64,000 nt of DNA, from contig WGLY01000017.1 in the NCBI GenBank assembly GCA_016125335.1, forward strand, positions 62,001-126,000. Direction: 5' to 3'. A model generated the notes under the pieces. The model saw only the letters and a list, made by a program, of their open reading frames with translations, made no database searches and was not told the DNA's origin. The position numbers were made by a program, and so were the translations under genes. Shown piece by piece: positions 1 to 64,000 of this stretch; the first letter of the stretch is position 1, and each line of letters starts with the position of its first letter. Origin of the DNA: Frankiales bacterium. GTDB taxonomy: Bacteria; Actinomycetota; Actinomycetes; S36-B12; CAIYMF01.

Positions 1-179
1 AGGTCATCGCTCACCCACACCGTGCCGCGTCCGACGCGCGAGTCGAACAGCGCCTCCGCGAACGCGCGCGACACGGCGGGGTCGCGCTCGGTCATGAAGT
101 CCCACGCCGGGTCGGCCACGAAGGCCGCGAGCACCGTGGCCAGGACGCCCTCGCGGTCGTCGACCGTCGCCCGCCGCAC
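1..179 (-). CDS. GNAT-family N-acetyltransferase, N-terminal part only
   Basis: Only the first 60 or so codons are present; the gene runs off the left edge. The minus strand reads VRRATVDDREGVLATVLAAF and onward, a typical opening of the acetyl-CoA-binding GNAT fold (strand 1 with R-x-A-T-x-x-D, then helix 1). The CoA-binding loop lies outside the window, so the substrate cannot be guessed. I start the gene at GTG 179-177. The upstream in-frame ATG (260-258) would force translation through a perfect inverted repeat and adds residues with no family resemblance. Confidence 0.55.
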   Translation of the reverse strand, partial: MRRATVDDREGVLATVLAAFVADPAWDFMTERDPAVSRAFAEALFDSRVGRGTVWVSDD

Positions 180-185
180 CCCGAC

Positions 186-258
186 GCCCCCGTCGTTACT
201 GCCCGAATGACCGGAGACCGGCCCGGATTCCGGTTCTTGGGGCAGTAACGACGGGGGC
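186..258. repeat. Perfect 19-bp inverted repeat (hairpin or cruciform) before the GNAT gene
   Basis: Arms 186-204 and 240-258 are exact reverse complements (GCCCCCGTCGTTACTGCCC and its complement), separated by 35 bases that contain a weaker internal pairing (CCGGA with TCCGG). It sits directly before the likely GTG start of the GNAT gene. A 19-bp perfect stem is far longer than expected by chance. It may be an attenuator, a regulator site or a small palindromic mobile repeat. I saw no second copy in the window. Confidence 0.85.
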
Positions 259-331
259 ATGGGGTCACGGTAGCGAGCGCGGGGCCCGGGCGCCGTGCGT
301 GCGTGCGGGCGGGCGGGGGTGAGCGGGGCGG

Positions 332-1552
332 TCAGCGGCCGGCGGCGATGGTGTCGAGGTGGTGGCGGATCTGGAGGGCGACCGCAGCCCCCTCGCCGAC
401 AGCGGAGGCCAGCTGCTTGGTGGACCCGGACCGGACGTCGCCGGCCGCGAACACCCCGGGCAGCGAGGTCTCGAAGGTGCGGTCGGTGACGACGAACCCC
501 GCGGCGTCGAGCTCCACGAGCCCGTCGAGCCAGCCGGTGTTGGGGTCGAGGCCCACGAAGACGAAGGCCGCGTCCGCGTCGTGCCGCGACTCCTCGCCCG
601 CGGGCTCGCCCGCGGCGTCGAGCGGCACCAGCGACACCGACTCCAGCGCCCCGTCCTCGCCCGCGCCGAAGCGGGTGACGCCGGTCTCGGTGAGCACGGT
701 CATCGCGGGGTGGTGCTCGACCTTGTCCTGGAGCAGGCGGGAGGCGCGGGGCATCCCGCCGCGCTCGACGATGGTCACGTGGCGGGCGAACTGGGTGAGG
801 AACAGCCCCTCCTCGAACCCGCTGTTGCCGCCGCCGATCACCACCAGCTCGTCCGCGTCGCGGTAGAACGGTCCGTCGCAGGTGGCGCAGAAGTGCACCC
901 CGCGGCCGATGAGGTCATCCTCGCCCGGCGCCCCCGTGCGGCGGTAGGTCGACCCGGTGGCGATGAGCACGGCGCCGGCGTGCAGCTCCTGCCCGGTGGA
1001 CGTGGTGACGACGGACGTCCCGCCCTCGGTGCTCACCCGTGCCGCGCCGACGGCAGGCAGCAGCTCGACGCCGTAGCGGCGCGCCTGCGCGGCGAAGCGG
1101 TCGGCCAGCTCGGCGCCGCCGACGCCCTCCGGGAAGCCGGGGTAGTTGTCCAGCCGCTCGGTCACCCCGGCCTGCCCGCCCAGGGCGGACCGGTCCAGCA
1201 CGAGGGTGCGCAGGTTCTCCCGCGCGGCGTAGATCGCGGTGGTGAGACCCGTGGGACCGCCGCCGACGATCACCACGTCGTACGACGTCATCGCGGCCTC
1301 GCGGCTCAGGCCCAGCTTGTCGGCCAGCTCCTCGTTGCTGGGCTCGGCGAGGTGGCTGCCGTCGGGGAAGACGATGGTCGGGATGATGCGCCGGCCGTCG
1401 TTGAACCGCTCGACCGTCGCGTTCTCCTCGGGGTGCTCCTCGAGGTCGACGTAGTGGAACGGCACGCGCTGCTCGCCCAGGAAGGCCTTGCTGCGGCGGC
1501 AGTCCGGGCACCAGGCGGCGCCGTAGAGGGTGAGCATCGGGTCGTCGGTCAC
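332..1552 (-). CDS. Glutaredoxin-like domain fused to thioredoxin reductase-type FAD oxidoreductase
   Basis: A 406-residue cytoplasmic redox enzyme. Residues 1-80 form a glutaredoxin/mycoredoxin-like domain with the CxxC pair C15-P-D-C18 and the cis-proline motif IIPT. From about residue 88 follows a thioredoxin reductase fold: FAD Rossmann motif GGGPTG, redox-active CATC (around residue 220), NADPH motif GGGNSG, and the C-terminal FAD motif FAAGDVRSGS. It probably passes electrons from NADPH through FAD and CATC to its own glutaredoxin domain. GTG 1552-1550 is chosen because GAGGAGG lies five to six bases upstream; the longer frame to 1708 is arginine-rich and not conserved-looking. It appears to be monocistronic. 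Confidence 0.9.
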   Translation of the reverse strand: MTDDPMLTLYGAAWCPDCRRSKAFLGEQRVPFHYVDLEEHPEENATVERFNDGRRIIPTIVFPDGSHLAEPSNEELADKLGLSREAAMTSYDVVIVGGGPTGLTTAIYAARENLRTLVLDRSALGGQAGVTERLDNYPGFPEGVGGAELADRFAAQARRYGVELLPAVGAARVSTEGGTSVVTTSTGQELHAGAVLIATGSTYRRTGAPGEDDLIGRGVHFCATCDGPFYRDADELVVIGGGNSGFEEGLFLTQFARHVTIVERGGMPRASRLLQDKVEHHPAMTVLTETGVTRFGAGEDGALESVSLVPLDAAGEPAGEESRHDADAAFVFVGLDPNTGWLDGLVELDAAGFVVTDRTFETSLPGVFAAGDVRSGSTKQLASAVGEGAAVALQIRHHLDTIAAGR

Positions 1553-1743
1553 GGGTTCCTCCTCGCAGATGGTGCTCCTAGCAACCCTGCGGCGTCGCCG
1601 CGCCTTCCGGCCAGGTCTTACGGAACTGTGTCGGCTCCTGACGGTCGCCGCCACCGGCGCCCCCGGACGGCGGACCCGGGCTCCGCCGGCCCGGCGTCGG
1701 GCGTGCATCGGTGGGACGATGGAGGTGTCGAAAGGTGGTCATG

Positions 1744-1917
1744 ATGTCCTCCGTGTGGGCGCCGGACCGTCGTCCCGAGTCCTCACCGCACCCCGTCTAC
1801 GGCGTCGAGCTGCTGGCTCACGCCCCGACCCGCGGCTACGACCGCCGGACCGCGCCGAGGTCCGTGCGGCACAGCCGCCGCCTGTGCGTGCGGGTGCGGC
1901 GCTCCGGTCACCGGTAG
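1744..1917 (+). CDS. Possible small basic protein, function unknown
   Basis: This 57-codon frame is the only plus-strand candidate in the 389-base gap between the redox fusion gene and the ApbE gene (1553-1941). A purine-rich stretch AAAGGTGG (1731-1738) lies five bases before ATG 1744 (another ATG at 1741 is too close). The product would be rich in arginine and serine, with no membrane segment and no motif I recognise. In DNA this GC-rich such frames arise easily by chance, so only the ribosome-binding site argues for it. The rest of the gap shows nothing clear. Confidence 0.25.
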   Translation: MSSVWAPDRRPESSPHPVYGVELLAHAPTRGYDRRTAPRSVRHSRRLCVRVRRSGHR

Positions 1918-1941
1918 TGCCCGTGGGTGCGCAGCGCCGGG

Positions 1942-2817
1942 TCATCCCCCGTCGCGGGGGAAGGCCGGGCCGAAGAAGGACGCCTGCCCGTCCTTGATGA
2001 AGTACACCGACCAGCCCGGCAGCGACGCGAACCACCGCGCGGCGCCCGGTCCCTCCAGCAGGGCCGCCGTGGCGAGCGCGTCGGCCAGCCCCGCATCCGG
2101 CCCGACCACCGTGGTGGAGTCGTAGTAGACGTCGGTGGAGCCTGTGCGCGGGTTGCGGATGTGCGCGCCCCGCTCGTAGAGCCCGCTGGTGGCGACCGCG
2201 CCGTCGCCGAGGTGCACCACCTCGACCACCTGCTGGTTGTCGTAGGGGTTGAGGATGCCGACGGCCCACAGCTCGTCGGGCGCCTGGCGCCCTCGGCAGG
2301 CGATGTCGCCCGCGGCGTTGATGCTCACGTTCGCGACGCCGGCCCGCACGAAGCGGTCGGCCAGCTGGCCGGCAGCCCAGCCCTTGACGTAGCCCGAGGG
2401 GTCGACGCCGCCCTTGACCGCCCACGGGTCGAACGCGCCCTCGGTGAGCGTCTTGATCCACTGGCACGTCTCGAGCACCTCCTGCACCACGGCGGGAGTG
2501 CGGTGCAGCTCGATGAGCCCGTTGCGGTACATCGTGATCGGCGTGTCGACGCGGTAGGTGGAGAACCAGGCGTCCACCTGGTGCAGGTAGGCGATCCCGT
2601 CGGCGAGCAGCTCGTCCATGTCGGGGGGCAGGTGCGGGCCGCGCAGGTCGATCACCACGGCCGTGCCCCACACGTGCTCCACGTGCAGCTTCTGGGCCCA
2701 GGGCCCGGGGCCGGCGTAGGTGACGCGCGGCGCCTCGGGCTCCGCGCCCTCCGCGGGGGAGTGCTCGTCGGGGGTCACCGGGCCATGATCCACGGCCGGG
2801 CCGGCTGCGCCGGTCAT
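1942..2817 (-). CDS. apbE: FAD:protein FMN transferase (ApbE family)
   Basis: ApbE enzymes attach FMN, taken from FAD, to a threonine or serine in the S/T-G-A-T/S motif of FMN-binding-domain proteins. The 291-residue product has the family marks: PSGYVKGWA (Mg/FAD loop), VSINAAGDIA, TSGLYERGAHIRNPRTG, and a C-terminal DALATAALL. No signal peptide or lipobox cysteine is obvious, although ApbE proteins often act outside the membrane, so its location is open. It is the last gene of the operon, 16 bases after a gene for an FMN-binding-domain protein; the three such proteins upstream are its natural targets. Confidence 0.92.
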   Translation of the reverse strand: MTGAAGPAVDHGPVTPDEHSPAEGAEPEAPRVTYAGPGPWAQKLHVEHVWGTAVVIDLRGPHLPPDMDELLADGIAYLHQVDAWFSTYRVDTPITMYRNGLIELHRTPAVVQEVLETCQWIKTLTEGAFDPWAVKGGVDPSGYVKGWAAGQLADRFVRAGVANVSINAAGDIACRGRQAPDELWAVGILNPYDNQQVVEVVHLGDGAVATSGLYERGAHIRNPRTGSTDVYYDSTTVVGPDAGLADALATAALLEGPGAARWFASLPGWSVYFIKDGQASFFGPAFPRDGG

Positions 2818-2833
2818 CCGCGCGTCCCGCGCG

Positions 2834-3517
2834 TCAGATGCCGGCCTGCGACATCGCCGACTGGAGCGAGGCCTTCCACGAGATCCACGTCAGCGTCGCG
2901 CCGCTCACGTTGGCGATGTTGGGCCCCTGCGCCTTGAGCGTCTCGGACTTGAGGATCGGGATCGAGAAGTCCGAGTACGGCTGCGAGTCGCCGTTGGGGT
3001 AAACGGTGGGCCAGACGGCGATGATCTTGCCGCCCTGCACGCGGATGGCCACCTGCACCTTGCCGTACTTGTGCGTCTGGAGGGAGCCCACGTAGTCCTT
3101 GGGCGCCGTCGACGTCTTGGTCGGGGTCGGTGCGGGCGCGGGCTTCGTCGTGGTCTTGGACGGCGCGGGTGCCGGGGCCGAGCTCTTCGTGGGCGCGGCC
3201 GCCGGCGGCGCCGACGACGCGGCCGGCTTGGCGGCGGGCTTGGCCGCCGCCTTGGTCGGCTTCGCCGCGGGCTTGGCGGCCGCCTTGGTGGGCGAGGCGG
3301 ACGGGCTCGCGGACGGCGAGGTGCTCGCCGCGGGGCTCGCGCCGGTGCCGTTGGGGTCGGCGGCGCCGTTGCTGCCGTCGAGCGGCGGCGGGCCGCCGAG
3401 TGCCGCGCTGTCGGCCGGACCGGAGGCGATGGCCGCGGGCACGTCCGCACCGGAGTAGGTGAGGACGGCGACGAGGCCGGCCAGGGTGCCGGAGGACACC
3501 AGGATCGCGCGCTTCAT
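2834..3517 (-). CDS. Secreted FMN-binding-domain protein with Ala/Pro/Lys-rich linker
   Basis: A 227-residue protein: an N-terminal signal peptide (MKRAILVSSG, then a hydrophobic run to about residue 30), a low-complexity linker (about 60-140) of SPSASPS and KAAAKPAAKP repeats, and a C-terminal FMN-binding domain. The flavinylation motif is SGAT at 205-208, threonine 208 being the predicted attachment residue. There is no lipobox cysteine and no LPXTG. The basic, proline-rich linker suits wall spanning. GAGGAG lies six bases before ATG 3517. It sits between the membrane reductase gene (76-base gap) and apbE. Confidence 0.88.
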   Translation of the reverse strand: MKRAILVSSGTLAGLVAVLTYSGADVPAAIASGPADSAALGGPPPLDGSNGAADPNGTGASPAASTSPSASPSASPTKAAAKPAAKPTKAAAKPAAKPAASSAPPAAAPTKSSAPAPAPSKTTTKPAPAPTPTKTSTAPKDYVGSLQTHKYGKVQVAIRVQGGKIIAVWPTVYPNGDSQPYSDFSIPILKSETLKAQGPNIANVSGATLTWISWKASLQSAMSQAGI

Positions 3518-3593
3518 GACGTGCTCCTCGTGCAGGTGCCGCAGGTGCGGCGGGGGGTCGGGTCCAGGGTGCGGGGGTCGGCGTACCCGCTCG

Positions 3594-5195
3594 TCAGAAC
3601 GTGAACAGCTCGTGGTGGATCTTGTGCTCGGGGACGCCGACGTCCTTGACGGCCTCGATGATCGTGTCGGTGAAGGCGACCGGGCCGCAGACGTAGACGT
3701 CGGACGCGGCCAGCCCGGGCACCAGCTGGTTGAGGTAGTCCGGGCCGAGCGGGTGCAGCCGGCGCGGACCCTGCAGGTAGTGCAGCCGCCAGCCGCGCGC
3801 GGTGACCAGGTCCTCGAGCTCCTGGCGCAGCACCGCGGTGGCGACGTCGGGCACCCGGTAGACGATCGTGGCCGCGGTGCCGTCCGGCAGGTCCTCGAGC
3901 ACGGCCCGGATCGGGGTGATCCCCACGCCGGCCGCGAAGCAGGCGATGCTCTCGCCGTGCCGCGAGCCCGCGGTGAACACGCCGTAGGGTCCCTCGGCCC
4001 ACACACGAGTGCCTGGGCGCAGTCGCTTCACGGCCCGCGACTGGTCGCCGAGGTCCTTGATGGTGATGCGCAGCCACGAGTCGTTCGGCGAGGCCGACAG
4101 GGAGTAGGGGTGGGCCTGCCACCACCAGTCGCGGGTGAGGAACCGCCACTGGAAGAACTGCCCGCCGCGGGCCTTGAGCAGGTCGAGGTCGACGCCGGAG
4201 ATGTAGAGCGAGACGACGTTGTCGCCCTCGGGCACGACGGCCTCGATCCGCATCTGGTGCTTCTGCGACATGGCCAGCGGGATCACGATGCGGCCCACCA
4301 CGATCGTGACGAGCACGAACAGGTAGAGCGCGGTCCAGAAGTACCGCTGGTAGGGGTGCGCCACGAACATGGGCCCCAGCGCCACCTGGTGGCCGAAGGA
4401 GAGCGCCACCGCGATGTAGAAGTACAGGTGCGCGACCCACCAGGTCTCGTACTTCATGCGGTTGCGGATGCGGCGGTAGGACATCACGCCCAGCGCCATC
4501 ATCAGCACGAAGGCGGTGAACGCCGGCATCATCCACGCGGACTTGGTCACGAGGTCCCACAGCTGGCCGAGCACCGAGTGCTCCTCGGCCTGGGCGTAGC
4601 TGATGGTCGTGAACACGACGTGGCCGAGGATCAGGAACAGCGAGTACGGCGCCACCGTGCGGTGCAGGGCGACGAGGCGGTCGTGGCCGATCTCGCGCTC
4701 GATCCACGGGATGCGCGCCATCAGCAGCACCATCACCAGCGACAGGTAGGTGCCCAGCAGCGCAGCGATGGTGCCGACGGCGAGCATCTTCCCGCCGGGC
4801 AGGTCGAGGCCGTCCTTCACCGCGTAGACGCCGATGCCCAGCGAGATGCCCAGGCCGATGGCGGCCGCGGTGAGCGCGATGTCGCCGCGGTGGCGGGTGC
4901 GGCCCCGGGCTGCGAGGCCTCGCGTGATCGGCGGCCGCGCGTGGCGCGGGCGCGACGGCGCGGGGGGCGGCGCGGTGGGGGCGACGGTGGCCACGGGCGC
5001 CGGAACCGCGTGCGGCACCGGCAGCGCGACCGGCGGGGTCGCGGGCGGCGGTGCCAGGAGCGTGCCCACGGCGTCCGGACCCGGCAGGTAACGGGGCGCC
5101 AGCTCGGGCGCGCCCGTGAGCGTGCCGGCGTCCACGAACGCGTGGCGGCCGGAGCCGAGCTCGGTGAACGGGTCGCGGCCCGCGCCGGTGCTCAC
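3594..5195 (-). CDS. Ferric-reductase-like transmembrane protein with FAD/NAD(P)-binding domain
   Basis: A 533-residue membrane flavocytochrome. Residues 1-100 are an unusual cytoplasmic Pro/Ala-rich tail. Six or so membrane segments follow, with paired histidines that could hold two b-hemes (ALHRTVAPYSLFLILGH and WWVAHLYFYIAVALSFGH). The C-terminal part is ferredoxin-NADP reductase-like: FAD motif HPYSLSASP, nucleotide-binding GVGITPIRAVL, and the final VYVCGP. The family moves electrons from cytoplasmic NAD(P)H across the membrane. Its GTG start overlaps the stop of the preceding FN3 gene by 4 bases. The genes around it suggest that the exported FMN proteins, rather than soluble iron, receive the electrons. 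Confidence 0.88.
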   Translation of the reverse strand: MSTGAGRDPFTELGSGRHAFVDAGTLTGAPELAPRYLPGPDAVGTLLAPPPATPPVALPVPHAVPAPVATVAPTAPPPAPSRPRHARPPITRGLAARGRTRHRGDIALTAAAIGLGISLGIGVYAVKDGLDLPGGKMLAVGTIAALLGTYLSLVMVLLMARIPWIEREIGHDRLVALHRTVAPYSLFLILGHVVFTTISYAQAEEHSVLGQLWDLVTKSAWMMPAFTAFVLMMALGVMSYRRIRNRMKYETWWVAHLYFYIAVALSFGHQVALGPMFVAHPYQRYFWTALYLFVLVTIVVGRIVIPLAMSQKHQMRIEAVVPEGDNVVSLYISGVDLDLLKARGGQFFQWRFLTRDWWWQAHPYSLSASPNDSWLRITIKDLGDQSRAVKRLRPGTRVWAEGPYGVFTAGSRHGESIACFAAGVGITPIRAVLEDLPDGTAATIVYRVPDVATAVLRQELEDLVTARGWRLHYLQGPRRLHPLGPDYLNQLVPGLAASDVYVCGPVAFTDTIIEAVKDVGVPEHKIHHELFTF

Positions 5196-7759
5196 AGCCC
5201 CGCCTGCGTGATGGCCGACTGGAGCGACGTCTTGTACGCCGACCAGCTCAGCGTGGCCCCCGACACCTTGGTGATGCTCGCGGAGTTGGCGGCCACCGTC
5301 TTCGTGTCGTACTGCGGCAGCGCCGTGTTGTTGATCTTCACCGTCTCACTCTGCCCATCGCTGGTGACCAGGGTTCCCTTGGAGCTCGTGATCACGCTGT
5401 TGGTCACGACGATGACGACGCGGATCGTCCCGTGACCGCTGGCGATCGTGCCGATCGCGCCGGTGAACGTGCCGTTCACCGGCGGCTTCGCCGGGGTCCC
5501 CGTGACCGACGCGGACGCCGGTCCCTCGGTGGTCTGGTTCACGGCCGTGACGTAGTAGGTGTACGTCGCACCGTTGGTGAGGCCGGTGTCGGTGAACGTC
5601 GCCGCGGTGGGCGACCCGACGAGCACGCCGCCGCGGTACACCCGGTACCCCGTGGCCGGTGTCACGGCGTTCCAGGTCAGCACCACCTGGGCGTTGCCCG
5701 CGGTGGCGGCCACGCCCGTGGGAGCCGGCGGCGCAGGCGCCATCGGCGTCGCGGTCACGGTGCTCGACGCCGGCGAGAGCGCCGCCCCGTTGGTGGCCAC
5801 GACGTAGTAGGAGTACGCCGTGCCGTTGGTGAGCCCGGTGTCGGTGAACGTCGTCCCGGCCTGCGTGGAGACCAGCGTGGAGCCGCGGTACACGCGGTAG
5901 CCGGTCGCGTTCGCGGACGCGCTCCACGACAGTGCCACCTGCGCGTTGCCCGCCGTGGCGGTGAGTCCCGTGGGCTGCGCCGGCGTCAGCACGAACGGTG
6001 TCGCGGTGACGGTGGCCGAGGCCGCGGACTCCGTGCCGCCGTTGAGCGCGGTGACGTAGTAGGAGTACGTCGTGCCGTTGGTGACAGTGCTGTCGGTGAG
6101 GCTGTTGCCGCTGAGGCCGCCCTGCAGCAGCGTTCCGTTGCGGTAGACGTTGTAGCCCGTGGCGCCGCTCACCACGTTCCACGACAGCGACACGATGCCG
6201 TCGCCGGCGGTCGCGGACAGCCCCGTGGGGGCGCCGGTGGCCGCGGCCTGGGGTGTCGCCGTCGCCGTGGCGCTCGCGGCCGACGTGGAGGTGCTCGACC
6301 TCGCCACCACGTAGTAGCTGTACGACGTCCCGTTCGTCACCGTGGTGTCCAGGTACGACGGCGTCGTCACGGTGGTGAGCTGCGTGCCGTTGCGGTAGAC
6401 GACGTAGCTCGTCGCGCCGGACACCGTGCCCCACGTCAGCTGCACCTGCGCGTCGCCCGGCGTGGCGGCCAGGCCGGCGGGGGTCGCGAGGGGCGGCGCG
6501 ACCGGCGTGGCGCTCGCGGTCGAGGAGAACGGCGAGGCTGGCGAGTTGAGCCGGTAGGCCACGACCTTGTACGTGTACGACGTCCCGTTGGTCAGCCCGG
6601 TGTTCACGTACGACGTCGTCGTGACGGTCGCGATCTTCGTGGACCCGCGGTAGACGCCGTAGGACGTCGCCCCGGCGCTCGCGGTCCAGGTGAGCGACAC
6701 CTGGCGGTCGCCGGGGGAGGCGACGAGGTTGGTCGGCGCGTCCGGCGCGGTGGCCACCGGCGTGCACGGCACCGCCGCCGAGGGCGACGAGGCCGCGGTG
6801 CCGTTGAGGGCCACCACGGTGTAGAGGTACGTGGTGCCGTCCACCAGGCCGGTGTCGAGGAACGTGGCGTCGGTGACCGTGCCCACGGCCACGCCGTCGC
6901 GGTAGACGGTGTACGACGTCGCGGCCGCCGACGCCTGCCAGGCCAGCGTGGCCGTCCCGTCGCCGGGCGAGGTCACCAGCGACGACGGCGCGGCGGGTGC
7001 GAGCGCGGTCGGCGTCCCGGTCACGGCGGCGGACTGCGGCGACCAGCCGGCGACGTTCGTGGCGAGCACCTGGTAGGAGTAGGCGACGCCGTTGTCCAGA
7101 CCGGTGTCGAGGTACGTGGTCGACACGGTGAGCGCGATCTGGACCCCGTCGCGGTACACGCGGTAGCCGGTCGCGCCGTCGACGGCGGCCCAGGTGAGCG
7201 TCACCTGTCCCGTGGCGCCGACGGTCTGCAGCCCGGTGGGGGCGGCCGGGAGGGCGACGTAGGGCGCCTGCACGTAGTGCTGCGCCTTCACGCGCGCGGT
7301 GACGGCGTCGACGGTCTTCACCATCGCCAGCTGCGAGGCCACCACCTCGCGCGCGGCGGCGTACACCTTGGCGCTCACCGCCTGGTAGGCCTTGAGCGTG
7401 CGGGCGTCGTCCAGCTTCGACGGCGTCGCCTTCGCCTTGCGAGCGGCGTCGAGGGCGACCTTCTGCGCGTGCTTGAGCGTCGCGTACGACGCCAGCGCGT
7501 GCAGGTAGCGGGTGCGGGCCGCGATGACGCCCGGGTCGGCGTCGACGGCGAGGTTGATCTCCTCCTGCACCTGCGCGGCGGTCTGGCCCCAGTCGTTGTT
7601 GGGGTCGGTGTCCGCGGGCGGCGACACCGGGTTGATCGCGGCGTCGGCGACCGGCGCCTGGGCCAGCACGAGGCCGCCGAGCGTGGAGGCGACGGCACCG
7701 ATGCCTGCGGCGGCGGCGGTAAGCCGGACCCCGGGCGAGTGCGTGATGCGGTGGCTCAT
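5192..7759 (-). CDS. Secreted protein: helical domain, seven FN3 repeats, C-terminal FMN-binding domain
   Basis: An 855-residue exported protein. It has a signal peptide ending near ADAA (about 40), an alanine-rich helical region (about 55-165) opening with NDWGQTAAQVQEEI, seven fibronectin type III repeats each starting P-[ATS]-[GNS]-[LV] and containing YxVYRxG, and an FMN-binding domain whose flavinylation motif SGAT (833-836) ends in threonine 836. The FN3 rod could hold the flavin domain away from the membrane. No wall anchor or transmembrane tail is visible, so attachment may go through the helical domain. It follows the next FMN protein by 10 bases and overlaps the reductase gene. Confidence 0.9.
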   Translation of the reverse strand: MSHRITHSPGVRLTAAAAGIGAVASTLGGLVLAQAPVADAAINPVSPPADTDPNNDWGQTAAQVQEEINLAVDADPGVIAARTRYLHALASYATLKHAQKVALDAARKAKATPSKLDDARTLKAYQAVSAKVYAAAREVVASQLAMVKTVDAVTARVKAQHYVQAPYVALPAAPTGLQTVGATGQVTLTWAAVDGATGYRVYRDGVQIALTVSTTYLDTGLDNGVAYSYQVLATNVAGWSPQSAAVTGTPTALAPAAPSSLVTSPGDGTATLAWQASAAATSYTVYRDGVAVGTVTDATFLDTGLVDGTTYLYTVVALNGTAASSPSAAVPCTPVATAPDAPTNLVASPGDRQVSLTWTASAGATSYGVYRGSTKIATVTTTSYVNTGLTNGTSYTYKVVAYRLNSPASPFSSTASATPVAPPLATPAGLAATPGDAQVQLTWGTVSGATSYVVYRNGTQLTTVTTPSYLDTTVTNGTSYSYYVVARSSTSTSAASATATATPQAAATGAPTGLSATAGDGIVSLSWNVVSGATGYNVYRNGTLLQGGLSGNSLTDSTVTNGTTYSYYVTALNGGTESAASATVTATPFVLTPAQPTGLTATAGNAQVALSWSASANATGYRVYRGSTLVSTQAGTTFTDTGLTNGTAYSYYVVATNGAALSPASSTVTATPMAPAPPAPTGVAATAGNAQVVLTWNAVTPATGYRVYRGGVLVGSPTAATFTDTGLTNGATYTYYVTAVNQTTEGPASASVTGTPAKPPVNGTFTGAIGTIASGHGTIRVVIVVTNSVITSSKGTLVTSDGQSETVKINNTALPQYDTKTVAANSASITKVSGATLSWSAYKTSLQSAITQAGL

Positions 7760-7769
7760 GGTCGCCGCC

Positions 7770-8594
7770 TCAGAGCCGGTATCCGGCGGCGACCAGGGCC
7801 GACTCGAGGGACTGCTGGAAGGCCTCCGACGAGAGCGAGGCGCCGGTGACGGCGGCGATGTTCGCGGTGTCGTGCGCCTGCATCGTCTCGAGCATCAGAG
7901 TGCTCAGCGACATCTCGTTGTAGCCGTACGAGTCGCTGTCGACGGGCGCCTGCTGGGTCACCTCGACGTCGCTCACGTGGCCGCCGTAGACGGTGATGCG
8001 CACCTGGAGGGGCTCGAACGAGAACGGGATGGTGGGCACCAGGTAGTTGACGAGCCGGCCGGTGAACACGCCGTCCTTGGGGCGGTAGTGCAGCGCCGTG
8101 ACGGCCGCCGTCTTGGCCGCGCGGATGTTGGCCAGCTTGATGCGCGCGGACTTCTCGGCGAACAGCGCCTTGCCGTAGGCGCGGTAGGCGGCCACGTACG
8201 CCGCGTGCGTCCGGTCGATGCGGATGCGGACCTTCGAGCGCACCGCCGCGAGGTAGGCCGACTTGGCGGTGGCGAGGGCCTTGCGCTTGGCGGCGGTGGT
8301 GGCGCGGGCCTTCGTGTAGGTGGCCAGGGCCGCCTTCACGTACGTGCTCGCCTCGACCTGGGTGCGGATCTCGACGGCCACCTCGGCGTCGGACTGGCCG
8401 TAGTCGTTGTAGACCGACTGGCCCGGGTTCGCGGCGGCGTACGCCGACGGCGCGGCGCTCAGGGCGAGGGTCGCGCCCATGCCCGCCGCGACCGCGAGGG
8501 CGGCGCCGCGTCCGGAGCGCCCGCTACGGAGCGCCCGAACCCCTGACATCCCCTGCGCCCCGCGCGCCGGACGAGATCCCGTCGTCGACCGCAC
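7770..8594 (-). CDS. Secreted FMN-binding-domain protein, first gene of the flavin operon
   Basis: A 274-residue exported protein with a long basic n-region and hydrophobic core ending at PSAYAAA. A helical domain beginning NDYGQSDAEVAVEI resembles the one in the FN3 protein next door. The C-terminal FMN-binding domain has TGAS at 250-253, so serine 253 would replace the usual threonine as flavin acceptor. I use GTG 8594 because GGGGAG lies seven bases upstream; ATG 8549 has no spaced ribosome-binding site. It begins the run of five same-strand genes that ends with apbE, so the operon promoter should lie in 8595-8954. Confidence 0.85.
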   Translation of the reverse strand: MRSTTGSRPARGAQGMSGVRALRSGRSGRGAALAVAAGMGATLALSAAPSAYAAANPGQSVYNDYGQSDAEVAVEIRTQVEASTYVKAALATYTKARATTAAKRKALATAKSAYLAAVRSKVRIRIDRTHAAYVAAYRAYGKALFAEKSARIKLANIRAAKTAAVTALHYRPKDGVFTGRLVNYLVPTIPFSFEPLQVRITVYGGHVSDVEVTQQAPVDSDSYGYNEMSLSTLMLETMQAHDTANIAAVTGASLSSEAFQQSLESALVAAGYRL

Positions 8595-8954
8595 GTCACA
8601 CTCCCCTGCTGCTCAGCGCCCGGATCTGGCTGCCCCGGAGCACGTGGCGGCTGCCACTCACCCCCAAGACGTCGGATGCACCCTGATGGGTCCTACTGCT
8701 CCGGTCGGGTGACGGACGTCCAAGGTTCGTCCAACGGACGACAGGCTCCGCGGCCCCGGCGAACGGGGCGTGTCGGCCGCGTGAACCGGTGGGGCGCATC
8801 GGGAACGCCGGGATGTCCGCCCGGTGTCCGGCCGGGGCAGGGCGAGCGGTGGTCCTACGACCCGCGGGCGAGGGGCCGGACCGGTCGTCCGACGAGCATC
8901 GCGGGTCCCGGCGCCCTACCGTGTCCCCACCACGGGGTGAACAGGAGTGCGCGC
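8595..8954. promoter_or_regulatory. Divergent promoter region between flavin operon and diguanylate cyclase
   Basis: A 360-base gap without a gene. For the plus strand, TACCGT at 8917-8922 fits the actinobacterial -10 pattern TANNNT and would start a transcript about 26 bases before ATG 8955. Around 8712-8752 there is a cluster of short palindromic GGACGTCC and GTCCAACGGAC words that could be regulator sites. I could not assign a convincing promoter to the minus-strand flavin operon. Confidence 0.4.
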
Positions 8955-10271
8955 ATGTCGGAGTCCCGCGCGGGCGACGGCCTGCCGGAGCAGGGGCTCG
9001 AAGCGCTCGAGGCGTCCGAGCAGATGTTCCGCCTCGCGATGGAATCCGCCTCGATCGGCATGTTCATCTGCCGTCCCGACGGCGTCTTCGAGCGGGTGAA
9101 CCCTGCCCTGTGCTCGATGCTGGGCTACCGCAGCCACGAGGACCTCGTCGGGCTGGGCTTCGCGGACGTCACCCACCCCGACGACGTCGAGCGCAGCGTC
9201 GAGGTGATCGCGCGCCTGCGCTCCGGCGAGGAGCAGCGCGTCGCGTGGCGCAAGCGCTACCTGACGGCCGAAGGCGCCACCGTGTGGGTCGACCTCTCGG
9301 TGGCGGCGGTGCACGACGGCGAGGGACGCCACGTGCACACGATCGGCCAGGCGGTGGACGTGACGGCCGAGGTGGCCGCGTTCGAGGCGCTCCAGCGCTC
9401 GGTCCAGGACTTCCGCCTGCTCGCCGAGCACGCGTCGGACGTGGTGATGCGGATCGACCCGACCGGCGCGATCGACTGGGTGTCGCCCTCGGTGCGTCAG
9501 GTGCTCGGGTGGGACGCGCAGCTGCTCGTCGGCACGCCCGTGCTCTCGATCGTGCACCCGGACGATCGCGAGCTCGTGCTGCGCACCCGCGCGACGGCGC
9601 TGGAGGGCGTGCACCACCATCGGGTGCTCGTGCGCTACCTGACCGTCGACGGGCAGGTGCGGGAGCTCTCCGGCTCGGGCCACCCCATCCCGGCGCACGA
9701 CGGCGGCGGGGTGAGCGGCATCGTCGTCGGCCTGCGCGACGTGACCGAGGAGCAGCGGATCCGTCGCGAGCTCGCGTTCCGGGCCAGCCACGACTCGCTC
9801 ACCGGGGTGCCCAACCGCGACGACATGGTCTCGCGGCTGCGGGAGCGGCTGGCGCTGCCGGCGCTGGCGCCGGGCCGGGTCGGCGTCCTCTACTGCGACG
9901 TCGACAACCTCAAGCAGGTCAACGACGAGCACGGCCACCCCGCGGGCGACGCGGTGCTCACCGAGGTGGCGCAGCGGCTCACGTCGGCGCTGCGCGCCCA
10001 GGACGTGGTGGCCCGCGTGGGTGGCGACGAGTTCGTCGTGCTGCTGCACGAGGTGGCCGACGCCGACCAGCTCGCGCAGCTCGCGGACCGGTGCCTGCAG
10101 TCGGTGGTCGGCGAGCTCGACGTCGCTGGCGTCCGGGTGCCGCTGTCGGTGAGCGTGGGCGCCACCCTGGCCGACCCTCAGGACGACGCCGACGAGGTGC
10201 TCGCCCGCGCCGACCGTGCGCTCCTGCGGGCCAAGCGCGAGGGACGGCGCCGGGTGCACCGGCAGGACTGA
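8955..10271 (+). CDS. Diguanylate cyclase with two PAS domains
   Basis: A 438-residue soluble protein that should make cyclic di-GMP from two GTP. Two PAS sensor domains (about 20-140 and 145-265; each contains HPDD) precede a GGDEF domain. The active-site motif is intact (GGDEF at 356-360), and an RxxD inhibitory site (RAQD, 347-350) lies exactly five residues before it, so product feedback is expected. No EAL domain and no membrane segment are present, so the signal is probably cytoplasmic. AGGAG lies eight bases before ATG 8955. It is convergent with sbcC, with 7 bases between the stops. Confidence 0.92.
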   Translation: MSESRAGDGLPEQGLEALEASEQMFRLAMESASIGMFICRPDGVFERVNPALCSMLGYRSHEDLVGLGFADVTHPDDVERSVEVIARLRSGEEQRVAWRKRYLTAEGATVWVDLSVAAVHDGEGRHVHTIGQAVDVTAEVAAFEALQRSVQDFRLLAEHASDVVMRIDPTGAIDWVSPSVRQVLGWDAQLLVGTPVLSIVHPDDRELVLRTRATALEGVHHHRVLVRYLTVDGQVRELSGSGHPIPAHDGGGVSGIVVGLRDVTEEQRIRRELAFRASHDSLTGVPNRDDMVSRLRERLALPALAPGRVGVLYCDVDNLKQVNDEHGHPAGDAVLTEVAQRLTSALRAQDVVARVGGDEFVVLLHEVADADQLAQLADRCLQSVVGELDVAGVRVPLSVSVGATLADPQDDADEVLARADRALLRAKREGRRRVHRQD

Positions 10272-10278
10272 GCGGCGC

Positions 10279-13200
10279 TCAGGCGACGACGCGGGTTGTC
10301 GAGCCGCCGCCCTCGACCGGCCGGATCTCCAGCCGCTCGGGGATGCGGTCCTTGAGCTCGGCCACGTGGCTCACCACGCCCACGGCACGACCGCCCTGGC
10401 GCAGGTCGTCGATCACCGACATCACGGTGTCGAGGGTGTCCGGATCGAGGCTGCCGAAGCCCTCGTCGATGAACAGCGTGTCGAGGTCGACGCCGCCGGC
10501 CTCCGCGCGCACGACGTCGGCGAGGCCGAGGGCCAGCGCGAGGCTGGTGTAGAAGGTCTCGCCGCCCGACAGCGACCGCGGGCTGCGGCTCTCGCCCGAG
10601 TGCCGGTCGAGCACCCGCAGCGAGAGGCCGGAGCGGTCGCGCCGGCTCTCGGCCTCGTCGACGCGCTGGAGCTCGTAGCGGCCGCTGGACATCGTGAGCA
10701 GGCGGAGGTTGGCCGCGTCCACCACGCGCTCGAACCACCGGCGCAGCACGTACGTCGTGAGCGACATGCGCAGCTCGCCGGAGACGCCCTTGGCCAGGCC
10801 GGCCAGCCGCACCACGGCCTCGGTGGAGGACACCACGTGCTCGAGGCGCTCCTCGGCGAGCTCGACGTCGAGCCGGCGCTTGGCCAGCTGCTCGTCGCGG
10901 GTGGCCGCGCGCGCCCGTGCCTCCACCGCGCGCTCGTGGGCCGCCGCGGCCGCGGAGCGGACCAGCGTCGCCTCGTCCAGCGCCTCGGCGCAGGCGCGCA
11001 GCCGGGCGGTGAGCGCGGCCGGGTCGGCGGGGTCGACGCCGAGATCGCGGAAGCGGTCGTCGTCGAGCGTGGCGGCCAGCAGGTCGCGGGTGCGCACCCA
11101 GGCCCGGACCTCGGCGTCCAGCGCCGCGAGGGCCGCGGGGGTCCGGACGGCGTCGCGGGCGTCCTCGACGTCGGCGAACCCGGCGTCGGCGACCGCGGCG
11201 CGCACGTCGGCCAGCAGCGCGGCCCGCGCCGCGACGGCCGTGGCGCACTCGCGCGCGGCGGCGGCCACCCGGCGGATCCCCGCGGCCGCGGCGGCCAGCT
11301 CGTCGCGCCGGGCGAGGACCGACGTCGCACCCGCACGGGCCTCGTCGAGCGCGGTGGAGCCCGCGGCCCACGACGCCTCGGCCGCCTCGAGGCGCGCGGC
11401 GGCCCGGGCCGCGTCGGCGGCGAGGCCGGCGGACCCGGTGCGCAGCTCCTGCGCGCGGGCCCGCAGCTCGTCGCGCTCGCCGGTGAGACCCGGGACGGCG
11501 GCCGCGGCGGTGCGGGCCCGCGCGAGCGAGTCCTGGGCGCGGGCCATGTCGTCGACGAGGGCGGCGACCTCGGTGCCGCCGGTGCGGCCCAGCAGTGCGG
11601 ACCGGTCGAGCAGCAGCTGCTCGTGGCCGGCCCGCGCGAGGTCGAGCTCCGCCGCGGCCGCGTCGCGCACCACGAGGGCGGCCTCGACGTCGTCGGCCGA
11701 GACCGCGTCGAGTGCGGGCCGCGCCGGGACCGGGTGCTCGGTCGCACCGCAGACCGCGCACGGGGCGCCGTCGACGAGGGTGCCCGCGAGCACCGCGGCG
11801 ATGCCGTCGAGGTGACGCTGGAGCAGGGCCTGGTGCCGGTCGACCGCTGCGTGGTGCGCGGTGGTGGCCCGCTGCACCGCCGCGGCCGCCTCCGCGAGCC
11901 GCGCGTCGAGCGCCTCGAGCTCGAGCAGCGCCTCGCCGCGGTCCTGCAGCGCCGCCAGGCGGGCCTCGGCCTCGTCGAGGCCGGCAGCCGCGGTCACCGC
12001 CTCGGTGAGCGCGGTCTCGGCGGCGGCGAGGCGGGCGGGCAGCGCGGTCTCGAGCTCGGCGAGCGCGGCGAGGCGCTGCTGCGCCTCGAGGCTCTCCGTG
12101 CGCAGCCGCTCGAGCTCCCGGCCGGTGTCCGGCCGGGAGCGCTCGAGGGCCACCAGCGGCTCGAGCGCCGTGGCTGCGGCGTCGAGCTCGCGCGAGCGGT
12201 CCTCGAGCAGGCCGGCGCGGGCGGTCCAGACGGCGGGGTCCCCGGAGTCCTCGGTGTCGTCGGTGGCCTCGGTGCGGCCGAGGACCGCGGCCGCACCGTC
12301 GAGCGTGGGGACCTCCGCCTGCGCGCTCTCGAGCCGCTGCCGGGCCCGGGCGACCTCGGCGTCGGCGCGGTCGAGCCCGGCGAGCAGGGGAGCGACCGGC
12401 GCCGCGGCGCGGGCGTGCTCGAGCTCGTGCTCGCGGGCGCGGTGCGCCTCGGCACCGGCCTCGTGGTCGGCGAGGGCGGCCACCGCGGCGGCGAGCTCGG
12501 CGTGCAGCTCGTGCACGGAGGCCGCCTGCCGCAGCTGGGCCTCGGCCAGCGTGAGGGCGGTGTGCCGTTCGTCGCGGGCGGCCGTGGCCAGGGCCAGCTC
12601 CGCCGCCACGCTCGCGACCAGCCCGTCGAGGGCGGTGGCCCGGCCGGCGTCGTCGAGCGCGACGAGGTCGGACGCCGGCTCGCCCTCGAGGCCGGCCGCC
12701 TCGGCCGCTGCCGCGACGGCGGCCGCCACCCCGGCACGGGCCTCCAGGCGCCGCCGCGAGGCGTCGGTGCGGCGCGCCTCGAGCTCGGCGGTGACGGCGT
12801 CGTAGAGGCCCGTGCCGAAGATCGTGGTGAGCAGCGCGCGCCGCTCGTCGTCCGGCGCGCGCAGGAACGTGGCGAACTCGCCCTGGGGGAGCAGCACCAC
12901 CTGGGTGAACTGGGCCCGGGACAGGCCGAGGGCGTCGCGCAGCAGCTCGGCGACCTCCTGGTGGCTGTGGTCGAGGTGCTCCCACGCGCCGCCCGGCCGG
13001 CGTCGCTCGAGGCGCACGGTGGCGCGCTCGAGGGTGACGCCGTCGCCGCGCTTCTTGGGCCGCCGGTGCGCCGGCACGCGGTGCACGCGGTAGCCGGTGC
13101 CGCCGATGCTGAGCTCGAGGGAGACCGAGGGCACCGTGCCGGGCGCGGCGAACTGCGAGTGCAGCCGGTCGTCGGAGGCCTCGGCGCTGGCAGTGCCGCC

Positions 13201-13359
13201 GTAGAGGGCGAACGTGATCGCGTCGAGCACGGTCGACTTGCCCGCCCCGGTCGGCCCTTCGAGCAGGAACAGCCCGCTGGCGGCCAGCCGCTCGAGGTCG
13301 ATCGTCTCGGTGCCGGCGAACGGGCCGAACGCGGTGATCGTGAGCGAGTGCAGCCGCAT
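10279..13359 (-). CDS. sbcC: Exonuclease subunit SbcC
   Basis: The ATPase half of the SbcCD nuclease, which opens hairpins and trims blocked DNA ends. The 1026-residue chain has the full SMC-like layout: Walker A GPTGAGKS near the N-terminus, a long Ala/Glu/Arg-rich coiled coil, the zinc hook CAVC in the middle, a return coil, the ABC signature LSGGETFYTSLALALGLAD, and Walker B DTLFIDEGFGSLDPDTL. Its ATG (13359-13357) overlaps the sbcD stop by one base (TGATG), so translation is coupled. Length is normal for the family. Confidence 0.95.
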   Translation of the reverse strand: MRLHSLTITAFGPFAGTETIDLERLAASGLFLLEGPTGAGKSTVLDAITFALYGGTASAEASDDRLHSQFAAPGTVPSVSLELSIGGTGYRVHRVPAHRRPKKRGDGVTLERATVRLERRRPGGAWEHLDHSHQEVAELLRDALGLSRAQFTQVVLLPQGEFATFLRAPDDERRALLTTIFGTGLYDAVTAELEARRTDASRRRLEARAGVAAAVAAAAEAAGLEGEPASDLVALDDAGRATALDGLVASVAAELALATAARDERHTALTLAEAQLRQAASVHELHAELAAAVAALADHEAGAEAHRAREHELEHARAAAPVAPLLAGLDRADAEVARARQRLESAQAEVPTLDGAAAVLGRTEATDDTEDSGDPAVWTARAGLLEDRSRELDAAATALEPLVALERSRPDTGRELERLRTESLEAQQRLAALAELETALPARLAAAETALTEAVTAAAGLDEAEARLAALQDRGEALLELEALDARLAEAAAAVQRATTAHHAAVDRHQALLQRHLDGIAAVLAGTLVDGAPCAVCGATEHPVPARPALDAVSADDVEAALVVRDAAAAELDLARAGHEQLLLDRSALLGRTGGTEVAALVDDMARAQDSLARARTAAAAVPGLTGERDELRARAQELRTGSAGLAADAARAAARLEAAEASWAAGSTALDEARAGATSVLARRDELAAAAAGIRRVAAAARECATAVAARAALLADVRAAVADAGFADVEDARDAVRTPAALAALDAEVRAWVRTRDLLAATLDDDRFRDLGVDPADPAALTARLRACAEALDEATLVRSAAAAAHERAVEARARAATRDEQLAKRRLDVELAEERLEHVVSSTEAVVRLAGLAKGVSGELRMSLTTYVLRRWFERVVDAANLRLLTMSSGRYELQRVDEAESRRDRSGLSLRVLDRHSGESRSPRSLSGGETFYTSLALALGLADVVRAEAGGVDLDTLFIDEGFGSLDPDTLDTVMSVIDDLRQGGRAVGVVSHVAELKDRIPERLEIRPVEGGGSTTRVVA

Positions 13360-14528
13360 CAGACGCCGGCCTCCTCGCCGCGCTGCGCGAGCTCGACGAC
13401 CTCGCGCAGCACGCGCACCTCGTCGGCGGTGGGCGGCACGCGGTCGACGAACTCCACGAACAGCGAGCAGACCTCGACCGGGTCGGTGGTGCGCGTGAGG
13501 CGGGCGAGGTCGGTGTCCGGGTCCGGGCGCACGCCGTCGGGCTCGAAGTCGAGCACGAGCGTGTGCGGCCACACGGCCCGCAGCCGTTCCATCGGCGAGG
13601 CGGGGCGGCTCGGGTCGCTGAGCACGACGCGGACGTAGCACTCGGCGAGCCCGGCGAGATCGGTGCCGGCGCGGGCCAGCAGCTCCTCGAGGCGCCCCCG
13701 CACCTCGCGCAGCGGGCGCCCCGCAGGCACCGGCACCGCCTCCACGACTGCGACGCCGGCGTCGTCGAGCTCGAGCAGTGTCACGGACTTCACGTCGCCG
13801 GACTCGGAGAAGCTGTAGGGCAGCGGGGATCCGCTGTAGCGCAGGACGGTGGACGACCCGCCGAGACGGATGTCCTGCGGGCGGTGCAGGTGCCCGAGCG
13901 CGACGTAGGTGATGCCGTCGAAGACGGCCGCGTGCGCGTCGCCGATGCCGCCGACGCGGATGTCGCGCTCGGAGTCGGCCCCCGCGCCACCGGCCACGAA
14001 CGCGTGGCTGAGCACCACCGTGCGCGACAGGCCCCGCTGGGCGGCGTCGGCGCGGATGCGGTCCGCGGCGGCCCGCAGCACCGAGGTGTGCGAGCGCTCC
14101 GCGGCGAGCTCGGCCATGACGGCGTCGGGCAGCAGGTAGGGGATGCCGTAGACGCCGACGTCGCCGTGCTCGTCGGCCAGCACGACGGGATCGGTCAGGG
14201 CGTCGAGCGTGGTGCGCAGGTGGATGCCGGAGGCACGGGCGAGCCCGCGGCCGAAGCCGAGGCGCACCGCGGAGTCGTGGTTGCCGCTGACGACCACCAG
14301 GGGGACGCCCGCGGAGGCGAAGGCGAGGAAGGTGTCGTCGAGCAGCCGCACCGCCTCCACGGGCGGGACGGCGCGGTCGTAGACGTCGCCGGCGACGAGC
14401 ACGGCGTCGACCTCGCGCTCGACCGCGAGCTCGAGCAGCCAGGTGAGGAACTCGGCCTGCGCGTCGAGCTGCGGGGCCGAGGCCAGCGAGCGGCCCAGGT
14501 GCCAGTCGGAGGTGTGCAGCAGACGCAC
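13359..14528 (-). CDS. sbcD: Exonuclease subunit SbcD
   Basis: The Mre11-type Mn-dependent nuclease partner of SbcC. The 389 residues contain the metallophosphoesterase motifs in order: HTSDWHLG, GDVYD, GNHDS, LSHAF and ALGHLH. A C-terminal segment of about 100 residues acts as SbcC-binding region in relatives. GTG 14528 is preceded by GGGGAGG at good spacing. It is the first gene of a two-gene operon. Confidence 0.95.
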   Translation of the reverse strand: MRLLHTSDWHLGRSLASAPQLDAQAEFLTWLLELAVEREVDAVLVAGDVYDRAVPPVEAVRLLDDTFLAFASAGVPLVVVSGNHDSAVRLGFGRGLARASGIHLRTTLDALTDPVVLADEHGDVGVYGIPYLLPDAVMAELAAERSHTSVLRAAADRIRADAAQRGLSRTVVLSHAFVAGGAGADSERDIRVGGIGDAHAAVFDGITYVALGHLHRPQDIRLGGSSTVLRYSGSPLPYSFSESGDVKSVTLLELDDAGVAVVEAVPVPAGRPLREVRGRLEELLARAGTDLAGLAECYVRVVLSDPSRPASPMERLRAVWPHTLVLDFEPDGVRPDPDTDLARLTRTTDPVEVCSLFVEFVDRVPPTADEVRVLREVVELAQRGEEAGV

Positions 14529-14656
14529 CCCGGCACCTCCCCGCGGGCGGCGGCTCCGCCCTCACGGCGAGGGTAGGTCGAGGGTCCGACGGCTCCCGGG
14601 AGGCAACGCCGTGGGACAGGCCCGGATGTGCCGGTCGTGCGCGGCGGAGCGGCGGC

Positions 14657-14953
14657 TCAGCCGCCGGCGACGGAGGGCAGCACGTGCACCTCGGCGCCCG
14701 GGCGCAGCGCCGTGGCGAGCCCGGCCCCGTGGCGGATGTCCTCGCCGTCGACGTAGACGTTGACGAACCGGCGCACGGACCCGGTCTCGTCGCGGATCCG
14801 GCGCACGAGCACCGGCAGCTCGGGCTCGAGCCGGTCGAGGACGTCGCCGACGGTCGCGGGGGCCGGGTCCACCGACAGCGTGCGCCGTCCGCCGGCGAGG
14901 TCGGCCAGCGCCCCGGGCAGCCGCACGGTGACGGGAGCGGGCACGGGGGTCAC
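14657..14953 (-). CDS. MoaD/ThiS-family sulfur carrier protein
   Basis: A 98-residue beta-grasp protein ending in Gly-Gly, the tail that E1-like enzymes adenylate and thiocarboxylate in MoaD and ThiS. The family pattern is clear: VTVRLPGALADLAGG at the start, a central VYVDGEDIR, and LRPGAEVHVLPSVAGG at the end. It begins 13 bases after the BNR-repeat gene, and no moaE, moeB or thi gene lies nearby. It may therefore serve a pathway other than molybdopterin; a MobA-like gene does occur at 57.7 kb, far away. Confidence 0.85.
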   Translation of the reverse strand: MTPVPAPVTVRLPGALADLAGGRRTLSVDPAPATVGDVLDRLEPELPVLVRRIRDETGSVRRFVNVYVDGEDIRHGAGLATALRPGAEVHVLPSVAGG

Positions 14954-14966
14954 CCGCGGCGCGGCG

Positions 14967-16046
14967 TCACGGGACGATGGCCGCGCGCAGCGAGAGGACG
15001 TCGGGCAGGTGCTCGGCCACCAGGGCGAAGGTCTCGCCGTCGTCGGCGCTGGCGTACACGCTGCCGTCGCGGGTGCCGAGGTAGACGCCGGTGGGGTCCG
15101 CCGCGTCGACGCAGGCGGCGTCGCGCAGGGTGACGGTCCACGCGTCGTCGGGCAGGCCGGAGGCGCTCTCCGACCACGTGGCCCCGCCGTCGCGGGTGCG
15201 GTGCACCCGCAGCCGGCCGCCGGGAGGCACCCGCCGGGCGTCGGCCTCCAGCGGGATCACCCAGGCGGTGCCCGGGGTGATCGGCGAGGCGAGGGCGACG
15301 AAGCCGAAGTCGCTGGGCAGGCCCTCGGCGATCGAGCTCCACTGCCGGCCGCGGTCGTCGCTGCGGTAGACGCCGTGGTGGTTCTGCGCGTAGAGCACGT
15401 CCGGGCTCGCGGCGTCGGCCGCCACCTTATGCACGCACTGGCCGAACTCGGGGTAGGGGTCGGGGAAGAAGTACGCCGAGATGCCCTTGTTGCGCGGGGT
15501 CCAGCCCTCGCTGCCGTCGTCGCTGACGTAGACGCCGCCGGTGCTCATGGCGACCAGCACCTCGTCGGTGTCGGGGTGGGGCAGCACCGTGTGCACCGCG
15601 GCGCCGCCGAACCCGGGCTCCCACTTCTCGCGGTGCGGGTGGTCCCACAGCCCGCGCACCAGCTGGAAGGACTCCCCGCCGTCGTCGCTGCGCCACAGCG
15701 AGGTGGGCTCGCACCCGGCCCAGACGACGTCGGGTCGCCCGGCGGTGTCGGGCTGGAGCTGCCACACCCGGGCCAGCGCGGCGCCGGTGTCGTCGGGGAA
15801 CGCGATCGCGCCCTTCGCCGGCTCGTGCCACGTCGCGCCGAGGTCGTCGGAGTACGTGACCGTGGGGCCCCAGTGCATGCTCTGGATCCCGGCCAGCAGC
15901 CGCACCGGCTCGCGCCGGGTGTCGACCGCCACGGCGGCGATCTCCTGGGCGAGGAAGTGCGGGCCCTCGATGGTCCAGGTGCGGCGGTCGTCGCTGCGGG
16001 CGAGCCAGAGCCCCTTGCGCGTGCCGATGGCGAGCAGGACGGTCAT
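14967..16046 (-). CDS. BNR/sialidase-type beta-propeller protein
   Basis: A 359-residue protein built from repeated Asp-box units (S-x-D-x-G-x-x-W or close forms: SDDLGATW, SDDGGESF, SDDRGRQW, TRDGGATW, SADDGETF). This is the pattern of WD40/YVTN/BNR-type six-bladed propellers often labelled exo-alpha-sialidase. The opening VLLAIGTRKGLWLARSDD is typical of a cytoplasmic subgroup; no signal peptide is seen. Sialidase activity is not implied by the fold. ATG 16046 has GGGAG five bases upstream. It is co-oriented with the MoaD-like gene, a pairing I recall from other actinobacteria. Confidence 0.82.
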   Translation of the reverse strand: MTVLLAIGTRKGLWLARSDDRRTWTIEGPHFLAQEIAAVAVDTRREPVRLLAGIQSMHWGPTVTYSDDLGATWHEPAKGAIAFPDDTGAALARVWQLQPDTAGRPDVVWAGCEPTSLWRSDDGGESFQLVRGLWDHPHREKWEPGFGGAAVHTVLPHPDTDEVLVAMSTGGVYVSDDGSEGWTPRNKGISAYFFPDPYPEFGQCVHKVAADAASPDVLYAQNHHGVYRSDDRGRQWSSIAEGLPSDFGFVALASPITPGTAWVIPLEADARRVPPGGRLRVHRTRDGGATWSESASGLPDDAWTVTLRDAACVDAADPTGVYLGTRDGSVYASADDGETFALVAEHLPDVLSLRAAIVP

Positions 16047-16185
16047 GACGGCTCCCAACCCGAGCGCAGGCGAGCGGACCCGTGGACCGTAGCGCCGCCC
16101 TCCGACACCGCCAACCGTGTTGGCCGGGTCGGGACCCGGGCCGCGGCGTCCGGTCCGGAATCCGGTCGATGGCGGAGCGGAGAGG

Positions 16186-17820
16186 TCAGCCGAGCTCGTC
16201 GTGGACGACGCGGCCGTTGCTGACGGTCAGGCGCACCCGCGCGTCGCCGATCGGCCCGGTGCGCGGGTCGAGGATGTCGCGGTCGAGCACGACGACGTCG
16301 GCCCGCTTGCCCACCTCGAGGCTGCCGGCGTCGTGCTCGTCGTGGTTGACGTACGCCGAGCCGCTGGTGAACCCGGCGAGCGCGTCGGCCACGGACAGCC
16401 GCTGCGCGGGCAGGAAGGGCTCGAGGTCGCGGTGCTCGGGGCCGACGCGCGTGACGGCGACCTCCATCTGGGCGAGCGGGTCGGCCGTGGTGACGGCCCA
16501 GTCCGACCCCATCGCGAGCACGGTGCCGGCCCGGGCGAGGTCGCCGAAGGGGTACATGAGGTCCACGCGCTCCTGGCCCAGGAACGGCACCGTCAGCTCG
16601 GTCATCTGCGGCTCGTTCTGCGCCCAGAACGTCTGGCAGTTGGCGACCACGTCGAGCGCGCGGAACCGCGGCACGTCCTCGGGCTGCACCACCTGGATGT
16701 GCGCCACGTGGTGGCGCAGGTCGTGCGGGCCGTGCACCGCGCGGGCGGCCTCCACGGCGTCGAGCGCGTCGCGCACCGCGCGGTCGCCGATCGCGTGCAT
16801 GTGCACCTGGAAGCCGTGGCCGGTCAGCGTGGTCACCGTCTCGACGAGGGCGTCGTGGTCGACGAAGGACAGGCCGTGGTTCTCCGTGGTGCCGCCGCAG
16901 CCGTCGCAGTAGGGCTCGCGCAGCGCCCCGGTGTAGTTCTCCAGGACGCCGTCGAGCATCACCTTCACGGTCGTGGGGGAGAAGCGCCCGACGCCGCCGC
17001 GCTCGCGCTGCTCGAGCAGGTCGTCCACCTGCTCGAGCCCGCGGTGGCGGTCCCACCACAGGGCGCCGACCACCCGCGCGGTCAGCGCGTCCTCGCGGGC
17101 GAGCGAGACGTAGGCGTCCAGCGTCTGCGGCGTCACCCACGCGTCCTGCCAGCCGGTGATGCCGAGCGAGTGCAGGTAGCGCTGCGACTCGAGGATGGCC
17201 GCGCGCCACTCGTCGAGGTCCGGGGCCGGCACGAACCGCTGCTCGAAGGAGTACGCCGCACCCTCGTGCAGCATCCCCGTGGGCGCGCCGTCGGCGTCGC
17301 GCTCGATGCGGCCGTCGTCGGGATCGGGCGTCGCGGCGTCGATGCCGCCGAGCTCGAGCGCGCGGGAGTTGACCCAGGCGCCGTGCACGTCGCGGTTGTA
17401 GAGGAACACCGGCCGGTCCGGGACGACGGCGTCGAGGTCGGCGCGGTCCGGGGTGCCGCCGGGGAAGTGCTCCATGGCCCAGCCGCCGCCGACGATCCAC
17501 GGGCGCTCCGGGTGCGCCTCGGCGTACGCGCGCAGCGCCTCGAGGTACGCCTCCCGGCCGGGCAGGTCGTTGAGCCAGAGGTGCAGCCGGTTGCGGCCGG
17601 CGAACGGCGCGTGGATGTGGGAGTCCTGGAAGCCGGGCACCACGATGCCCTCGCCCGCGTCGACCACGCGCGTGCCCGGCCCGACCAGCGGCGCCGTGCG
17701 GTCGGGCGTGCCGAGGGCCACCACGCGGTCGCCGCGCAGCGCGATCGAGCGCGACCAGCCGCGCACGGCGTCGCCGCGGTAGACGGCGCCGTGGATCACC
17801 AGGTCGGCGTGCTCGGTCAT
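16186..17820 (-). CDS. Amidohydrolase (YtcJ-like metal-dependent hydrolase)
   Basis: A 544-residue cytoplasmic hydrolase of the amidohydrolase superfamily, the branch with YtcJ and N-substituted formamide deformylase. Metal ligands are visible: DSHIHAPFAG (HxH, near residue 70), VHMHAIGDRAV, and MGSDWAVTTADPL with the terminal aspartate. The N- and C-terminal strands that form the small beta-sandwich are present (VIHGAVYRG and VVLDRDIL). ATG 17820 is preceded by GGGAGGG. The substrate cannot be told from sequence. It is transcribed alone, divergent from the oxidoreductase at 18351. Confidence 0.88.
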   Translation of the reverse strand: MTEHADLVIHGAVYRGDAVRGWSRSIALRGDRVVALGTPDRTAPLVGPGTRVVDAGEGIVVPGFQDSHIHAPFAGRNRLHLWLNDLPGREAYLEALRAYAEAHPERPWIVGGGWAMEHFPGGTPDRADLDAVVPDRPVFLYNRDVHGAWVNSRALELGGIDAATPDPDDGRIERDADGAPTGMLHEGAAYSFEQRFVPAPDLDEWRAAILESQRYLHSLGITGWQDAWVTPQTLDAYVSLAREDALTARVVGALWWDRHRGLEQVDDLLEQRERGGVGRFSPTTVKVMLDGVLENYTGALREPYCDGCGGTTENHGLSFVDHDALVETVTTLTGHGFQVHMHAIGDRAVRDALDAVEAARAVHGPHDLRHHVAHIQVVQPEDVPRFRALDVVANCQTFWAQNEPQMTELTVPFLGQERVDLMYPFGDLARAGTVLAMGSDWAVTTADPLAQMEVAVTRVGPEHRDLEPFLPAQRLSVADALAGFTSGSAYVNHDEHDAGSLEVGKRADVVVLDRDILDPRTGPIGDARVRLTVSNGRVVHDELG

Positions 17821-17880
17821 CGGCTCGTGCCCTCCCGCCCGCCGGTGCGCGCCGCACCGGGTCACCCGGTGATATCACGC

Positions 17881-18180
17881 GCCCGGGGCCGGCCTCCCGC
17901 CGCGGGGCGCCACCGCGTGTTCACCCAGGATTCGGGAATACGACGCCGCTGCTGTACCGTTGCGCTCAGCGTCGGTGTCAAGTTCGGCCCTAGCGCAACC
18001 GATGGGATCAGCAGAACGCTGAAACCCAGCGCGGCCCGCACCGACCCCCGTGACGGTGACTCTCCCCACGGGAACCCACGGTTCCGAGCAGGCGCGGCGG
18101 TGCTCCGCACCCCGCCCGATCGGGACCGGCAAAGGAAAGCAGGTAAGGCCATGGACGACTTCGGTCCTTGGGACGACTGA
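17881..18180 (+). ncRNA. Hairpin-rich orphan region, possible structured leader or small RNA
   Basis: The 530-base gap 17821-18350 holds no ordinary gene but many pairings: GTTGCGCT/AGCGCAAC (17959-17966 with 17992-17999), CCCGTG/CACGGG, GGAACC-CAC-GGTTCC, and GGTGC-TCC-GCACC, followed by a 9-codon ORF and two strong hairpins. TACCGT at 17955-17960 fits a -10 box with TTCGGG 18 bases upstream, but it overlaps the first stem. I do not recognise a known riboswitch: the c-di-AMP, cobalamin and SAM signatures were looked for and are not evident. Plus-strand direction is inferred from the hairpin order. Confidence 0.3.
18151..18180 (+). CDS. Nine-codon ORF (MDDFGPWDD)
   Basis: ATG 18151 to TGA 18180 encodes MDDFGPWDD. 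Purine-rich words precede it (AAAGGAAAGC at 18131-18140 and AGGTAAGG at 18141-18148), though spacing is not ideal. Two strong terminator-like hairpins start 15 bases after the stop. A short ORF placed between a structured region and a terminator looks like a leader peptide or a mini-gene. I know no family with this sequence, and a chance ORF is quite possible. Confidence 0.25.
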   Translation: MDDFGPWDD

Positions 18181-18194
18181 GTCCCACCGCACCT

Positions 18195-18212
18195 GGCCCG
18201 CGAACGCGGGCC
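18195..18212 (+). terminator. Hairpin downstream of the nine-codon ORF
   Basis: GGCCCGCG and CGCGGGCC form a perfect 8-bp stem around AA (or 7 bp with a GAAC loop). It is the first of two tandem hairpins. There is no T-tract, which is usual for GC-rich actinobacterial terminators. Confidence 0.5.
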
Positions 18213-18227
18213 GGTGCCCCACTCTTC

Positions 18228-18255
18228 GAGGGGTCCCGCTCACGCGGGGCCCCTC
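18228..18255 (+). terminator. Strong 12-bp hairpin, likely transcription terminator
   Basis: GAGGGGTCCCGC pairs with GCGGGGCCCCTC through 12 bp (one G-T pair) around a TCAC loop. It lies between the structured region and the oxidoreductase gene at 18351, so it would end a plus-strand transcript starting upstream and insulate the downstream promoter. Confidence 0.65.
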
Positions 18256-18311
18256 GTCCCGTTCCGGGGCGGGTCGTGCCCGGGGCGCGGCGCCCGGCGT
18301 GTGCTAGACCT

Positions 18312-18329
18312 GCTGACCGACCGGTCAGC
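18312..18329. promoter_or_regulatory. Predicted TetR-type operator before the TMADH-like gene
   Basis: GCTGACC-GACC-GGTCAGC is a perfect 7-bp palindrome with a 4-base centre, containing the GACCGACCGGTC core that many actinobacterial TetR regulators bind. It lies 21 bases before ATG 18351, where bound protein would block transcription. No TetR gene is adjacent; the only one in the window (60198-60839) is 42 kb away. Confidence 0.5.
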
Positions 18330-18350
18330 ATCTCCCTCGGGACGTGAGCG

Positions 18351-20399
18351 ATGGACCCCCGGCACGCGATCCTCTTCGAGCCGGTGCGCATCGGCCCCAA
18401 GACCCTGCCCAACCGCTTCTACCAGGTGCCGCACGCGTCCGGCTTCGGCTCGCACCGGCCGCGCACGCACGCGGCCTTCCGCGGGGTGAAGGCGGAGGGC
18501 GGCTGGGGCGGCGTCAACGTCGACTACGCACCGGTGTCCCTCGACGCCGACGACACCCCCACGTTCGCCTCCGACGCGTGGGACGCCGACGACGTGCGGC
18601 GCCTCGGCGTCGTGGTCGAGGCGATCCACGCGCACGGCTCCCTCGCCGGCATCGAGCTCTACCACGGCGGTGCGGAGTCGAAGAACGGCGAGTCGCGCAA
18701 CGTCCGCGTCGCGCCCACGCAGTCGCGGTCGCTGCCGATGTGGTCGAGCCTGGCGAAGACGGCCACGGCCGACGACCTCGCGCGCATCCGCCGCGACTTC
18801 GTCACCGCCGCCGTGCGGGCGCGCGACGTCGGGTTCGACATCGTGTACGTCTACGGCGCCCACGGCTACCTCATGACGCAGCTGCTCTCACCCGACACCA
18901 ACCTGCGCAATGACGCCTACGGCGGCAGCCTGGAGAACCGCGGGCGGTTCTGGCGCGAGGTGCTCGAGTCCGTGCGCGACGCGGTGGGCGACGACTGCGC
19001 CGTGGCGGTGCGGCTCATGCTGCACGGGCGCGAGGGCTGGCCCGGCATCCAGGTGGACGAGATGCTCGAGTTCGTCCGCTCGATCGACCCGCTGGTCGAC
19101 CTCGTGGACGTCACCACGGGCAGCTGGCCGGAGAACTCCGGCACGTCGCGCTACCACCCGCAGGGCCACGAGCGGCCGTGGACCTCGCGCGTGCGGGAGG
19201 CGACGTCCAAGCCGATCGTGGGCGTGGGGCGCTACACCGACCCCGACCTCATGGCGTCCCTGGTGCGCAGCGGGGAGCTCGACCTCATCGGCGCGGCGCG
19301 ACCCGCGATCGCGGACCCGTTCCTGCCGGCGAAGATCCGCGAGGGCCGCCTCGACGAGATCCGCGAGTGCACCGGCGCCAACGTCTGCATCCTGCGCGAG
19401 GAGACGTTCGGCCAGATCGGCTGCCTCCAGAACGCGACGGCGGGGGAGGAGTACCGCCGCGGCTGGCACCCCGAGTCGTTCGATCCGCCCGCGGACCCGG
19501 ACCGCGCCGTGCTCGTGGTGGGCGGCGGCCCGGCCGGCATGGAGTGCGCCCTGGTGCTGGGGCGCCGCGGCTTCGCCGCCGTCCACCTGGTGGAGGCCGG
19601 CCCGGAGCTCGGGGGCAAGCTGCGCTGGACCCGGCGCCTGCCCACCCTGGGCGACTGGGGCCGCGTGATCGACCACCGCGTGGTGGGCCTCTCGAAGCTG
19701 CCGCAGGTGCAGGTGGTGCTCGGCCGGAGGCTGTCGGTGGCCGACGTCCTCGACTACGGCGCCGACACCGTGGTGGTGGCGACCGGCTCGTCGTGGTGCG
19801 ACGACGGCACGCAGGCGCACCACGGCCCGCCGGTGCTCGGCGCGGCAGCGGCGCTGACCCCCGAGCGCGTCATGGCCGGCGAGCGGCCCGCGCCGGGCCG
19901 CGTGGTGGTCTACGACGCCGACGGCTACTACGTCGGCGTCGGGATCGCCGAGCTGCTCGCGACGGAGGGGCGCGAGGTGGTGGTGGTGACGCCGTTCGAC
20001 CGCGTCTCGCCGGTGTCGGACGACACGCTCGAGGGCGACATGCTGCGCCGCCATCTGCACGACATCGGCATCACGGCCGTCACCGGCGCGGTGCTGCACG
20101 AGGTGACCTCGACCGGCGCGACGGGCCGCACCACGCTGGGCGACCCGTGGTCGCTGGATGCCGCGGGGGTGGTGCTCGTCACGCAGCAGCGCAGCGACGA
20201 CGAGTTGTACTCCGCGCTGCTGGCCGATCCGGAGGCGCTCGCCGCGGCCGGCATCCGTGCGGTGCACGCCATCGGCGACGCGGTGGCGCCGCGCATGCCG
20301 AGCGAGGCCGTGTTCGACGGGCACCGGCTGGCACGCGAGCTCGAGCGCGACGACCCCATGGCGCCCTCGCCCTGGCTGCGCGAGCGGCCGGGCGTCTGA
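18351..20399 (+). CDS. Trimethylamine-dehydrogenase-like FMN/FAD oxidoreductase lacking signature cysteines
   Basis: A 682-residue cytoplasmic flavoprotein. Residues 1-360 form an old-yellow-enzyme TIM barrel (NRFYQVPH, GFDIVYVYGAHGYL, YGGSLENRGRFW), and from about 380 there is an FAD/NAD(P) Rossmann domain (VVGGGPAGME). Strings such as NATAGEEYRRGWHPE closely match trimethylamine dehydrogenase. Two hallmarks differ: Ala29 stands where that enzyme has the FMN-linking Cys30, and the Fe-S loop reads Cys340, Ala343, Cys346, Cys358, so one of four cluster ligands is missing. It may bind FMN non-covalently and hold an altered cluster or none. Substrate unknown, perhaps an amine or an enone. Confidence 0.88.
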   Translation: MDPRHAILFEPVRIGPKTLPNRFYQVPHASGFGSHRPRTHAAFRGVKAEGGWGGVNVDYAPVSLDADDTPTFASDAWDADDVRRLGVVVEAIHAHGSLAGIELYHGGAESKNGESRNVRVAPTQSRSLPMWSSLAKTATADDLARIRRDFVTAAVRARDVGFDIVYVYGAHGYLMTQLLSPDTNLRNDAYGGSLENRGRFWREVLESVRDAVGDDCAVAVRLMLHGREGWPGIQVDEMLEFVRSIDPLVDLVDVTTGSWPENSGTSRYHPQGHERPWTSRVREATSKPIVGVGRYTDPDLMASLVRSGELDLIGAARPAIADPFLPAKIREGRLDEIRECTGANVCILREETFGQIGCLQNATAGEEYRRGWHPESFDPPADPDRAVLVVGGGPAGMECALVLGRRGFAAVHLVEAGPELGGKLRWTRRLPTLGDWGRVIDHRVVGLSKLPQVQVVLGRRLSVADVLDYGADTVVVATGSSWCDDGTQAHHGPPVLGAAAALTPERVMAGERPAPGRVVVYDADGYYVGVGIAELLATEGREVVVVTPFDRVSPVSDDTLEGDMLRRHLHDIGITAVTGAVLHEVTSTGATGRTTLGDPWSLDAAGVVLVTQQRSDDELYSALLADPEALAAAGIRAVHAIGDAVAPRMPSEAVFDGHRLARELERDDPMAPSPWLRERPGV

Positions 20400-20484
20400 G
20401 CGGTCGTGCGCGACACGCGCCACCCGGTGCGTGCCCGGCGGCCCGCACCTGGGAGGCTGGCGGCTCCGGGAACGGAGGACGCCG

Positions 20485-21153
20485 ATGCTCTACGAGGCGG
20501 TGCACGCCACGGTGCCCCCTGTCGCGAAGCTGCTGTGGCGCCCGCACGTGGAGGGCCTCGACAACATCCCCGCGACCGGCCCGGTCATCGTCGCCAGCAA
20601 CCACCTGTCGTTCGTCGACAGCGTCGTGATCCCGTTCGTGGTGCCGCGGCGCGTGGCGTTCCTCGCCAAGCAGGACTACTTCACCGGCACCGGCGTGAAG
20701 GGCGCGCTCGTGCGCGCGTGGTTCGAGGGCATCGGGATGGTGCCGGTCGACCGCGACGACACGCAGTCGGCGCTCGGCTCGCTCGACGTCGCGCTGGACG
20801 TGCTGCGTCGCGGGCTCGCGTTCGGCATCTACCCGGAGGGGTCGCGCTCGCGCGACGGCCGGCTCTACCGCGGCCGCACCGGCGTCGCGCACCTGGCGCT
20901 CACGTCGGGTGCACCGGTGGTGCCGGTCGGGCTGGTGGGCACCGACCGGCTCCAGCCGATCGGCACACGCGTTCCCCGGTTCGTGCGCGTCACCGTGCGC
21001 TTCGGCGAGCCGATCGACTTCGCCGGCCGGTTCGAGGGCGAGCCGCCGGGACGCGCGCGGCGCCGGGCCACCGACGAGGTGATGGCGGCGATCCAGGCGC
21101 TGTCCGGCCAGGAGGCCGCCGGCGTCTACAACGAGCGCTCGGCCGAGGCCTGA
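20485..21153 (+). CDS. 1-acyl-sn-glycerol-3-phosphate acyltransferase (PlsC family)
   Basis: A 222-residue enzyme that should acylate lysophosphatidic acid to phosphatidic acid in phospholipid synthesis. It has the four family blocks: NHLSFVD (H-x4-D catalytic pair), a GMVPVDRDD block, FGIYPEGSRSRDG, and VVPVGLVG. One hydrophobic N-terminal stretch suits membrane association. GGAGG lies six bases before ATG 20485. It follows the oxidoreductase by 85 bases and is convergent with the CopD-like gene. Confidence 0.9.
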   Translation: MLYEAVHATVPPVAKLLWRPHVEGLDNIPATGPVIVASNHLSFVDSVVIPFVVPRRVAFLAKQDYFTGTGVKGALVRAWFEGIGMVPVDRDDTQSALGSLDVALDVLRRGLAFGIYPEGSRSRDGRLYRGRTGVAHLALTSGAPVVPVGLVGTDRLQPIGTRVPRFVRVTVRFGEPIDFAGRFEGEPPGRARRRATDEVMAAIQALSGQEAAGVYNERSAEA

Positions 21154-21174
21154 CGCCCGGGAGCCGACGCGCGC

Positions 21175-21594
21175 TCAGCCCGCGAGCAGGACGCCCACGT
21201 AGACGGCGGCGACCGCCGACAGGCCCGAGAGGGCGCCCCACACCGCGAGGCCGGCCGTGGTGGTGGCCCGGGTGTGCAGCCAGGCGGCGACGCCGGAGAG
21301 CAGCACGAGCAGCACCTTCAGCCCGAGCACCGCGTTCCAGGTCGAGGTCGCGTTCGCCTGCTCGGCCGCGACGTTCCACGCGCCCGTGACGAGCAGCACG
21401 CCGTACGCCGGCCACGCGATGCGGTTGAACGCGCGCGCCGCGAGGCGGGGCAGCTCGGGGTCGCGGGCGCGCAGCACGGGGACGAGCCCCGCGAGCACGA
21501 GCTGGCCGCCGACCCAGATGGTCGCCGAGACGATGTGCAGGAACAGGCGGATGCTGCCGACCCAGTCGATGTCCACCCGGGCATGCTCTCCCAC
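21175..21594 (-). CDS. CopD-like integral membrane protein
   Basis: A 139-residue protein with four hydrophobic segments (about 12-35, 55-75, 85-108, 115-138). The segment RLFLHIVSATIWVGGQLVLAG matches the H-x3-A-x3-W-x-G-G pattern of the CopD/YcnJ/DUF2269-like membrane domain, whose histidine may bind heme or copper. No copper gene is nearby. It is divergent from hrpA, with an 89-base gap between the starts. Confidence 0.7.
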   Translation of the reverse strand: MGEHARVDIDWVGSIRLFLHIVSATIWVGGQLVLAGLVPVLRARDPELPRLAARAFNRIAWPAYGVLLVTGAWNVAAEQANATSTWNAVLGLKVLLVLLSGVAAWLHTRATTTAGLAVWGALSGLSAVAAVYVGVLLAG

Positions 21595-21668
21595 GCGTCG
21601 CGGCGGCCGGAGCCGGGGGTGCGGGATGTGCCGCAGGTAACGCCGGGGGCGCCTGCGGCCGGCGCACC

Positions 21669-21674
21669 TATCCT
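21669..21674 (+). promoter_or_regulatory. Probable -10 box of hrpA
   Basis: TATCCT fits the actinobacterial -10 pattern TANNNT and ends only 9 bases before ATG 21684. Transcription would begin at or within a base or two of the start codon, so the hrpA mRNA is probably leaderless; no ribosome-binding site precedes the ATG. No good -35 box is visible. Confidence 0.5.
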
Positions 21675-21683
21675 GGGCGGGCC

Positions 21684-24600
21684 ATGTCCGACGCCGCGCC
21701 GCCCGCCTCCGAGCCGACGGCGTCCCCTCCGTCCCCGGCCGAGCTGCGCGCGCGGCTCGACGACGTGATGCTGCGCGACCGCCGGCGGCTCGCGCGACGG
21801 CTCGACGGCACGCGCGGGATCCGCGACACGGCGAAGCGCGACGCGACGCTGGCCCGCATCGGTGTCGACGTCGCGGCCGCCGAGGCGCGCGTGGCGGCGC
21901 GCCGGGCGTCGGTGCCCGAGATCCGCTACCCGGACCTGCCGGTGAGCGAGCGGCGCGACGACATCGCGGCGGCCGTGCGCGACCACCAGGTCGTGGTCGT
22001 CGCGGGCGAGACGGGCAGCGGCAAGACCACGCAGCTGCCGAAGATCCTGCTCGAGCTCGGGCGCGGCATCACCGGCCAGATCGGGCACACCCAGCCCCGC
22101 CGGATCGCGGCGCGGTCCGTGGCCGACCGCGTGGCGGAGGAGCTCGGGGTGGAGGTGGGGGAGGCCGTCGGCTACCAGGTGCGCTTCACCGACCACTCGA
22201 GCGACCGCACGCTGGTCAAGGTGATGACCGACGGGATCCTGCTCGCGGAGATCCAGGACGACCGCCTGCTCGAGCGCTACGACACGATCGTGATCGACGA
22301 GGCGCACGAGCGCAGCCTCACGATCGACTTCCTCCTCGGCTACCTCAAGGAGATCCTGCCCCGGCGCCCGGACCTCAAGGTGGTCGTGACGTCGGCCACC
22401 ATCGACACCGAGCGCTTCGCGGCGCACTTCGCCGACGCGTCCGGCGTGCCCGCCCCCGTGGTCGAGGTGTCCGGCCGCACCTACCCGGTGGAGGTCCGCT
22501 ACGAGCCCTACGGCGAGGACGCCGACGACCGCGACCAGGTGCAGGCGATCTGCGACGCCGTCGCGTCGCTGCAGCACGAGGGGCCCGGCGACGTCCTGGT
22601 GTTCCTCTCCGGCGAGCGGGAGATCCGCGACACCGCCGACGCGCTGCGCGGCCTCGGGCTTCGCGACACCGAGATCCTCCCGCTCTACGCGCGGCTGTCC
22701 GCGCAGGAGCAGCACCGCGTGTTCGAGCCGCACAGCGGCCGGCGGGTGGTGCTCGCCACGAACGTCGCCGAGACCTCGCTCACCGTGCCGGGCATCCGCT
22801 ACGTCGTCGATCCCGGCACCGCGCGCATCTCGCGGTACTCCGCGCGGCTCAAGGTGCAGCGACTGCCGATCGAGGCGGTGTCGCGGGCGTCGGCCGACCA
22901 GCGGGCGGGGCGCTGCGGCCGCGTCGCGCCGGGCATCGCCATCCGGCTCTACTCCGAGGACTCGTTCGAGGCGCGGCCGGAGTTCACCGAGCCCGAGATC
23001 CTGCGCACCAACCTGGCCTCGGTCATCCTCCAGATGACCGCGCTCGGGCTCGGCGACGTGGCGCGCTTCCCGTTCGTGGAGCCACCGGACGCGCGGCAGG
23101 TGAAGGACGGCGTCGACCTGCTGCGCGAGCTCGGCGCGCTCGACCCCGGGCGCGAGCTGAAGCTCACCGAGGTGGGACGCCGGCTCTCGCGGCTGCCGCT
23201 CGACCCTCGGCTCGGTCGCATGGTGCTCGAGGCGGAGAAGCAGGGCGTCGTCGACGAGGTGCTCGTGATCGCCTCCGCGCTCTCGATCCAGGACCCGCGC
23301 GAGCGCCCCTCGGACAAGCAGGCGCAGGCCGACCAGCAGCACGCCCGCTTCGTCGACCCGAGCAGCGACTTCCTCGCGTTCCTCGGCCTGTGGCGCTACC
23401 TGCGCGAGCAGCAGCGCGCGCTGTCCGGCAACGCGTTCCGCCGCCGGTGCAAGGACGAGTACCTGCACTACCTGCGGGTCCGCGAGTGGCAGGACGTGCA
23501 CTCCCAGCTGCGTCAGGCCTGCAAGGACCTCGGCATCCCGGTGTCGTCGCGCCGGCCCGGGGAGTCCGCCGCGGACCCGGCCGCGGTGCACCGCTCGCTG
23601 CTCGCGGGGCTTCTCTCCCACGTGGGCTCCTACGACACCGCGCGCCGCGACTACCTCGGGGCGCGCGGCGCGCGCTGGTCGGTGCACCCGAGCTCCGCGC
23701 TGTCGCGACGTCCACCGGCGTTCGCGGTGGCGGCGGAGCTCGTGGAGACCTCGCGGCTGTTCGGCCGCATCGTGGCGCGGGTCGACCCGCTCGACGTCGA
23801 GAAGGTCGCGGGCGACCTGGTGCAGCGCACGTACTCCGAGCCGCGGTGGTCGCAGAAGCGCGGCGCCGTGGTCGCCGATGAGCGCGTGACGCTGCTCGGC
23901 GTGCCGCTGGTGGCCGCGCGGCAGGTGCAGTTCTCGCGGATCGACCCGGCGCTGTGCCGCGACCTGTTCATCCGGCACGCCCTCGTCGGCGGCGAGTGGC
24001 GCAGCCACCACGCGTTCGTGCGCGACAACGCGCGGCTCGTCGGGGAGGTCGCCGACCTCGAGGACCGGGTGCGCCGGCGCGACCTGCTCGCCGACGACGA
24101 GACGCTCGTGGACTTCTTCGACGCCCGGGTGCCTCGCGACGTCACCGACGTGCGCTCGTTCGACCGCTGGTGGAAGACGGCGCGGCGGGACGACCCGCAG
24201 CTGCTCACCTACCCGCGCGAGCTGCTGCTGCGCGACGGCTCGGACGACGTCGACTCCGAGTTCCCCCGCGTGTGGTCGTTCGGCTCCTTCGACGCCGACC
24301 TGCCGCTGTCCTACGCGTTCGAGCCCGGCAGCCGGGCCGACGGCGTCACGGTCGACGTCCCGGTCGCGCTGCTCCCGCGCCTGCACGACGACGACCTCCT
24401 CTGGCAGGTGCCGGGGCGGCGCGAGGAGGTGGTGACGGCGCTCATCCGCGGCCTGCCCAAGGGACTGCGCACCTCGTTCGTGCCCGTGCCCGACACCGCC
24501 CGCCGCGTGCTGCCCGAGCTCGACCCGGCCCAGGGCGGGCTGCTGGAGTCCCTGGGCCGCGCGCTGACCCGGCTCACCGGCGTGGTGGTGCCCTACGACG

Positions 24601-25628
24601 CGTGGTCGCCGTCGTCGCTGCCGGAGCACCTGAGGGTGACCGTGCGCGTGGTCGACGACGAGGGTGCGGAGCTCGGCCGCGGCAAGGACGTCGAGGACCT
24701 CCAGGCGCGCCTCGCCCCCGTGGTGGAGGAGGCCGTGTCGCACGTGGCCCGGTGGGCGGAGCAGCCCGGCCTCACCGACTTCCCGGCCGACGGCGTGCGC
24801 CGCGTGGTGGAGCAGCAGGTGGGCGAGCACGTCGTGGTGGGCCACCCCGCGCTCGTCGACCGCGGCGACCACGTCGACCTGCGCGTGCTCGTCACGCCGG
24901 CGGAGCAGGCGGTCGCCATGCGGGCCGGCGTGCGGCGCTTGCTGCGCCTGGCCGTGCCGCCGCCGCGCAAGTACGTCGTCGGCGTCCTCACCACGCGCGA
25001 GAAGCTCGCGCTGGGCCACACCCCGCACGGCTCGGTGCCCGCGCTGGTAGACGACGCCTACGACGCGGTGCTCGACGACGCGGTGCGCCGGGCCGGGGGG
25101 CTGCCCTGGGACCGCGCCGCCTACGACGCCGTGCTCGAAGGCCTGCGCGACCGCGCGGGCGACGACCTGCTGCGCGTCGTGCGCTCGGCCGCCGCGTCGC
25201 TCGAGCTGGCCACCGAGGCGCGCATGCGCCTGGCGGCGGTGACCTCGCCGAAGCTGATGGCGATGAAGTACGACGTCACCGCGCAGCTCGACGCGCTGCT
25301 GCCCGACGGCTTCCTCGCGCTGGCCGGGACGGACCGGCTGGCCGACCTCCAGCGCTACCTGCGGGCGGTGCTGCGCCGGCTCGACACCGCGCCGCAGGAC
25401 ACCGCCCGCGACGCCGTCCGCCAGGCCGAGATCGACGCGGTCACCGCGGACTGGGAGGCCACGCTCGAGGCCCTCGCACCGGCCGAGCGCGACACCGACG
25501 ACGCGCGCGCGGTGCGCTGGATGATCGAGGAGCTGCGCGTGAACCTGTTCGCGCAGAACCTCGGCACGCGGCACCCCGTGAGCGAGAAGCGCATCCGTCG
25601 CTCGCTCGACGCGCTGCTGGCCGGCTGA
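21684..25628 (+). CDS. hrpA: ATP-dependent RNA helicase HrpA
   Basis: A 1314-residue DEAH-box helicase of the length usual for full HrpA, which acts on RNA and stalled ribosomes. Walker A is GETGSGKT (108-115), the DEAH box sits at 205-208, SAT follows (TSATID), and the QRAGRCGR motif VI is intact. After the two RecA domains come the winged-helix, ratchet and OB-fold regions and the long C-terminal DUF3418 part typical of HrpA. It is transcribed alone. Confidence 0.95.
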   Translation: MSDAAPPASEPTASPPSPAELRARLDDVMLRDRRRLARRLDGTRGIRDTAKRDATLARIGVDVAAAEARVAARRASVPEIRYPDLPVSERRDDIAAAVRDHQVVVVAGETGSGKTTQLPKILLELGRGITGQIGHTQPRRIAARSVADRVAEELGVEVGEAVGYQVRFTDHSSDRTLVKVMTDGILLAEIQDDRLLERYDTIVIDEAHERSLTIDFLLGYLKEILPRRPDLKVVVTSATIDTERFAAHFADASGVPAPVVEVSGRTYPVEVRYEPYGEDADDRDQVQAICDAVASLQHEGPGDVLVFLSGEREIRDTADALRGLGLRDTEILPLYARLSAQEQHRVFEPHSGRRVVLATNVAETSLTVPGIRYVVDPGTARISRYSARLKVQRLPIEAVSRASADQRAGRCGRVAPGIAIRLYSEDSFEARPEFTEPEILRTNLASVILQMTALGLGDVARFPFVEPPDARQVKDGVDLLRELGALDPGRELKLTEVGRRLSRLPLDPRLGRMVLEAEKQGVVDEVLVIASALSIQDPRERPSDKQAQADQQHARFVDPSSDFLAFLGLWRYLREQQRALSGNAFRRRCKDEYLHYLRVREWQDVHSQLRQACKDLGIPVSSRRPGESAADPAAVHRSLLAGLLSHVGSYDTARRDYLGARGARWSVHPSSALSRRPPAFAVAAELVETSRLFGRIVARVDPLDVEKVAGDLVQRTYSEPRWSQKRGAVVADERVTLLGVPLVAARQVQFSRIDPALCRDLFIRHALVGGEWRSHHAFVRDNARLVGEVADLEDRVRRRDLLADDETLVDFFDARVPRDVTDVRSFDRWWKTARRDDPQLLTYPRELLLRDGSDDVDSEFPRVWSFGSFDADLPLSYAFEPGSRADGVTVDVPVALLPRLHDDDLLWQVPGRREEVVTALIRGLPKGLRTSFVPVPDTARRVLPELDPAQGGLLESLGRALTRLTGVVVPYDAWSPSSLPEHLRVTVRVVDDEGAELGRGKDVEDLQARLAPVVEEAVSHVARWAEQPGLTDFPADGVRRVVEQQVGEHVVVGHPALVDRGDHVDLRVLVTPAEQAVAMRAGVRRLLRLAVPPPRKYVVGVLTTREKLALGHTPHGSVPALVDDAYDAVLDDAVRRAGGLPWDRAAYDAVLEGLRDRAGDDLLRVVRSAAASLELATEARMRLAAVTSPKLMAMKYDVTAQLDALLPDGFLALAGTDRLADLQRYLRAVLRRLDTAPQDTARDAVRQAEIDAVTADWEATLEALAPAERDTDDARAVRWMIEELRVNLFAQNLGTRHPVSEKRIRRSLDALLAG

Positions 25629-25710
25629 GCCGCCGTCCCACCCCGTCGCCCGGCGTCCACGTGACGGAACGCTGCGGCGCGTCCGGTCCGGACGGTGCCA
25701 GAGTGCGGGC

Positions 25711-26427
25711 GTGGACGCCGCCCCCGCCGCCGTGCCGGCCCCCGAGCCCTCAGGGCTCGCGCGGGCGCGCGCGCTGCTGCGCGGCTCGCGGACGATCCCG
25801 CAGACGCGCTGGACGGCGTCCGCCGTCTGGCGGCCCACGCCCGGCTCGCTGGTGTCGCTGCTCGTGGGGCTGTGGCTGTTCGGCACCGGGGAGGCGCTGC
25901 TGCTCACCGCCGACCTCGGCGCCACGCCCTGGACGGTCCTGGCCCAGGGCGTGAGCCTGCGCACGGGGCTGCCCATCGGCACCACCACGCTGCTCGTCGG
26001 GCTCGCGGTGCTGCTGCTCTGGATCCCGCTGCGCCAGCGGCCCGGCCTGGGCACCGTGCTGAACATCGTCGTGATCTCCGTGGCGATCCAGGTGATGTAC
26101 GACCTCGTACCGGCGCCGAGCGCACTGGCGGCGCGGCTCGCGCTGGTGCTGCTGGGCATCGCCTCGATCGGGCTCGGCAGCGGCTTCTACCTCACGGCGG
26201 GGCACGGGCCGGGTCCGCGCGACGGCTGGATGACGGGGCTGCACCGGCGCACCGGCCACCCGGTGGGGCGGGTGCGGCTGGCCATCGAGGTGACGGTGCT
26301 CGTGGCCGGGTGGCTGCTCGGCGGCACCGTCGGGGTGGGCACCGCGTTGTTCGCCCTGCTCATCGGCCAGTCGGTGGCGCTCGGGCTGGCCGTGGTGCGC
26401 CACCTGGCTCCCTCCGCCGCGGGCTGA
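25711..26427 (+). CDS. YczE/YitT-like integral membrane protein
   Basis: A 238-residue protein with five hydrophobic segments after a 45-residue cytoplasmic head. LFGTGEALLLTADLGATPWTV and GLGSGFYLTAGHGPGPRDGWM match the YczE/YyaS membrane family, whose role is poorly known (some members are tied to peptide antibiotic production or transport). GTG 25711 is the first start after the hrpA stop, 82 bases upstream. Confidence 0.78.
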   Translation: MDAAPAAVPAPEPSGLARARALLRGSRTIPQTRWTASAVWRPTPGSLVSLLVGLWLFGTGEALLLTADLGATPWTVLAQGVSLRTGLPIGTTTLLVGLAVLLLWIPLRQRPGLGTVLNIVVISVAIQVMYDLVPAPSALAARLALVLLGIASIGLGSGFYLTAGHGPGPRDGWMTGLHRRTGHPVGRVRLAIEVTVLVAGWLLGGTVGVGTALFALLIGQSVALGLAVVRHLAPSAAG

Positions 26428-26579
26428 GCGCGACAGGTCCCTCGTGCCCGGCGGCCGTCCGTACCGGGCCGCGACCCCGCACCTGGGGGTGGGCACCCCT
26501 CACCTGGGCTGACTCGTTCGGATGACTCGTGGTCGGACACGCGGGCCGGGGGGCGCGCCGGCCCCGCGGGCTCGCCTAC

Positions 26580-26596
26580 CCTGTGCCGGACACAGG
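26580..26596 (+). promoter_or_regulatory. Hairpin CCTGTG-CCGGA-CACAGG next to a -10-like TACCCT
   Basis: TACCCT (26577-26582) fits a -10 box about 76 bases before the protease start. The perfect 6-bp palindrome CCTGTG/CACAGG directly overlaps and follows it, covering the likely transcription start. It could be an operator or a 5'-end RNA hairpin. Confidence 0.35.
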
Positions 26597-26657
26597 AGTG
26601 ACGGCGTGCCCGGGCACCGCCCCGATCTCACCGACCGGGACGACCGAGGAGCCCCAC

Positions 26658-29600
26658 GTGCGAGCACGGACCTGGACGGCCGCGCTGTCGGTCACCGCCC
26701 TGACGGCGGGCACCCTCGCGGCGACGGGCACCCCGGTGGGCGCGGTGCCGTCCTCGACGCCCTCGCGGCCCGGGCACACCTACATCCTCGGCACCGACGA
26801 CCCGCACGGGTCCGCGCGCAGCCTGCGCACCGTGCCCGGCCGCCCGCTGGCCCGCCCGAGCGGCGTGTCGTCGTCGGCGTCCCCGGCCGGGATCGCCGCG
26901 GCCGTCGTGCGCGAGTACGCGGGCGCGCTGCACGCGCAGGGCGCGACGTTCCGCACCGAGTCGGTGCACCCCGGTGTGGCCGCCGGGCACGTGGTGCGGC
27001 TCCAGCAGACCGTGGCCGGGGTGCCCGTGATGGGCGGCGAGGTCGTGGTCGACCTCGACCAGGACGGCAACACCCGCTCGGTGGCCAGCGAGACGCTCAC
27101 GCAGACGCCGGCCGCCACGAGGGCCGCGGTGCCCGCGTCGCTCGCGACCAGCCGCGCGCTGGCCTCGGTGCGCCTGTCGGCGCACACCGGTGCACTGGTG
27201 GCGTCCACGCCGGAGCTCACCGTGTACGACCCGCGCATCTTCGGTGCGCCGGGCCTGCAGCGCTCGAGCCTCGTGTGGAAGCTCGACGTCACCAGCCCCA
27301 CCGACCCGAGCCTCAAGCACCTCGTGCTCGTCGACGCGCTGCACGGCGTCGTCACCCTCGACGTCGACCAGACCGAGAAGGCCCTCGACCGCCGGGTGTG
27401 CGACCAGGGCAACATCCGGTCCGACAACCCGCCGGACTGCACCACACCGGTCCGCTCGGAGAGTGAGGCAGTCGTCGGCTCGCCCGACGACGACATCAAC
27501 GTCGCCTACGACTACGCCGGGGTCACCTACGACTTCTACTCGCAGGTGCTCGGCCGCGACTCCATCGACGGCGCGGGGCTGCCGATCCGGTCGACCGTGC
27601 GCTACTGCGACAACGTCTCCTCGGACCCCTGCCCCAACTACCCGAACGCGTTCTGGGACGGCACCCAGATGTACTACGGCTCGGGCTTCGCCAACGCCGA
27701 CGACGTGGTGGCGCACGAGCTCACCCACGGGGTGACGCAGTACAACAACAACCTGTACTACTTCTTCCAGTCGGGCGCGATCAACGAGTCGCTCTCGGAC
27801 ATCTTCGGCGAGTACATCGACCAGTGGGACGCCGACAAGTACGCCCGGCACGGCACCGACGGGCCGTCGGTCGACTGGCTCATCGGGGAGGACATCCCCG
27901 GCTACCCGTCCGGCTTCCGCAACATGGCCGCGCCGCACCTGTCCGACCAAGGGGCCCAGCCCGAGCGGATGGGTGACCCCTTGTGGGACGTCGAGACAAA
28001 CACGTACGGGCCGAACTTCGACTCGGGTGGGGTACACGTCAACAGCGGTGTGGGCAACAAGTTCGGCTACCTCATCGGCCGCGACCCCTCGGCGGGGTCG
28101 GTGACCTTCACCGGCCAGGCCGTGACCGGCATCGGGATCGAGAAGGCGGCCGAGGTGGTCTACGGCGCCAGCAAGCTGCTCACCAGCGGCGCCGACTACC
28201 GCGCGTTCGCCACCGCGCTGCGCGCCTCGTGCTCCGCGCTGGTGGGCTCGTCGTCGGCCACCACGCCCCTCGCCGCGGGCGACTGCGACCAGGTGAACGC
28301 GGCGCTGCTCGCGACGCAGATGGACCAGGAGCCGGCGGCGGTCGGGAACCACGACGCCTCGGTGTGCCCGGCGGGAACGGTGACCAACACGGTGTTCTCC
28401 GACTCCATGGAGAACCCCAACAGCGGCCGCTGGACGGCCACCGGCAACGGCATGAAGTACTACCAGGGCGTCGTCGGGCCGCTCGTGGTCGCGCCGCTGT
28501 GGTACTACGGCAGCGACCCGCTCAACCCCTACGCCGCCCCGCAGGTGTACGCCACCAGCGGCACGGACAACCTGTGGGGCGACGACCCCGACCTCTCCAG
28601 CGGGCTCTGGCAGAACACCTACCAGCGCACCACCTACGACGCGCAGATGGCCATGACGCGCGGGGTGAAGCTGCCGCCGGGCGCCAGCTACCTGCGCTTC
28701 GAGCACGCCTTCGGCTTCCAGACGAGCGGGACGGCGCTCGGCAACCACGACGGCGGCCGGGTGGAGTACTCCACCGACGGCGGCCGGTCGTGGAAGGACG
28801 CCGGGCCGCTCATGGCCGGCGCGGGTGACAACGGCTACGGCTTCAACACCGGCGGCGCCGCCTCCAGCAAGCTGGCGAGCGACAACCCGCTGCACGGGGC
28901 CGCGGCGTTCACCCGGCACAGCCAGGGCTACGTCGCCTCGCGGGCGGTGCTCACCAGCCTGGCGGGCAAGACGGTGAAGTTCCGCTTCCGCATCCTGACC
29001 AACCGGACCGTCGGCGACTACGGCTGGTTCGTCGACGACGTGAAGATCTACGGCTGCGCCCCGCTGCTCAACCTGTCGACGCCGCCGACGGTCGCGCTCG
29101 GCACGACCAACCTCGTGGTCACGCCGAACGACCTGCACCCGACGACCACCTACCGCGTCCGCAAGGCCGCGCCCGGGCTGCCGTTCGGGGCGTGGTCGTC
29201 GTCGTACGCGGCTCCCTCCAACGGGATCATCCGCGTGCCGCTCGTCTCCGGCGGCGGCAAGACCTGTGTGGCGGTCACCACCACGGTGCAGCCGAGCGGC
29301 CCGAGCAGCTCGGCCACCCGGTGCGTCACGGTGCCCACCGACGACCGCGGCCTGCGGCGTCACGGCTCCTGGGTGTCCGTGACCTCGGCGTCGTCGTACG
29401 CACGGACCCTCACCGTCTCGAGGACCAAGGGCGCCTACCTCACGCTGCGCGCAGCCTGGGGCACGCACGTCATCGTGCTGGCCGAGAAGCTGCGCGGCGG
29501 AGGCACGATCGGGGTCTACGTCGGCGGCCGGCTGGTGCGCACGACGAGCCTCGCCTCGACGACGACGCGCTACAAGCAGCAGATCGACATCCGCGTGGGA

Positions 29601-29684
29601 CCGACGCACAGCAAGCCGGTGGTGGTGAAGGTGCTGAGCTCCGGTCGCCCCGTCGTCATCGACGGCATCGCGATCCGTCCCTGA
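26658..29684 (+). CDS. Secreted M4 (thermolysin-type) zinc metalloprotease with C-terminal beta domains
   Basis: A 1008-residue exported protease. GTG 26658 (GAGGAG six bases upstream) gives a clean signal peptide VRARTWTAALSVTALTAG. An FTP-like inhibitory propeptide (about 60-230) is followed by the M4 domain with HELTH at 353-357 and the third zinc ligand E377 in AINESLSDIFGEY, spaced as in thermolysin. Beyond about 570 come an immune-inhibitor-A/MAM-like domain (GRVEYSTDGGRSW) and a final beta domain (about 900-1008) that may bind surfaces. It probably feeds on extracellular protein. Confidence 0.92.
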   Translation: MRARTWTAALSVTALTAGTLAATGTPVGAVPSSTPSRPGHTYILGTDDPHGSARSLRTVPGRPLARPSGVSSSASPAGIAAAVVREYAGALHAQGATFRTESVHPGVAAGHVVRLQQTVAGVPVMGGEVVVDLDQDGNTRSVASETLTQTPAATRAAVPASLATSRALASVRLSAHTGALVASTPELTVYDPRIFGAPGLQRSSLVWKLDVTSPTDPSLKHLVLVDALHGVVTLDVDQTEKALDRRVCDQGNIRSDNPPDCTTPVRSESEAVVGSPDDDINVAYDYAGVTYDFYSQVLGRDSIDGAGLPIRSTVRYCDNVSSDPCPNYPNAFWDGTQMYYGSGFANADDVVAHELTHGVTQYNNNLYYFFQSGAINESLSDIFGEYIDQWDADKYARHGTDGPSVDWLIGEDIPGYPSGFRNMAAPHLSDQGAQPERMGDPLWDVETNTYGPNFDSGGVHVNSGVGNKFGYLIGRDPSAGSVTFTGQAVTGIGIEKAAEVVYGASKLLTSGADYRAFATALRASCSALVGSSSATTPLAAGDCDQVNAALLATQMDQEPAAVGNHDASVCPAGTVTNTVFSDSMENPNSGRWTATGNGMKYYQGVVGPLVVAPLWYYGSDPLNPYAAPQVYATSGTDNLWGDDPDLSSGLWQNTYQRTTYDAQMAMTRGVKLPPGASYLRFEHAFGFQTSGTALGNHDGGRVEYSTDGGRSWKDAGPLMAGAGDNGYGFNTGGAASSKLASDNPLHGAAAFTRHSQGYVASRAVLTSLAGKTVKFRFRILTNRTVGDYGWFVDDVKIYGCAPLLNLSTPPTVALGTTNLVVTPNDLHPTTTYRVRKAAPGLPFGAWSSSYAAPSNGIIRVPLVSGGGKTCVAVTTTVQPSGPSSSATRCVTVPTDDRGLRRHGSWVSVTSASSYARTLTVSRTKGAYLTLRAAWGTHVIVLAEKLRGGGTIGVYVGGRLVRTTSLASTTTRYKQQIDIRVGPTHSKPVVVKVLSSGRPVVIDGIAIRP

Positions 29685-29710
29685 CGCACGCATCGCGGGG
29701 GAGCGGGGCC

Positions 29711-29944
29711 GTGCGGCCGGCGGGGTGGTCCGGACCGCTGCTGGTCGTCCTCGGCGTCGTGCTGCTCGCCGCGGCGGCCTGGACGACGGGGTCGTCCGCG
29801 CTGGCTCGCCTCGCCTGGGCCGCGGGTGCCGCTGCGGTCGTGCTGCTCGCGGGTAGCGCGGTGCTGACCGCCGTGCGCGAGGGGCGCGCGGAGGGGCTCT
29901 CGCCGCTCGACAGCCTGCTGCGGCTCTGGTCGTCGTGGCGGTGA
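29711..29944 (+). CDS. Small two-helix membrane protein
   Basis: A 77-residue frame with two hydrophobic segments (GPLLVVLGVVLLAAAAWTTG and WAAGAAAVVLLAGSAVL) and a basic C-terminal tail. GTG 29711 is preceded by GGGGGAG seven bases away and lies 26 bases after the protease stop, so it is probably cotranscribed. No family recognised. Confidence 0.5.
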   Translation: MRPAGWSGPLLVVLGVVLLAAAAWTTGSSALARLAWAAGAAAVVLLAGSAVLTAVREGRAEGLSPLDSLLRLWSSWR

Positions 29945-30004
29945 TGACCGGCCCGGACGCCCGGGCACGACGGGGCAGGCGCTGAGGCTCGGGCCGCCCC
30001 GCCG

Positions 30005-30019
30005 TCCACAGCCTGTGGA
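30005..30019. promoter_or_regulatory. Palindrome TCCACA-N3-TGTGGA upstream of DUF222-HNH gene 1
   Basis: TCCACA-GCC-TGTGGA is a perfect 6-bp palindrome. Each half extends to a DnaA-box-like nonamer (CCGTCCACA and, inverted, TCATCCACA). It lies 118 bases before the start of the gene; the paralogue at 48.9 kb carries the same element 117 bases before its start, and about 45 following bases are also partly conserved (GGCGAAA, TTGG, TGCT, GGAT). Confidence 0.55.
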
Positions 30020-30062
30020 TGATGAAGTGGCGAAATCCGTTGGGATTGCTAGGGATTGGGGG

Positions 30063-30091
30063 TTGTGCCTGTCAGTGGTCTCCGATAGCAT
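30063..30091 (+). promoter_or_regulatory. Candidate promoter of DUF222-HNH gene 1
   Basis: TTGTGC (30063-30068) and TAGCAT (30086-30091) are separated by 17 bases and lie about 45 bases before ATG 30137, in a patch of clearly lower GC. It is one of the better -35/-10 matches in the window. Confidence 0.4.
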
Positions 30092-30136
30092 TCCTACATT
30101 CGTTCGAACCCCAGCCGAACCCGTAGGAGGTGCCCG

Positions 30137-31675
30137 ATGACCGCCGTCGACGACCGGGGCACCACCTCTTCCTTCGGCCCGGTGGGTGTGGGCTTTCACC
30201 CGGACTGGGACGTGCATGACCCGATTGCGTGGCTGACCGGCGACCCAGGCGCGCTGCTCGTCGTGCTCGACCAGCCGGTGGACGCGACCGATCTGATCCT
30301 GCTCGAGCAGGTTGACGTCGAGGCGATCACCGAGCCGGCCGAGCTGATCGACTACCTGTCCGTGGCGACCCGGCTCGAAGCCCGGCTCGCGTCCCTGCGG
30401 TTGGCGGCGGAGGCGGCGTTCGCGGTGAAGGCGTGCCCGGACTCGACGAGCGCGCACGCGTCGTACGCGGACGCGGCGGCCGAGCAGGAGGTCGCCTACG
30501 CCACCCACAACAGCGTCTACGCCGCGTCGAAGGAGATCGACCGCGCCCGGGCCCTGAAGGAGCTCTTCCCGGGGTTCGGCGCGGCGATGGCTGCGGGTGA
30601 GATCACCGAGCGGCACTGCGCGGTCCTCGTGGACCAGACCCGCTACCTCACGGATCCCGAGGTCCTCGCGACGATCGAGACCCAGGCGCTGGAGAAGGCC
30701 CGCACCCTGACTGCCTCGGAGCTGCGCAAGTTCCTCGACAAGCTGATCGCGCGGCATGACCCGGACGCGACCGTCCGCGCGCACAAGGCCGTCGCGACCC
30801 GGGACGTGTACCGGCAGCCGATCGGCGATGGGATGGCGTTCCTCGGCGTGACCCATCAGGCGCCGGTGATCGACGCGGTGTTCGACGCGATCGCGGCCGC
30901 GGGCAAGGCACTGCGCGCGCAGCGCGGCGGCGCCGAGGCCCTGCGCGCCGGGAACGAGGACGCTGCGTCGGGTGCCTGCCGCGCCGACGCGCTCGCTGCT
31001 CTCGTGCTCGGTGACCGTGGCGAGGACGGGACGTTGGTCTACGAGTCCTCGCGGACGCAGACCGAGCTGCACGTGGTGATGGACCTCGACACCCTGCGCG
31101 GGGAGCGCGACGGACTGGCACTGCTGAACGGCACGCCGATCCCGGCGCAGATCGCGCGGGAGGTCGCCGGCGGCGCGGAGTTCTGGCGCCGGCTGGTGGT
31201 GGATCCGGTCGACGGGCACCTGCTCGACTACGGCACCCGCCAGTACCTCCCGGCCGCGCTGCGTGAGCACGTGCTGCACCGCGACCCGGTCTGCCGCCGT
31301 CCCGGCTGCACCCGCCGCGCGCAGGAGATGGACCACGCGCTCCCGTTCCCGGAGGGAGCCAGCGACACCGCCAACTGCGGCGGCCTGTGCTCCCGCTGCC
31401 ACCAGGTCAAGACCGCCGGGCACGCGACCATCGAGGACAGCGCGCCGGACGGATCCGGCACCTGGGTGACCCGATGGCGCCAACGCATCCGCATCCCGGC
31501 CCAACCCGTCCTCGAACCACCGCCACGTACGGCGTCTCCCGTCGTGCCGCCCGCTGCTGCATCGGACGTGGGACCGCCGGGTCCGCATGCCGATGACGCG
31601 GCGGCCGAGCCCGGCGGCGACGGCCCTGACTGCGGTGCGACCCGCGACGACCCACCCGAGCGCCCGCCGTTCTAG
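30137..31675 (+). CDS. DUF222 domain HNH endonuclease-like protein (copy 1)
   Basis: A 512-residue protein: DUF222 region (about 60-380, helical) and a C-terminal HNH domain with CRRPGCTRRAQEMDHALPF and NCGGLCSRCHQVKTAGH, so both zinc-type Cys pairs and the HNH core are intact. Such proteins (the 13E12 type) occur in many copies in actinobacterial genomes, and their role is unproven. A Pro-rich tail follows residue 455. GGAGG lies six bases before the ATG. A close paralogue sits at 48908-50422, with long identical blocks and the same upstream element. Confidence 0.88.
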   Translation: MTAVDDRGTTSSFGPVGVGFHPDWDVHDPIAWLTGDPGALLVVLDQPVDATDLILLEQVDVEAITEPAELIDYLSVATRLEARLASLRLAAEAAFAVKACPDSTSAHASYADAAAEQEVAYATHNSVYAASKEIDRARALKELFPGFGAAMAAGEITERHCAVLVDQTRYLTDPEVLATIETQALEKARTLTASELRKFLDKLIARHDPDATVRAHKAVATRDVYRQPIGDGMAFLGVTHQAPVIDAVFDAIAAAGKALRAQRGGAEALRAGNEDAASGACRADALAALVLGDRGEDGTLVYESSRTQTELHVVMDLDTLRGERDGLALLNGTPIPAQIAREVAGGAEFWRRLVVDPVDGHLLDYGTRQYLPAALREHVLHRDPVCRRPGCTRRAQEMDHALPFPEGASDTANCGGLCSRCHQVKTAGHATIEDSAPDGSGTWVTRWRQRIRIPAQPVLEPPPRTASPVVPPAAASDVGPPGPHADDAAAEPGGDGPDCGATRDDPPERPPF

Positions 31676-31765
31676 CGCGCCCGCGGCGACCGGACGACGC
31701 CATGACCGGCCGTGCGGCCTCCCGTGCCGCCGCCATGGCTGGCCTCCCCTGTGCGAGCCGGTGAC

Positions 31766-31797
31766 GTCGGGTGCGCCGTCGACGTCGCACCCCCGAC
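31766..31797. terminator. Bidirectional terminator-like hairpin
   Basis: GGGTGCG pairs with CGCACCC across a 10-base loop, and GTC/GAC extends the stem past a small bulge. It lies between two convergent genes (HNH copy 1 and the DUF2254 gene), where a shared terminator is expected. Confidence 0.5.
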
Positions 31798-31820
31798 CGG
31801 ATCCGGATCGACCGCCGGTG

Positions 31821-33212
31821 TCAGACCGGGTCGAGATCGCGGGACGACGACGAGGACCCCGGGGCCGATGCGGAGGGGGACGCCGGCGCCGGCGGGGCCG
31901 ACTCGGCGAAGCGGTCGCGGTAGGCGATGCGCACGCGTTCGCGGTCGGGCTCGGGGAGCTCGCCGCGCTCGCCGGTGGCCAGCACGAGCCCGGCCTGAAG
32001 GCGCAGGGCGGCGCGCGCCTCCTCCGACCCCTCGGGCAGAGCGTCGTGCAGCGTCTCGAGGATCTCCAGCAGGTACACCAGCACGGTCGGCTGACCGGTC
32101 GCGGCCAGCCGCACCTCGTCGAAGGCCAGGTCGACGACCTCGCGGTGCGTGGGCGCGTGCGAGAGCACGAGCGAGCGGTCGCCGTCCTCGAGCACCCGCG
32201 GCGGCGCCGGGCGCACGAGCAGCTCGCGCAGCACTGCCGCCTGGTGGAACAGCGCGTCCTGGGCGGTCGTCGGGTCGTTCACGCCGGGCGAGAGCGCGCG
32301 CAGCGCGACGTCGGCGAGCTGCCGGACGCCATAGGTGGGGTCCTGGAGCAGCGTGCGCGTGGGCCCGAGCACCACGGCGTCGCGCACGGCCTCGGCCACG
32401 GCCTCGGGGTCGTCGGGCTCGGGCACGACCCGGCCGATCGGCGTGCCGGGCACGGCGTAGCGGCCCGGTGCCGTGGTGACCACGAGGCGGGCGCCGGACG
32501 GCAGCGCGGCGAGCAGGCTCGCATGGTCGAGCTGCTGCACCCACCCGTGCCGGACGAAGTCGACGGCGTGCCCCTCGTCGTCGTCGGCCTCGGGCACGGA
32601 CGACGCACCTGCCGCGAGGGGGTCGAGCGCACCCACCTGCGCGCGAACGGCGCTCAGCGCCTCGAGCGTGACCCGGTGCAGCACCTCCGACACGTCGAGG
32701 GCGTGCGCGCTGTGGCTGATGAACGCCACGGTCGAGAGGATCGCGACGACGCCGAGCACGAGCGCCACCATCGTCGCCGCGCTCGGCACCACGGCCTCGC
32801 CGCCGGAGCCGACCGGTCCGCGCACCGCCTGGAGCACCACGAGGCTGTAGGTGAAGGTGCCCATGACGACACCCATCGCGCGCCGGTTCGCCGGGTCGCG
32901 GAACAGCCCGTGCACCACTCGCGGCGAGTATTGCCCGGACGCCGCCGAGACGAGCAGCAGCGAGACCGAGAACGCGATGCCGGCGAACGCGAGCGTCGCG
33001 CTCGCGACCACGGTGAGCACCGCACGGGCGCTGTCGACCGTCGCCGTCAGCCGCTGCGGCACGCCGTCGAGCCTGCCGTCGACGGCGAGCATCAGCTCGG
33101 CGAGGACGAAGCCTCCCACCACGAACAGCAGCGGCGTGACGAACAGGCTGCTGCGGACGCGGTCGCGCAACGCCGACCAGCGCAGCACGGACCGCGACGG
33201 TGCCGCTCCCAT
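31821..33212 (-). CDS. DUF2254 integral membrane protein
   Basis: A 463-residue protein with four membrane segments in its first 190 residues (including SLFVTPLLFVVGGFVLAELM and ASATLAFAGIAFSVSLLLVS) and a long soluble region. FSVSLLLVSAASGQYSPRVV and ALRALSPGVNDPTTAQDAL are hallmarks of DUF2254. The C-terminal tail is Ser/Pro-rich. Function unknown; it appears monocistronic. Confidence 0.85.
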   Translation of the reverse strand: MGAAPSRSVLRWSALRDRVRSSLFVTPLLFVVGGFVLAELMLAVDGRLDGVPQRLTATVDSARAVLTVVASATLAFAGIAFSVSLLLVSAASGQYSPRVVHGLFRDPANRRAMGVVMGTFTYSLVVLQAVRGPVGSGGEAVVPSAATMVALVLGVVAILSTVAFISHSAHALDVSEVLHRVTLEALSAVRAQVGALDPLAAGASSVPEADDDEGHAVDFVRHGWVQQLDHASLLAALPSGARLVVTTAPGRYAVPGTPIGRVVPEPDDPEAVAEAVRDAVVLGPTRTLLQDPTYGVRQLADVALRALSPGVNDPTTAQDALFHQAAVLRELLVRPAPPRVLEDGDRSLVLSHAPTHREVVDLAFDEVRLAATGQPTVLVYLLEILETLHDALPEGSEEARAALRLQAGLVLATGERGELPEPDRERVRIAYRDRFAESAPPAPASPSASAPGSSSSSRDLDPV

Positions 33213-33300
33213 GACCCACCTCCCGCTCGGTGCCGCCCTAACCGTCGGCGGCCGCGCTCAAACCGGGCCGAGGCTGCTGCGACCGCTTCGGGACGTGCCG

Positions 33301-33606
33301 TCAGCGGGCCGACGGCGTCCCGAACACCTCCTCGATCGCGTCGTCGAGCCGGTCGGCGAACTCGGTCGCGACCTGCGCGAGCAGGCGCGCCTTGCGGACG
33401 GCGTTGCGCCGCGCGCCGGCGCTGGAGTCCTCCTCGGCGGAGAAGTCCAGCACCACCGAGCGGCAGTCGGCGATGACCAGGTCGGCGTCGACCCAGCCGC
33501 CGGGCCGCACGGTGACCTCGGCGATCACGTGGGCGCCGGCGTGGAAGCCGGGACGGTTGAGGAACGTGCGACGGTAGAACAGGCGGCGGGAACGCCTGCG
33601 GGACAT
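33301..33606 (-). CDS. Small conserved-looking protein, function unknown
   Basis: A 101-residue soluble protein with a basic N-terminus (MSRRRSRRLFYRRTF), a mixed middle (VIAEVTVRPGGWVDADLVIA) and a C-terminal helix (LAQVATEFADRLDDAIEEVF). AAAGGTGAG lies five bases before ATG 33606, which supports a real gene. I recognise no family. Confidence 0.6.
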   Translation of the reverse strand: MSRRRSRRLFYRRTFLNRPGFHAGAHVIAEVTVRPGGWVDADLVIADCRSVVLDFSAEEDSSAGARRNAVRKARLLAQVATEFADRLDDAIEEVFGTPSAR

Positions 33607-33767
33607 GGGAACTCACCTTTCAGGACAGCACGACGGACCGGACGACGACGGACCCGGAGGGTCGGCCGACGTCGCGGCGTGGGTACGTGCGGTCCTGGGT
33701 GCTCACCGAGCGAGTGTGACGCCGGTGGCGCGGGACGGCCACGGAGTTCCGGCGACGGCGACGCCGC

Positions 33768-35213
33768 TCAGAGGTCGCGCAGCGCCAGCTCGGCGGCGTT
33801 CCACCCGCACATGCCGTGCACCCCGCCGCCGGGCGGGGTCGACGCGGAGCAGAGGTAGAGCCCGTCGACCGGCGTGCGCCACGGCGACAGCGACGCGACG
33901 GGCCGGGTGAGCAGCTGGCGCCAGTCGCCGGCGCCGCCCGCGATGTCGCCGCCGATCTCGTTGGCGTCGTGCGCGTGCAGCGCGGCCGTGTCCAGGGTGC
34001 TGCGGGCCAGGATCCGGTCCCGGAACCCCGGCGCCGCGCGCTCCACCACCCGCTCGATCGTCTCGGTCATGTCCACGCGCGACCCGTGCGGCACGTGGCA
34101 GTACGCCCAGCCCGTGTGCCGGCCGGCCGGGGCGCGGGTGGGGTCGGCCACCGTCGCCTGGACGAACAGCACGTACGGCTCGTCAGGGTGCTCCCCCTGC
34201 GCGATCGCCGCCTCGCTGGCCGCGATGCTGCGCAGCGAGCCGCCCAGGTGCACCGTGGCCGAGCGGCCGACGTCCGGGTCGCGCCAGGGCACGGGACCGT
34301 CGAGCGCCCAGTCGACCTTGAACACGCCCGAGCCGTAGCGGAACCGCGCGAGCCGGTCCCGGTAGCGCGGGGGGAACGCACCCCCCGCGACGCGCAGCAC
34401 CTGTCGCGGGGTGAGGTCCAGCAGCACGGCACGGGCGGGCGGCAGCTCGTCGAGCGAGGAGACCGGCGTCCCCGTGCGCACCTCGCCGCCGAGCGCGGTG
34501 ATCCGCGCCACGAGCGCGTCGGCGATCGACGCCGAGCCGCCCACGGCCACCGGCCAGCCCACCGCGTGGGCGAGACCGGCGAGCAGCATGGCGTACGCCG
34601 TGGTGGCCGCCGCCTCGAGCGGCAGGATCGCGTGCGCTGCGACGCCGGCGAGCAGCGCGCGCGCCGGCTCGTCGCGGAACAGCGCGCGGCCGAGCGGGGC
34701 GGCCGGCCAGACGCCGAGCAGTCCGTAGCCGGCCATCGCCACGGGATGGCGGGGCGGCAGCCGCAAGGGGTCGAGGATGCCGTCGACGAGCGCGCCCTCG
34801 CCGCGCGCGACTCCGCCCACGAGCCGCCGCCACGCCGCGCCGTCGCGGCCGAGGCCCTCCGCCGTCAGGCCGAGGTCGCGGTGGAGCAGCGCCGTGGTGC
34901 CGTCGAGCGGGTGCGCCAGCGGGACCTCGGGGTGGGCGAACGCGAGCCCCTCCCGCGCAAGGTCGAGCGCCCGGAACGCGGGCGACGCCAGCGCGAGAGG
35001 GTGCACCGACGAGCACACGTCGTGCCGAAAGCCCGGCAGCGTCAGCTCCTCGGTGCGCAGCCCGCCGCCGTACGTCGGCTGCGCCTCGAGCACCAGGACG
35101 CGCAGGCCCGCCTCCGCCAGCCGCGCCGCGGCCACCAGCCCGTTGGGCCCGGAGCCCACGACGACGGCGTCCACGTCGCCGCGCCGCGCCACCGTCCACC
35201 GGCCCTGGCTCAC
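33768..35213 (-). CDS. FAD-dependent oxidoreductase, phytoene-desaturase-like
   Basis: A 481-residue protein of the CrtI/phytoene dehydrogenase-like amine-oxidase superfamily. The FAD dinucleotide motif VVGSGPNGLVAAARLAEAGL is near the N-terminus, and the C-terminal FAD motif is GLYLCSASTPPGGGVHGMCG. The PNGL variant marks the COG1233 group related to retinol saturase, not the core carotenoid enzymes, and no other carotenoid gene is here. It starts 37 bases after the last sensor paralogue and may end that operon. Substrate unknown. Confidence 0.85.
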   Translation of the reverse strand: MSQGRWTVARRGDVDAVVVGSGPNGLVAAARLAEAGLRVLVLEAQPTYGGGLRTEELTLPGFRHDVCSSVHPLALASPAFRALDLAREGLAFAHPEVPLAHPLDGTTALLHRDLGLTAEGLGRDGAAWRRLVGGVARGEGALVDGILDPLRLPPRHPVAMAGYGLLGVWPAAPLGRALFRDEPARALLAGVAAHAILPLEAAATTAYAMLLAGLAHAVGWPVAVGGSASIADALVARITALGGEVRTGTPVSSLDELPPARAVLLDLTPRQVLRVAGGAFPPRYRDRLARFRYGSGVFKVDWALDGPVPWRDPDVGRSATVHLGGSLRSIAASEAAIAQGEHPDEPYVLFVQATVADPTRAPAGRHTGWAYCHVPHGSRVDMTETIERVVERAAPGFRDRILARSTLDTAALHAHDANEIGGDIAGGAGDWRQLLTRPVASLSPWRTPVDGLYLCSASTPPGGGVHGMCGWNAAELALRDL

Positions 35214-35250
35214 CCGCCGACCGTACCCACGTCCGGCGCCGCCGCCACGC

Positions 35251-36456
35251 TCACGACCGCTCCGCCCACAGCGAGGCGGCCGAGGGCGCCAGCAGGCGGC
35301 GCGTCACCGCGAGCAGCTCGGCGCCCACGAGGTCCGGGTCGACCTCGTCGGCCAGCCGCGCCGCGAACGCGTCGACGGCGCGCTGCGCGTCGACCTTCTC
35401 GCGGTCGAAGCGCCGGTCGATCACGCGCTGCACGCCGGAGAGCGCGGGCCGCACCACCGCCGCGGCCGTGAGCGTCGCGGCGGCGACGGCGAACTCGCTC
35501 GTGACCGGAAGCGCCGTGGACACGGCCGTGACGGTGCCGGCGTACACCGCGAGCACGAGGCCGGTGACGATCGTGTAGGCCACGGTGCGGCTCACCACGC
35601 GGTCGAGGCCGTAGAGGCCGTGGCGGAAGACGCCGACGGCGATGCCCAGCGGGAGCATCGTGACCGCGAGCGCCCACACCGGGTCGCCGTGGTAGAGGGT
35701 CGGGTAGGGCACCAGGCGTCCGGCCACGATCACCAGCGGCGTGGCGAGCGCGCCGAGCACCGGCCAGGTCACCTGCTTGCGGACCGCGGGGGGCGACTGC
35801 CACCACCGCTGCACGAGCGACACCATCGACACCGGCACCATCACCACGGCCCAGCCGAGCCCGACGTGGGTGACCAGGTAGCCGACGTCGTGCAGCGCCG
35901 GCACGACGGACACAGCCTGCGGGTAGCCGGGGAGCGGGTCGGTGTCCGGCCGGCCCGGCTCACCCGGATCCGGCCCGGCCAGGAACCCGAACGCCACCGC
36001 CGTGACGACCACGGGGACGTACACGCGCAGCAGGGCGCGCCAGAACCGGTTCGAGGCACGGCCGTCGGGAGCCAGGAACAGCATGATCGAGGCCAGGCCC
36101 ACGACCGAGGTCTGCGCCGCGGCGAACAGGCCGCCGGCCACGGCGACGACGGCGACCGGCCAGCCGTGCGAGGCACCCACCTGGGCCAGCACTCCGCTCG
36201 TCCCCTGCACCGCGGCGGCGACCGGGACCAGCAGCATGAGCGGGCCGAGCCGGTTGCCCGGCACGCGCGACGCGATCAGGGCGCCCGCGGCGCCGTACGC
36301 CGCGGCGCCCGCCGTCGACTCCAGCCAGAACGGATAGGTCCACGGCTGGCCCGAGTGCCACTGCCACACGACCACGGCGTCCACGCACAGCATCGCCGTC
36401 AGCGCGGACAGGTACACCGCCCACGGCCACCGGGCCCTCGGTGCGCGGGCGGTCAT
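35251..36456 (-). CDS. Kinase-less membrane sensor paralogue 1 (most divergent)
   Basis: A 401-residue protein with about nine hydrophobic segments, then the shared cytoplasmic coil: YGLDRVVSRTVAYTIVT, VIDRRFDREKVDAQRAVDAF, and a final segment to SLWAERS. In related actinobacterial sensor kinases this coil leads into a GAF or histidine-kinase part; here the chain stops at that point. Its N-terminal membrane region differs from the other three copies, so it may sense something else. The ATG overlaps the previous stop by 4 bases (TCAT on the plus strand, 36453-36456). Confidence 0.75.
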   Translation of the reverse strand: MTARAPRARWPWAVYLSALTAMLCVDAVVVWQWHSGQPWTYPFWLESTAGAAAYGAAGALIASRVPGNRLGPLMLLVPVAAAVQGTSGVLAQVGASHGWPVAVVAVAGGLFAAAQTSVVGLASIMLFLAPDGRASNRFWRALLRVYVPVVVTAVAFGFLAGPDPGEPGRPDTDPLPGYPQAVSVVPALHDVGYLVTHVGLGWAVVMVPVSMVSLVQRWWQSPPAVRKQVTWPVLGALATPLVIVAGRLVPYPTLYHGDPVWALAVTMLPLGIAVGVFRHGLYGLDRVVSRTVAYTIVTGLVLAVYAGTVTAVSTALPVTSEFAVAAATLTAAAVVRPALSGVQRVIDRRFDREKVDAQRAVDAFAARLADEVDPDLVGAELLAVTRRLLAPSAASLWAERS

Positions 36457-37715
36457 CGGTCCGTGGTCCACAGACTGCTCGCCGCCGGCGCGAAGAGCCG
36501 CGTCACGACGCCGAGGAGCTGGGCCCGTGCGTGGTCGGGATCCACGTCGTCGGCCAGGCGCGCACCGAACGCGTCCACGGCCCGCTGGGCGTCGACCTTC
36601 TCCCGGTTGAAGCGGCGGTCCACCACGCGCCGCACCCGCGAGTGCAGCGGGCGGACGAGCCCGGCGGCGGCCAGGGTGGCCGCGGCCACCACCCACGACG
36701 ACGATCCGTCGGGCAGCAGGGCCGAGGCCGAGGTGACCACGAGCGCGTAGACGCCCACGACGACCGCCGTGACGACGGTGTAGGCCGCGGTACGGCTGAT
36801 GATCCGGTCGATGTCGTAGAGGCGGTAGCGCAGCACGGCGACACCGCAGGCCGTGGGCACGAACGCGGCGGCGACGGTGAAGCCCAGCTGCGCCGCGAGG
36901 CCGGAGTTCCCCCCGGGCAGCCAGTCGCCGACGAAGAAGAAGACGACGAGGATCGCGGCGGCGAAGCCGAACCAGCGCAGCTGCGCCCGCTCCATGGCGG
37001 TGCCGCGACGCGCGCGCACGAACGGTGCGCAGGCAGCGGCGCCCAGGCCCAGCAGCGCGACCCCGGCGCCCACCGCTCCCACCGGCTGCTCGAGCGGTCG
37101 CAGCGCGTCCACCCAGGGCGGCGCCCACGGGTTGGCGATCACCACGGACGGGCCGTCCGCCGACGCGTCGATCGTGACCGTGGCCGCGGTGGCGCTCCCG
37201 ACGACGACCAGCGCCACCGCCACGGTGCCGGTCCAGAGCAGCGGCCGCCAGCGACGCGAGGGCAGCCCGTCCGGGAACAGCAGGAAGGTCAGGAAGGTCA
37301 TGAGGTAGAGCAGCAGGAACCACAGCGACCCGCCCGCCAGCGCGGCCAGCACGACCCACCGCGGCCAGGCGATGCCGGCGCCGCTGGGGTCGGCGGCGAG
37401 GGCCGCCGCCTGCTGGTCGAGCCCTGCTTGCACGGCGGCGTTGCTGGTGCCGACGGCGCTGGCCACGACGGCGACGCCCAGGAACACCCACCCGATGGGG
37501 TTGTGCGGACGGCGGTGCGCCACGAGCGCGCCCATCGCGAAGTAGCCCAGCAGCGGGAGCAGCAGCGACGGGTCCTGAAGCCCGCCGGACGCGGGCACCG
37601 AGAGCGCCATGCCCAGCACGGTCGCGACCACGAGGACCCACCACACGGCGCGCCGGCCCCCGCTGAGCCGCGCGGTCGCGACCGTGGGCGCCGCGGCGTG
37701 GGCGACCGTGCTCAT
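36453..37715 (-). CDS. Kinase-less membrane sensor paralogue 2
   Basis: A 420-residue protein of the same family, closely similar to copies 3 and 4: hydrophobic segments interrupted by HRRPHNPIGWVFLG and FLLFPDGLPSRRWRPLL, then RYRLYDIDRIISRTAAYTV, VDRRFNREKVDAQRAVDAF, and a short end at SSLWTTDR. No kinase, cyclase or GAF domain follows. It overlaps both neighbours by 4 bases, which points to coupled translation at matched levels. Function unknown. Confidence 0.78.
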   Translation of the reverse strand: MSTVAHAAAPTVATARLSGGRRAVWWVLVVATVLGMALSVPASGGLQDPSLLLPLLGYFAMGALVAHRRPHNPIGWVFLGVAVVASAVGTSNAAVQAGLDQQAAALAADPSGAGIAWPRWVVLAALAGGSLWFLLLYLMTFLTFLLFPDGLPSRRWRPLLWTGTVAVALVVVGSATAATVTIDASADGPSVVIANPWAPPWVDALRPLEQPVGAVGAGVALLGLGAAACAPFVRARRGTAMERAQLRWFGFAAAILVVFFFVGDWLPGGNSGLAAQLGFTVAAAFVPTACGVAVLRYRLYDIDRIISRTAAYTVVTAVVVGVYALVVTSASALLPDGSSSWVVAAATLAAAGLVRPLHSRVRRVVDRRFNREKVDAQRAVDAFGARLADDVDPDHARAQLLGVVTRLFAPAASSLWTTDR

Positions 37716-38950
37716 CGGCGGACCATCCCGACCGCGACCGTGCTCGGCGCGAGGAGCCGTCGCGCGACCGCCTCGAGCTGCGCGCGGCCGTGCTCGGGGT
37801 CGACGTCGTCCACCAGGCTCGCGCCGAAGGCGTCCACGGCGGCCTGCGCGTCGACCTTCTCGCGGTTGAAGCGCCGGTCGACCCAGCGCTGCACGCGGCG
37901 CAGCGCGGGCCGCACCATCGCCGCCGCGGCCAGCGTGGCGGCGGCCACGGCCAGCGACGAGGAGCCCTCCGGCAGCAGGTTCGACGCGGAGGCGACGACG
38001 ACCGCGTAGACCGCGAGCGCGAGCGCCGTGACGATCGAGTACGACGCCGTGCGGCTGATGATGCGGTCGATGTCGAAGAGCCGGTAGCGCAGGATCGCGA
38101 TGCCGCAGCCCAGCGGGATGAATGCCGTCGACACGGCGAAGGCGGCGTTGGCTGCGGTGCCGTCCGGGCCCCCGGGGACGAGTACCGGGACGAAGCTCAC
38201 CAGCAGCATGACGAGGACGAACAGCGCGGCGGAGAACCCGAACCAGCGCAGCTGCGCGCGCTCCACGACAGACGCCCTGCGGACCCGCACGAAGGGTGCG
38301 GCCACAGCCCCCACGAGGCACGCGACCACGGCCAGCGGGAGCAGCACTCCCATGGCGCCGCTCGTCGGGTCGACCGTCGAGGTCCACGCGGGCGAGATCG
38401 GGTTGGCCAGCAGCACCGGCACCGCACGGGTGCCGTCGCTGATGTCGATCGTGGGCTTGAGCGTCAGGGCGGACACGACGACGACCAGCACGGTCGTGCC
38501 CGCGGCGAGCAGCGGACGCCACCGCCGCGACGGAAGGCCCGAGGGGAACATCAGGCAGATCAGGAACGGCATCAGGTAGAGCATCACGAACCACGCCGTC
38601 GACCAGAACAGCGCCAGCGGCACCACCCACCACGGCCAGACGACGCTGCCCCCCGTGGGGTCGAGCGCCAGCGCGTCGGACTGCTGGCGCAGGGCCAGCT
38701 GGAGCAGCGACCTGGTCGCGGCGTCCAGGGAGCTCAGCGTGGCCACGGCCAGGAAGATCCAGCCCACCGGGTTCTCCGGGCGACGCCGCGCCACGACGGC
38801 GCCCACGGCGAGGCAGGCGACGGTGGGGATCATCAACGAGGCGCCGCGCAGGTCGAACGCCGCGGGCAGCGCCACGAGGGTCGACACGGCCGTCACCGCC
38901 ACAGCCGCCCACCACGTCCACGCGGCCCTGCCGCGGACCGCGGCGCTCAC
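37712..38950 (-). CDS. Kinase-less membrane sensor paralogue 3
   Basis: A 412-residue copy with the same plan: ARRRPENPVGWIFLA, LMFPSGLPSRRWRPLL, RYRLFDIDRIISRTASYSI, and VDRRFNREKVDAQAAVDAF, ending 44 residues later. It starts at GTG 38950, which overlaps the stop of copy 4 by 4 bases (GTGA). Charged positions between helices are kept while the helices themselves vary, as expected for duplicated sensors with separate ligands or for subunits of one complex. Confidence 0.78.
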   Translation of the reverse strand: MSAAVRGRAAWTWWAAVAVTAVSTLVALPAAFDLRGASLMIPTVACLAVGAVVARRRPENPVGWIFLAVATLSSLDAATRSLLQLALRQQSDALALDPTGGSVVWPWWVVPLALFWSTAWFVMLYLMPFLICLMFPSGLPSRRWRPLLAAGTTVLVVVVSALTLKPTIDISDGTRAVPVLLANPISPAWTSTVDPTSGAMGVLLPLAVVACLVGAVAAPFVRVRRASVVERAQLRWFGFSAALFVLVMLLVSFVPVLVPGGPDGTAANAAFAVSTAFIPLGCGIAILRYRLFDIDRIISRTASYSIVTALALAVYAVVVASASNLLPEGSSSLAVAAATLAAAAMVRPALRRVQRWVDRRFNREKVDAQAAVDAFGASLVDDVDPEHGRAQLEAVARRLLAPSTVAVGMVRR

Positions 38951-40206
38951 GACGCCGCCCCCTTGACCCACAGGGCGGCGCTGCTCGAGCCGAACGCCTG
39001 CCGGGTGAGCTGCAGCAGCTCGAGCTCGGCCCGCTCGGGGTCGACCTCGTCGACCAGCCGGCTGCCGTACTCCTCGACGGTGCGCTGCGCGTCGACCTTC
39101 TCGCGGTTGAAGCGGCGGTCCACCCAGCGCTGCACCCGTGTGAGCAGCGGCCGCACCACGGCGGCCGCCGCCAGGGTGGCCGCCGCGACGGCGAGCGACG
39201 AGGACCCCTCGGGCAGCAGGCGCGTCGCGGACGTGACGACGGCGGCGTACACGCCGACGACGACGGCGGTGACGATGGCGTAGGCAGCGGTGCGGCTGAT
39301 GATCCGGTCGATGTCGTAGAGGTGGTAGCGCACCACCGCGAGACCGCACGCCAGCGGGATGAACGAGAACGCCGCGACCATGACGAGGTTGGCGAGCTGG
39401 CCGTCGCCACCGCCCGGAAGCGCGTTGGTGCCGAACATCGCGACGACGAACAGCGCGGCCGCGTACGCGAACCAGCGCAGCTGCGCCCGCTCGGTCGCGC
39501 CGGCCCGGCGCGCGCGCACGAACGGGGCCGACACCGAGCCGATGAGCAGGACGGTCACGATCACCCCGCCCACCGCGCCGAACACGTCCGAGCGCCCGGC
39601 GAGCGCCGACATCCACGACGGCGAGAGCGGGTTCGGCGTCGTGACGTGCACGTCGGCGGAGTAGTCGTCGAGCTGCAGCGTCGGCCAGAGGAGGGTCACG
39701 AGCACGATCACGCCGGTGAGCGCGGTGCCGAGCCGCAGGAACCAGCGCCAGCGCGGCGACGGCAGGCCCGAGGGGTAGAGCAGGAAGGTCACGAAGGTCA
39801 TCAGGTACAGCTGGACGTACCACGACCAGGTGAGGAAGGACGCGGCGACGAGGGTCCACCAGTGCCAGCCGACGCCGGCCCCGGTCGGGTCGCCCGCCAG
39901 CTGCGCGGCGTGCTCGTCGAGGCCGAGGATGACGAACGTGTTCGCGCCGCCGACGAGCCCGGACAGCGCCGCGAGCCCGAGGAAGATCCAGCCGATCGGG
40001 CTCTCGGGCCTCCGGTAGGCCACGACGGCGCCCACGAGCAGGTAGGCCAGCACGGCGGCCCCGAAGGCGGAGTTCTGCAGCGCGTGCACCGCGGGGATCC
40101 CCACGACCGCACCGCTGACGGCCAGCACCACCAGGGTCCACCAGCACGCGCGGACCAGGCGCGGGCGCCCAGGAAGCCGCGCGAGGTCGCCGGACGGGGC
40201 CGTCAT
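38947..40206 (-). CDS. Kinase-less membrane sensor paralogue 4 (first of the tandem)
   Basis: A 419-residue copy: AYRRPESPIGWIFLG, FLLYPSGLPSPRWRWFL, RYHLYDIDRIISRTAAYAI, VDRRFNREKVDAQRTVEEY, and a terminal SSAALWVKGAAS. It begins 38 bases after the stop of the gene at 40245 and leads the four overlapping sensor genes. The layout suggests one long message from the phosphatase gene (43355) down to 35251. It has about ten membrane segments. Confidence 0.78.
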   Translation of the reverse strand: MTAPSGDLARLPGRPRLVRACWWTLVVLAVSGAVVGIPAVHALQNSAFGAAVLAYLLVGAVVAYRRPESPIGWIFLGLAALSGLVGGANTFVILGLDEHAAQLAGDPTGAGVGWHWWTLVAASFLTWSWYVQLYLMTFVTFLLYPSGLPSPRWRWFLRLGTALTGVIVLVTLLWPTLQLDDYSADVHVTTPNPLSPSWMSALAGRSDVFGAVGGVIVTVLLIGSVSAPFVRARRAGATERAQLRWFAYAAALFVVAMFGTNALPGGGDGQLANLVMVAAFSFIPLACGLAVVRYHLYDIDRIISRTAAYAIVTAVVVGVYAAVVTSATRLLPEGSSSLAVAAATLAAAAVVRPLLTRVQRWVDRRFNREKVDAQRTVEEYGSRLVDEVDPERAELELLQLTRQAFGSSSAALWVKGAAS

Positions 40207-40244
40207 GGGCGCCCGGTGGCAGGCAGGGGCCGGCGGCGCACGGC

Positions 40245-40955
40245 TCAGGCCGCCCTCGTCCCACGGAACGGGGAGGTCGCGGAGTGCCAGGCCGAGCGCA
40301 TGCCGGAGTTGTGCCGCACGTTGCGCCAGTTGCGCCAGAGCCGTCGGCGGTCGACGCACGTCGTCGTCTCCCACACCGGGACGTCCGCGACGCCGTGGTC
40401 CTTCGCGAGGTTGCGCAGGGTGGCGGACCAGAACGCGTCCTCCTTGCGCTTCATGACCGGCCAGCCGAGCTCGTAGAGCGGGTCGCTGGTGCGGATGAGG
40501 ATCTGCACCTCGGCGACCGTCGTGCCGGCGTCGCTCCGCTCGGACTCGAAGGTGATCCAGCCCGCGAACATGTGGCCCTCGGGGCACATGAAGGTGAACG
40601 ACGTGTCGTCCATGTAGAGCACCATGATCCCCGTCGACACCGTCAGCCCGGGGGCGCCGCTGGCGATCGCGATGGGCGAGACGACCCCCGGGCGCAGCCC
40701 GGTGAGCGCCACGTGGAAGGTGGCTCCGTCCGGCCAGTACGTGGGGAACCGCTGCTTCCAGTCCGCCACCACCTGCTCCGGTGTCACGGCGTCGCCGAGG
40801 TCGACGGCGTACCGGCGCTGCCAGAGGCGCCCGAACCCCTGCTGCGCGCCGGCCAGGCGCCGGCCGGCGACGTTGAACCCTGCCGCGGCGAGCTCGTCGC
40901 TCACCTCGAGCCGCTCGACCTTCGCGGCCCAGTTGCTCTCGTCCCTGCTGCTCAT
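40245..40955 (-). CDS. Uncharacterised protein, possibly DUF1990/SRPBCC-like
   Basis: A 236-residue soluble protein with no signal peptide. The stretch MCPEGHMFAGWITFESER and the following LYELGWPVMKRKEDAFW recall the GHxxxGxExF and PxxRxxQxxF blocks of DUF1990 (UPF0548), a possible lipid-binding SRPBCC-like fold, but the match is by eye and weak. It lies between the STAS genes (13-base gap) and the sensor tandem, so it is probably part of the same signalling operon. Confidence 0.6.
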   Translation of the reverse strand: MSSRDESNWAAKVERLEVSDELAAAGFNVAGRRLAGAQQGFGRLWQRRYAVDLGDAVTPEQVVADWKQRFPTYWPDGATFHVALTGLRPGVVSPIAIASGAPGLTVSTGIMVLYMDDTSFTFMCPEGHMFAGWITFESERSDAGTTVAEVQILIRTSDPLYELGWPVMKRKEDAFWSATLRNLAKDHGVADVPVWETTTCVDRRRLWRNWRNVRHNSGMRSAWHSATSPFRGTRAA

Positions 40956-40968
40956 GACGACCTCGTGT

Positions 40969-41319
40969 TCACAGCGCCGCGATCGCGGCGTCCTCGTCGG
41001 GGTGCAGGCTGATCGCCTCGTCGAGGCGGGTCAGCTCGAAGATCTGGCGGTAGTGCGGGGTGAGGCCGCACGCGGCCAGCCGCTGCTTGTTCCGGTTGGC
41101 GCGCACCAGGAGCGTCACGAGCATCCCGATGCCGCCGCTGTTCATGTAGTCGAGGCCGGCGAAGTTGAGCACGATGCCCGTCGTGCCCCCGGTGCTCGCC
41201 TCCTCGTAGGCTTCGGCGAGCACGTCGTCGCAGTGCGACGTGACCTCGCCGCCGATGTCGATCACCGCGACGTGCGAGCGTTCGTGCCGCACGGTCATGG
41301 TCGCGACGGGTGTGGGCAT
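40969..41319 (-). CDS. STAS-domain anti-sigma-factor antagonist (RsbV-like), copy A
   Basis: A 116-residue single STAS domain. Antagonists of this type are phosphorylated by an RsbW-like kinase on a serine and, when dephosphorylated, bind it to free a sigma factor. The site is LDYMNSGGIGML, serine 61 in the loop before helix 2. It follows copy B by 27 bases. The two copies differ enough to have separate partners. Confidence 0.88.
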   Translation of the reverse strand: MPTPVATMTVRHERSHVAVIDIGGEVTSHCDDVLAEAYEEASTGGTTGIVLNFAGLDYMNSGGIGMLVTLLVRANRNKQRLAACGLTPHYRQIFELTRLDEAISLHPDEDAAIAAL

Positions 41320-41346
41320 GGGTCCCCCCTCGGGACGGTCGGACGG

Positions 41347-41697
41347 TCAGGACGGCGTCGCACCCGCGAGCGCGGCGGGCGTGTCGGGGAACACGGCGAT
41401 GAAGTCGGACAGCCGGGTGATGGAGAAGATGTGCTGGTAGTGCTCCGAGAGCCCGGTGGCCAGCACCGAGCGCCCGTGCGCGCGGGCGCGCCCGAGGATC
41501 CCGACGATCAGGGCGATGCCCGTGGAGTTGATGTAGTCGACGTCGTGGAAGTCGAGCAGCACGGAGCCGGCGCCGGTGGCGTCGACGTCGTCGTACGCGG
41601 CGTTGAGCGCGTCGAGCGCGGAGCGGTCGACCTGGCCCGACAGCGACATGACCGCCACCGGCGGCTCGCCCTCCACGTGGACGGGGTAGCGGGACAT
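41347..41697 (-). CDS. STAS-domain anti-sigma-factor antagonist (RsbV-like), copy B
   Basis: A 116-residue single STAS domain with VDYINSTGIALIV; serine 58 is the expected phosphosite. Its ATG overlaps the stop of the GAF-PP2C-HATPase gene by one base (TGATG), so the antagonist and the enzyme that both phosphorylates and dephosphorylates it would be made together. Confidence 0.9.
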   Translation of the reverse strand: MSRYPVHVEGEPPVAVMSLSGQVDRSALDALNAAYDDVDATGAGSVLLDFHDVDYINSTGIALIVGILGRARAHGRSVLATGLSEHYQHIFSITRLSDFIAVFPDTPAALAGATPS

Positions 41698-43355
41698 CAC
41701 GCACTCTCCTCGAGATCGAGCCTGAGCCGGACCGTGTGCCGGGAGCCGTCGACCTCGTGCTCGACGGCGTCGACCATGTGGTCGATGAGGAACAGGCCCC
41801 AGCCGCGCGGCGTCTGGAGACCCGCGAGCTTGAGCTCGAGGTCCGGCTCCTCGGTGCGGGTGCCCGGTGCCGCGCCGCCCGCGTCGCTCACGAGCACCTC
41901 GACGGACGTCGCCGTCCGGCGCACGACGACGTCGACGAGCAGCCGCGCGTCGAGGCCGTTGCCGTGCTCGATGCCGTTCATCGCGGTCTCCGCGACGGCG
42001 GTCGACAGCCGCGAGCGCTGGTCGTCGGTGAGCGGCACGTCCTCGAGGGCGGCCTCGAGCCGGCGCACCGCCTCGCGCTCGTTGCCGGCCTCGCTGCGGA
42101 CGCTGAACCGGGCCAGCTCGACCGCGTCGTCGGCGGCGTCGCCGTAGCCGGCGCCCTCCGAGCGCTCGAGGGCGACCATCGTGATGTCGTCCTCCTGCTC
42201 GACGCCCGGCCCGGTGAACCGGGCCAGCTCGCTCACGCACAGGTCGGCGAGCTCGGCGGCGGACCTCGCGCGTCCCACGACGTCGCGGGTGCGGCCGAAG
42301 CCGAACATCTCGCCGTCGCCGTCGTGCTGCTCGGTGAGGCCGTCGCTGTAGAGCAGCACCTGCTCGCCCGGCGCGACCGTCGCGGTCTCCTCGTCGTAGC
42401 GCAGGCCCGGCATCAGTCCGAGCGGCATGCCGGTGGCCCGCAGCTCGCGCACGGTGCCGTCGGTGGCGCGCACGTAGGGCAGGTTGTGGCCGGCGTTGGC
42501 GAACTGCACGGTGCCGGTGCGCGCGTCGATCACGAGCACGAGGCAGGTGACGAACATGTGCGCCGGGATGTCCGCGCACAGCAGGTCGTTCACGCGCGAG
42601 AGGACCTCGGACGGCGACGACAGGCGCGACCCGGTCTCGCGCAGCAGGGCGTGGGTGCTGGCCATCACGAGCGCCGCGGGGACGCCCTTGTCGGTGACGT
42701 CGCCGACGACGATCATCACGCGGCCGTCGGGCATCGTGATGAAGTCGTAGAAGTCGCCGCCCACCGTGCGGGCCGGGCGGTAGAAGGCGGCCACGTGCCA
42801 CGTGGGGAGGTCGGGCAGGTTCTCGGGCAGGAACTGCTGCTGGATCAGCTGCGCGACCTTGAGCTCCTGGTCGATGCGCTCCCGCTCGCGGGCCTCGACC
42901 TCCTGCTGCCGCACGAGCTGGCCGAGGCGCAGCGCCGGGGCGGCGTAGCGGGCGAGGCTCTCCAGCAGCTGCCGGTCGTCCTTGCTGTAGCCGCGCTCGG
43001 ACAGCCGCGGCCCGAGCTGGAGCAGGCCCACGAGCTCGCCGTTGGTGACGAGCGGGACCACCAGCACCACTCCGGCCTCGCGCATGCGGTCCACCGCCGG
43101 CGAGTCGAGCGTGAGCGAGTCCAGCTCGACGGCGTGCGGCGCGCCGGCGAAGTAGGCGATCACGGGGTCGTTGGGCGCGATGTCGACCGGCTCGTCCACG
43201 ACCGCGGCGAGGTCGGCCATCGCCGGGGCCGGAGCCTCGGAGCCGGAGCGGCGCCAGCGGGAGCGTCGGCGCGGGCGGCGCTCGGACGCCGCGGCGTCCG
43301 GCTCGCTCTGGTCGGCCCGGGCGACGGACGGGCCCAGCGCGGTCGAGCTGGCCAT
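41697..43355 (-). CDS. GAF-PP2C phosphatase-HATPase fusion (RsbU and RsbW functions in one protein)
   Basis: A 552-residue cytoplasmic protein. A GAF-like domain (about 45-150) and a short coil precede a SpoIIE/RsbU-type PP2C phosphatase (about 180-385: RPARTVGGDFYDF, GDVTDKG, NAGHN, LYSDGLTE, DDITMV), and a GHKL ATPase of the RsbW type ends it (about 405-545: N-box VAETAMNGIEHGNG, G-box GWGLFLIDHMVD). It can in principle both remove and add phosphate on STAS antagonists. ATG 43355 has GGGAGG five bases upstream. No sigma factor gene is nearby, so the output target is encoded elsewhere. Confidence 0.92.
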   Translation of the reverse strand: MASSTALGPSVARADQSEPDAAASERRPRRRSRWRRSGSEAPAPAMADLAAVVDEPVDIAPNDPVIAYFAGAPHAVELDSLTLDSPAVDRMREAGVVLVVPLVTNGELVGLLQLGPRLSERGYSKDDRQLLESLARYAAPALRLGQLVRQQEVEARERERIDQELKVAQLIQQQFLPENLPDLPTWHVAAFYRPARTVGGDFYDFITMPDGRVMIVVGDVTDKGVPAALVMASTHALLRETGSRLSSPSEVLSRVNDLLCADIPAHMFVTCLVLVIDARTGTVQFANAGHNLPYVRATDGTVRELRATGMPLGLMPGLRYDEETATVAPGEQVLLYSDGLTEQHDGDGEMFGFGRTRDVVGRARSAAELADLCVSELARFTGPGVEQEDDITMVALERSEGAGYGDAADDAVELARFSVRSEAGNEREAVRRLEAALEDVPLTDDQRSRLSTAVAETAMNGIEHGNGLDARLLVDVVVRRTATSVEVLVSDAGGAAPGTRTEEPDLELKLAGLQTPRGWGLFLIDHMVDAVEHEVDGSRHTVRLRLDLEESA

Positions 43356-43412
43356 CGGCACCTCCCCCTCGGGCCCGGACTCCCCGGACCACGACGATGC
43401 TGCGCCGGCGCC

Positions 43413-43433
43413 GTTCCGGGATCGTTACGGAAC
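43413..43433. promoter_or_regulatory. Palindrome GTTCCG-N9-CGGAAC in divergent promoter region
   Basis: Perfect 6-bp arms flank GGATCGTTA between the divergent phosphatase operon and the BTAD regulator. The right arm is also part of GGAACC-N18-CGTG (43429-43456), a spacing seen again before mobA. It could be an operator for the BTAD protein or an ECF-type promoter element. Confidence 0.35.
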
Positions 43434-43493
43434 CGATCGGCCGGCCTCGGATCGTGACGCTAGCCCTCCGGGAGGCGGCGGCACAGCAGTACG

Positions 43494-46295
43494 GTGCCGT
43501 GCGTGCCAGGACGGGGAGACACCAGCGGCAGCAGCTCACGGCTCACGCTGTTCGGGCCGCCGAGCGCGGTGCGCGCGGGCGCGCCCGTCGCGTTCGACAC
43601 GCGCAAGTCGTACGCCGTGCTCGCCCGGGTGGCGCTGGCGCGGCGGCCGGTGTCGCGCGACGCGCTGGCCGCGCTCCTGTGGCCCGAGGCCGACCCGGAC
43701 CGCGCGCGCAGCGCGCTGCGCCGCACGCTGTCGGTGACCGGCGCGGTGGGGCCGTGCCTCGTCGTCGACCGCAGCGCCGTGAGCGTGGACCCGACGCTCG
43801 TCGACGTCGACGCCTGGGAGTTCGAGGCCCTCGCCGCCGGCGACGACCCCGCGGGATGGCGCCGTGCCGTAGAGCTCGCGGGCGGGCGCTTCCTCGACGG
43901 CCTCGCCCTGCGCGACGCACCGGAGTTCGACGACTGGCAGTCGCAGACGGCCGCGGACTACGAGCGGCAGGTGGGCACGGTGCTCGACCGGCTGGTGGCG
44001 GCGGAGACCGAGGACGGCAGGCTCGACGTCGCTCTCGGCCTCGCCCGCCGGCGGCTCGCGCTCGACCCGCTGCACGAGCCGGCGCACCAGGCGCTCATGC
44101 GCCTGCTGGCCTGGACCGGCGACCGCTCCGCGGCGATGGACCAGTTCCGCGTGTGCGCGCGCACCCTCGACCGCGAGCTGGGCGTGCGGCCGCTGCCCGA
44201 GACGCACCGGCTCTACGACCTCATCCGCGACGAGGGCCTCGACCCTCCCGAGCCGCGCCCACGTGCGGTGGCGCGCCCCGCGCCCGCGCCGACGTCCGCC
44301 GGCGTGGCCGTCCCGCCGCTGCCCGACCTCGTGGGGCGGGACGAGCTGGTGGCACGGGTGGCCGCGGCGCTCGACGGGCCGCAGGCCGGACCCGCCGTGG
44401 CCCTGGTGGGCGAGCCCGGGTCGGGGCGGTCGTCGGTGGCCGCCGCGGTGTGCCGGGAGCGCGCCGACGCCGGCGGCCGGGTGCTCACGATGCGCGGGCT
44501 CGAGGCGGAGCGCGGGATCGCGCTGGGCGCCGTCACGGCGCTCGTGCGCCAGCTGCTCGCCGACGACGCCGTGCCCCTGGACGACCTCCCCTTCGGCGTG
44601 CGGGCCGAGCTCGGCCGGCTGGCCCCGGAGACCGACCAGTCGCCGCTGCCGCCGCTGGACAGCCCCGGCGCGCAGGCCCGGCTCTTCGACAGCGTGGTCG
44701 CTGCGCTCGCGCTCCCCGCCCCCGTGCCGGACGCCGCGCGCACGCTCCTCGTGGTGGACGACGTCGACCTGCTCGACGAGGCGTCGGCGGACTTCGTCGG
44801 CTACCTCGCCCGCAGGCTGCCGGCGCACGTCGCGCTGCTGCTCGTCTACCGCCACGCGGTCGAGGCGCTCCAGGGCGCCGAGGTGGAGCGGCTCGCCGTG
44901 CCGCCGCTGGCCGCGGACGAGGCGGGCCGGCTGCTCGCGGCGATGGGCGTGAGCGTGGGCCCGGAGGCGCTCGAGGACCTCGTGCGCCGCACCGGCGGAT
45001 CGCCGCGCCTGCTACGCGAGTTCGCGCTCGCGTCGTCCTCCGACGACGACCTGCCCACCCTCGAGCTGCGCGGCCTGCTCGAGTCGCGGCTGTCCGCGCT
45101 GGGCGAGACCACGCGGCAGGTCGTCTCCGCCGCGGCCGTGCTCGGGCGGGCCGCCGACGTCGACCTGCTGCGCGCCGTGAGCGGCCGGGCCGACGTCGAG
45201 GTGGTCGACGCGATCGAGGAGGCCGTGGGCCGCGGGCTGCTGGTCGAGCTGGCCGACAGCGGCGAGTACGACGTCCCCTACGACGCGGTGCGGCTGGCGG
45301 CGACCGGCCGCCTCAGCCGGGCGCGCGAGCGGCTGCTGCACAGCCGGGCCGCGGACGCCCTCGCCGCACGGCGCCAGGCGCCGGCGTCGGCTGCCGCCGT
45401 CGCGACGCACCTCGAGCTCGCCGGGCGCGAGGACGAGGCCGCGGCCTGGTACTGGACCGCGGCACTGGAGGCACGGGACCTGTGGGCCCACGGCATCGCG
45501 CTGCAGCACCTGCAGCGCGCGGTCGCGCTCGGCCACGACCCCGCCGCCTGCCACCTCGCCTCCGGCGAGGCGCTCATCGCGCTGGGCCGCTACCGCGACG
45601 CGATCGACGAGCTCGAGCTCGCGGCCCAGCTCGCCGAGGGCCCCGAGCTGGCCGCCATCGAGCACCGGCTCGCCGACGTGCACCACCGCCTGGGCGCGTG
45701 GACGACGTCGCGCGCCCACGTGGAGCACGCCCTCGACCTGCTCGGTGCCGCCCCGGACGGGCCGGACGCCGCCGTGCTCCGGGCGCGCTGCCTCGCCGAC
45801 CACGCGCTGCTGCGGCTGCGCGAGGGCGACGTCGCCGCCGCGGACGCCGAGCTGTCCGAGGTGCTCGCGGCCGCCGAGCGCACCGGGGACGCGGCGGCGC
45901 TGGCCCAGGCGCACGACGTCGCGGGCGTGCTCGCCGCCGCGGGCGGCGACGCGGACGCGGCGCGCCGGCACCTGCGCGCCAGCCTCAGTTACGCCGCCAA
46001 CCTCGCGGACCCGTCGTACGCCGTCGCCGCCTGGAACAACCTGGCGCGCGTGGAGTGGACGGCCGACGACGTCGCCGCCGCGCTCGACGCGCAGCGGCAC
46101 GCGCTCGAGCTCGGGGAGCGGCACGGCGACCGGCACCGGCTCGCCGCGCTGCACACCAACCTCGCCGACCTCCTGCACGCCGACGGCCGCACCGACGACG
46201 CGATGGAGCACCTCGCGCGCGCCGCCGAGCTGTTCGCCTCGGTCGACCGCGAGGACGAGCGGCGGCCGGAGGTGTGGAAGCTCGTCGCGTGGTGA
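43494..46295 (+). CDS. BTAD/AAA/TPR transcriptional regulator (SARP-like)
   Basis: A 933-residue cytoplasmic regulator. A winged-helix-like N-terminus (LTLFGPPSAVRAG, SRDALAALLWPEADPDRARSA) leads into a bacterial transcriptional activator domain (about 95-245). The AAA-type ATPase follows (about 275-550), with Walker B LLVVDDVDLLD, but the P-loop reads GEPGSGRS: arginine replaces the lysine that normally contacts ATP phosphates. The C-terminal third is helical TPR-like repeats. GTG starts exist at 43494 and 43503. It is divergent from the partner-switching operon, which may be its target. Confidence 0.87.
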   Translation: MPCVPGRGDTSGSSSRLTLFGPPSAVRAGAPVAFDTRKSYAVLARVALARRPVSRDALAALLWPEADPDRARSALRRTLSVTGAVGPCLVVDRSAVSVDPTLVDVDAWEFEALAAGDDPAGWRRAVELAGGRFLDGLALRDAPEFDDWQSQTAADYERQVGTVLDRLVAAETEDGRLDVALGLARRRLALDPLHEPAHQALMRLLAWTGDRSAAMDQFRVCARTLDRELGVRPLPETHRLYDLIRDEGLDPPEPRPRAVARPAPAPTSAGVAVPPLPDLVGRDELVARVAAALDGPQAGPAVALVGEPGSGRSSVAAAVCRERADAGGRVLTMRGLEAERGIALGAVTALVRQLLADDAVPLDDLPFGVRAELGRLAPETDQSPLPPLDSPGAQARLFDSVVAALALPAPVPDAARTLLVVDDVDLLDEASADFVGYLARRLPAHVALLLVYRHAVEALQGAEVERLAVPPLAADEAGRLLAAMGVSVGPEALEDLVRRTGGSPRLLREFALASSSDDDLPTLELRGLLESRLSALGETTRQVVSAAAVLGRAADVDLLRAVSGRADVEVVDAIEEAVGRGLLVELADSGEYDVPYDAVRLAATGRLSRARERLLHSRAADALAARRQAPASAAAVATHLELAGREDEAAAWYWTAALEARDLWAHGIALQHLQRAVALGHDPAACHLASGEALIALGRYRDAIDELELAAQLAEGPELAAIEHRLADVHHRLGAWTTSRAHVEHALDLLGAAPDGPDAAVLRARCLADHALLRLREGDVAAADAELSEVLAAAERTGDAAALAQAHDVAGVLAAAGGDADAARRHLRASLSYAANLADPSYAVAAWNNLARVEWTADDVAAALDAQRHALELGERHGDRHRLAALHTNLADLLHADGRTDDAMEHLARAAELFASVDREDERRPEVWKLVAW

Positions 46296-46353
46296 GCCGG
46301 CGTGCGGCGCGGGTGTCGCGAGGCGCGTCCTGGCTCGGTGAGCCGGCACCGGG

Positions 46354-46548
46354 TGCGTCGTGGCGAGCGCCGTCGTGGCGAGCGCCTTCGTGGCGAGCGC
46401 CGTCGTGGCGAGCGCCGTCGTCGCGAGCGCCGTCGTCGTGAGCGGCGTCGTCGTGAGCGGCGTCGTCGTGAGCGGCGTCGTCGTGAGCGGCGTCGTCGTG
46501 AGCGGCGTCGTCGTGAGCGGCGTCGTCGTGAGCGGCGTCGTCGTGAGC
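46354..46548. repeat. Array of thirteen 15-bp tandem repeats
   Basis: Thirteen consecutive 15-base units; the last seven are identical (GGCGTCGTCGTGAGC), and the first six drift (GCCGTCGTGGCGAGC and close forms). As 15 is divisible by three, every frame reads as pentapeptide repeats, for example VVVSG. It fills most of the 352-base gap 46296-46647 behind the BTAD gene; the remainder shows nothing. The identical units point to recent expansion by slippage. Confidence 0.95.
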
Positions 46549-46647
46549 GTGGTCGCGGACGGCGTCGTAGCGAGGCCGTAACGCGGCGGGCGCAGGCTCG
46601 AGCCGTCACCGACCGAGAGCCGGTCGGGACGGTCTCGAGGGGGAGAC

Positions 46648-47091
46648 ATGGTCACCACCGCGCAGCCGCGCCTGGTCAAGCCGCCCACGGCACCCCGGCC
46701 GTTCCGGCCGGTGCTGCGGCTCGAGACGACGCTGCTGACGGCCGTGCTGCTGGCCCAGCTGGTCCTGGGCGCGGCCACCGTCGCGTTCGTGTCGCTCACC
46801 TCGGGCGACCCGCAGCCCGCGTGGCTGCTCGACGTCCACGCCGCGGTGGGTGCGCTCGCGACGCTGCTCGCGATCGCGCTGCTGGTGGGGTCCGCCCGGG
46901 CGCGGGACGGGTACTGGGTGGTGCGCTCCGCCGTCGTGCTCGGGTCGCTGCTGGTCGCGTTCGCGTGCGGCGACCGGGTGGTGCGCACCGACGGCCAGGC
47001 CGGGTGGGCCTCGTTCCTCATGGCCGTGGGCGCCGTCGTCGCGCTCGCTGTCTGCGTGCGGCTGCTGGCCGCCACACGGGGCACGCGATGA
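46648..47091 (+). CDS. Four-helix membrane protein, function unknown
   Basis: A 147-residue protein with a 25-residue cytoplasmic head and four hydrophobic segments (about 26-50, 62-82, 90-108, 120-142). A histidine sits at the second helix start (LLDVHAAVGALATLL). GGGGGAG lies just before the ATG. It overlaps the next gene by 4 bases, so the two products may act together. No family recognised. Confidence 0.7.
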   Translation: MVTTAQPRLVKPPTAPRPFRPVLRLETTLLTAVLLAQLVLGAATVAFVSLTSGDPQPAWLLDVHAAVGALATLLAIALLVGSARARDGYWVVRSAVVLGSLLVAFACGDRVVRTDGQAGWASFLMAVGAVVALAVCVRLLAATRGTR

Positions 47092-47510
47092 CGCGCCACC
47101 GCCTGCTCGGCGTGGTGGCCGGTCTCCAGGTGGCGACGGCGTTCGTGGCGCTGCGCTACGCCGTCGAGCGGGAGCTGTCCATGGACGCCCTCGGCGTGCG
47201 TCGCGAGGGCCGCGACATCGCGCGCGACGCGTGGTTCATCGGTACCGGCATCACGCCGCCGCTCGTGATGATGGCCGCGCAGGCCACGGCCGGCTCCGTC
47301 GTGATGCGCCGGCCGAGCGCGCCCGCGTCGCGCGTGCTGGGCGCGCTCGGTGCGGTGATGGCCGCGGGCTACCTGCTCGAGCGCGAGAGCCGCTCGGCCC
47401 TCACGCGGTGGGACCCGCGCCTGACGCCGCTCACCGCCGCGGGCGTCGCGCTGACCGCGCCGATGATGGGGCTCGGTCTGCGTCGCGACGCCGGGCCTGC
47501 CGGCGGCTGA
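47088..47510 (+). CDS. Small membrane protein coupled to the previous gene
   Basis: A 140-residue protein with an N-terminal hydrophobic stretch (LLGVVAGLQVATAFVALRYA) and two or three further segments around ITPPLVMMAAQA, VLGALGAVMAAGYL and LTPLTAAGVALTAPM. ATG 47088 overlaps the preceding TGA. No motif recognised; the pair looks like a two-subunit membrane unit. Confidence 0.68.
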   Translation: MTRHRLLGVVAGLQVATAFVALRYAVERELSMDALGVRREGRDIARDAWFIGTGITPPLVMMAAQATAGSVVMRRPSAPASRVLGALGAVMAAGYLLERESRSALTRWDPRLTPLTAAGVALTAPMMGLGLRRDAGPAGG

Positions 47511-47583
47511 GGTCCCGCCGCCCGCGCTGCACCCGCCCGAGGCCGCTTGCCGTTCGGGGGCGAACGACTGGAGGGTGTCCTCC

Positions 47584-48765
47584 ATGACGTACGCCGAGAC
47601 GATCACGGTCGAGGACCTCGAGGCCGACCCGTACCCGGTCTACGCGCGCCTCCGGGCCGAAGAGCCCGTCGAGTGGGTGCCCGCCGTCAACCTCTGGCTG
47701 GTGACGCGCGCCGCCGACGTCGAGACGGTGACGACGAAGCCCGACCTGTTCAGCGCGCAGGTGACCGACTCACCGCTCGACCGCTCGTTCGGCGGACCGA
47801 CGATCCTCACCGTGGACGGCGAGGCGCACCTCGACCTGCGCCGCAGCCTCGACACCAAGTACCGGCCGCGCACGGTGGCCACCTACATCGACGACCTCGT
47901 CGCGCCGATCGCGCAGCGGTTCCTCGACCGGCTGCTCGCCTCCCCCGGGCGCCGGGCCGAGCTCGTCGCCGAGTACTTCGAGCCGATCTCGGTGCTCAGC
48001 CTCGGTGCCGTGCTCGGCCTCGGGCACCTGAGCGAGGCGACGCTCCAGCAGTGGTTCCACGGCCTGGCGATGGGCGCGATCAACTTCGAGAACGACCCCG
48101 AGAAGCAGCGCGTCAACGACGAGACCGCGGCCCTCATCGACGCCGAGCTGCGCCCGCTCATGACCCGGCTCGCGCACGATCCGGACGACTCCACGATCGC
48201 CTCGATGCTCACCAGCGGCTGCCCGGTCGGCCGGCCGCGGGCTGTCGACGCGGTGCTGCCCTCGCTCAAGGTGATCATCCTCGGCGGCATGCAGGAGCCG
48301 GGCCACGGCGCCGCCTCCACGCTGGCCGCGCTGCTCGCCGATCCCGAGCAGCTGGCCTGGGTGCGCGAGGACCCCGAGCGCTGGGACGACGCCGTCCACG
48401 AGGGCCTGCGGTGGGTCGCGCCGATCGGCACGCAGACGCGCCAGGCCACCCACGACGTCGAGCTCGCGGGGACCGTGATCCCGGCCGGTGCCGCGGTGGC
48501 CGGCGTGGTGGCCAGCGCCTGCCGCGACGAGCGGGTGTTCGCCGATCCGGACCGCTTCGACGTACGACGCACCCGCGAGCCGAACGCGGCCTTCGGCTAC
48601 GGCCCGCACTTCTGCGCCGGGCACGCGTTCGCGCGCGGGCAGGAGCGCATCGCGCTGCGGATGCTGGTGGACGCGCTGCCGGAGCTGCGTCTCGACCCGT
48701 CGCACGACGTGGTCTTCCGCGGCTGGGAGTTCCGCGCGCCGACCGCGCTGCACGTCACCTGGTGA
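47584..48765 (+). CDS. Cytochrome P450
   Basis: A 393-residue soluble bacterial P450. The heme-thiolate loop FGYGPHFCAGHAFARGQ is intact with Cys344, and the ExxR helix is present (EGLRW). The I-helix oxygen-binding motif reads GGMQEPGHG where most P450s have [AG]Gx[DE][TS]: proline replaces the conserved Thr/Ser. ATG 47584 is used (GGAGG nine bases upstream); GTG 47575 is the alternative. No ferredoxin or ferredoxin reductase gene is adjacent, so redox partners come from elsewhere. Substrate unknown. Confidence 0.9.
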   Translation: MTYAETITVEDLEADPYPVYARLRAEEPVEWVPAVNLWLVTRAADVETVTTKPDLFSAQVTDSPLDRSFGGPTILTVDGEAHLDLRRSLDTKYRPRTVATYIDDLVAPIAQRFLDRLLASPGRRAELVAEYFEPISVLSLGAVLGLGHLSEATLQQWFHGLAMGAINFENDPEKQRVNDETAALIDAELRPLMTRLAHDPDDSTIASMLTSGCPVGRPRAVDAVLPSLKVIILGGMQEPGHGAASTLAALLADPEQLAWVREDPERWDDAVHEGLRWVAPIGTQTRQATHDVELAGTVIPAGAAVAGVVASACRDERVFADPDRFDVRRTREPNAAFGYGPHFCAGHAFARGQERIALRMLVDALPELRLDPSHDVVFRGWEFRAPTALHVTW

Positions 48766-48776
48766 CTCCTCCGGTG

Positions 48777-48791
48777 TCCACAGGGTGTGGA
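48777..48791. promoter_or_regulatory. Palindrome TCCACA-N3-TGTGGA upstream of DUF222-HNH gene 2
   Basis: TCCACA-GGG-TGTGGA lies 117 bases before ATG 48908, matching the element before copy 1. The left half extends to GTGTCCACA, one base away from the actinobacterial DnaA box. A third partial match, TGTGGATCG, occurs about 30 bases further downstream. Confidence 0.55.
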
Positions 48792-48907
48792 TGGCTGATC
48801 GGCGAAACCCCTTGGTACTGCTGTGGATCGCGAACCACGACTGTCGGAGGTCGACGCTAGGCTCGCGGCACACGACCGAGACCGATCGACCCGTGGGAGG
48901 TGCCCGG

Positions 48908-50422
48908 ATGACTGCCGTCGACGACGCGGGCACCACCCCGGGCTTCCGTCCTCTCAGCGTCGCGTTCCTCCTGGACTCCCTGTACCACCAGCCTCCGGCG
49001 TGGCTCCGCGGCGATGCGAGCGCACTGGCCGCAGTGCTCGAGCAGCCGGTGGATGCCACCGACCTCCTGCTGCTCGACCACATCGACGTCGACGCGATCA
49101 CCGAGCCGGCCGAGCTGATCGACTACCTCGCGATGACCGCCCGGCTCGAGGCCCGGCTGGCCTCGATGCGCCTCGCCGCCGAGGCCGCGTTCGCCGCGAA
49201 GGCGTGGCCGGACTCCGCGCTCCGTAACTCGTACGAGGACGCCGCCGCGGCGCAGGAGGTCGCCTACGCCACCCATGTCAGCGCCTACGGCGCGGCGAAG
49301 GAGATCGACCGCGCCCGGGCGCTGACCGAGACGTTCCCGTCGTTCGGCGCGGCGCTGGCCGCGGGCGAGATCACCGAGCGGCACTGCGCGGTCCTCGTGG
49401 ACCAGACCCGGTTCGTGGCCGACGTCGACGCGCTGGCAGCCATCGAGGCGGCGGCTCTGGACGAGGCGCGCACCGCGACCCCGTCCGAGCTGCGCAAGCT
49501 GCTCGACAAGCTCATCGCCCGCCACGACCCGGACGCGACCGTCCGTGCCAACCGAGCTGCTGCCACGCGCGACGTGTACCGGCAGCCGATCGGCGACGGG
49601 ATGGCGTTCCTCGGCGTCACGCACCGGGCGCCGGTGATCGACGCGGTGTTCGACGCGATCGAAGCCGCCGGCAAGGCGCTGCGCGCGCAGCGCGGTGGGG
49701 CCGAGGCCGTGCGCGCGGGGAACGAGGACGCCGCATCGGGTGCGTGCCGCGCGGACGCCCTGGCCGCTCTGGTCCTCGGCGAACGAGGCGAGGACGGCGA
49801 ACTCGTCTACGAGGCGTCGCGCACGCAGACCGAGCTGCACGTGGTGATGGACCTCGACACTCTCCGCGGCGAGCGCGACGGCCTGGCGCTCGTGAACGGC
49901 ACGCCGATCCCTGCACCGATCGCGCGTGAGGTCGCCGCGGTCGCCGACTGGTGGCGACGCGTGGTCGTCGACCCGGTCGACGGGCACCTCCTCGACTACG
50001 GCACCCGCCGGTACCTGCCCGCCGCCCTGCGGGAGCACGTCCTGCACCGTGACCCCATCTGCCGACGACCCGGCTGCACCCGCCGCGCCCAGGAGATGGA
50101 CCACGCCCTCCCGTTCCCCGAGGGCGCGAGCGACACCGCGAACTGCGGCGGCCTGTGCTCGCGCTGCCACCAGGTGAAGACGGCAGGCCACGCCACCATC
50201 GAGGACAGCGCGGCCGACGGGTCGGGCACCTGGGTCACCCGATGGCGGCAACGCATCCGCATCCCGGCCCAACCTGTCCTCGAGCCACCACGACGGACGA
50301 CACCGCCGACGGCCGAACCGCCCGCCCCGCCCGGCGTCGTGGATGCACGCCCCGACACCGGCGACCCGGACGTCCACCCCGACCCACGCACGACCGACCC
50401 GCCGGAGCGACCGCCCGTCTGA
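48908..50422 (+). CDS. DUF222 domain HNH endonuclease-like protein (copy 2)
   Basis: A 504-residue paralogue of the protein at 30137-31675. The two align with almost no gaps and share long identical blocks such as DATDL, ITEPAELIDYL, GEITERHCAVLVDQTR, RQPIGDGMAFLGVTH and the entire HNH core (CRRPGCTRRAQEMDHALPF, NCGGLCSRCHQVKTAGH). N-terminal 45 residues and the Pro-rich tail differ most. The same ribosome-binding site (GGAGGTGCCCG) precedes both starts. It sits between a P450 gene and tRNA-Ser. Confidence 0.88.
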   Translation: MTAVDDAGTTPGFRPLSVAFLLDSLYHQPPAWLRGDASALAAVLEQPVDATDLLLLDHIDVDAITEPAELIDYLAMTARLEARLASMRLAAEAAFAAKAWPDSALRNSYEDAAAAQEVAYATHVSAYGAAKEIDRARALTETFPSFGAALAAGEITERHCAVLVDQTRFVADVDALAAIEAAALDEARTATPSELRKLLDKLIARHDPDATVRANRAAATRDVYRQPIGDGMAFLGVTHRAPVIDAVFDAIEAAGKALRAQRGGAEAVRAGNEDAASGACRADALAALVLGERGEDGELVYEASRTQTELHVVMDLDTLRGERDGLALVNGTPIPAPIAREVAAVADWWRRVVVDPVDGHLLDYGTRRYLPAALREHVLHRDPICRRPGCTRRAQEMDHALPFPEGASDTANCGGLCSRCHQVKTAGHATIEDSAADGSGTWVTRWRQRIRIPAQPVLEPPRRTTPPTAEPPAPPGVVDARPDTGDPDVHPDPRTTDPPERPPV

Positions 50423-50593
50423 CCCGATCGCACACGTGCGCCCGCACCTGAGAGCAGTGCGCGCACGCGGTGCCGCACGCCAACGCGCTCGCGAACGCAC
50501 GGCTGCCGCAGGATGGCCACGCACTGTGCCGACGACGCCGCGGCCGACGTCCCGACCGACTGTGGTGGGTGGGCCGACCGAGGAGCGGGTGAG

Positions 50594-50678
50594 CGGAGGG
50601 CGAGGGATTCGAACCCTCGGGGTGTTGCCACCCAGCGGTTTTCAAGACCGCCGCACTCGGCCACTATGCGAGCCCTCC
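50594..50678 (-). tRNA. tRNA-Ser(TGA)
   Basis: On the minus strand the sequence folds as a class II tRNA: acceptor stem GGAGGGC/GCCCTCC, anticodon loop CTTGAAA (anticodon TGA at 50644-50642), a long variable arm GGGTGGCAACACCC as in tRNA-Ser, and T-loop GGTTCGAATCC. The discriminator base is G, also typical for serine. The CCA end is not encoded. Confidence 0.96.
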
Positions 50679-51018
50679 ATCTGCGGTTCTCCTGTTCACG
50701 GGCCATGTCGGCGGGCGCGAGGTCCGAGACCGACCGCGAGTGGAGCAACCGGAGCCTCTGACGCACGGGCCGACCTTCGTCTCGGAAGGCTCTCCGCACG
50801 CCACAGGCGGCTCTAGGGTGCCATGGACCAGGGCTCGGACGATGTCCAGTGGCGACGTCCGACGACGCGAGCATCGGATGCGGAGGCGTGTCACGCGGCA
50901 CGAAGCCCCCTCGACGAGGGGTCCGAGTCCCGCAGTCTGGTGCGCCATCCGGGCGCTTCCTCTGAGGAGCATTCGGCGATAGTTTGGCGTCGCTGGCTCT
51001 TCGAGCCACTTCGGCCGG
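50679..51018. other. Intergenic region of lower GC before the LuxR-type gene
   Basis: A 340-base gap. It holds a hairpin CCCCTC-GAC-GAGGGG (50907-50921) and two -10-like boxes, TAGGGT near 50813 and TAGTTT at 50980-50985, the latter with TTCCTC 17 bases upstream and about 33 bases before GTG 51019. Base composition drops here and stays lower to about 53150. A frame from 50823 overlaps the next gene and does not look like protein. Confidence 0.4.
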
Positions 51019-52050
51019 GTGACTGTGGTAGTCCGACGCACGCCGCGAGCGCTGTCGCGAGAAGCGGCAGGCTGGGTGTCCCTCGTCATGCAGACCGACG
51101 GGCTCGCGCTGATCGTGAACCTCGACGATCTGACGATTGCCGCGGTCAGCGAACCCCTGGGTGCGCTCTTGGACCCCGGTCGGCACAACGACCCGCTCGG
51201 CGCGAGGGTCTACGACTACATGTCGCATCGCCCGAGCGGCGGGCTGGACATGATCGCGCGGGGCGCTATAGACGGTTACGAGGCGGGAAACGCCCTCAGG
51301 CTGACCGGACGACCCCCGCAGCCGATCAGAGGGTGGATGCGGGCCATCGGTGACGAACGCCCGTGGCGGTACGCCCTGATGGTGCTGCGGCTGGAGCCTG
51401 ATCGACATGAAGGGTCGTTACCAGAACCGGCAGCCCCGGAAGCACCGATGGTGCTCGGCGTCTGCGACGGGTCCCTGACGATCACCCATGTGACGGCCGA
51501 CATCGGGACGTTGTGCGGCCAGCCCGCGCACGAGTTGATCGGTACGCAGTTGCTGAGCCTGTTCTCTCAAGAGACCGTTCCATCTGCCTTGTGGGTGATG
51601 GCCCAAGCTCTGCAGACGCGCGCCGGGGCCACAGGTGTCGCCGCCGTGTCGCGACCTGGATCGCCGCCAGTCCCCGTGGATTTCATGGTGTGCGGGGCTC
51701 TGCACCCAGCTCCCGACTTCGGATTCGCCCTCATGCCGTCTGCCGACCCACTGCTGCGGCTGCCGCAGGGTCAGCAGGCAATGCGCTCCGTGGCGCGCGC
51801 AGACCGAGCTGTCGCGCTCTACCGCAGGTTTCCCGAAATGACGATCGACCGAACCCTGATGTCCCGCATGACATTCCGCGAGCTGGAGATCGCGAGCCTG
51901 CTGCTGCGCGGACGCCGGGTGCCGGCGATCGCCGCAGCCCTGCACCTGTCCCAGAGCACCGTGCGCAACCATCTGTCGTCGACCTTCGCGAAGGCAGGGG
52001 TTCACTCGCAAGCGGGGTTGATCGAGGCGCTCCGGCGCCCGTCGAGGTAG
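51019..52050 (+). CDS. LuxR-type transcriptional regulator with PAS-like sensor region
   Basis: A 343-residue protein. The last 65 residues are a LuxR/GerE helix-turn-helix (MTFRELEIASLLLRGRRVPAIAAALHLSQSTVRNHLSS). The middle (about 140-255) resembles a PAS fold (MVLGVCDGSLTITHVTADI, HELIGTQLLSLF), and the first 130 residues may hold another PAS (LALIVNLDDLTIAAVSEP). There is no receiver domain, so it senses directly. Codon use is visibly less GC-biased than in neighbours, which suggests later acquisition. It may control the reductase gene 180 bases downstream. Confidence 0.82.
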   Translation: MTVVVRRTPRALSREAAGWVSLVMQTDGLALIVNLDDLTIAAVSEPLGALLDPGRHNDPLGARVYDYMSHRPSGGLDMIARGAIDGYEAGNALRLTGRPPQPIRGWMRAIGDERPWRYALMVLRLEPDRHEGSLPEPAAPEAPMVLGVCDGSLTITHVTADIGTLCGQPAHELIGTQLLSLFSQETVPSALWVMAQALQTRAGATGVAAVSRPGSPPVPVDFMVCGALHPAPDFGFALMPSADPLLRLPQGQQAMRSVARADRAVALYRRFPEMTIDRTLMSRMTFRELEIASLLLRGRRVPAIAAALHLSQSTVRNHLSSTFAKAGVHSQAGLIEALRRPSR

Positions 52051-52230
52051 GGCCACCGGCCAGCGCTCAGGAACGTGAGCGGTCGGATGACACTCCGCCC
52101 ATGTTCATCTCCTCCAAGTCACCCGAGAGTGGGTCGTGGACTGGGCGGACCTGCCTGTGTCGACCGGGTGGGCTCGTCGATTCGAACCTTCCCCAACCTG
52201 GCGCGATCGGCCGCACGAAGGAGACACCGG

Positions 52231-53148
52231 ATGAAGGCGCTTGTGGTCACGGATCGGAATGCTGGAACCGCGGGATTGGAGCTGGTCGACAGGCCTGCGC
52301 CGCTGGCGTCGATCAACGACGTCATCGTCGAGGTCCACGCCGCCGGGTTCGTGTCGACGGAGCTGGAGTGGCCGTCGACGTGGAGCGACCGACGCGGAGG
52401 GGACCGGACACCGTCGATCCCCGGCCACGAGCTGGCTGGTGTGGTCGCGGCCCTCGGCTACGGAACGACGGGGCTGTCGGTAGGACAGCGGGTGTTCGGG
52501 CTCGCCGACTGGTACAGAGACGGCAGCCTGGCCGAGCTGGCGGCCGTCGAGGCGCGGAACCTCGCCCCTCTGCCGGGCGACGTCGACTTCACGACAGGCG
52601 CCTCGCTGCCGATCTCGGGTCTGACGGCCTGGCAGGGGCTGTTCCAGCACGGGCGCCTCGAGGCGGGGCACAGGGTCCTCGCACACGGGGCCGGTGGCGC
52701 GGTCGGGTCTCTCGTCATCCAGCTCGCCCGCGAAGCCGGCGCACACGTCATCGGTACCGGCCGCGCGGCCGACCGGGGGAAGGCGCTCGATCTCGGCGCG
52801 GCTGAGTTCGTCGACCTCGACAACGACGTCCTGGAGGACGTCGGGAAGGTCGACCTGGTCTTCGATGTCATCGGCGGCGACATCCAGAAGCGGTCCGCCG
52901 GTCTCGTTCGTGCCGGAGGCACCCTGGTGTCGGTCGTCGGCCCGGTGAGCGCAACGCCGGCGAACGGCCTGGCCGTCGACTTCGTCGTCGAAGCGAACCG
53001 CGAGCAACTGGTGGAGCTCGTCCAGCGAGTGCGCGACGGACGGCTGACACCGAGCATCGGCACCGTCACCGTCCTAGACGACGCGGTTGCCGCCTTGAAC
53101 CCCACTGCGCGAGCCAAGGGCAAGACCGTCATCCAGGTTCGTCCGTGA
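52231..53148 (+). CDS. Zinc-less alcohol dehydrogenase / quinone oxidoreductase-like NADP enzyme
   Basis: A 305-residue medium-chain dehydrogenase/reductase. The GroES-like half contains IPGHELAGVVAALG; the Rossmann half has VLAHGAGGAVGSLVIQLA. The catalytic and structural zinc cysteines are missing, as in quinone oxidoreductases. AAGGAG lies seven bases before the ATG. Part of the lower-GC patch; a single-gene unit after the LuxR-type regulator. Confidence 0.9.
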   Translation: MKALVVTDRNAGTAGLELVDRPAPLASINDVIVEVHAAGFVSTELEWPSTWSDRRGGDRTPSIPGHELAGVVAALGYGTTGLSVGQRVFGLADWYRDGSLAELAAVEARNLAPLPGDVDFTTGASLPISGLTAWQGLFQHGRLEAGHRVLAHGAGGAVGSLVIQLAREAGAHVIGTGRAADRGKALDLGAAEFVDLDNDVLEDVGKVDLVFDVIGGDIQKRSAGLVRAGGTLVSVVGPVSATPANGLAVDFVVEANREQLVELVQRVRDGRLTPSIGTVTVLDDAVAALNPTARAKGKTVIQVRP

Positions 53149-53370
53149 GCCGGGACCTTGCGGATGACCGACGACAGCCGCGCGGGGCTGCACGGCTCAC
53201 CGCCCCTCCCCCTGATCCGCGACATGCCGCGAGGCCGGCCGCGTAGCTCGGTCTGCACGCCCGGCGCCCCCCGGCCGGCTGCGCGAGGTCCCCGGGTGGA
53301 CTCGGCCGGGCGGGCGGCGACAATGGCGGGGCCGGGTGTCCGCAGGTCCCGGCGCGGAAGGGGTGGGACC

Positions 53371-55278
53371 GTGCGCCGAGCCGCGCTGCGCCCGCCGGCG
53401 ACCGTCGCGCTCGCCGCCGCGCTCGCGGCGCTCCTCCTGCCCGTCGGGACCGCCTCCGCCGCGACCACGGCCTCTGCGGGGTCGGCGTCCGGCACGGTCA
53501 CCCTCGAGGTGCGCACCGGCATCCCGGCGGCGCACGCCTCGCTCACGGCCGTGCGCGCCGTCGCCGCCCGGGTCGCCGGTGCCGCGGCCCGCACCGACGA
53601 CGCGCTGGCGCGGATCGGGTTCGCCACGGTCACCGTCCCCGCGGCCGACGCCGCGTCCACCGCGGCCGCGCTCGCCGCGACGTACGGCAGCGACGCGGTG
53701 ACGGCCTCGCCCGAGCGCCGGCCGTTCTTCACGCCGAACGACCCGCGCTGGCTGCCGCGCCAGGCCACCGCCCTCGGCGCGGTGGCGGCGCCCGCCGCCT
53801 GGGACGTCGCCCGCGGCGACGGCGTCACGATCGCGGTCGTCGACGGCGGCTTCGACGCCGGCCACCCGGACGTCGCGGCGAAGGTCGTGGGCACCCACGA
53901 CGTCGTGGACGGCGGCTCCGCGGTGGCCGACTCGCCCGGCGACCCGCTCCCCGGCCACGGCACCGCCGTCGCCAGCGTGGCCGCCGCGGTGACCAACAAC
54001 GGCATCGGCATCGCGGGGGCGGCTCCCGACGCCGGTCTGCTGCTGCTCAAGGCCGCCGACTCCACGGGGCGCATCACCGCGGCCGCCGTCGCCACGGCCA
54101 TCGTCTACGCCGTCGACCACGGCGCCTCGGTGGTCAACATCAGCCTCGGCGACCCGACGCCGGACACCGCCGAGCAGGCGGCGGTCGACTACGCCGTGGC
54201 CCACGGCGTGCTCGTCGTCGCGGCGGCCGGCAACAACGGCAACACCGTGAAGCAGTACCCGGCGGCCTGCACCGGGGCCGTGTCCGCGGGCGCGACGACC
54301 TCGGACGGCACGACCCGCGCGTCGTTCTCGACGTACGGCTCGTGGGTGACGGTGGCGGCGCCGGGCGTCGGCATCCCCATCGCGCTGCCGCTGGCCTACG
54401 ACACCCACGACGACCGGGTCGACGGCTACTCGGTGTGGGACGGCACGTCCTTCTCCTCGCCGATCGTGGGCGCCGAGGCCGCCCTGATCCGCTCGCTGCA
54501 CCCGGCGTTCACGCTCTCCGACGTCGTCGCCGCGATCACCGACACGACGACGGGCCCCGCGCTCGGGTTCGGCCACGGTCTCGTGCAGTACGCCGCCGCC
54601 CTGGCGCAGGCGCCGCGGCTGCAGGTGAGCGCGACGGCCTCGCCGCGGGTGTTCAGCCCCAACGGCGACGGGCGCGTCGACACCACCTCCGTGCGCTACT
54701 CGGTCGACCAGTCGCAGACCGCCACCGCGTCGGTGTTCGCCGCCGACGGGTCGAAGGTGGCCGGTCCGGTGGCCCTGGGCACGGTGGCCGCCGGCGCCCA
54801 CACCTGGATCTGGGACGGGCACGACGCGCACGGCCGCACCGTGGGCGAGGGCGTCTACCGGATCCAGGTGCGCACGTCCGCGAGGGTCGGCGGCACGCAG
54901 CTCGACGGCCTCGCGGCGTCCTACGTCCGCGTCGACCTCACGCCGCCGGAGCTCACCGGCGCCCACCCCGGCCGCCGCGTCATCTACCCGCGGCGAGACG
55001 GCTACGCCGACTCCGCGGGCCTGGGCGCCACCAGCTCGGAGGCGCTGTCGTCGTTCTCGGTGGTGGTGAGCACGATGTCCGGCCGCGTCGTGCGCCGGCT
55101 CTACGGCGGAGCGCACGCCGCCGGCAGGTTCGCCGTGCTGTGGGACGGGCGAACCGCGTCAGGGCGCGGGGTGCCCAGCGGCCGCTACAAGTTCCGGGTC
55201 TCCGGCACGGACGCGGCGGGCAACCGCCGGTTCCCGGTGCCCGGCTACGTGCTCGTGTCCTGGCACGCCCACCCCTGA
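53371..55278 (+). CDS. Secreted subtilisin-family (S8) serine protease with FlgD-type Ig domains
   Basis: A 635-residue exported protease. GTG 53371 gives a signal peptide ending at TASA; a propeptide of about 100 residues precedes the catalytic domain with Asp158 (VVDGGFD), His196 (GHGTAVASV) and Ser360 (GTSFSSPIVG). After residue 420 come two FlgD-Ig-like beta modules, each with a W-D-G-x-x-x-x-G-R core (IWDGHDAHGRTVGEGVYRI and LWDGRTASGRGVPSGRYKF). A longer frame reaches 53158 but lacks a signal-like start. No anchor is visible. Confidence 0.92.
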   Translation: MRRAALRPPATVALAAALAALLLPVGTASAATTASAGSASGTVTLEVRTGIPAAHASLTAVRAVAARVAGAAARTDDALARIGFATVTVPAADAASTAAALAATYGSDAVTASPERRPFFTPNDPRWLPRQATALGAVAAPAAWDVARGDGVTIAVVDGGFDAGHPDVAAKVVGTHDVVDGGSAVADSPGDPLPGHGTAVASVAAAVTNNGIGIAGAAPDAGLLLLKAADSTGRITAAAVATAIVYAVDHGASVVNISLGDPTPDTAEQAAVDYAVAHGVLVVAAAGNNGNTVKQYPAACTGAVSAGATTSDGTTRASFSTYGSWVTVAAPGVGIPIALPLAYDTHDDRVDGYSVWDGTSFSSPIVGAEAALIRSLHPAFTLSDVVAAITDTTTGPALGFGHGLVQYAAALAQAPRLQVSATASPRVFSPNGDGRVDTTSVRYSVDQSQTATASVFAADGSKVAGPVALGTVAAGAHTWIWDGHDAHGRTVGEGVYRIQVRTSARVGGTQLDGLAASYVRVDLTPPELTGAHPGRRVIYPRRDGYADSAGLGATSSEALSSFSVVVSTMSGRVVRRLYGGAHAAGRFAVLWDGRTASGRGVPSGRYKFRVSGTDAAGNRRFPVPGYVLVSWHAHP

Positions 55279-55454
55279 CCGGTCCTCCCCCACGTCACCG
55301 CTGGACCGGCACCAGGGTGGCCGAGTCGCCCCGACGGCCCAACTAGGACGTGGTCGAGACACGGATGACACCTTTCCTCCACCTTCGCGAGGGATCCTCG
55401 GAGCAGCAGCGCGCGTCCCACCGACCACGGGCGCCGCAGTGGCAGGAGGACGTC

Positions 55455-56363
55455 ATGGGGGACAGCACCGGACGGCAGGGGGCGCGCACCGGCGCGCCCG
55501 CCCGTCCGCCGGTGGGGCTCGCGCACCACCACCACTCCGAGTACGGCGTCGCCGACCTCGTGGCGGCCAAGGACGGGCGCCGCGTGAGCGTGTGCCTGGC
55601 GGCGCGCGACGAGGAGCCCACGATCGGCCGCATCGTGCGCACCCTGCGCCCCCTGGTCGACGCCGGCCTCGTCGACGACGTCGTGGTGCTCGACCACGGC
55701 TCGCACGACCGCACCGCGGCGGTCGCCGCCGCGGCCGGGGCCCGGGTGGTCCCGGCCGACTCCGTGCTCCCCCAGTTCGGCCCCGCGGTCGGCAAGGGCG
55801 ACGTGCTCTGGCGGTCGCTGGCCGCGACCGACAGCGACATCCTCGTGTGGCTCGACGCCGACATCGTCGGGCTCTCGTGCGACGTCGTCCGCGGCCTGCT
55901 CGGGCCGCTGCTCGCCGACCCCGCGACCGCGCTCGTGCGCGCGGTGTACACCCGTCGCCTCGGTGCCGGCCGGCGCGAGGGCGGGCGGGTCACCGAGCGC
56001 ACCGCCCGTCCTGTGCTCTCGCTCGTGCACCCGCGGCTGGCCCACCTGCGCCAGCCGCTCGGCGGCGAGTACGCCGGCCGCCGCGACGTGCTCGAGGCGG
56101 TGCCGTTCGAGCCCGACCACGGCGTCGAGATGGGCCTGCTCATCGACGTGGCCGAGCGCTTCGGCGTGGGGTGCATCGCGCAGGTCGACGTCGGCGACCG
56201 GGTGGTGCGCAACCGCCCGTTGAGCTCCGTGAGCGGCCAGGCGCGCGAGGTGCTGCGCGCCGCGCTCTCGCGGGTGGACGCGCCCGCCTCGGCCGGGCTG
56301 CGCGGCGACCTGCCGCTGCGCCCGCCCATGGGCGACGTGCGCGAGGAGATGCTCGCGGGCTGA
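55455..56363 (+). CDS. gpgS: Glucosyl-3-phosphoglycerate synthase (GT2/GT81-type)
   Basis: A 302-residue glycosyltransferase that joins glucose from an NDP-sugar to 3-phosphoglycerate, the first step of glucosylglycerate and methylglucose polysaccharide synthesis in actinobacteria. It has the GT-A nucleotide region VSVCLAARDEEPTIG, a metal-binding LDADIVG (134-136), GPAVGKGDVLWRSL, and LGGEYAGRRDVLEAVPFEPDHGVEMGLLID, the strongest family mark. AGGAGG precedes ATG 55455 by five bases. No gpgP phosphatase gene is next to it. Confidence 0.92.
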   Translation: MGDSTGRQGARTGAPARPPVGLAHHHHSEYGVADLVAAKDGRRVSVCLAARDEEPTIGRIVRTLRPLVDAGLVDDVVVLDHGSHDRTAAVAAAAGARVVPADSVLPQFGPAVGKGDVLWRSLAATDSDILVWLDADIVGLSCDVVRGLLGPLLADPATALVRAVYTRRLGAGRREGGRVTERTARPVLSLVHPRLAHLRQPLGGEYAGRRDVLEAVPFEPDHGVEMGLLIDVAERFGVGCIAQVDVGDRVVRNRPLSSVSGQAREVLRAALSRVDAPASAGLRGDLPLRPPMGDVREEMLAG

Positions 56364-56379
56364 GCCCGCGCTCCGCGTC

Positions 56380-57405
56380 CTACGAGACGGGCGCGGTCGT
56401 GCGGTCGCGGCGCAGCGCGGTGGAGCCCCGCACGACCATGCTCAGCGGCAGGATCACCTGCTGCGGCTCGACCCCCGGCCGGTCGAGCGCGTCGAGGAGG
56501 GTCTGCGCCGCGCGCGCGCCGATCTCCTCGACGGGCTGCACGATCGTGGTGAGGTCGAGGTGCTCGGACATCTCGTGCCCGTCGAAGCCGACGACGGACA
56601 CGTCGGCCCCGGGCTGCAGCCCGTGCGCGCGCAGCGAGCGCAGGGCGCCGAAGGCCATCTCGTCGGACATCGCGAACACCGCCGTGGGCGGGTGCGGCCG
56701 GGCCAGCAGCGTGGTCATCGCCCGCTCGCCGCCCTCGATCGTGAAGTGGCCGCAGGCCTCGAGGTCCGGCTCGACCGGCAGGCCGGCGTCGACGAGGGCG
56801 TCGCGGTAGCCGATCCAGCGGTTCTCCTCCGGCCGGAAGGGAGTGGGCAGCGGCCGGCCGGAGATGAGCCCGATCCGCTCGTGGCCGAGGTTGATGAGGT
56901 GCTGCACCGCCATCCGCGCGCCGGCGACGTCGTCGATCCCGACCGACCAGCAGCCTGGGCGCTCGGTGTCGATGAGCGCCACCGGGAGGTCCGCGTCGAA
57001 GATCTCGCTGACGCCCTCGGTGTCGGTCGACAGCGAGATGACGAGGAAGCCGTCCACGCGGCGGCGCAGCTTGCGGTGCGGCGGGACGCGGTGGGTCTCG
57101 CTGGGGTCGCCGATGCTCGAGAGCAGCAGGTCGAGCTCGCTGGCCTGAAGCACCCGCTCGATCCCCGAGAGCACCCGCCCGAAGTACCAGCGCGCGATGT
57201 AGGGGGTGATCACCGCGATGGCGCCGGCCCGGCCGGAGGCCAGCCGCGAGGCGGCCGGGGAGACGACGTAGTCGAGCCGCTCGGCCACCTGGCGGACCCG
57301 CTCGCGGGTGACCGGGTCGACGTTGGGGAGCCCGCGCAGCGCCCGCGACACGGTGGCGGTGGACACGCCCGCCTCGCGCGCGATGTCGCGGATGGTCATG
57401 GCCAT
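56380..57405 (-). CDS. LacI-family transcriptional regulator
   Basis: A 341-residue repressor: N-terminal helix-turn-helix IRDIAREAGVSTATVSRALRG with the hinge helix ending SPAASRLASGRAG, then a periplasmic-binding-protein-like sugar sensor (VDGFLVISLSTD, GHERIGLISGRPL, PTAVFAMSDEMAFGAL). AAGGAG lies nine bases before ATG 57405. No sugar transporter or hydrolase gene is adjacent, so the effector is unknown. A LacI-type operator lies 81 bases upstream, which suggests self-repression. Confidence 0.9.
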   Translation of the reverse strand: MAMTIRDIAREAGVSTATVSRALRGLPNVDPVTRERVRQVAERLDYVVSPAASRLASGRAGAIAVITPYIARWYFGRVLSGIERVLQASELDLLLSSIGDPSETHRVPPHRKLRRRVDGFLVISLSTDTEGVSEIFDADLPVALIDTERPGCWSVGIDDVAGARMAVQHLINLGHERIGLISGRPLPTPFRPEENRWIGYRDALVDAGLPVEPDLEACGHFTIEGGERAMTTLLARPHPPTAVFAMSDEMAFGALRSLRAHGLQPGADVSVVGFDGHEMSEHLDLTTIVQPVEEIGARAAQTLLDALDRPGVEPQQVILPLSMVVRGSTALRRDRTTAPVS

Positions 57406-57485
57406 GGGCCGGGGCTCCTTCGCGACGTTCCGGGGCCGACGAGCTCGCCAGCGCGGGGTCAGGGTACGGAGTGGCGGCTCCGGAG

Positions 57486-57499
57486 TGCAAGCGTTTACG
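57486..57499. promoter_or_regulatory. LacI-type operator upstream of the LacI gene
   Basis: TGCAAGCGTTTACG agrees with the LacI/GalR consensus TGNAANCGNTTNCA at every fixed position except the last. It lies between the divergent LacI and MobA-like genes, closer to the former. Confidence 0.6.
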
Positions 57500-57642
57500 C
57501 GCATCGTCCCCCATGCCGGACATCGCCGCGTGGGGCCGCGTCCCCGCACGGATCGGGGCCGGTGGTGCCGTCCGGGCCAGGTCGGGAGCCCGCGCGGGCG
57601 GGCCGCGGACGGGCCGTCGTCCCGCAAACCCTGAAACGATCC

Positions 57643-57670
57643 GGAACCGTTACAGGCTGCCGGTAGCGTC
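57643..57670 (+). promoter_or_regulatory. Possible ECF-type promoter, leaderless start of the MobA-like gene
   Basis: GGAACC (57643-57648) and CGTC (57667-57670) are 18 bases apart, a layout known from ECF sigma promoters. The GTG start follows CGTC by only 5 bases, so the transcript would begin at the start codon. An imperfect palindrome CTGAAACG-N9-CGTTACAG covers the -35 part, a possible overlapping operator. Confidence 0.35.
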
Positions 57671-57675
57671 GCGGC

Positions 57676-58242
57676 GTGCCCCCCTCGCCCGACGTCACCG
57701 CGGTGGTGCTGGCCGGCGGGCGCTCGCGGCGCTTCGGCGCCGACAAGCTCGAGGTGGCGCTCGGCGGCTCCACCCTGCTGGCCGGCGTCGTCGACGCGGC
57801 CTCGGCGGTGGCCGGGCACGTCGTCGTGGTCGGGCCGCACCGGGCCGCGCTCGGTCCGCACGTGGTGGTGGTGCGCGAGGACCCGCCGTGGTCCGGTCCG
57901 CTGGCCGCGGTCGCCGCCGCGCTGCCGCACGTGACCACCGGCGTCGTGCTGGTGCTCGCCGGCGACCTGCTCGGCCCGGGCCCCCTGCTGCCCCGGCTGC
58001 TCGCCGAGCTCGAGGCGCGTCCGGAGGCGGGCGCGGCCGTCGCGCGCGACGCCGGCGGACGGCGCCAGCCGCTGCTGGCGGCCTACCGCGCCGGCGCGCT
58101 GCGCCGGTCGCTCGAGGGCACCGACCCGCGCGACCGCCCCGCCCGCGCCCTGCTCGAGGGCCTCGAGGTGGTGGACGTGGACGACCCCGACGGGTGGAGC
58201 CGCGACGTCGACCGGCCCGAGGACCTGCCCGCGCCGGACTGA
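57676..58242 (+). CDS. MobA-like nucleotidyltransferase (molybdenum cofactor guanylyltransferase)
   Basis: A 188-residue enzyme of the MobA/MocA family, which links GMP (or CMP) to molybdopterin. It has the N-terminal signature AVVLAGGRSRRFGADKLEV and the downstream EDPPWSGPLAAVAAAL and VLAGDLLGP blocks. The chain is a little short but complete, with the C-terminal WSRDVDRPEDL. GTG start without a ribosome-binding site. Convergent with the enoyl-CoA hydratase gene. Confidence 0.88.
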   Translation: MPPSPDVTAVVLAGGRSRRFGADKLEVALGGSTLLAGVVDAASAVAGHVVVVGPHRAALGPHVVVVREDPPWSGPLAAVAAALPHVTTGVVLVLAGDLLGPGPLLPRLLAELEARPEAGAAVARDAGGRRQPLLAAYRAGALRRSLEGTDPRDRPARALLEGLEVVDVDDPDGWSRDVDRPEDLPAPD

Positions 58243-58247
58243 CCGGG

Positions 58248-59024
58248 TCAGTCGCCGCCGGGTGCCCAGGACGGGGGGCGCCGCTCGAGGAACGCCGTCA
58301 TGCCCTCGCGCGCCTCGTCGCTGCCGAACAGCGCGGCCGAGAGCTCCGCCGTGCGCGCGAACGCCTCCCCGCGCGCCTGCCCGGGCACGTGCGCCAGCAG
58401 GTCCTTGGTGGCGCGCAGCGCCTGCGGACCGCCGGCGAGCAGGGCCTCGACGTAGGAGCGGACGACGGCGTCGAGGGCGTCGTCGGCCGCGACCGCGGTG
58501 ACCAGGCCGGCCTCGTGGACGCGGTCGGCGGAGACCCGCTCGCCGGTGAGCATGAGCTCCTGCGCGTCGCGGCGTCGCATCACGGCCAGGCACACCACCG
58601 AGATCACGGCCGGGGCCACGCCCACACGCACCTCGCTGAAGGCGAACCGCGCCGACTCCGCCGCCACCGCGATGTCGCTCGCCGCCACCAGGCCGTTGCC
58701 GCCGCCGGCGACGTGGCCCTGCACGCGCGCGACGATCGGCTTGGGGTGCTCGAGCATCGCCTCGAGCACCGCGACGAGCGCGGCGGGACCGCTGTCGGTG
58801 AACGACGCGGCGTCGGCCGCCGCGGCCCCGGCGAGGTCCGCCCCCGCGCAGAACGTCGTCCCCTCGCCGGTGAGCACGACGACGCGCACGGCGTCGTCGT
58901 CCGCCGCAGAGGTGAGGTGCTCGCGCAGCGCCTGCATCGTGGCCGCGGTGAGGACGTTGCGCGTCTCCGGCGAGCACAGGGTGAGGGTGGCGACGCCGTC
59001 GGCCACCTCGTAGCGCACCGTCAT
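58248..59024 (-). CDS. Enoyl-CoA hydratase/isomerase family protein
   Basis: A 258-residue crotonase-fold enzyme. The oxyanion-hole segments are present (TFCAGADLAGA and GHVAGGGNGLVAA). The catalytic glutamate positions of true hydratases are not both obvious: AVAAESARFAFSEVRVGVAPA carries one Glu. In this operon it could be the hydratase of acyclic terpenoyl-CoA or methylcrotonyl-type breakdown. ATG 59024 is chosen over GTG 59033. It ends the operon, 28 bases after the dehydrogenase gene. Confidence 0.9.
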   Translation of the reverse strand: MTVRYEVADGVATLTLCSPETRNVLTAATMQALREHLTSAADDDAVRVVVLTGEGTTFCAGADLAGAAAADAASFTDSGPAALVAVLEAMLEHPKPIVARVQGHVAGGGNGLVAASDIAVAAESARFAFSEVRVGVAPAVISVVCLAVMRRRDAQELMLTGERVSADRVHEAGLVTAVAADDALDAVVRSYVEALLAGGPQALRATKDLLAHVPGQARGEAFARTAELSAALFGSDEAREGMTAFLERRPPSWAPGGD

Positions 59025-59052
59025 GGTCCCCACCCCTTCACCCGTGCGTCCG

Positions 59053-60201
59053 TCATCGGCGGCCCATGCCCTCGAGGAGGCTGATCACGCGCAGCATGAC
59101 CTCGTCGGCGCCGCCGCCGATGGAGACCAGGCGCGCGTCGCGGTAGTAGCGCTCCACCCACATGTCCTCGGCGTAGCCCATGCCGCCGTGGTACTGCACC
59201 GCGGCGTCGGCCACTTCGCGCGCCACGCGAGCGGCCTTCAGCTTGGCGATCGTCGCCATGCGCGTGACGTCCTCGCCGGCGAGCACCCGCTCTGCCGCCG
59301 CGTGGCAGTACTCGTGCACGAGGTCGACGTCGGCGACGAGCTCGGCGAGGCGGTACTGCAGGTGCTGGTTGGCCAGCAGCGGCTTGCCGAAGGCCTCGCG
59401 CACGCGCAGGTACTCCACCGTGCGGTCCAGCGCCCGACGCGCGCCGGCCACGGCGAGGTAGGCACCCACGAGCCGCTCGTCCTGGAACTGCTGCATCTGC
59501 AGCTGGAAGCCGCGTCCGATCTCCCCGATCGTGTGGTCGACCGGCACCCGGACGTCGTCGAGCACGAGCTCGGCGGTGTCGCTGGACCGGTTGCCCATCT
59601 TCTCGATCTTGCGGCCGACGCTGAAGCCGGGAGTGGCCGTGGGGACGACGATGAGCGACATACCGGCGTACCCGCCCTCGTCGCTCGTGCGGGCCAGCAG
59701 GCACACCCAGTCGGCCTGGGTCCCGTTGGTGATCCACATCTTGCGGCCGGTGATCACCCAGTCGTCGCCGTCGCGGCGGGCGCGGGTGGTGATGCCGGCG
59801 ACGTCGCTGCCCGCGCCCGGCTCGGACACCGCGACCGAGCACACCTGCTCGCCGCGCAGCGCCGGCTCGAGGTAGGCCTTCTTCAGCTCGTGGCTGCCGT
59901 GGCGGGCCAGCGCCGGCGTCGCCATCGAGGTCTGCACCGCGATGCCCATCGGGACGCCGGCGCAGTCGGCGCGGCCGAGCTCCTCGGCGAGCACCAGCGT
60001 GTAGGAGTGGTCGGCGCCCTGGCCGCCGTACTCCGGGTCGTACTCGAGGCCGAGCGCGCCGACCGCGGCGAGCTTGGGGAACAGCTCGTGGCCGGGGAAG
60101 ATCCCGGCCCGCTCCCACTCCTCGACGTACGGGTCGATCTCCTTCGTCACCAGGTCGCGGACGACCGCGCGGAACTGCTCGTGCTCGGGGGTGAACCTCA
60201 T
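59053..60201 (-). CDS. Acyl-CoA dehydrogenase
   Basis: A 382-residue FAD enzyme that desaturates acyl-CoA at C2-C3 and passes electrons to electron-transfer flavoprotein. It carries the family blocks VAVSEPGAGSDVAG and KMWITNGTQADW, and the C-terminal QYHGGMGYAEDMWVERYYRD. The usual C-terminal catalytic Glu site reads Asp; the helix-G segment FQDERLVGAYLA fits the isovaleryl/long-chain type, where Glu in that helix is the base. This agrees with a branched substrate. ATG overlaps the TetR stop by 4 bases. Confidence 0.92.
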   Translation of the reverse strand: MRFTPEHEQFRAVVRDLVTKEIDPYVEEWERAGIFPGHELFPKLAAVGALGLEYDPEYGGQGADHSYTLVLAEELGRADCAGVPMGIAVQTSMATPALARHGSHELKKAYLEPALRGEQVCSVAVSEPGAGSDVAGITTRARRDGDDWVITGRKMWITNGTQADWVCLLARTSDEGGYAGMSLIVVPTATPGFSVGRKIEKMGNRSSDTAELVLDDVRVPVDHTIGEIGRGFQLQMQQFQDERLVGAYLAVAGARRALDRTVEYLRVREAFGKPLLANQHLQYRLAELVADVDLVHEYCHAAAERVLAGEDVTRMATIAKLKAARVAREVADAAVQYHGGMGYAEDMWVERYYRDARLVSIGGGADEVMLRVISLLEGMGRR

Positions 60202-60839
60202 GACCGCTCCTTCGTCCGCACACCCAGGCCCCGCGCCCACAACAGGCTCAGGGTCTCGACCGCCGTCTCGTCGCCGTAGGCCGCACCGGCCTGCTCGTCG
60301 CGCCCGTACCAGTGCCGGCCGAAGCCCTCGACCATCGCGCACAGCGCCCCGGCGGCCACCGCGGCGTCGACGTCGGTGTCGGCCTCGCCCGCGGCCTGGA
60401 GCCGCTCGATGTCGCGGGTGACGCGGCGCACGTGGTCGCGGCGGACGCCGGCGAGCACGTCGCGGTAGTGCGGCTCCACGGCCGCGGCCTCCTCGACGAC
60501 CTCGAGCATCCGGCCGTGGCGGCGGTAGGCCGCGAGGTAGCGGCGGTTGCCCTCGAGCATCCGCTCGTGCGGGTCCGGCACCTCGTCGCCGATGGCGAGC
60601 GCCGCGAACACCTCGTCGATCATCGTGTCGACGAGAGCGCGCAGCAGCGCCTCCTTGTCGGCGAACCAGGTGTACGTCGTGCCGTGGGAGACGCCGGCCG
60701 CCCGGGCGATGTCGGCCATGCGGGTCGCGGCGTACCCGCGCTCCTCGAACACCGCGCGCGCGGCCACGAGCAGGTTGTCGCGCGTGCGGCGTCCGCGGTC
60801 GGTGAGCGGCGCGGCCTTCTCCTCGGCCCGGGCGCTCAC
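60198..60839 (-). CDS. TetR-family transcriptional regulator
   Basis: A 213-residue repressor with an N-terminal TetR helix-turn-helix (RDNLLVAARAVFEERGYAATRMADIARAAGVSHGTTYTWFADKE, residues about 20-63) and a helical ligand domain. It is embedded in a catabolic operon and overlaps both neighbours by 4 bases (GTGA and ATGA), so it is made with the enzymes and probably responds to an acyl-CoA intermediate. Its own operator is likely upstream of the operon, outside the window. Confidence 0.93.
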   Translation of the reverse strand: MSARAEEKAAPLTDRGRRTRDNLLVAARAVFEERGYAATRMADIARAAGVSHGTTYTWFADKEALLRALVDTMIDEVFAALAIGDEVPDPHERMLEGNRRYLAAYRRHGRMLEVVEEAAAVEPHYRDVLAGVRRDHVRRVTRDIERLQAAGEADTDVDAAVAAGALCAMVEGFGRHWYGRDEQAGAAYGDETAVETLSLLWARGLGVRTKERS

Positions 60840-62725
60840 GTCGTCACCGCCTGCGCGCGCTCGTCGTCGGTGAGCAGGTCGCGCGGGACGTCGACCCAGC
60901 GCGCCCGCAGGTGCTCGCCGAGGCCCTTGGCCTGCGGGTCGAGGCTGGTGGAGTCGGCCACCCCGCGGCCGAGCAGGCCGTGGACCACGACGTTGACGGC
61001 GCGCAGGTTCGCCAGCGGGTGCACGTCGACGCCGAGGTCGCCCGCCTCGGGCAGCAGCGCACGCACCCGGTGCGCGGTGAGGGATCCCGCCAGCCAGGAC
61101 CACCGGCGCCGGTCGAGGTCGTCGTCGCCCGTGGGCCGCAGCCAGACGCCGACGTTGGCGTCGCCGCCCTTGTCGCCGCTGCGCGCCCCCACCATCGCGC
61201 CGAAGGGGACGCGCACCGTCGCGCCGCCGGGCTGCGGGGGCTCGGGCTCCTGGTGGGCCTGGTCCCCGAGCGCTCCGGCGGGTCCGGGCGCCCCACCGCC
61301 CGGCACGGTGGCGACGACCGTGGTGGTGCCCTCCGCGTCGAGGTGCACGACCTGCTCGACCAGATCTGCCGCGACGGTGGTGGGCCAGTAGACGCCGTAC
61401 GGCGTGCCGTCGGACGGCGGCGCCGTGGGGAACATGCCGGGGTAGCTCGCCAGCGCGCTCTCGACCACCGGCGCGGTGAACGCCTTGCCGACCGCGGCGG
61501 GGTCCGCGGCCTTCACGGTGATCCGCAGCTCGGCCTGGGCGTCCGCGGTGGTGGCGGGGTCGGGGCGGTCGCGGCGCAGCAGCGCGACGTGCAGCTCGCG
61601 CACCGCGAACCGCGAGGCCGCGGCGTTGTCCTCCGGTGTGCCCGAGAGTGCTTGGGCCAGAGGGAGTCCCGCGATCGTGCGGAGCGCGAGATCGGCCTTC
61701 GCCTCGACGTCGAGCCCGGTGAGCACCAGCGACGCGGAGTTACGGAACCCGCCGAGCGCGTTCATCGCGACCTTGAGGGTGGCCGGTGCCGGCTCGCCGC
61801 GCACTCCGCTGATCCGCACCCGGTCCGGCCCGGCCGGGGCCAGCGCGATGGTGTCGAAGCGCGCCGTCACGTCGGGGTTCGCGTAGGCGGGGCCGCCGAT
61901 CTCGTAGAGCAGCTGGGCGGTCACGGTGCCGACGTCGACCAGTCCCCCGGTGCCGTCGTGCTTGCCGACGACGCTCGTGCCGTCGTCGGCGACGTCGACC
62001 CACGGGAAGCCGACGTGCTCGAGGCCCGGGACCTCGCGGAAGAACGCGTAGTTGCCGCCGGTGGCCTGCGCCCCGCACTCGATGACGTGACCGGCGACGA
62101 CGGCGCCGGCGAGGCGGTCGAGCTGCGCGGGGTCGTCGTAGTCCCAGCCGTGCCACCACGCGGCCGGACCCACCACGAGCGCGGCGTCGGTGACCCGGCC
62201 GGTGATGACGACGTCGGCCCCGGCGGCGAGCGCCGCGGTGATGCCGCGGCCGCCGAGGTAGGCGTTGGCGGTGAGCGGCGGGGCGCCGAGCGCCTCGAGC
62301 GGCTCCCCCGTCGCGAGGTTGGCGAACGGCTCGCCGGCCGCTCGCAGCCCGTCGAGGCGCGGGAGCAGGTCGTCGCCCTCCACCCACGCGACCCGCACGC
62401 GCCCGAGGCCGAGCTCGTCGGCGGCGGCGCGCACGGCCGCCGCCGCGCCCGCCGGGTCGAGGCCGCCGGCGTTGGAGACCACCTTGATGCCGTCCTCGAG
62501 GCACGTGCCGAGCACCTCGCGCAGCTGGGTGAGGAACGTGCGGGCCCAGCCGCTGCCGGGCCCGTGCTTGAGCCGCTGCCTCGCCAGGATCAGCATCGTG
62601 AGCTCGGCGAGCCAGTCGCCGGTGAGCACGTCGATCGGGCCGCCCTCGACCATCTCGCGCGCGGCCGAGAGCCGGTCGCCGAAGAACCCGCTGCAGTTCG
62701 CGATGCGCACCGGCCGCTCGCTCAT
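60836..62725 (-). CDS. AtuA-like acyclic terpene utilisation protein (DUF1446)
   Basis: A 629-residue cytoplasmic protein. VRIANCSGFFGDRLSAA at the start, YLGGRGITAALAAGADVVITGR, and PFGAMVGARSGDKGGDANVGVW near the C-terminus are DUF1446/AtuA marks. AtuA is needed for growth on citronellol and geraniol in Pseudomonas, though its exact reaction is not settled. Here it lies between a biotin carboxylase subunit and a TetR gene, overlapping both by 4 bases, the usual company of this family. Confidence 0.9.
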   Translation of the reverse strand: MSERPVRIANCSGFFGDRLSAAREMVEGGPIDVLTGDWLAELTMLILARQRLKHGPGSGWARTFLTQLREVLGTCLEDGIKVVSNAGGLDPAGAAAAVRAAADELGLGRVRVAWVEGDDLLPRLDGLRAAGEPFANLATGEPLEALGAPPLTANAYLGGRGITAALAAGADVVITGRVTDAALVVGPAAWWHGWDYDDPAQLDRLAGAVVAGHVIECGAQATGGNYAFFREVPGLEHVGFPWVDVADDGTSVVGKHDGTGGLVDVGTVTAQLLYEIGGPAYANPDVTARFDTIALAPAGPDRVRISGVRGEPAPATLKVAMNALGGFRNSASLVLTGLDVEAKADLALRTIAGLPLAQALSGTPEDNAAASRFAVRELHVALLRRDRPDPATTADAQAELRITVKAADPAAVGKAFTAPVVESALASYPGMFPTAPPSDGTPYGVYWPTTVAADLVEQVVHLDAEGTTTVVATVPGGGAPGPAGALGDQAHQEPEPPQPGGATVRVPFGAMVGARSGDKGGDANVGVWLRPTGDDDLDRRRWSWLAGSLTAHRVRALLPEAGDLGVDVHPLANLRAVNVVVHGLLGRGVADSTSLDPQAKGLGEHLRARWVDVPRDLLTDDERAQAVTT

Positions 62726-64000
62726 GAGGGCTCCACCGTCGCGACCACCACGTGCGCGTCGACGGACTGCCCCACCCGCACGTGCACCGCCGTCACGACG
62801 CCGTCGGCGCCGGCCCGCACGGTGTGCTCCATCTTCATCGCCTCGAGCACCACGAGCGGCTCGCCCGCGGCGACGGTGCTGCCCACCTCGACGGCCACGT
62901 GGGTGACCGTGCCGGGCACCGGTGTGGTGGGGTCGCTCGCTCCCGCCTCGTGGCCGCCGGCCGCCCCGAGGGGCAGCACCGAGAACGTGGTGACCCAGCC
63001 CTCGGCGTCGACGGCGACCGACTCGGCCGGGTCGGCCGGATCGTGCCGCAGGTCGACGGTGCGGCGCACGCCGTCGACCTCGAGGCGGTGCGCCGCGAAG
63101 CCGTCGTCAGCGCGCGGCCCGAGGGGGTCCAGGCGCACCGCGCGGTGCGACCGGACCGGGCCGACCGGCCCTGCCATCGCCGCGATCGTCTGCGCCGCAT
63201 GGGGATCCACGCGGGCACCGTCGACGTCGAGCTCGTCGGCGTCGGCTGCCACGAGCAGCGTGGCGCCGTCGCGGGTCCAGGCACGGCCCAGCACGGCGAC
63301 CACGTCGCGCTCGCCCCGGCGGTAGCCGACGCGCAGCGTCTCGGGCACCCCGGCCACGGTGCGCCAGCCCTCGCCCGCCGCGTCGCCGCCGAGGCCGAAC
63401 AGCGCGGCGGCGGCTGCGAGCAGGTGCAGGTCGAGCACGTCGGCCGGCGCCTGCGGTGCGAGTACCTCGGGGTGCTCGTCGAGGAACGCCGTGGTGGTGG
63501 CGCCGTCGAGGAACGCGGGGTGGTCGAGCACAGCCGCGAGCATGAGGGCGTTGGTGGTGACGCCGACCACCGACGTGCCCCTCAGGTACTCCGCCAGCGA
63601 GCGCGCGACGTCGGTGCGGTCGTCGCCGTGCGCGACCACCTTGGCGAGCAGCGCGTCGTAGTGCTCCGAGACGGTGGCGCCCTGCTCGTAGCCGCTGTCG
63701 ACGCGCAGCCAGTCGCCGCCGTCGTCGTCGAGGTCCCACGACAGCAGCCGCCCCGTGCTGGGCAGGAACCCCCGCGCCGTGTCCTCGGCGTAGAGGCGCG
63801 CCTCGATCGCGTGGCCACGGCGCCCGATCTCGTGCTGGCGCAGCGGCAGCGGCTCGCCCCGCGCGACCGCGAGCTGCCAGGCCACGAGGTCGAGCCCGGT
63901 GACCAGCTCGGTCACGGGGTGCTCCACCTGGAGCCGCGTGTTCATCTCCAGGAAGAAGAACTCCTGCGCGTCGCCCTCGCCGGCGACGAGGAACTCCACG
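62722..64000 (-). CDS. Acyl-CoA carboxylase biotin-carboxylase/biotin-carrier subunit, C-terminal part
   Basis: The gene continues past the right edge; the visible 426 codons cover the end of the biotin carboxylase (EFFFLEMNTRLQVEHPVTE, IEARLYAED), a linker domain, and the C-terminal biotinyl domain with VLEAMKMEH, lysine being the biotin site. Such alpha subunits serve acetyl-, propionyl-, methylcrotonyl- or geranyl-CoA carboxylases. Next to an AtuA-like gene, an acyl-CoA dehydrogenase and a hydratase, a geranyl- or methylcrotonyl-CoA carboxylase (AtuF or LiuD type) is likely; its beta subunit gene should lie beyond the edge. Confidence 0.93.
   Translation of the reverse strand, partial: VEFLVAGEGDAQEFFFLEMNTRLQVEHPVTELVTGLDLVAWQLAVARGEPLPLRQHEIGRRGHAIEARLYAEDTARGFLPSTGRLLSWDLDDDGGDWLRVDSGYEQGATVSEHYDALLAKVVAHGDDRTDVARSLAEYLRGTSVVGVTTNALMLAAVLDHPAFLDGATTTAFLDEHPEVLAPQAPADVLDLHLLAAAAALFGLGGDAAGEGWRTVAGVPETLRVGYRRGERDVVAVLGRAWTRDGATLLVAADADELDVDGARVDPHAAQTIAAMAGPVGPVRSHRAVRLDPLGPRADDGFAAHRLEVDGVRRTVDLRHDPADPAESVAVDAEGWVTTFSVLPLGAAGGHEAGASDPTTPVPGTVTHVAVEVGSTVAAGEPLVVLEAMKMEHTVRAGADGVVTAVHVRVGQSVDAHVVVATVEPS

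Follow-up and report, generated by a model that had tools for sequence, protein, structure and literature searches.

The eight genes read on the minus strand from 43355 to 35251 are one lineage's version of a conserved actinobacterial locus. As judged from sequence comparison, this locus resembles a membrane sensor phosphatase that has been divided within its GAF domain and whose receptor half has been duplicated. The apparent division lies inside the GAF because the tail of the membrane proteins corresponds to the start of a GAF domain in a natural fusion and in related kinases, and the GAF match of the phosphatase starts after it. On these grounds and on structure models, we favor, with somewhat better than even confidence, a sensor phosphatase that is split in two and served by interchangeable receptors. 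The window, meaning the whole stretch of DNA that was analyzed, is 64 kb long, has a GC content of 75% and belongs to a host genome of 3.9 Mb. The locus comprises the following features, listed with the evidence for each.

43494..46295, plus strand: BTAD-AAA-TPR (SARP/AfsR-like) regulator, divergent, candidate output (family match, synteny).
41697..43355, minus strand: GAF (C-terminal part)-PP2C (SpoIIE)-HATPase_c_2 protein of 552 aa, the phosphatase-kinase hub (Pfam, orthologues, motifs).
42930..43160, minus strand: incomplete GAF of the hub, residues 66-142, matching PF01590 positions 57-133 (Pfam, tail-model comparison).
41347..41697, minus strand: STAS1, anti-anti-sigma type, motif NSTG (Pfam, alignment).
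40969..41319, minus strand: STAS2, anti-anti-sigma type, motif NSGG (Pfam, alignment).
40245..40955, minus strand: soluble conserved protein with a predicted SRPBCC/Bet v 1-like helix-grip fold (AlphaFold2, Foldseek).
38947..40206, minus strand: M1, putative kinase-less polytopic membrane receptor with about nine hydrophobic segments (simple hydropathy scan, homology).
38965..39042, minus strand: M1 tail, predicted GAF alpha1-beta1, DPERAELELLQLTRQAFGSSSAALWV (profile matches, alignment, fold model).
37712..38950, minus strand: M2, putative membrane receptor, tail at 37724-37801 (homology, tree).
36453..37715, minus strand: M3, putative membrane receptor, tail at 36465-36542 (homology, tree).
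35251..36456, minus strand: M4, putative membrane receptor of an older subfamily, tail at 35263-35340 (homology, tree).
33768..35213, minus strand: FAD-dependent oxidoreductase, phytoene desaturase/CrtO superfamily (family match, synteny).

The eight genes form a single run. Pfam finds GAF, SpoIIE/PP2C and HATPase_c_2 domains in gene 1 and STAS domains in genes 2 and 3, which confirms the layout and domain order given in a preliminary description of this DNA. Its account of the junctions is likewise borne out by the coordinates: the PP2C and STAS1 genes overlap by 1 base, the next gaps measure 27, 13 and 38 bases (all below 40), and the three junctions M1/M2, M2/M3 and M3/M4 are exact 4-base overlaps. 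The run extends past 35251, where that description had closed it: the FAD oxidoreductase gene (35213-33768) begins 37 bases past M4, and its synteny extends to relatives. A scan for terminator-like sites between 33600 and 43700 came back empty, as did a promoter scan; both results are weakly informative at 75% GC. Gene 4 and M1-M4 matched no Pfam or NCBIfam family above cut-off. A role in defense was considered and dropped, because a PADLOC scan matched none of the eight proteins. Elsewhere in the window, a 15-base tandem repeat (14.5 copies, 93% matches) lies at 46355-46568, just 3' of the BTAD gene. Two similar plus-strand ORFs starting MTAVDD.GTT flank the region at 30137-31675 and 48908-50422, the former with a CRRPGC...H region that is HNH/DUF222-type-like, and a 252-base repeat at 5549-6084 (2.1 copies, 76%) possibly represents repeated domains within one protein.

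The same locus is found across actinobacteria. Its conserved order is a divergent BTAD gene followed by PP2C-HATPase, STAS, STAS, SRPBCC-like protein, a variable number of membrane proteins (M) and the FAD oxidoreductase. Searching with the gene-4 protein as query retrieved this block from three Microbacterium genomes, from Nanopelagicales and from a further Actinomycetales MAG. In combined profile and hub searches, genomes with the block numbered 8 of 395 in the class and 24 of 246 in the phylum, the latter spread over 20 of 171 genera. In gene-order maps the core is PP2C-STAS-STAS, with the SRPBCC-like gene next to it nearly always and M genes on either side; the BTAD gene is divergent or nearby in most loci whose contig extends that far, and the FAD gene is present at many loci. 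The preliminary description had proposed looking for synteny of the M paralogues with GAF-PP2C-HATPase and STAS genes. This synteny is conserved: over 30 further loci have the gene set, which excludes a chance arrangement. A plasmid search with P0001 returned only distant SpoIIE phosphatases of less than 60% identity, and the operon was absent. In family f58 (L075, L076, L079, L080 and L081), several genomes encode the PP2C-GAF and HATPase parts as separate ORFs, and several loci have two copies of the SRPBCC-like gene.

The hub has the hallmarks of a partner-switching enzyme pair. Its PP2C domain (PF07228, 6.6e-52) carries the conserved motifs GGDFYD, GDVTDKG, SDG and DDIT, and its HATPase domain (PF13581, 2.1e-15) is of the RsbW type with an intact N-box and a conserved E..MN.IEHGN; the motifs of both domains are invariant in alignment A3. 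Asn57, Ser58 and Gly60 are invariant across 14 STAS sequences (alignment A4), and the STAS proteins thereby appear to carry the phosphorylatable serine of partner-switching substrates. The closest PDB sequence match of the hub is 3ke6 (Rv1364c; 4.4e-14). The GAF-PP2C gene is single-copy in 23 of 26 genomes; one genome (G610) contains six PP2C matches, five of them without the start of the GAF region, along with about 20 M matches, and possibly has several hubs.

The GAF domain of the hub is incomplete at its N-terminal end. The match begins at position 57 of the 133-position profile and covers the C-terminal part only, so that the phosphatase chain holds no complete N-terminal sensor domain: helix 1 and strand 1 are missing. 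This is the rule among operon hubs, whose GAF matches start at profile position 31-57 or later, and wherever the start is clear the N-terminus ahead of the match is short and Arg/Pro-rich. A model of the M tail scores 0 bits or less in every hub, versus 48 bits in a natural fusion protein described below.

The four membrane proteins are paralogous and kinase-less, in agreement with the preliminary description: M1 shares 50-52% identity with M2 and M3 and 33% with M4, and Pfam finds no HisKA_3 or HATPase_c match and no kinase domain in M1-M4. A PDB search with the M profile returned nothing useful. The coil VDRRF-N/D-REKVDAQ, at which the chains had been said to stop, is present, but they continue for about 45 more residues that close with a conserved helix and strand, DP...L....P....SLW. 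Among about 90 M proteins, nearly all run past the coil through 'LD.L..DL..VV..T.QP...SLWLR' and end 0-38 residues later, the exceptions being the fusion and one kinase. Mean pairwise identity is highest in the coil (0.53) and the core (0.51), intermediate in the tail (0.42) and lowest in the N-terminal membrane half (0.27). Being better conserved than that half, the tail is not decaying. It is this extra segment beyond the coil that suggests a split-sensor mechanism.

The identity of the tail is indicated by chains in which M and GAF are joined. The only natural M-GAF-PP2C fusion found (L083:6347-9037) has 896 residues. It lacks a HATPase domain and STAS neighbors, its M part forms a long branch in the tree, and the same genome also has the split operon. 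Residues 469-614 of the fusion match PF01590 from position 1 to 133 (1.4e-6), a full-length GAF profile in one chain. The M profile extends to residue 497 and overlaps this match by its last 29 residues; the GAF begins inside M, because the full match starts before the M profile ends. In the M-domain histidine kinases L126 and L123, the GAF match (2-132) likewise starts about 25 residues before the end of the M profile. An alignment of the fusion fragment, the kinases and M tails (A8) gave 34-59% identity between M tails and the fusion across the coil, the helix and the strand; when fusion, hubs and M proteins were aligned together with MAFFT (A7), the result was misaligned and set aside.

Structure prediction is consistent with these matches. 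In a single-chain AlphaFold2 model of the fusion fragment from coil to linker (mean pLDDT 84.0), the coil forms helix 2-37 and the M tail forms helix 43-58 and strand 62-68, followed by more strands and a long helix (170-220); the M-tail block has a pLDDT of about 88-92. GAF-containing proteins, 6ob8 and 6oap among them, are the top PDB matches of this model; together with the model itself, they suggest that the M-tail residues form an ordinary GAF start in the joined chain. For strand beta2 of the model (82-90), neither half of the split pair offers a clear counterpart. Because the M and GAF matches overlap at this point in the fusion and the kinases, and the hubs miss the start of the GAF, the M/hub boundary appears to cut the domain after strand 1. 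From profile matches and models we conclude that the tail is GAF helix 1 plus strand 1, the part missing from the hub.

A different reading of the same features is that coupling runs through the coil only. M dimers would then dock on the hub by their coils, as RsbT does on RsbU, with the tail serving as a cap or dimer element and the hub GAF being complete in a shortened form. Coil and core are indeed the most conserved parts of M, some M-domain kinases have compact GAF domains (L125), and PP2C phosphatases are known to be controlled by partner-bound linkers (PMC12143880). It would, however, leave unaccounted for a tail that spans exactly GAF alpha1-beta1, is kept in nearly all M proteins and is absent from every hub, and we regard coil-only coupling as unlikely, if still worth serious attention.

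A sensor phosphatase split within the GAF could work as follows. M would be the front half, consisting of the transmembrane sensor, the signaling coil and the first GAF helix and strand, and the hub would be the back half, with the remaining GAF, the PP2C phosphatase and the RsbW-like kinase domain. The tail of any M present would bind the hub and complete the GAF fold in trans at the membrane. The completed GAF would couple the membrane coil to the linker that governs the phosphatase, thereby gating STAS dephosphorylation. PP2C and kinase domains would set the phosphorylation state of both STAS proteins as the readout, and these would alternate between two partners, the kinase domain and an output protein. 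Extra M copies, arising by tandem duplication, would add inputs while leaving the number of phosphatases the same. What we infer in this scheme is that the two chains complement each other physically, which way control runs and what the output is; control of a PP2C via a coiled linker, also in trans, is established for RsbU/RsbT, where a partner protein on the RsbU linker activates the phosphatase (PMC12143880).

Synteny, co-occurrence and the natural fusion make a functional partnership of M with the phosphatase-kinase well supported. Kinase-less M proteins (E < 1e-60, counted from the matches listed) and the hub were both found in 22 of the 246 phylum genomes, with 2 genomes having the hub only, 3 having M only and 219 having neither; the Fisher p value of 5e-26 overstates the association because the genomes are related. 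The three draft genomes G418, G552 and G566 have kinase-less M and no detected hub, and two hub loci on short contigs (L020 and L072) have no M nearby. The functional tie between the membrane proteins and the phosphatase-kinase that the preliminary description proposed is thus upheld by more than 30 syntenic loci, by co-occurrence and by the fusion; its idea of a fixed complex of the four paralogues is not.

In that idea, M1-M4 would form a hetero-oligomer driving the hub. The four share their coils, and their overlapping genes are probably translationally coupled. Yet copy number varies widely in relatives, with one M gene at the locus in L005 and L009, two in Microbacterium, three to four in L004 and L023, seven in L024 and eight in L065, and the hub is usually single, so that four subunits are not the rule. 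A maximum-likelihood tree shows M1-M3 to be a recent, lineage-specific triplication (100/99), and M4 groups (100/99) with one M of L026 and with the L024 M that comes last before the FAD gene. The M arrays of G477 and G609 are independent expansions in the same tree. A fixed four-part sensor is therefore very unlikely. Across operon genomes, a search profile built from 42 M proteins gave 1 to 34 matches per genome (34 in G591, 21 in G414 and 20 in G610), many of them outside the operon, with counts at E <= 1e-30 that include some sensor kinases among the weaker matches; in G591, about 21 of the 34 matches lie in open frames too short for a kinase. A broader proposal holds that up to tens of M proteins per cell share or compete for one hub via the donated GAF helix 1 and strand 1, with complementation as the interface, the SRPBCC-like protein as a soluble input and the BTAD regulator, rather than a sigma factor, as a possible output. 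We advance it tentatively, with a little less than even confidence.

The fourth gene, previously described as an unknown soluble protein, is predicted to encode an SRPBCC/Bet v 1-like helix-grip fold. Its AlphaFold2 model has a mean pLDDT of 90.6, and Foldseek matched it to PR-10, PYR/PYL and other SRPBCC structures at E values of about 1e-5 to 1e-4 and target TM scores mostly of 0.5-0.6. The best family match was DUF1990, at 18.7 bits against a cut-off of 23. PDB sequence matches, mainly to antibody chains, were attributed to chance, and the fold search settled the protein as SRPBCC-like. The Foldseek matches include abscisic-acid receptors of plants, whose targets are PP2C phosphatases; the analogy is suggestive only. 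Proteins of the SRPBCC/Bet v 1-like fold often bind small hydrophobic ligands, and one can imagine that such a ligand is the main input, the SRPBCC-like protein regulating the PP2C loosely as PYR/PYL do and M serving, for example, as membrane anchors. The PYL-PP2C complexes among the matches, the nearly constant synteny of the gene with the hub and the adjoining FAD oxidoreductase, whose synteny with the module holds in many genomes, would fit. But the Bet v 1 fold is widespread, the Foldseek matches are low in identity (8-18%), plant PP2C control uses a different binding mode and the expansion of M is left unexplained; we give this possibility little credence. That the operon is merely shared and M pairs with unrelated partners is scarcely credible: M genes also lie on other contigs in several genomes, but synteny, co-occurrence and the M-GAF-PP2C fusion speak against it.

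The split phosphatase may act on a conserved BTAD regulator or on a sigma factor encoded elsewhere. The sigma-factor output put forward in the preliminary description has so far gained no support: with one sigma query, no locus was found to encode a sigma factor similar to the genome's SigB/F/G, and one SigB/F/G gene of this genome lies elsewhere (G000 C3:105541). The conserved adjacent regulator is the BTAD protein, and as a conserved neighbor of the module it is a serious alternative output.

The chemistry itself is partner switching, which is already known. The nearest described protein, Mycobacterium tuberculosis Rv1364c, has the domain order PAS-PP2C-HATPase-STAS (PMC12143880, PMC7693655). 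It combines PP2C, RsbW-type kinase and sensor domain in one chain with a STAS partner, as here, but its PAS sensor and STAS domain are within the same chain, whereas here the GAF is incomplete, the STAS proteins are separate and the membrane receptors are separate and multiplied. The Bacillus subtilis RsbU/RsbT/RsbV/RsbW and RsbP/RsbQ systems likewise comprise a PP2C phosphatase, a STAS substrate and a HATPase kinase, and their phosphatases are controlled in trans via the N-terminal region and linker (PMC12143880). Their activators are RsbT or the alpha/beta-hydrolase RsbQ rather than membrane receptors; they have no split domain, and sigma-B is in their pathway, in contrast to the loci here, which lack it. 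Actinobacterial M-domain histidine kinases (L126, L119 and L123) have a homologous transmembrane core, coil and GAF alpha1-beta1, but go on into the rest of the GAF, HisKA_3 and HATPase_c, whereas M proteins stop after strand beta1. In stressosomes with RsbR paralogues, and in chemoreceptors acting on one CheA, divergent sensors with a conserved output end serve one shared signaling protein. The likeness to both is a working one only; the domains differ and we do not claim homology. We found no description of the split GAF, the receptor array or the conserved locus in the literature searched, which covered few subscription journals.

How a sensor transfers its signal to the PP2C in partner switching is an open question (PMC12143880). 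At this locus the sensor appears to be a separate chain that has been duplicated and has diversified, whereas the phosphatase is usually single. One output would in this way receive many inputs, much as CheA does from chemoreceptors. If the GAF domain is completed in trans, the locus would offer a testable case of a signaling domain used as a plug between receptor and enzyme, and would explain a class of kinase-less actinobacterial membrane proteins that has no name in Pfam or NCBIfam. Since one to about 30 interchangeable receptors would each carry the missing GAF piece of the hub, many different signals could feed one switch.
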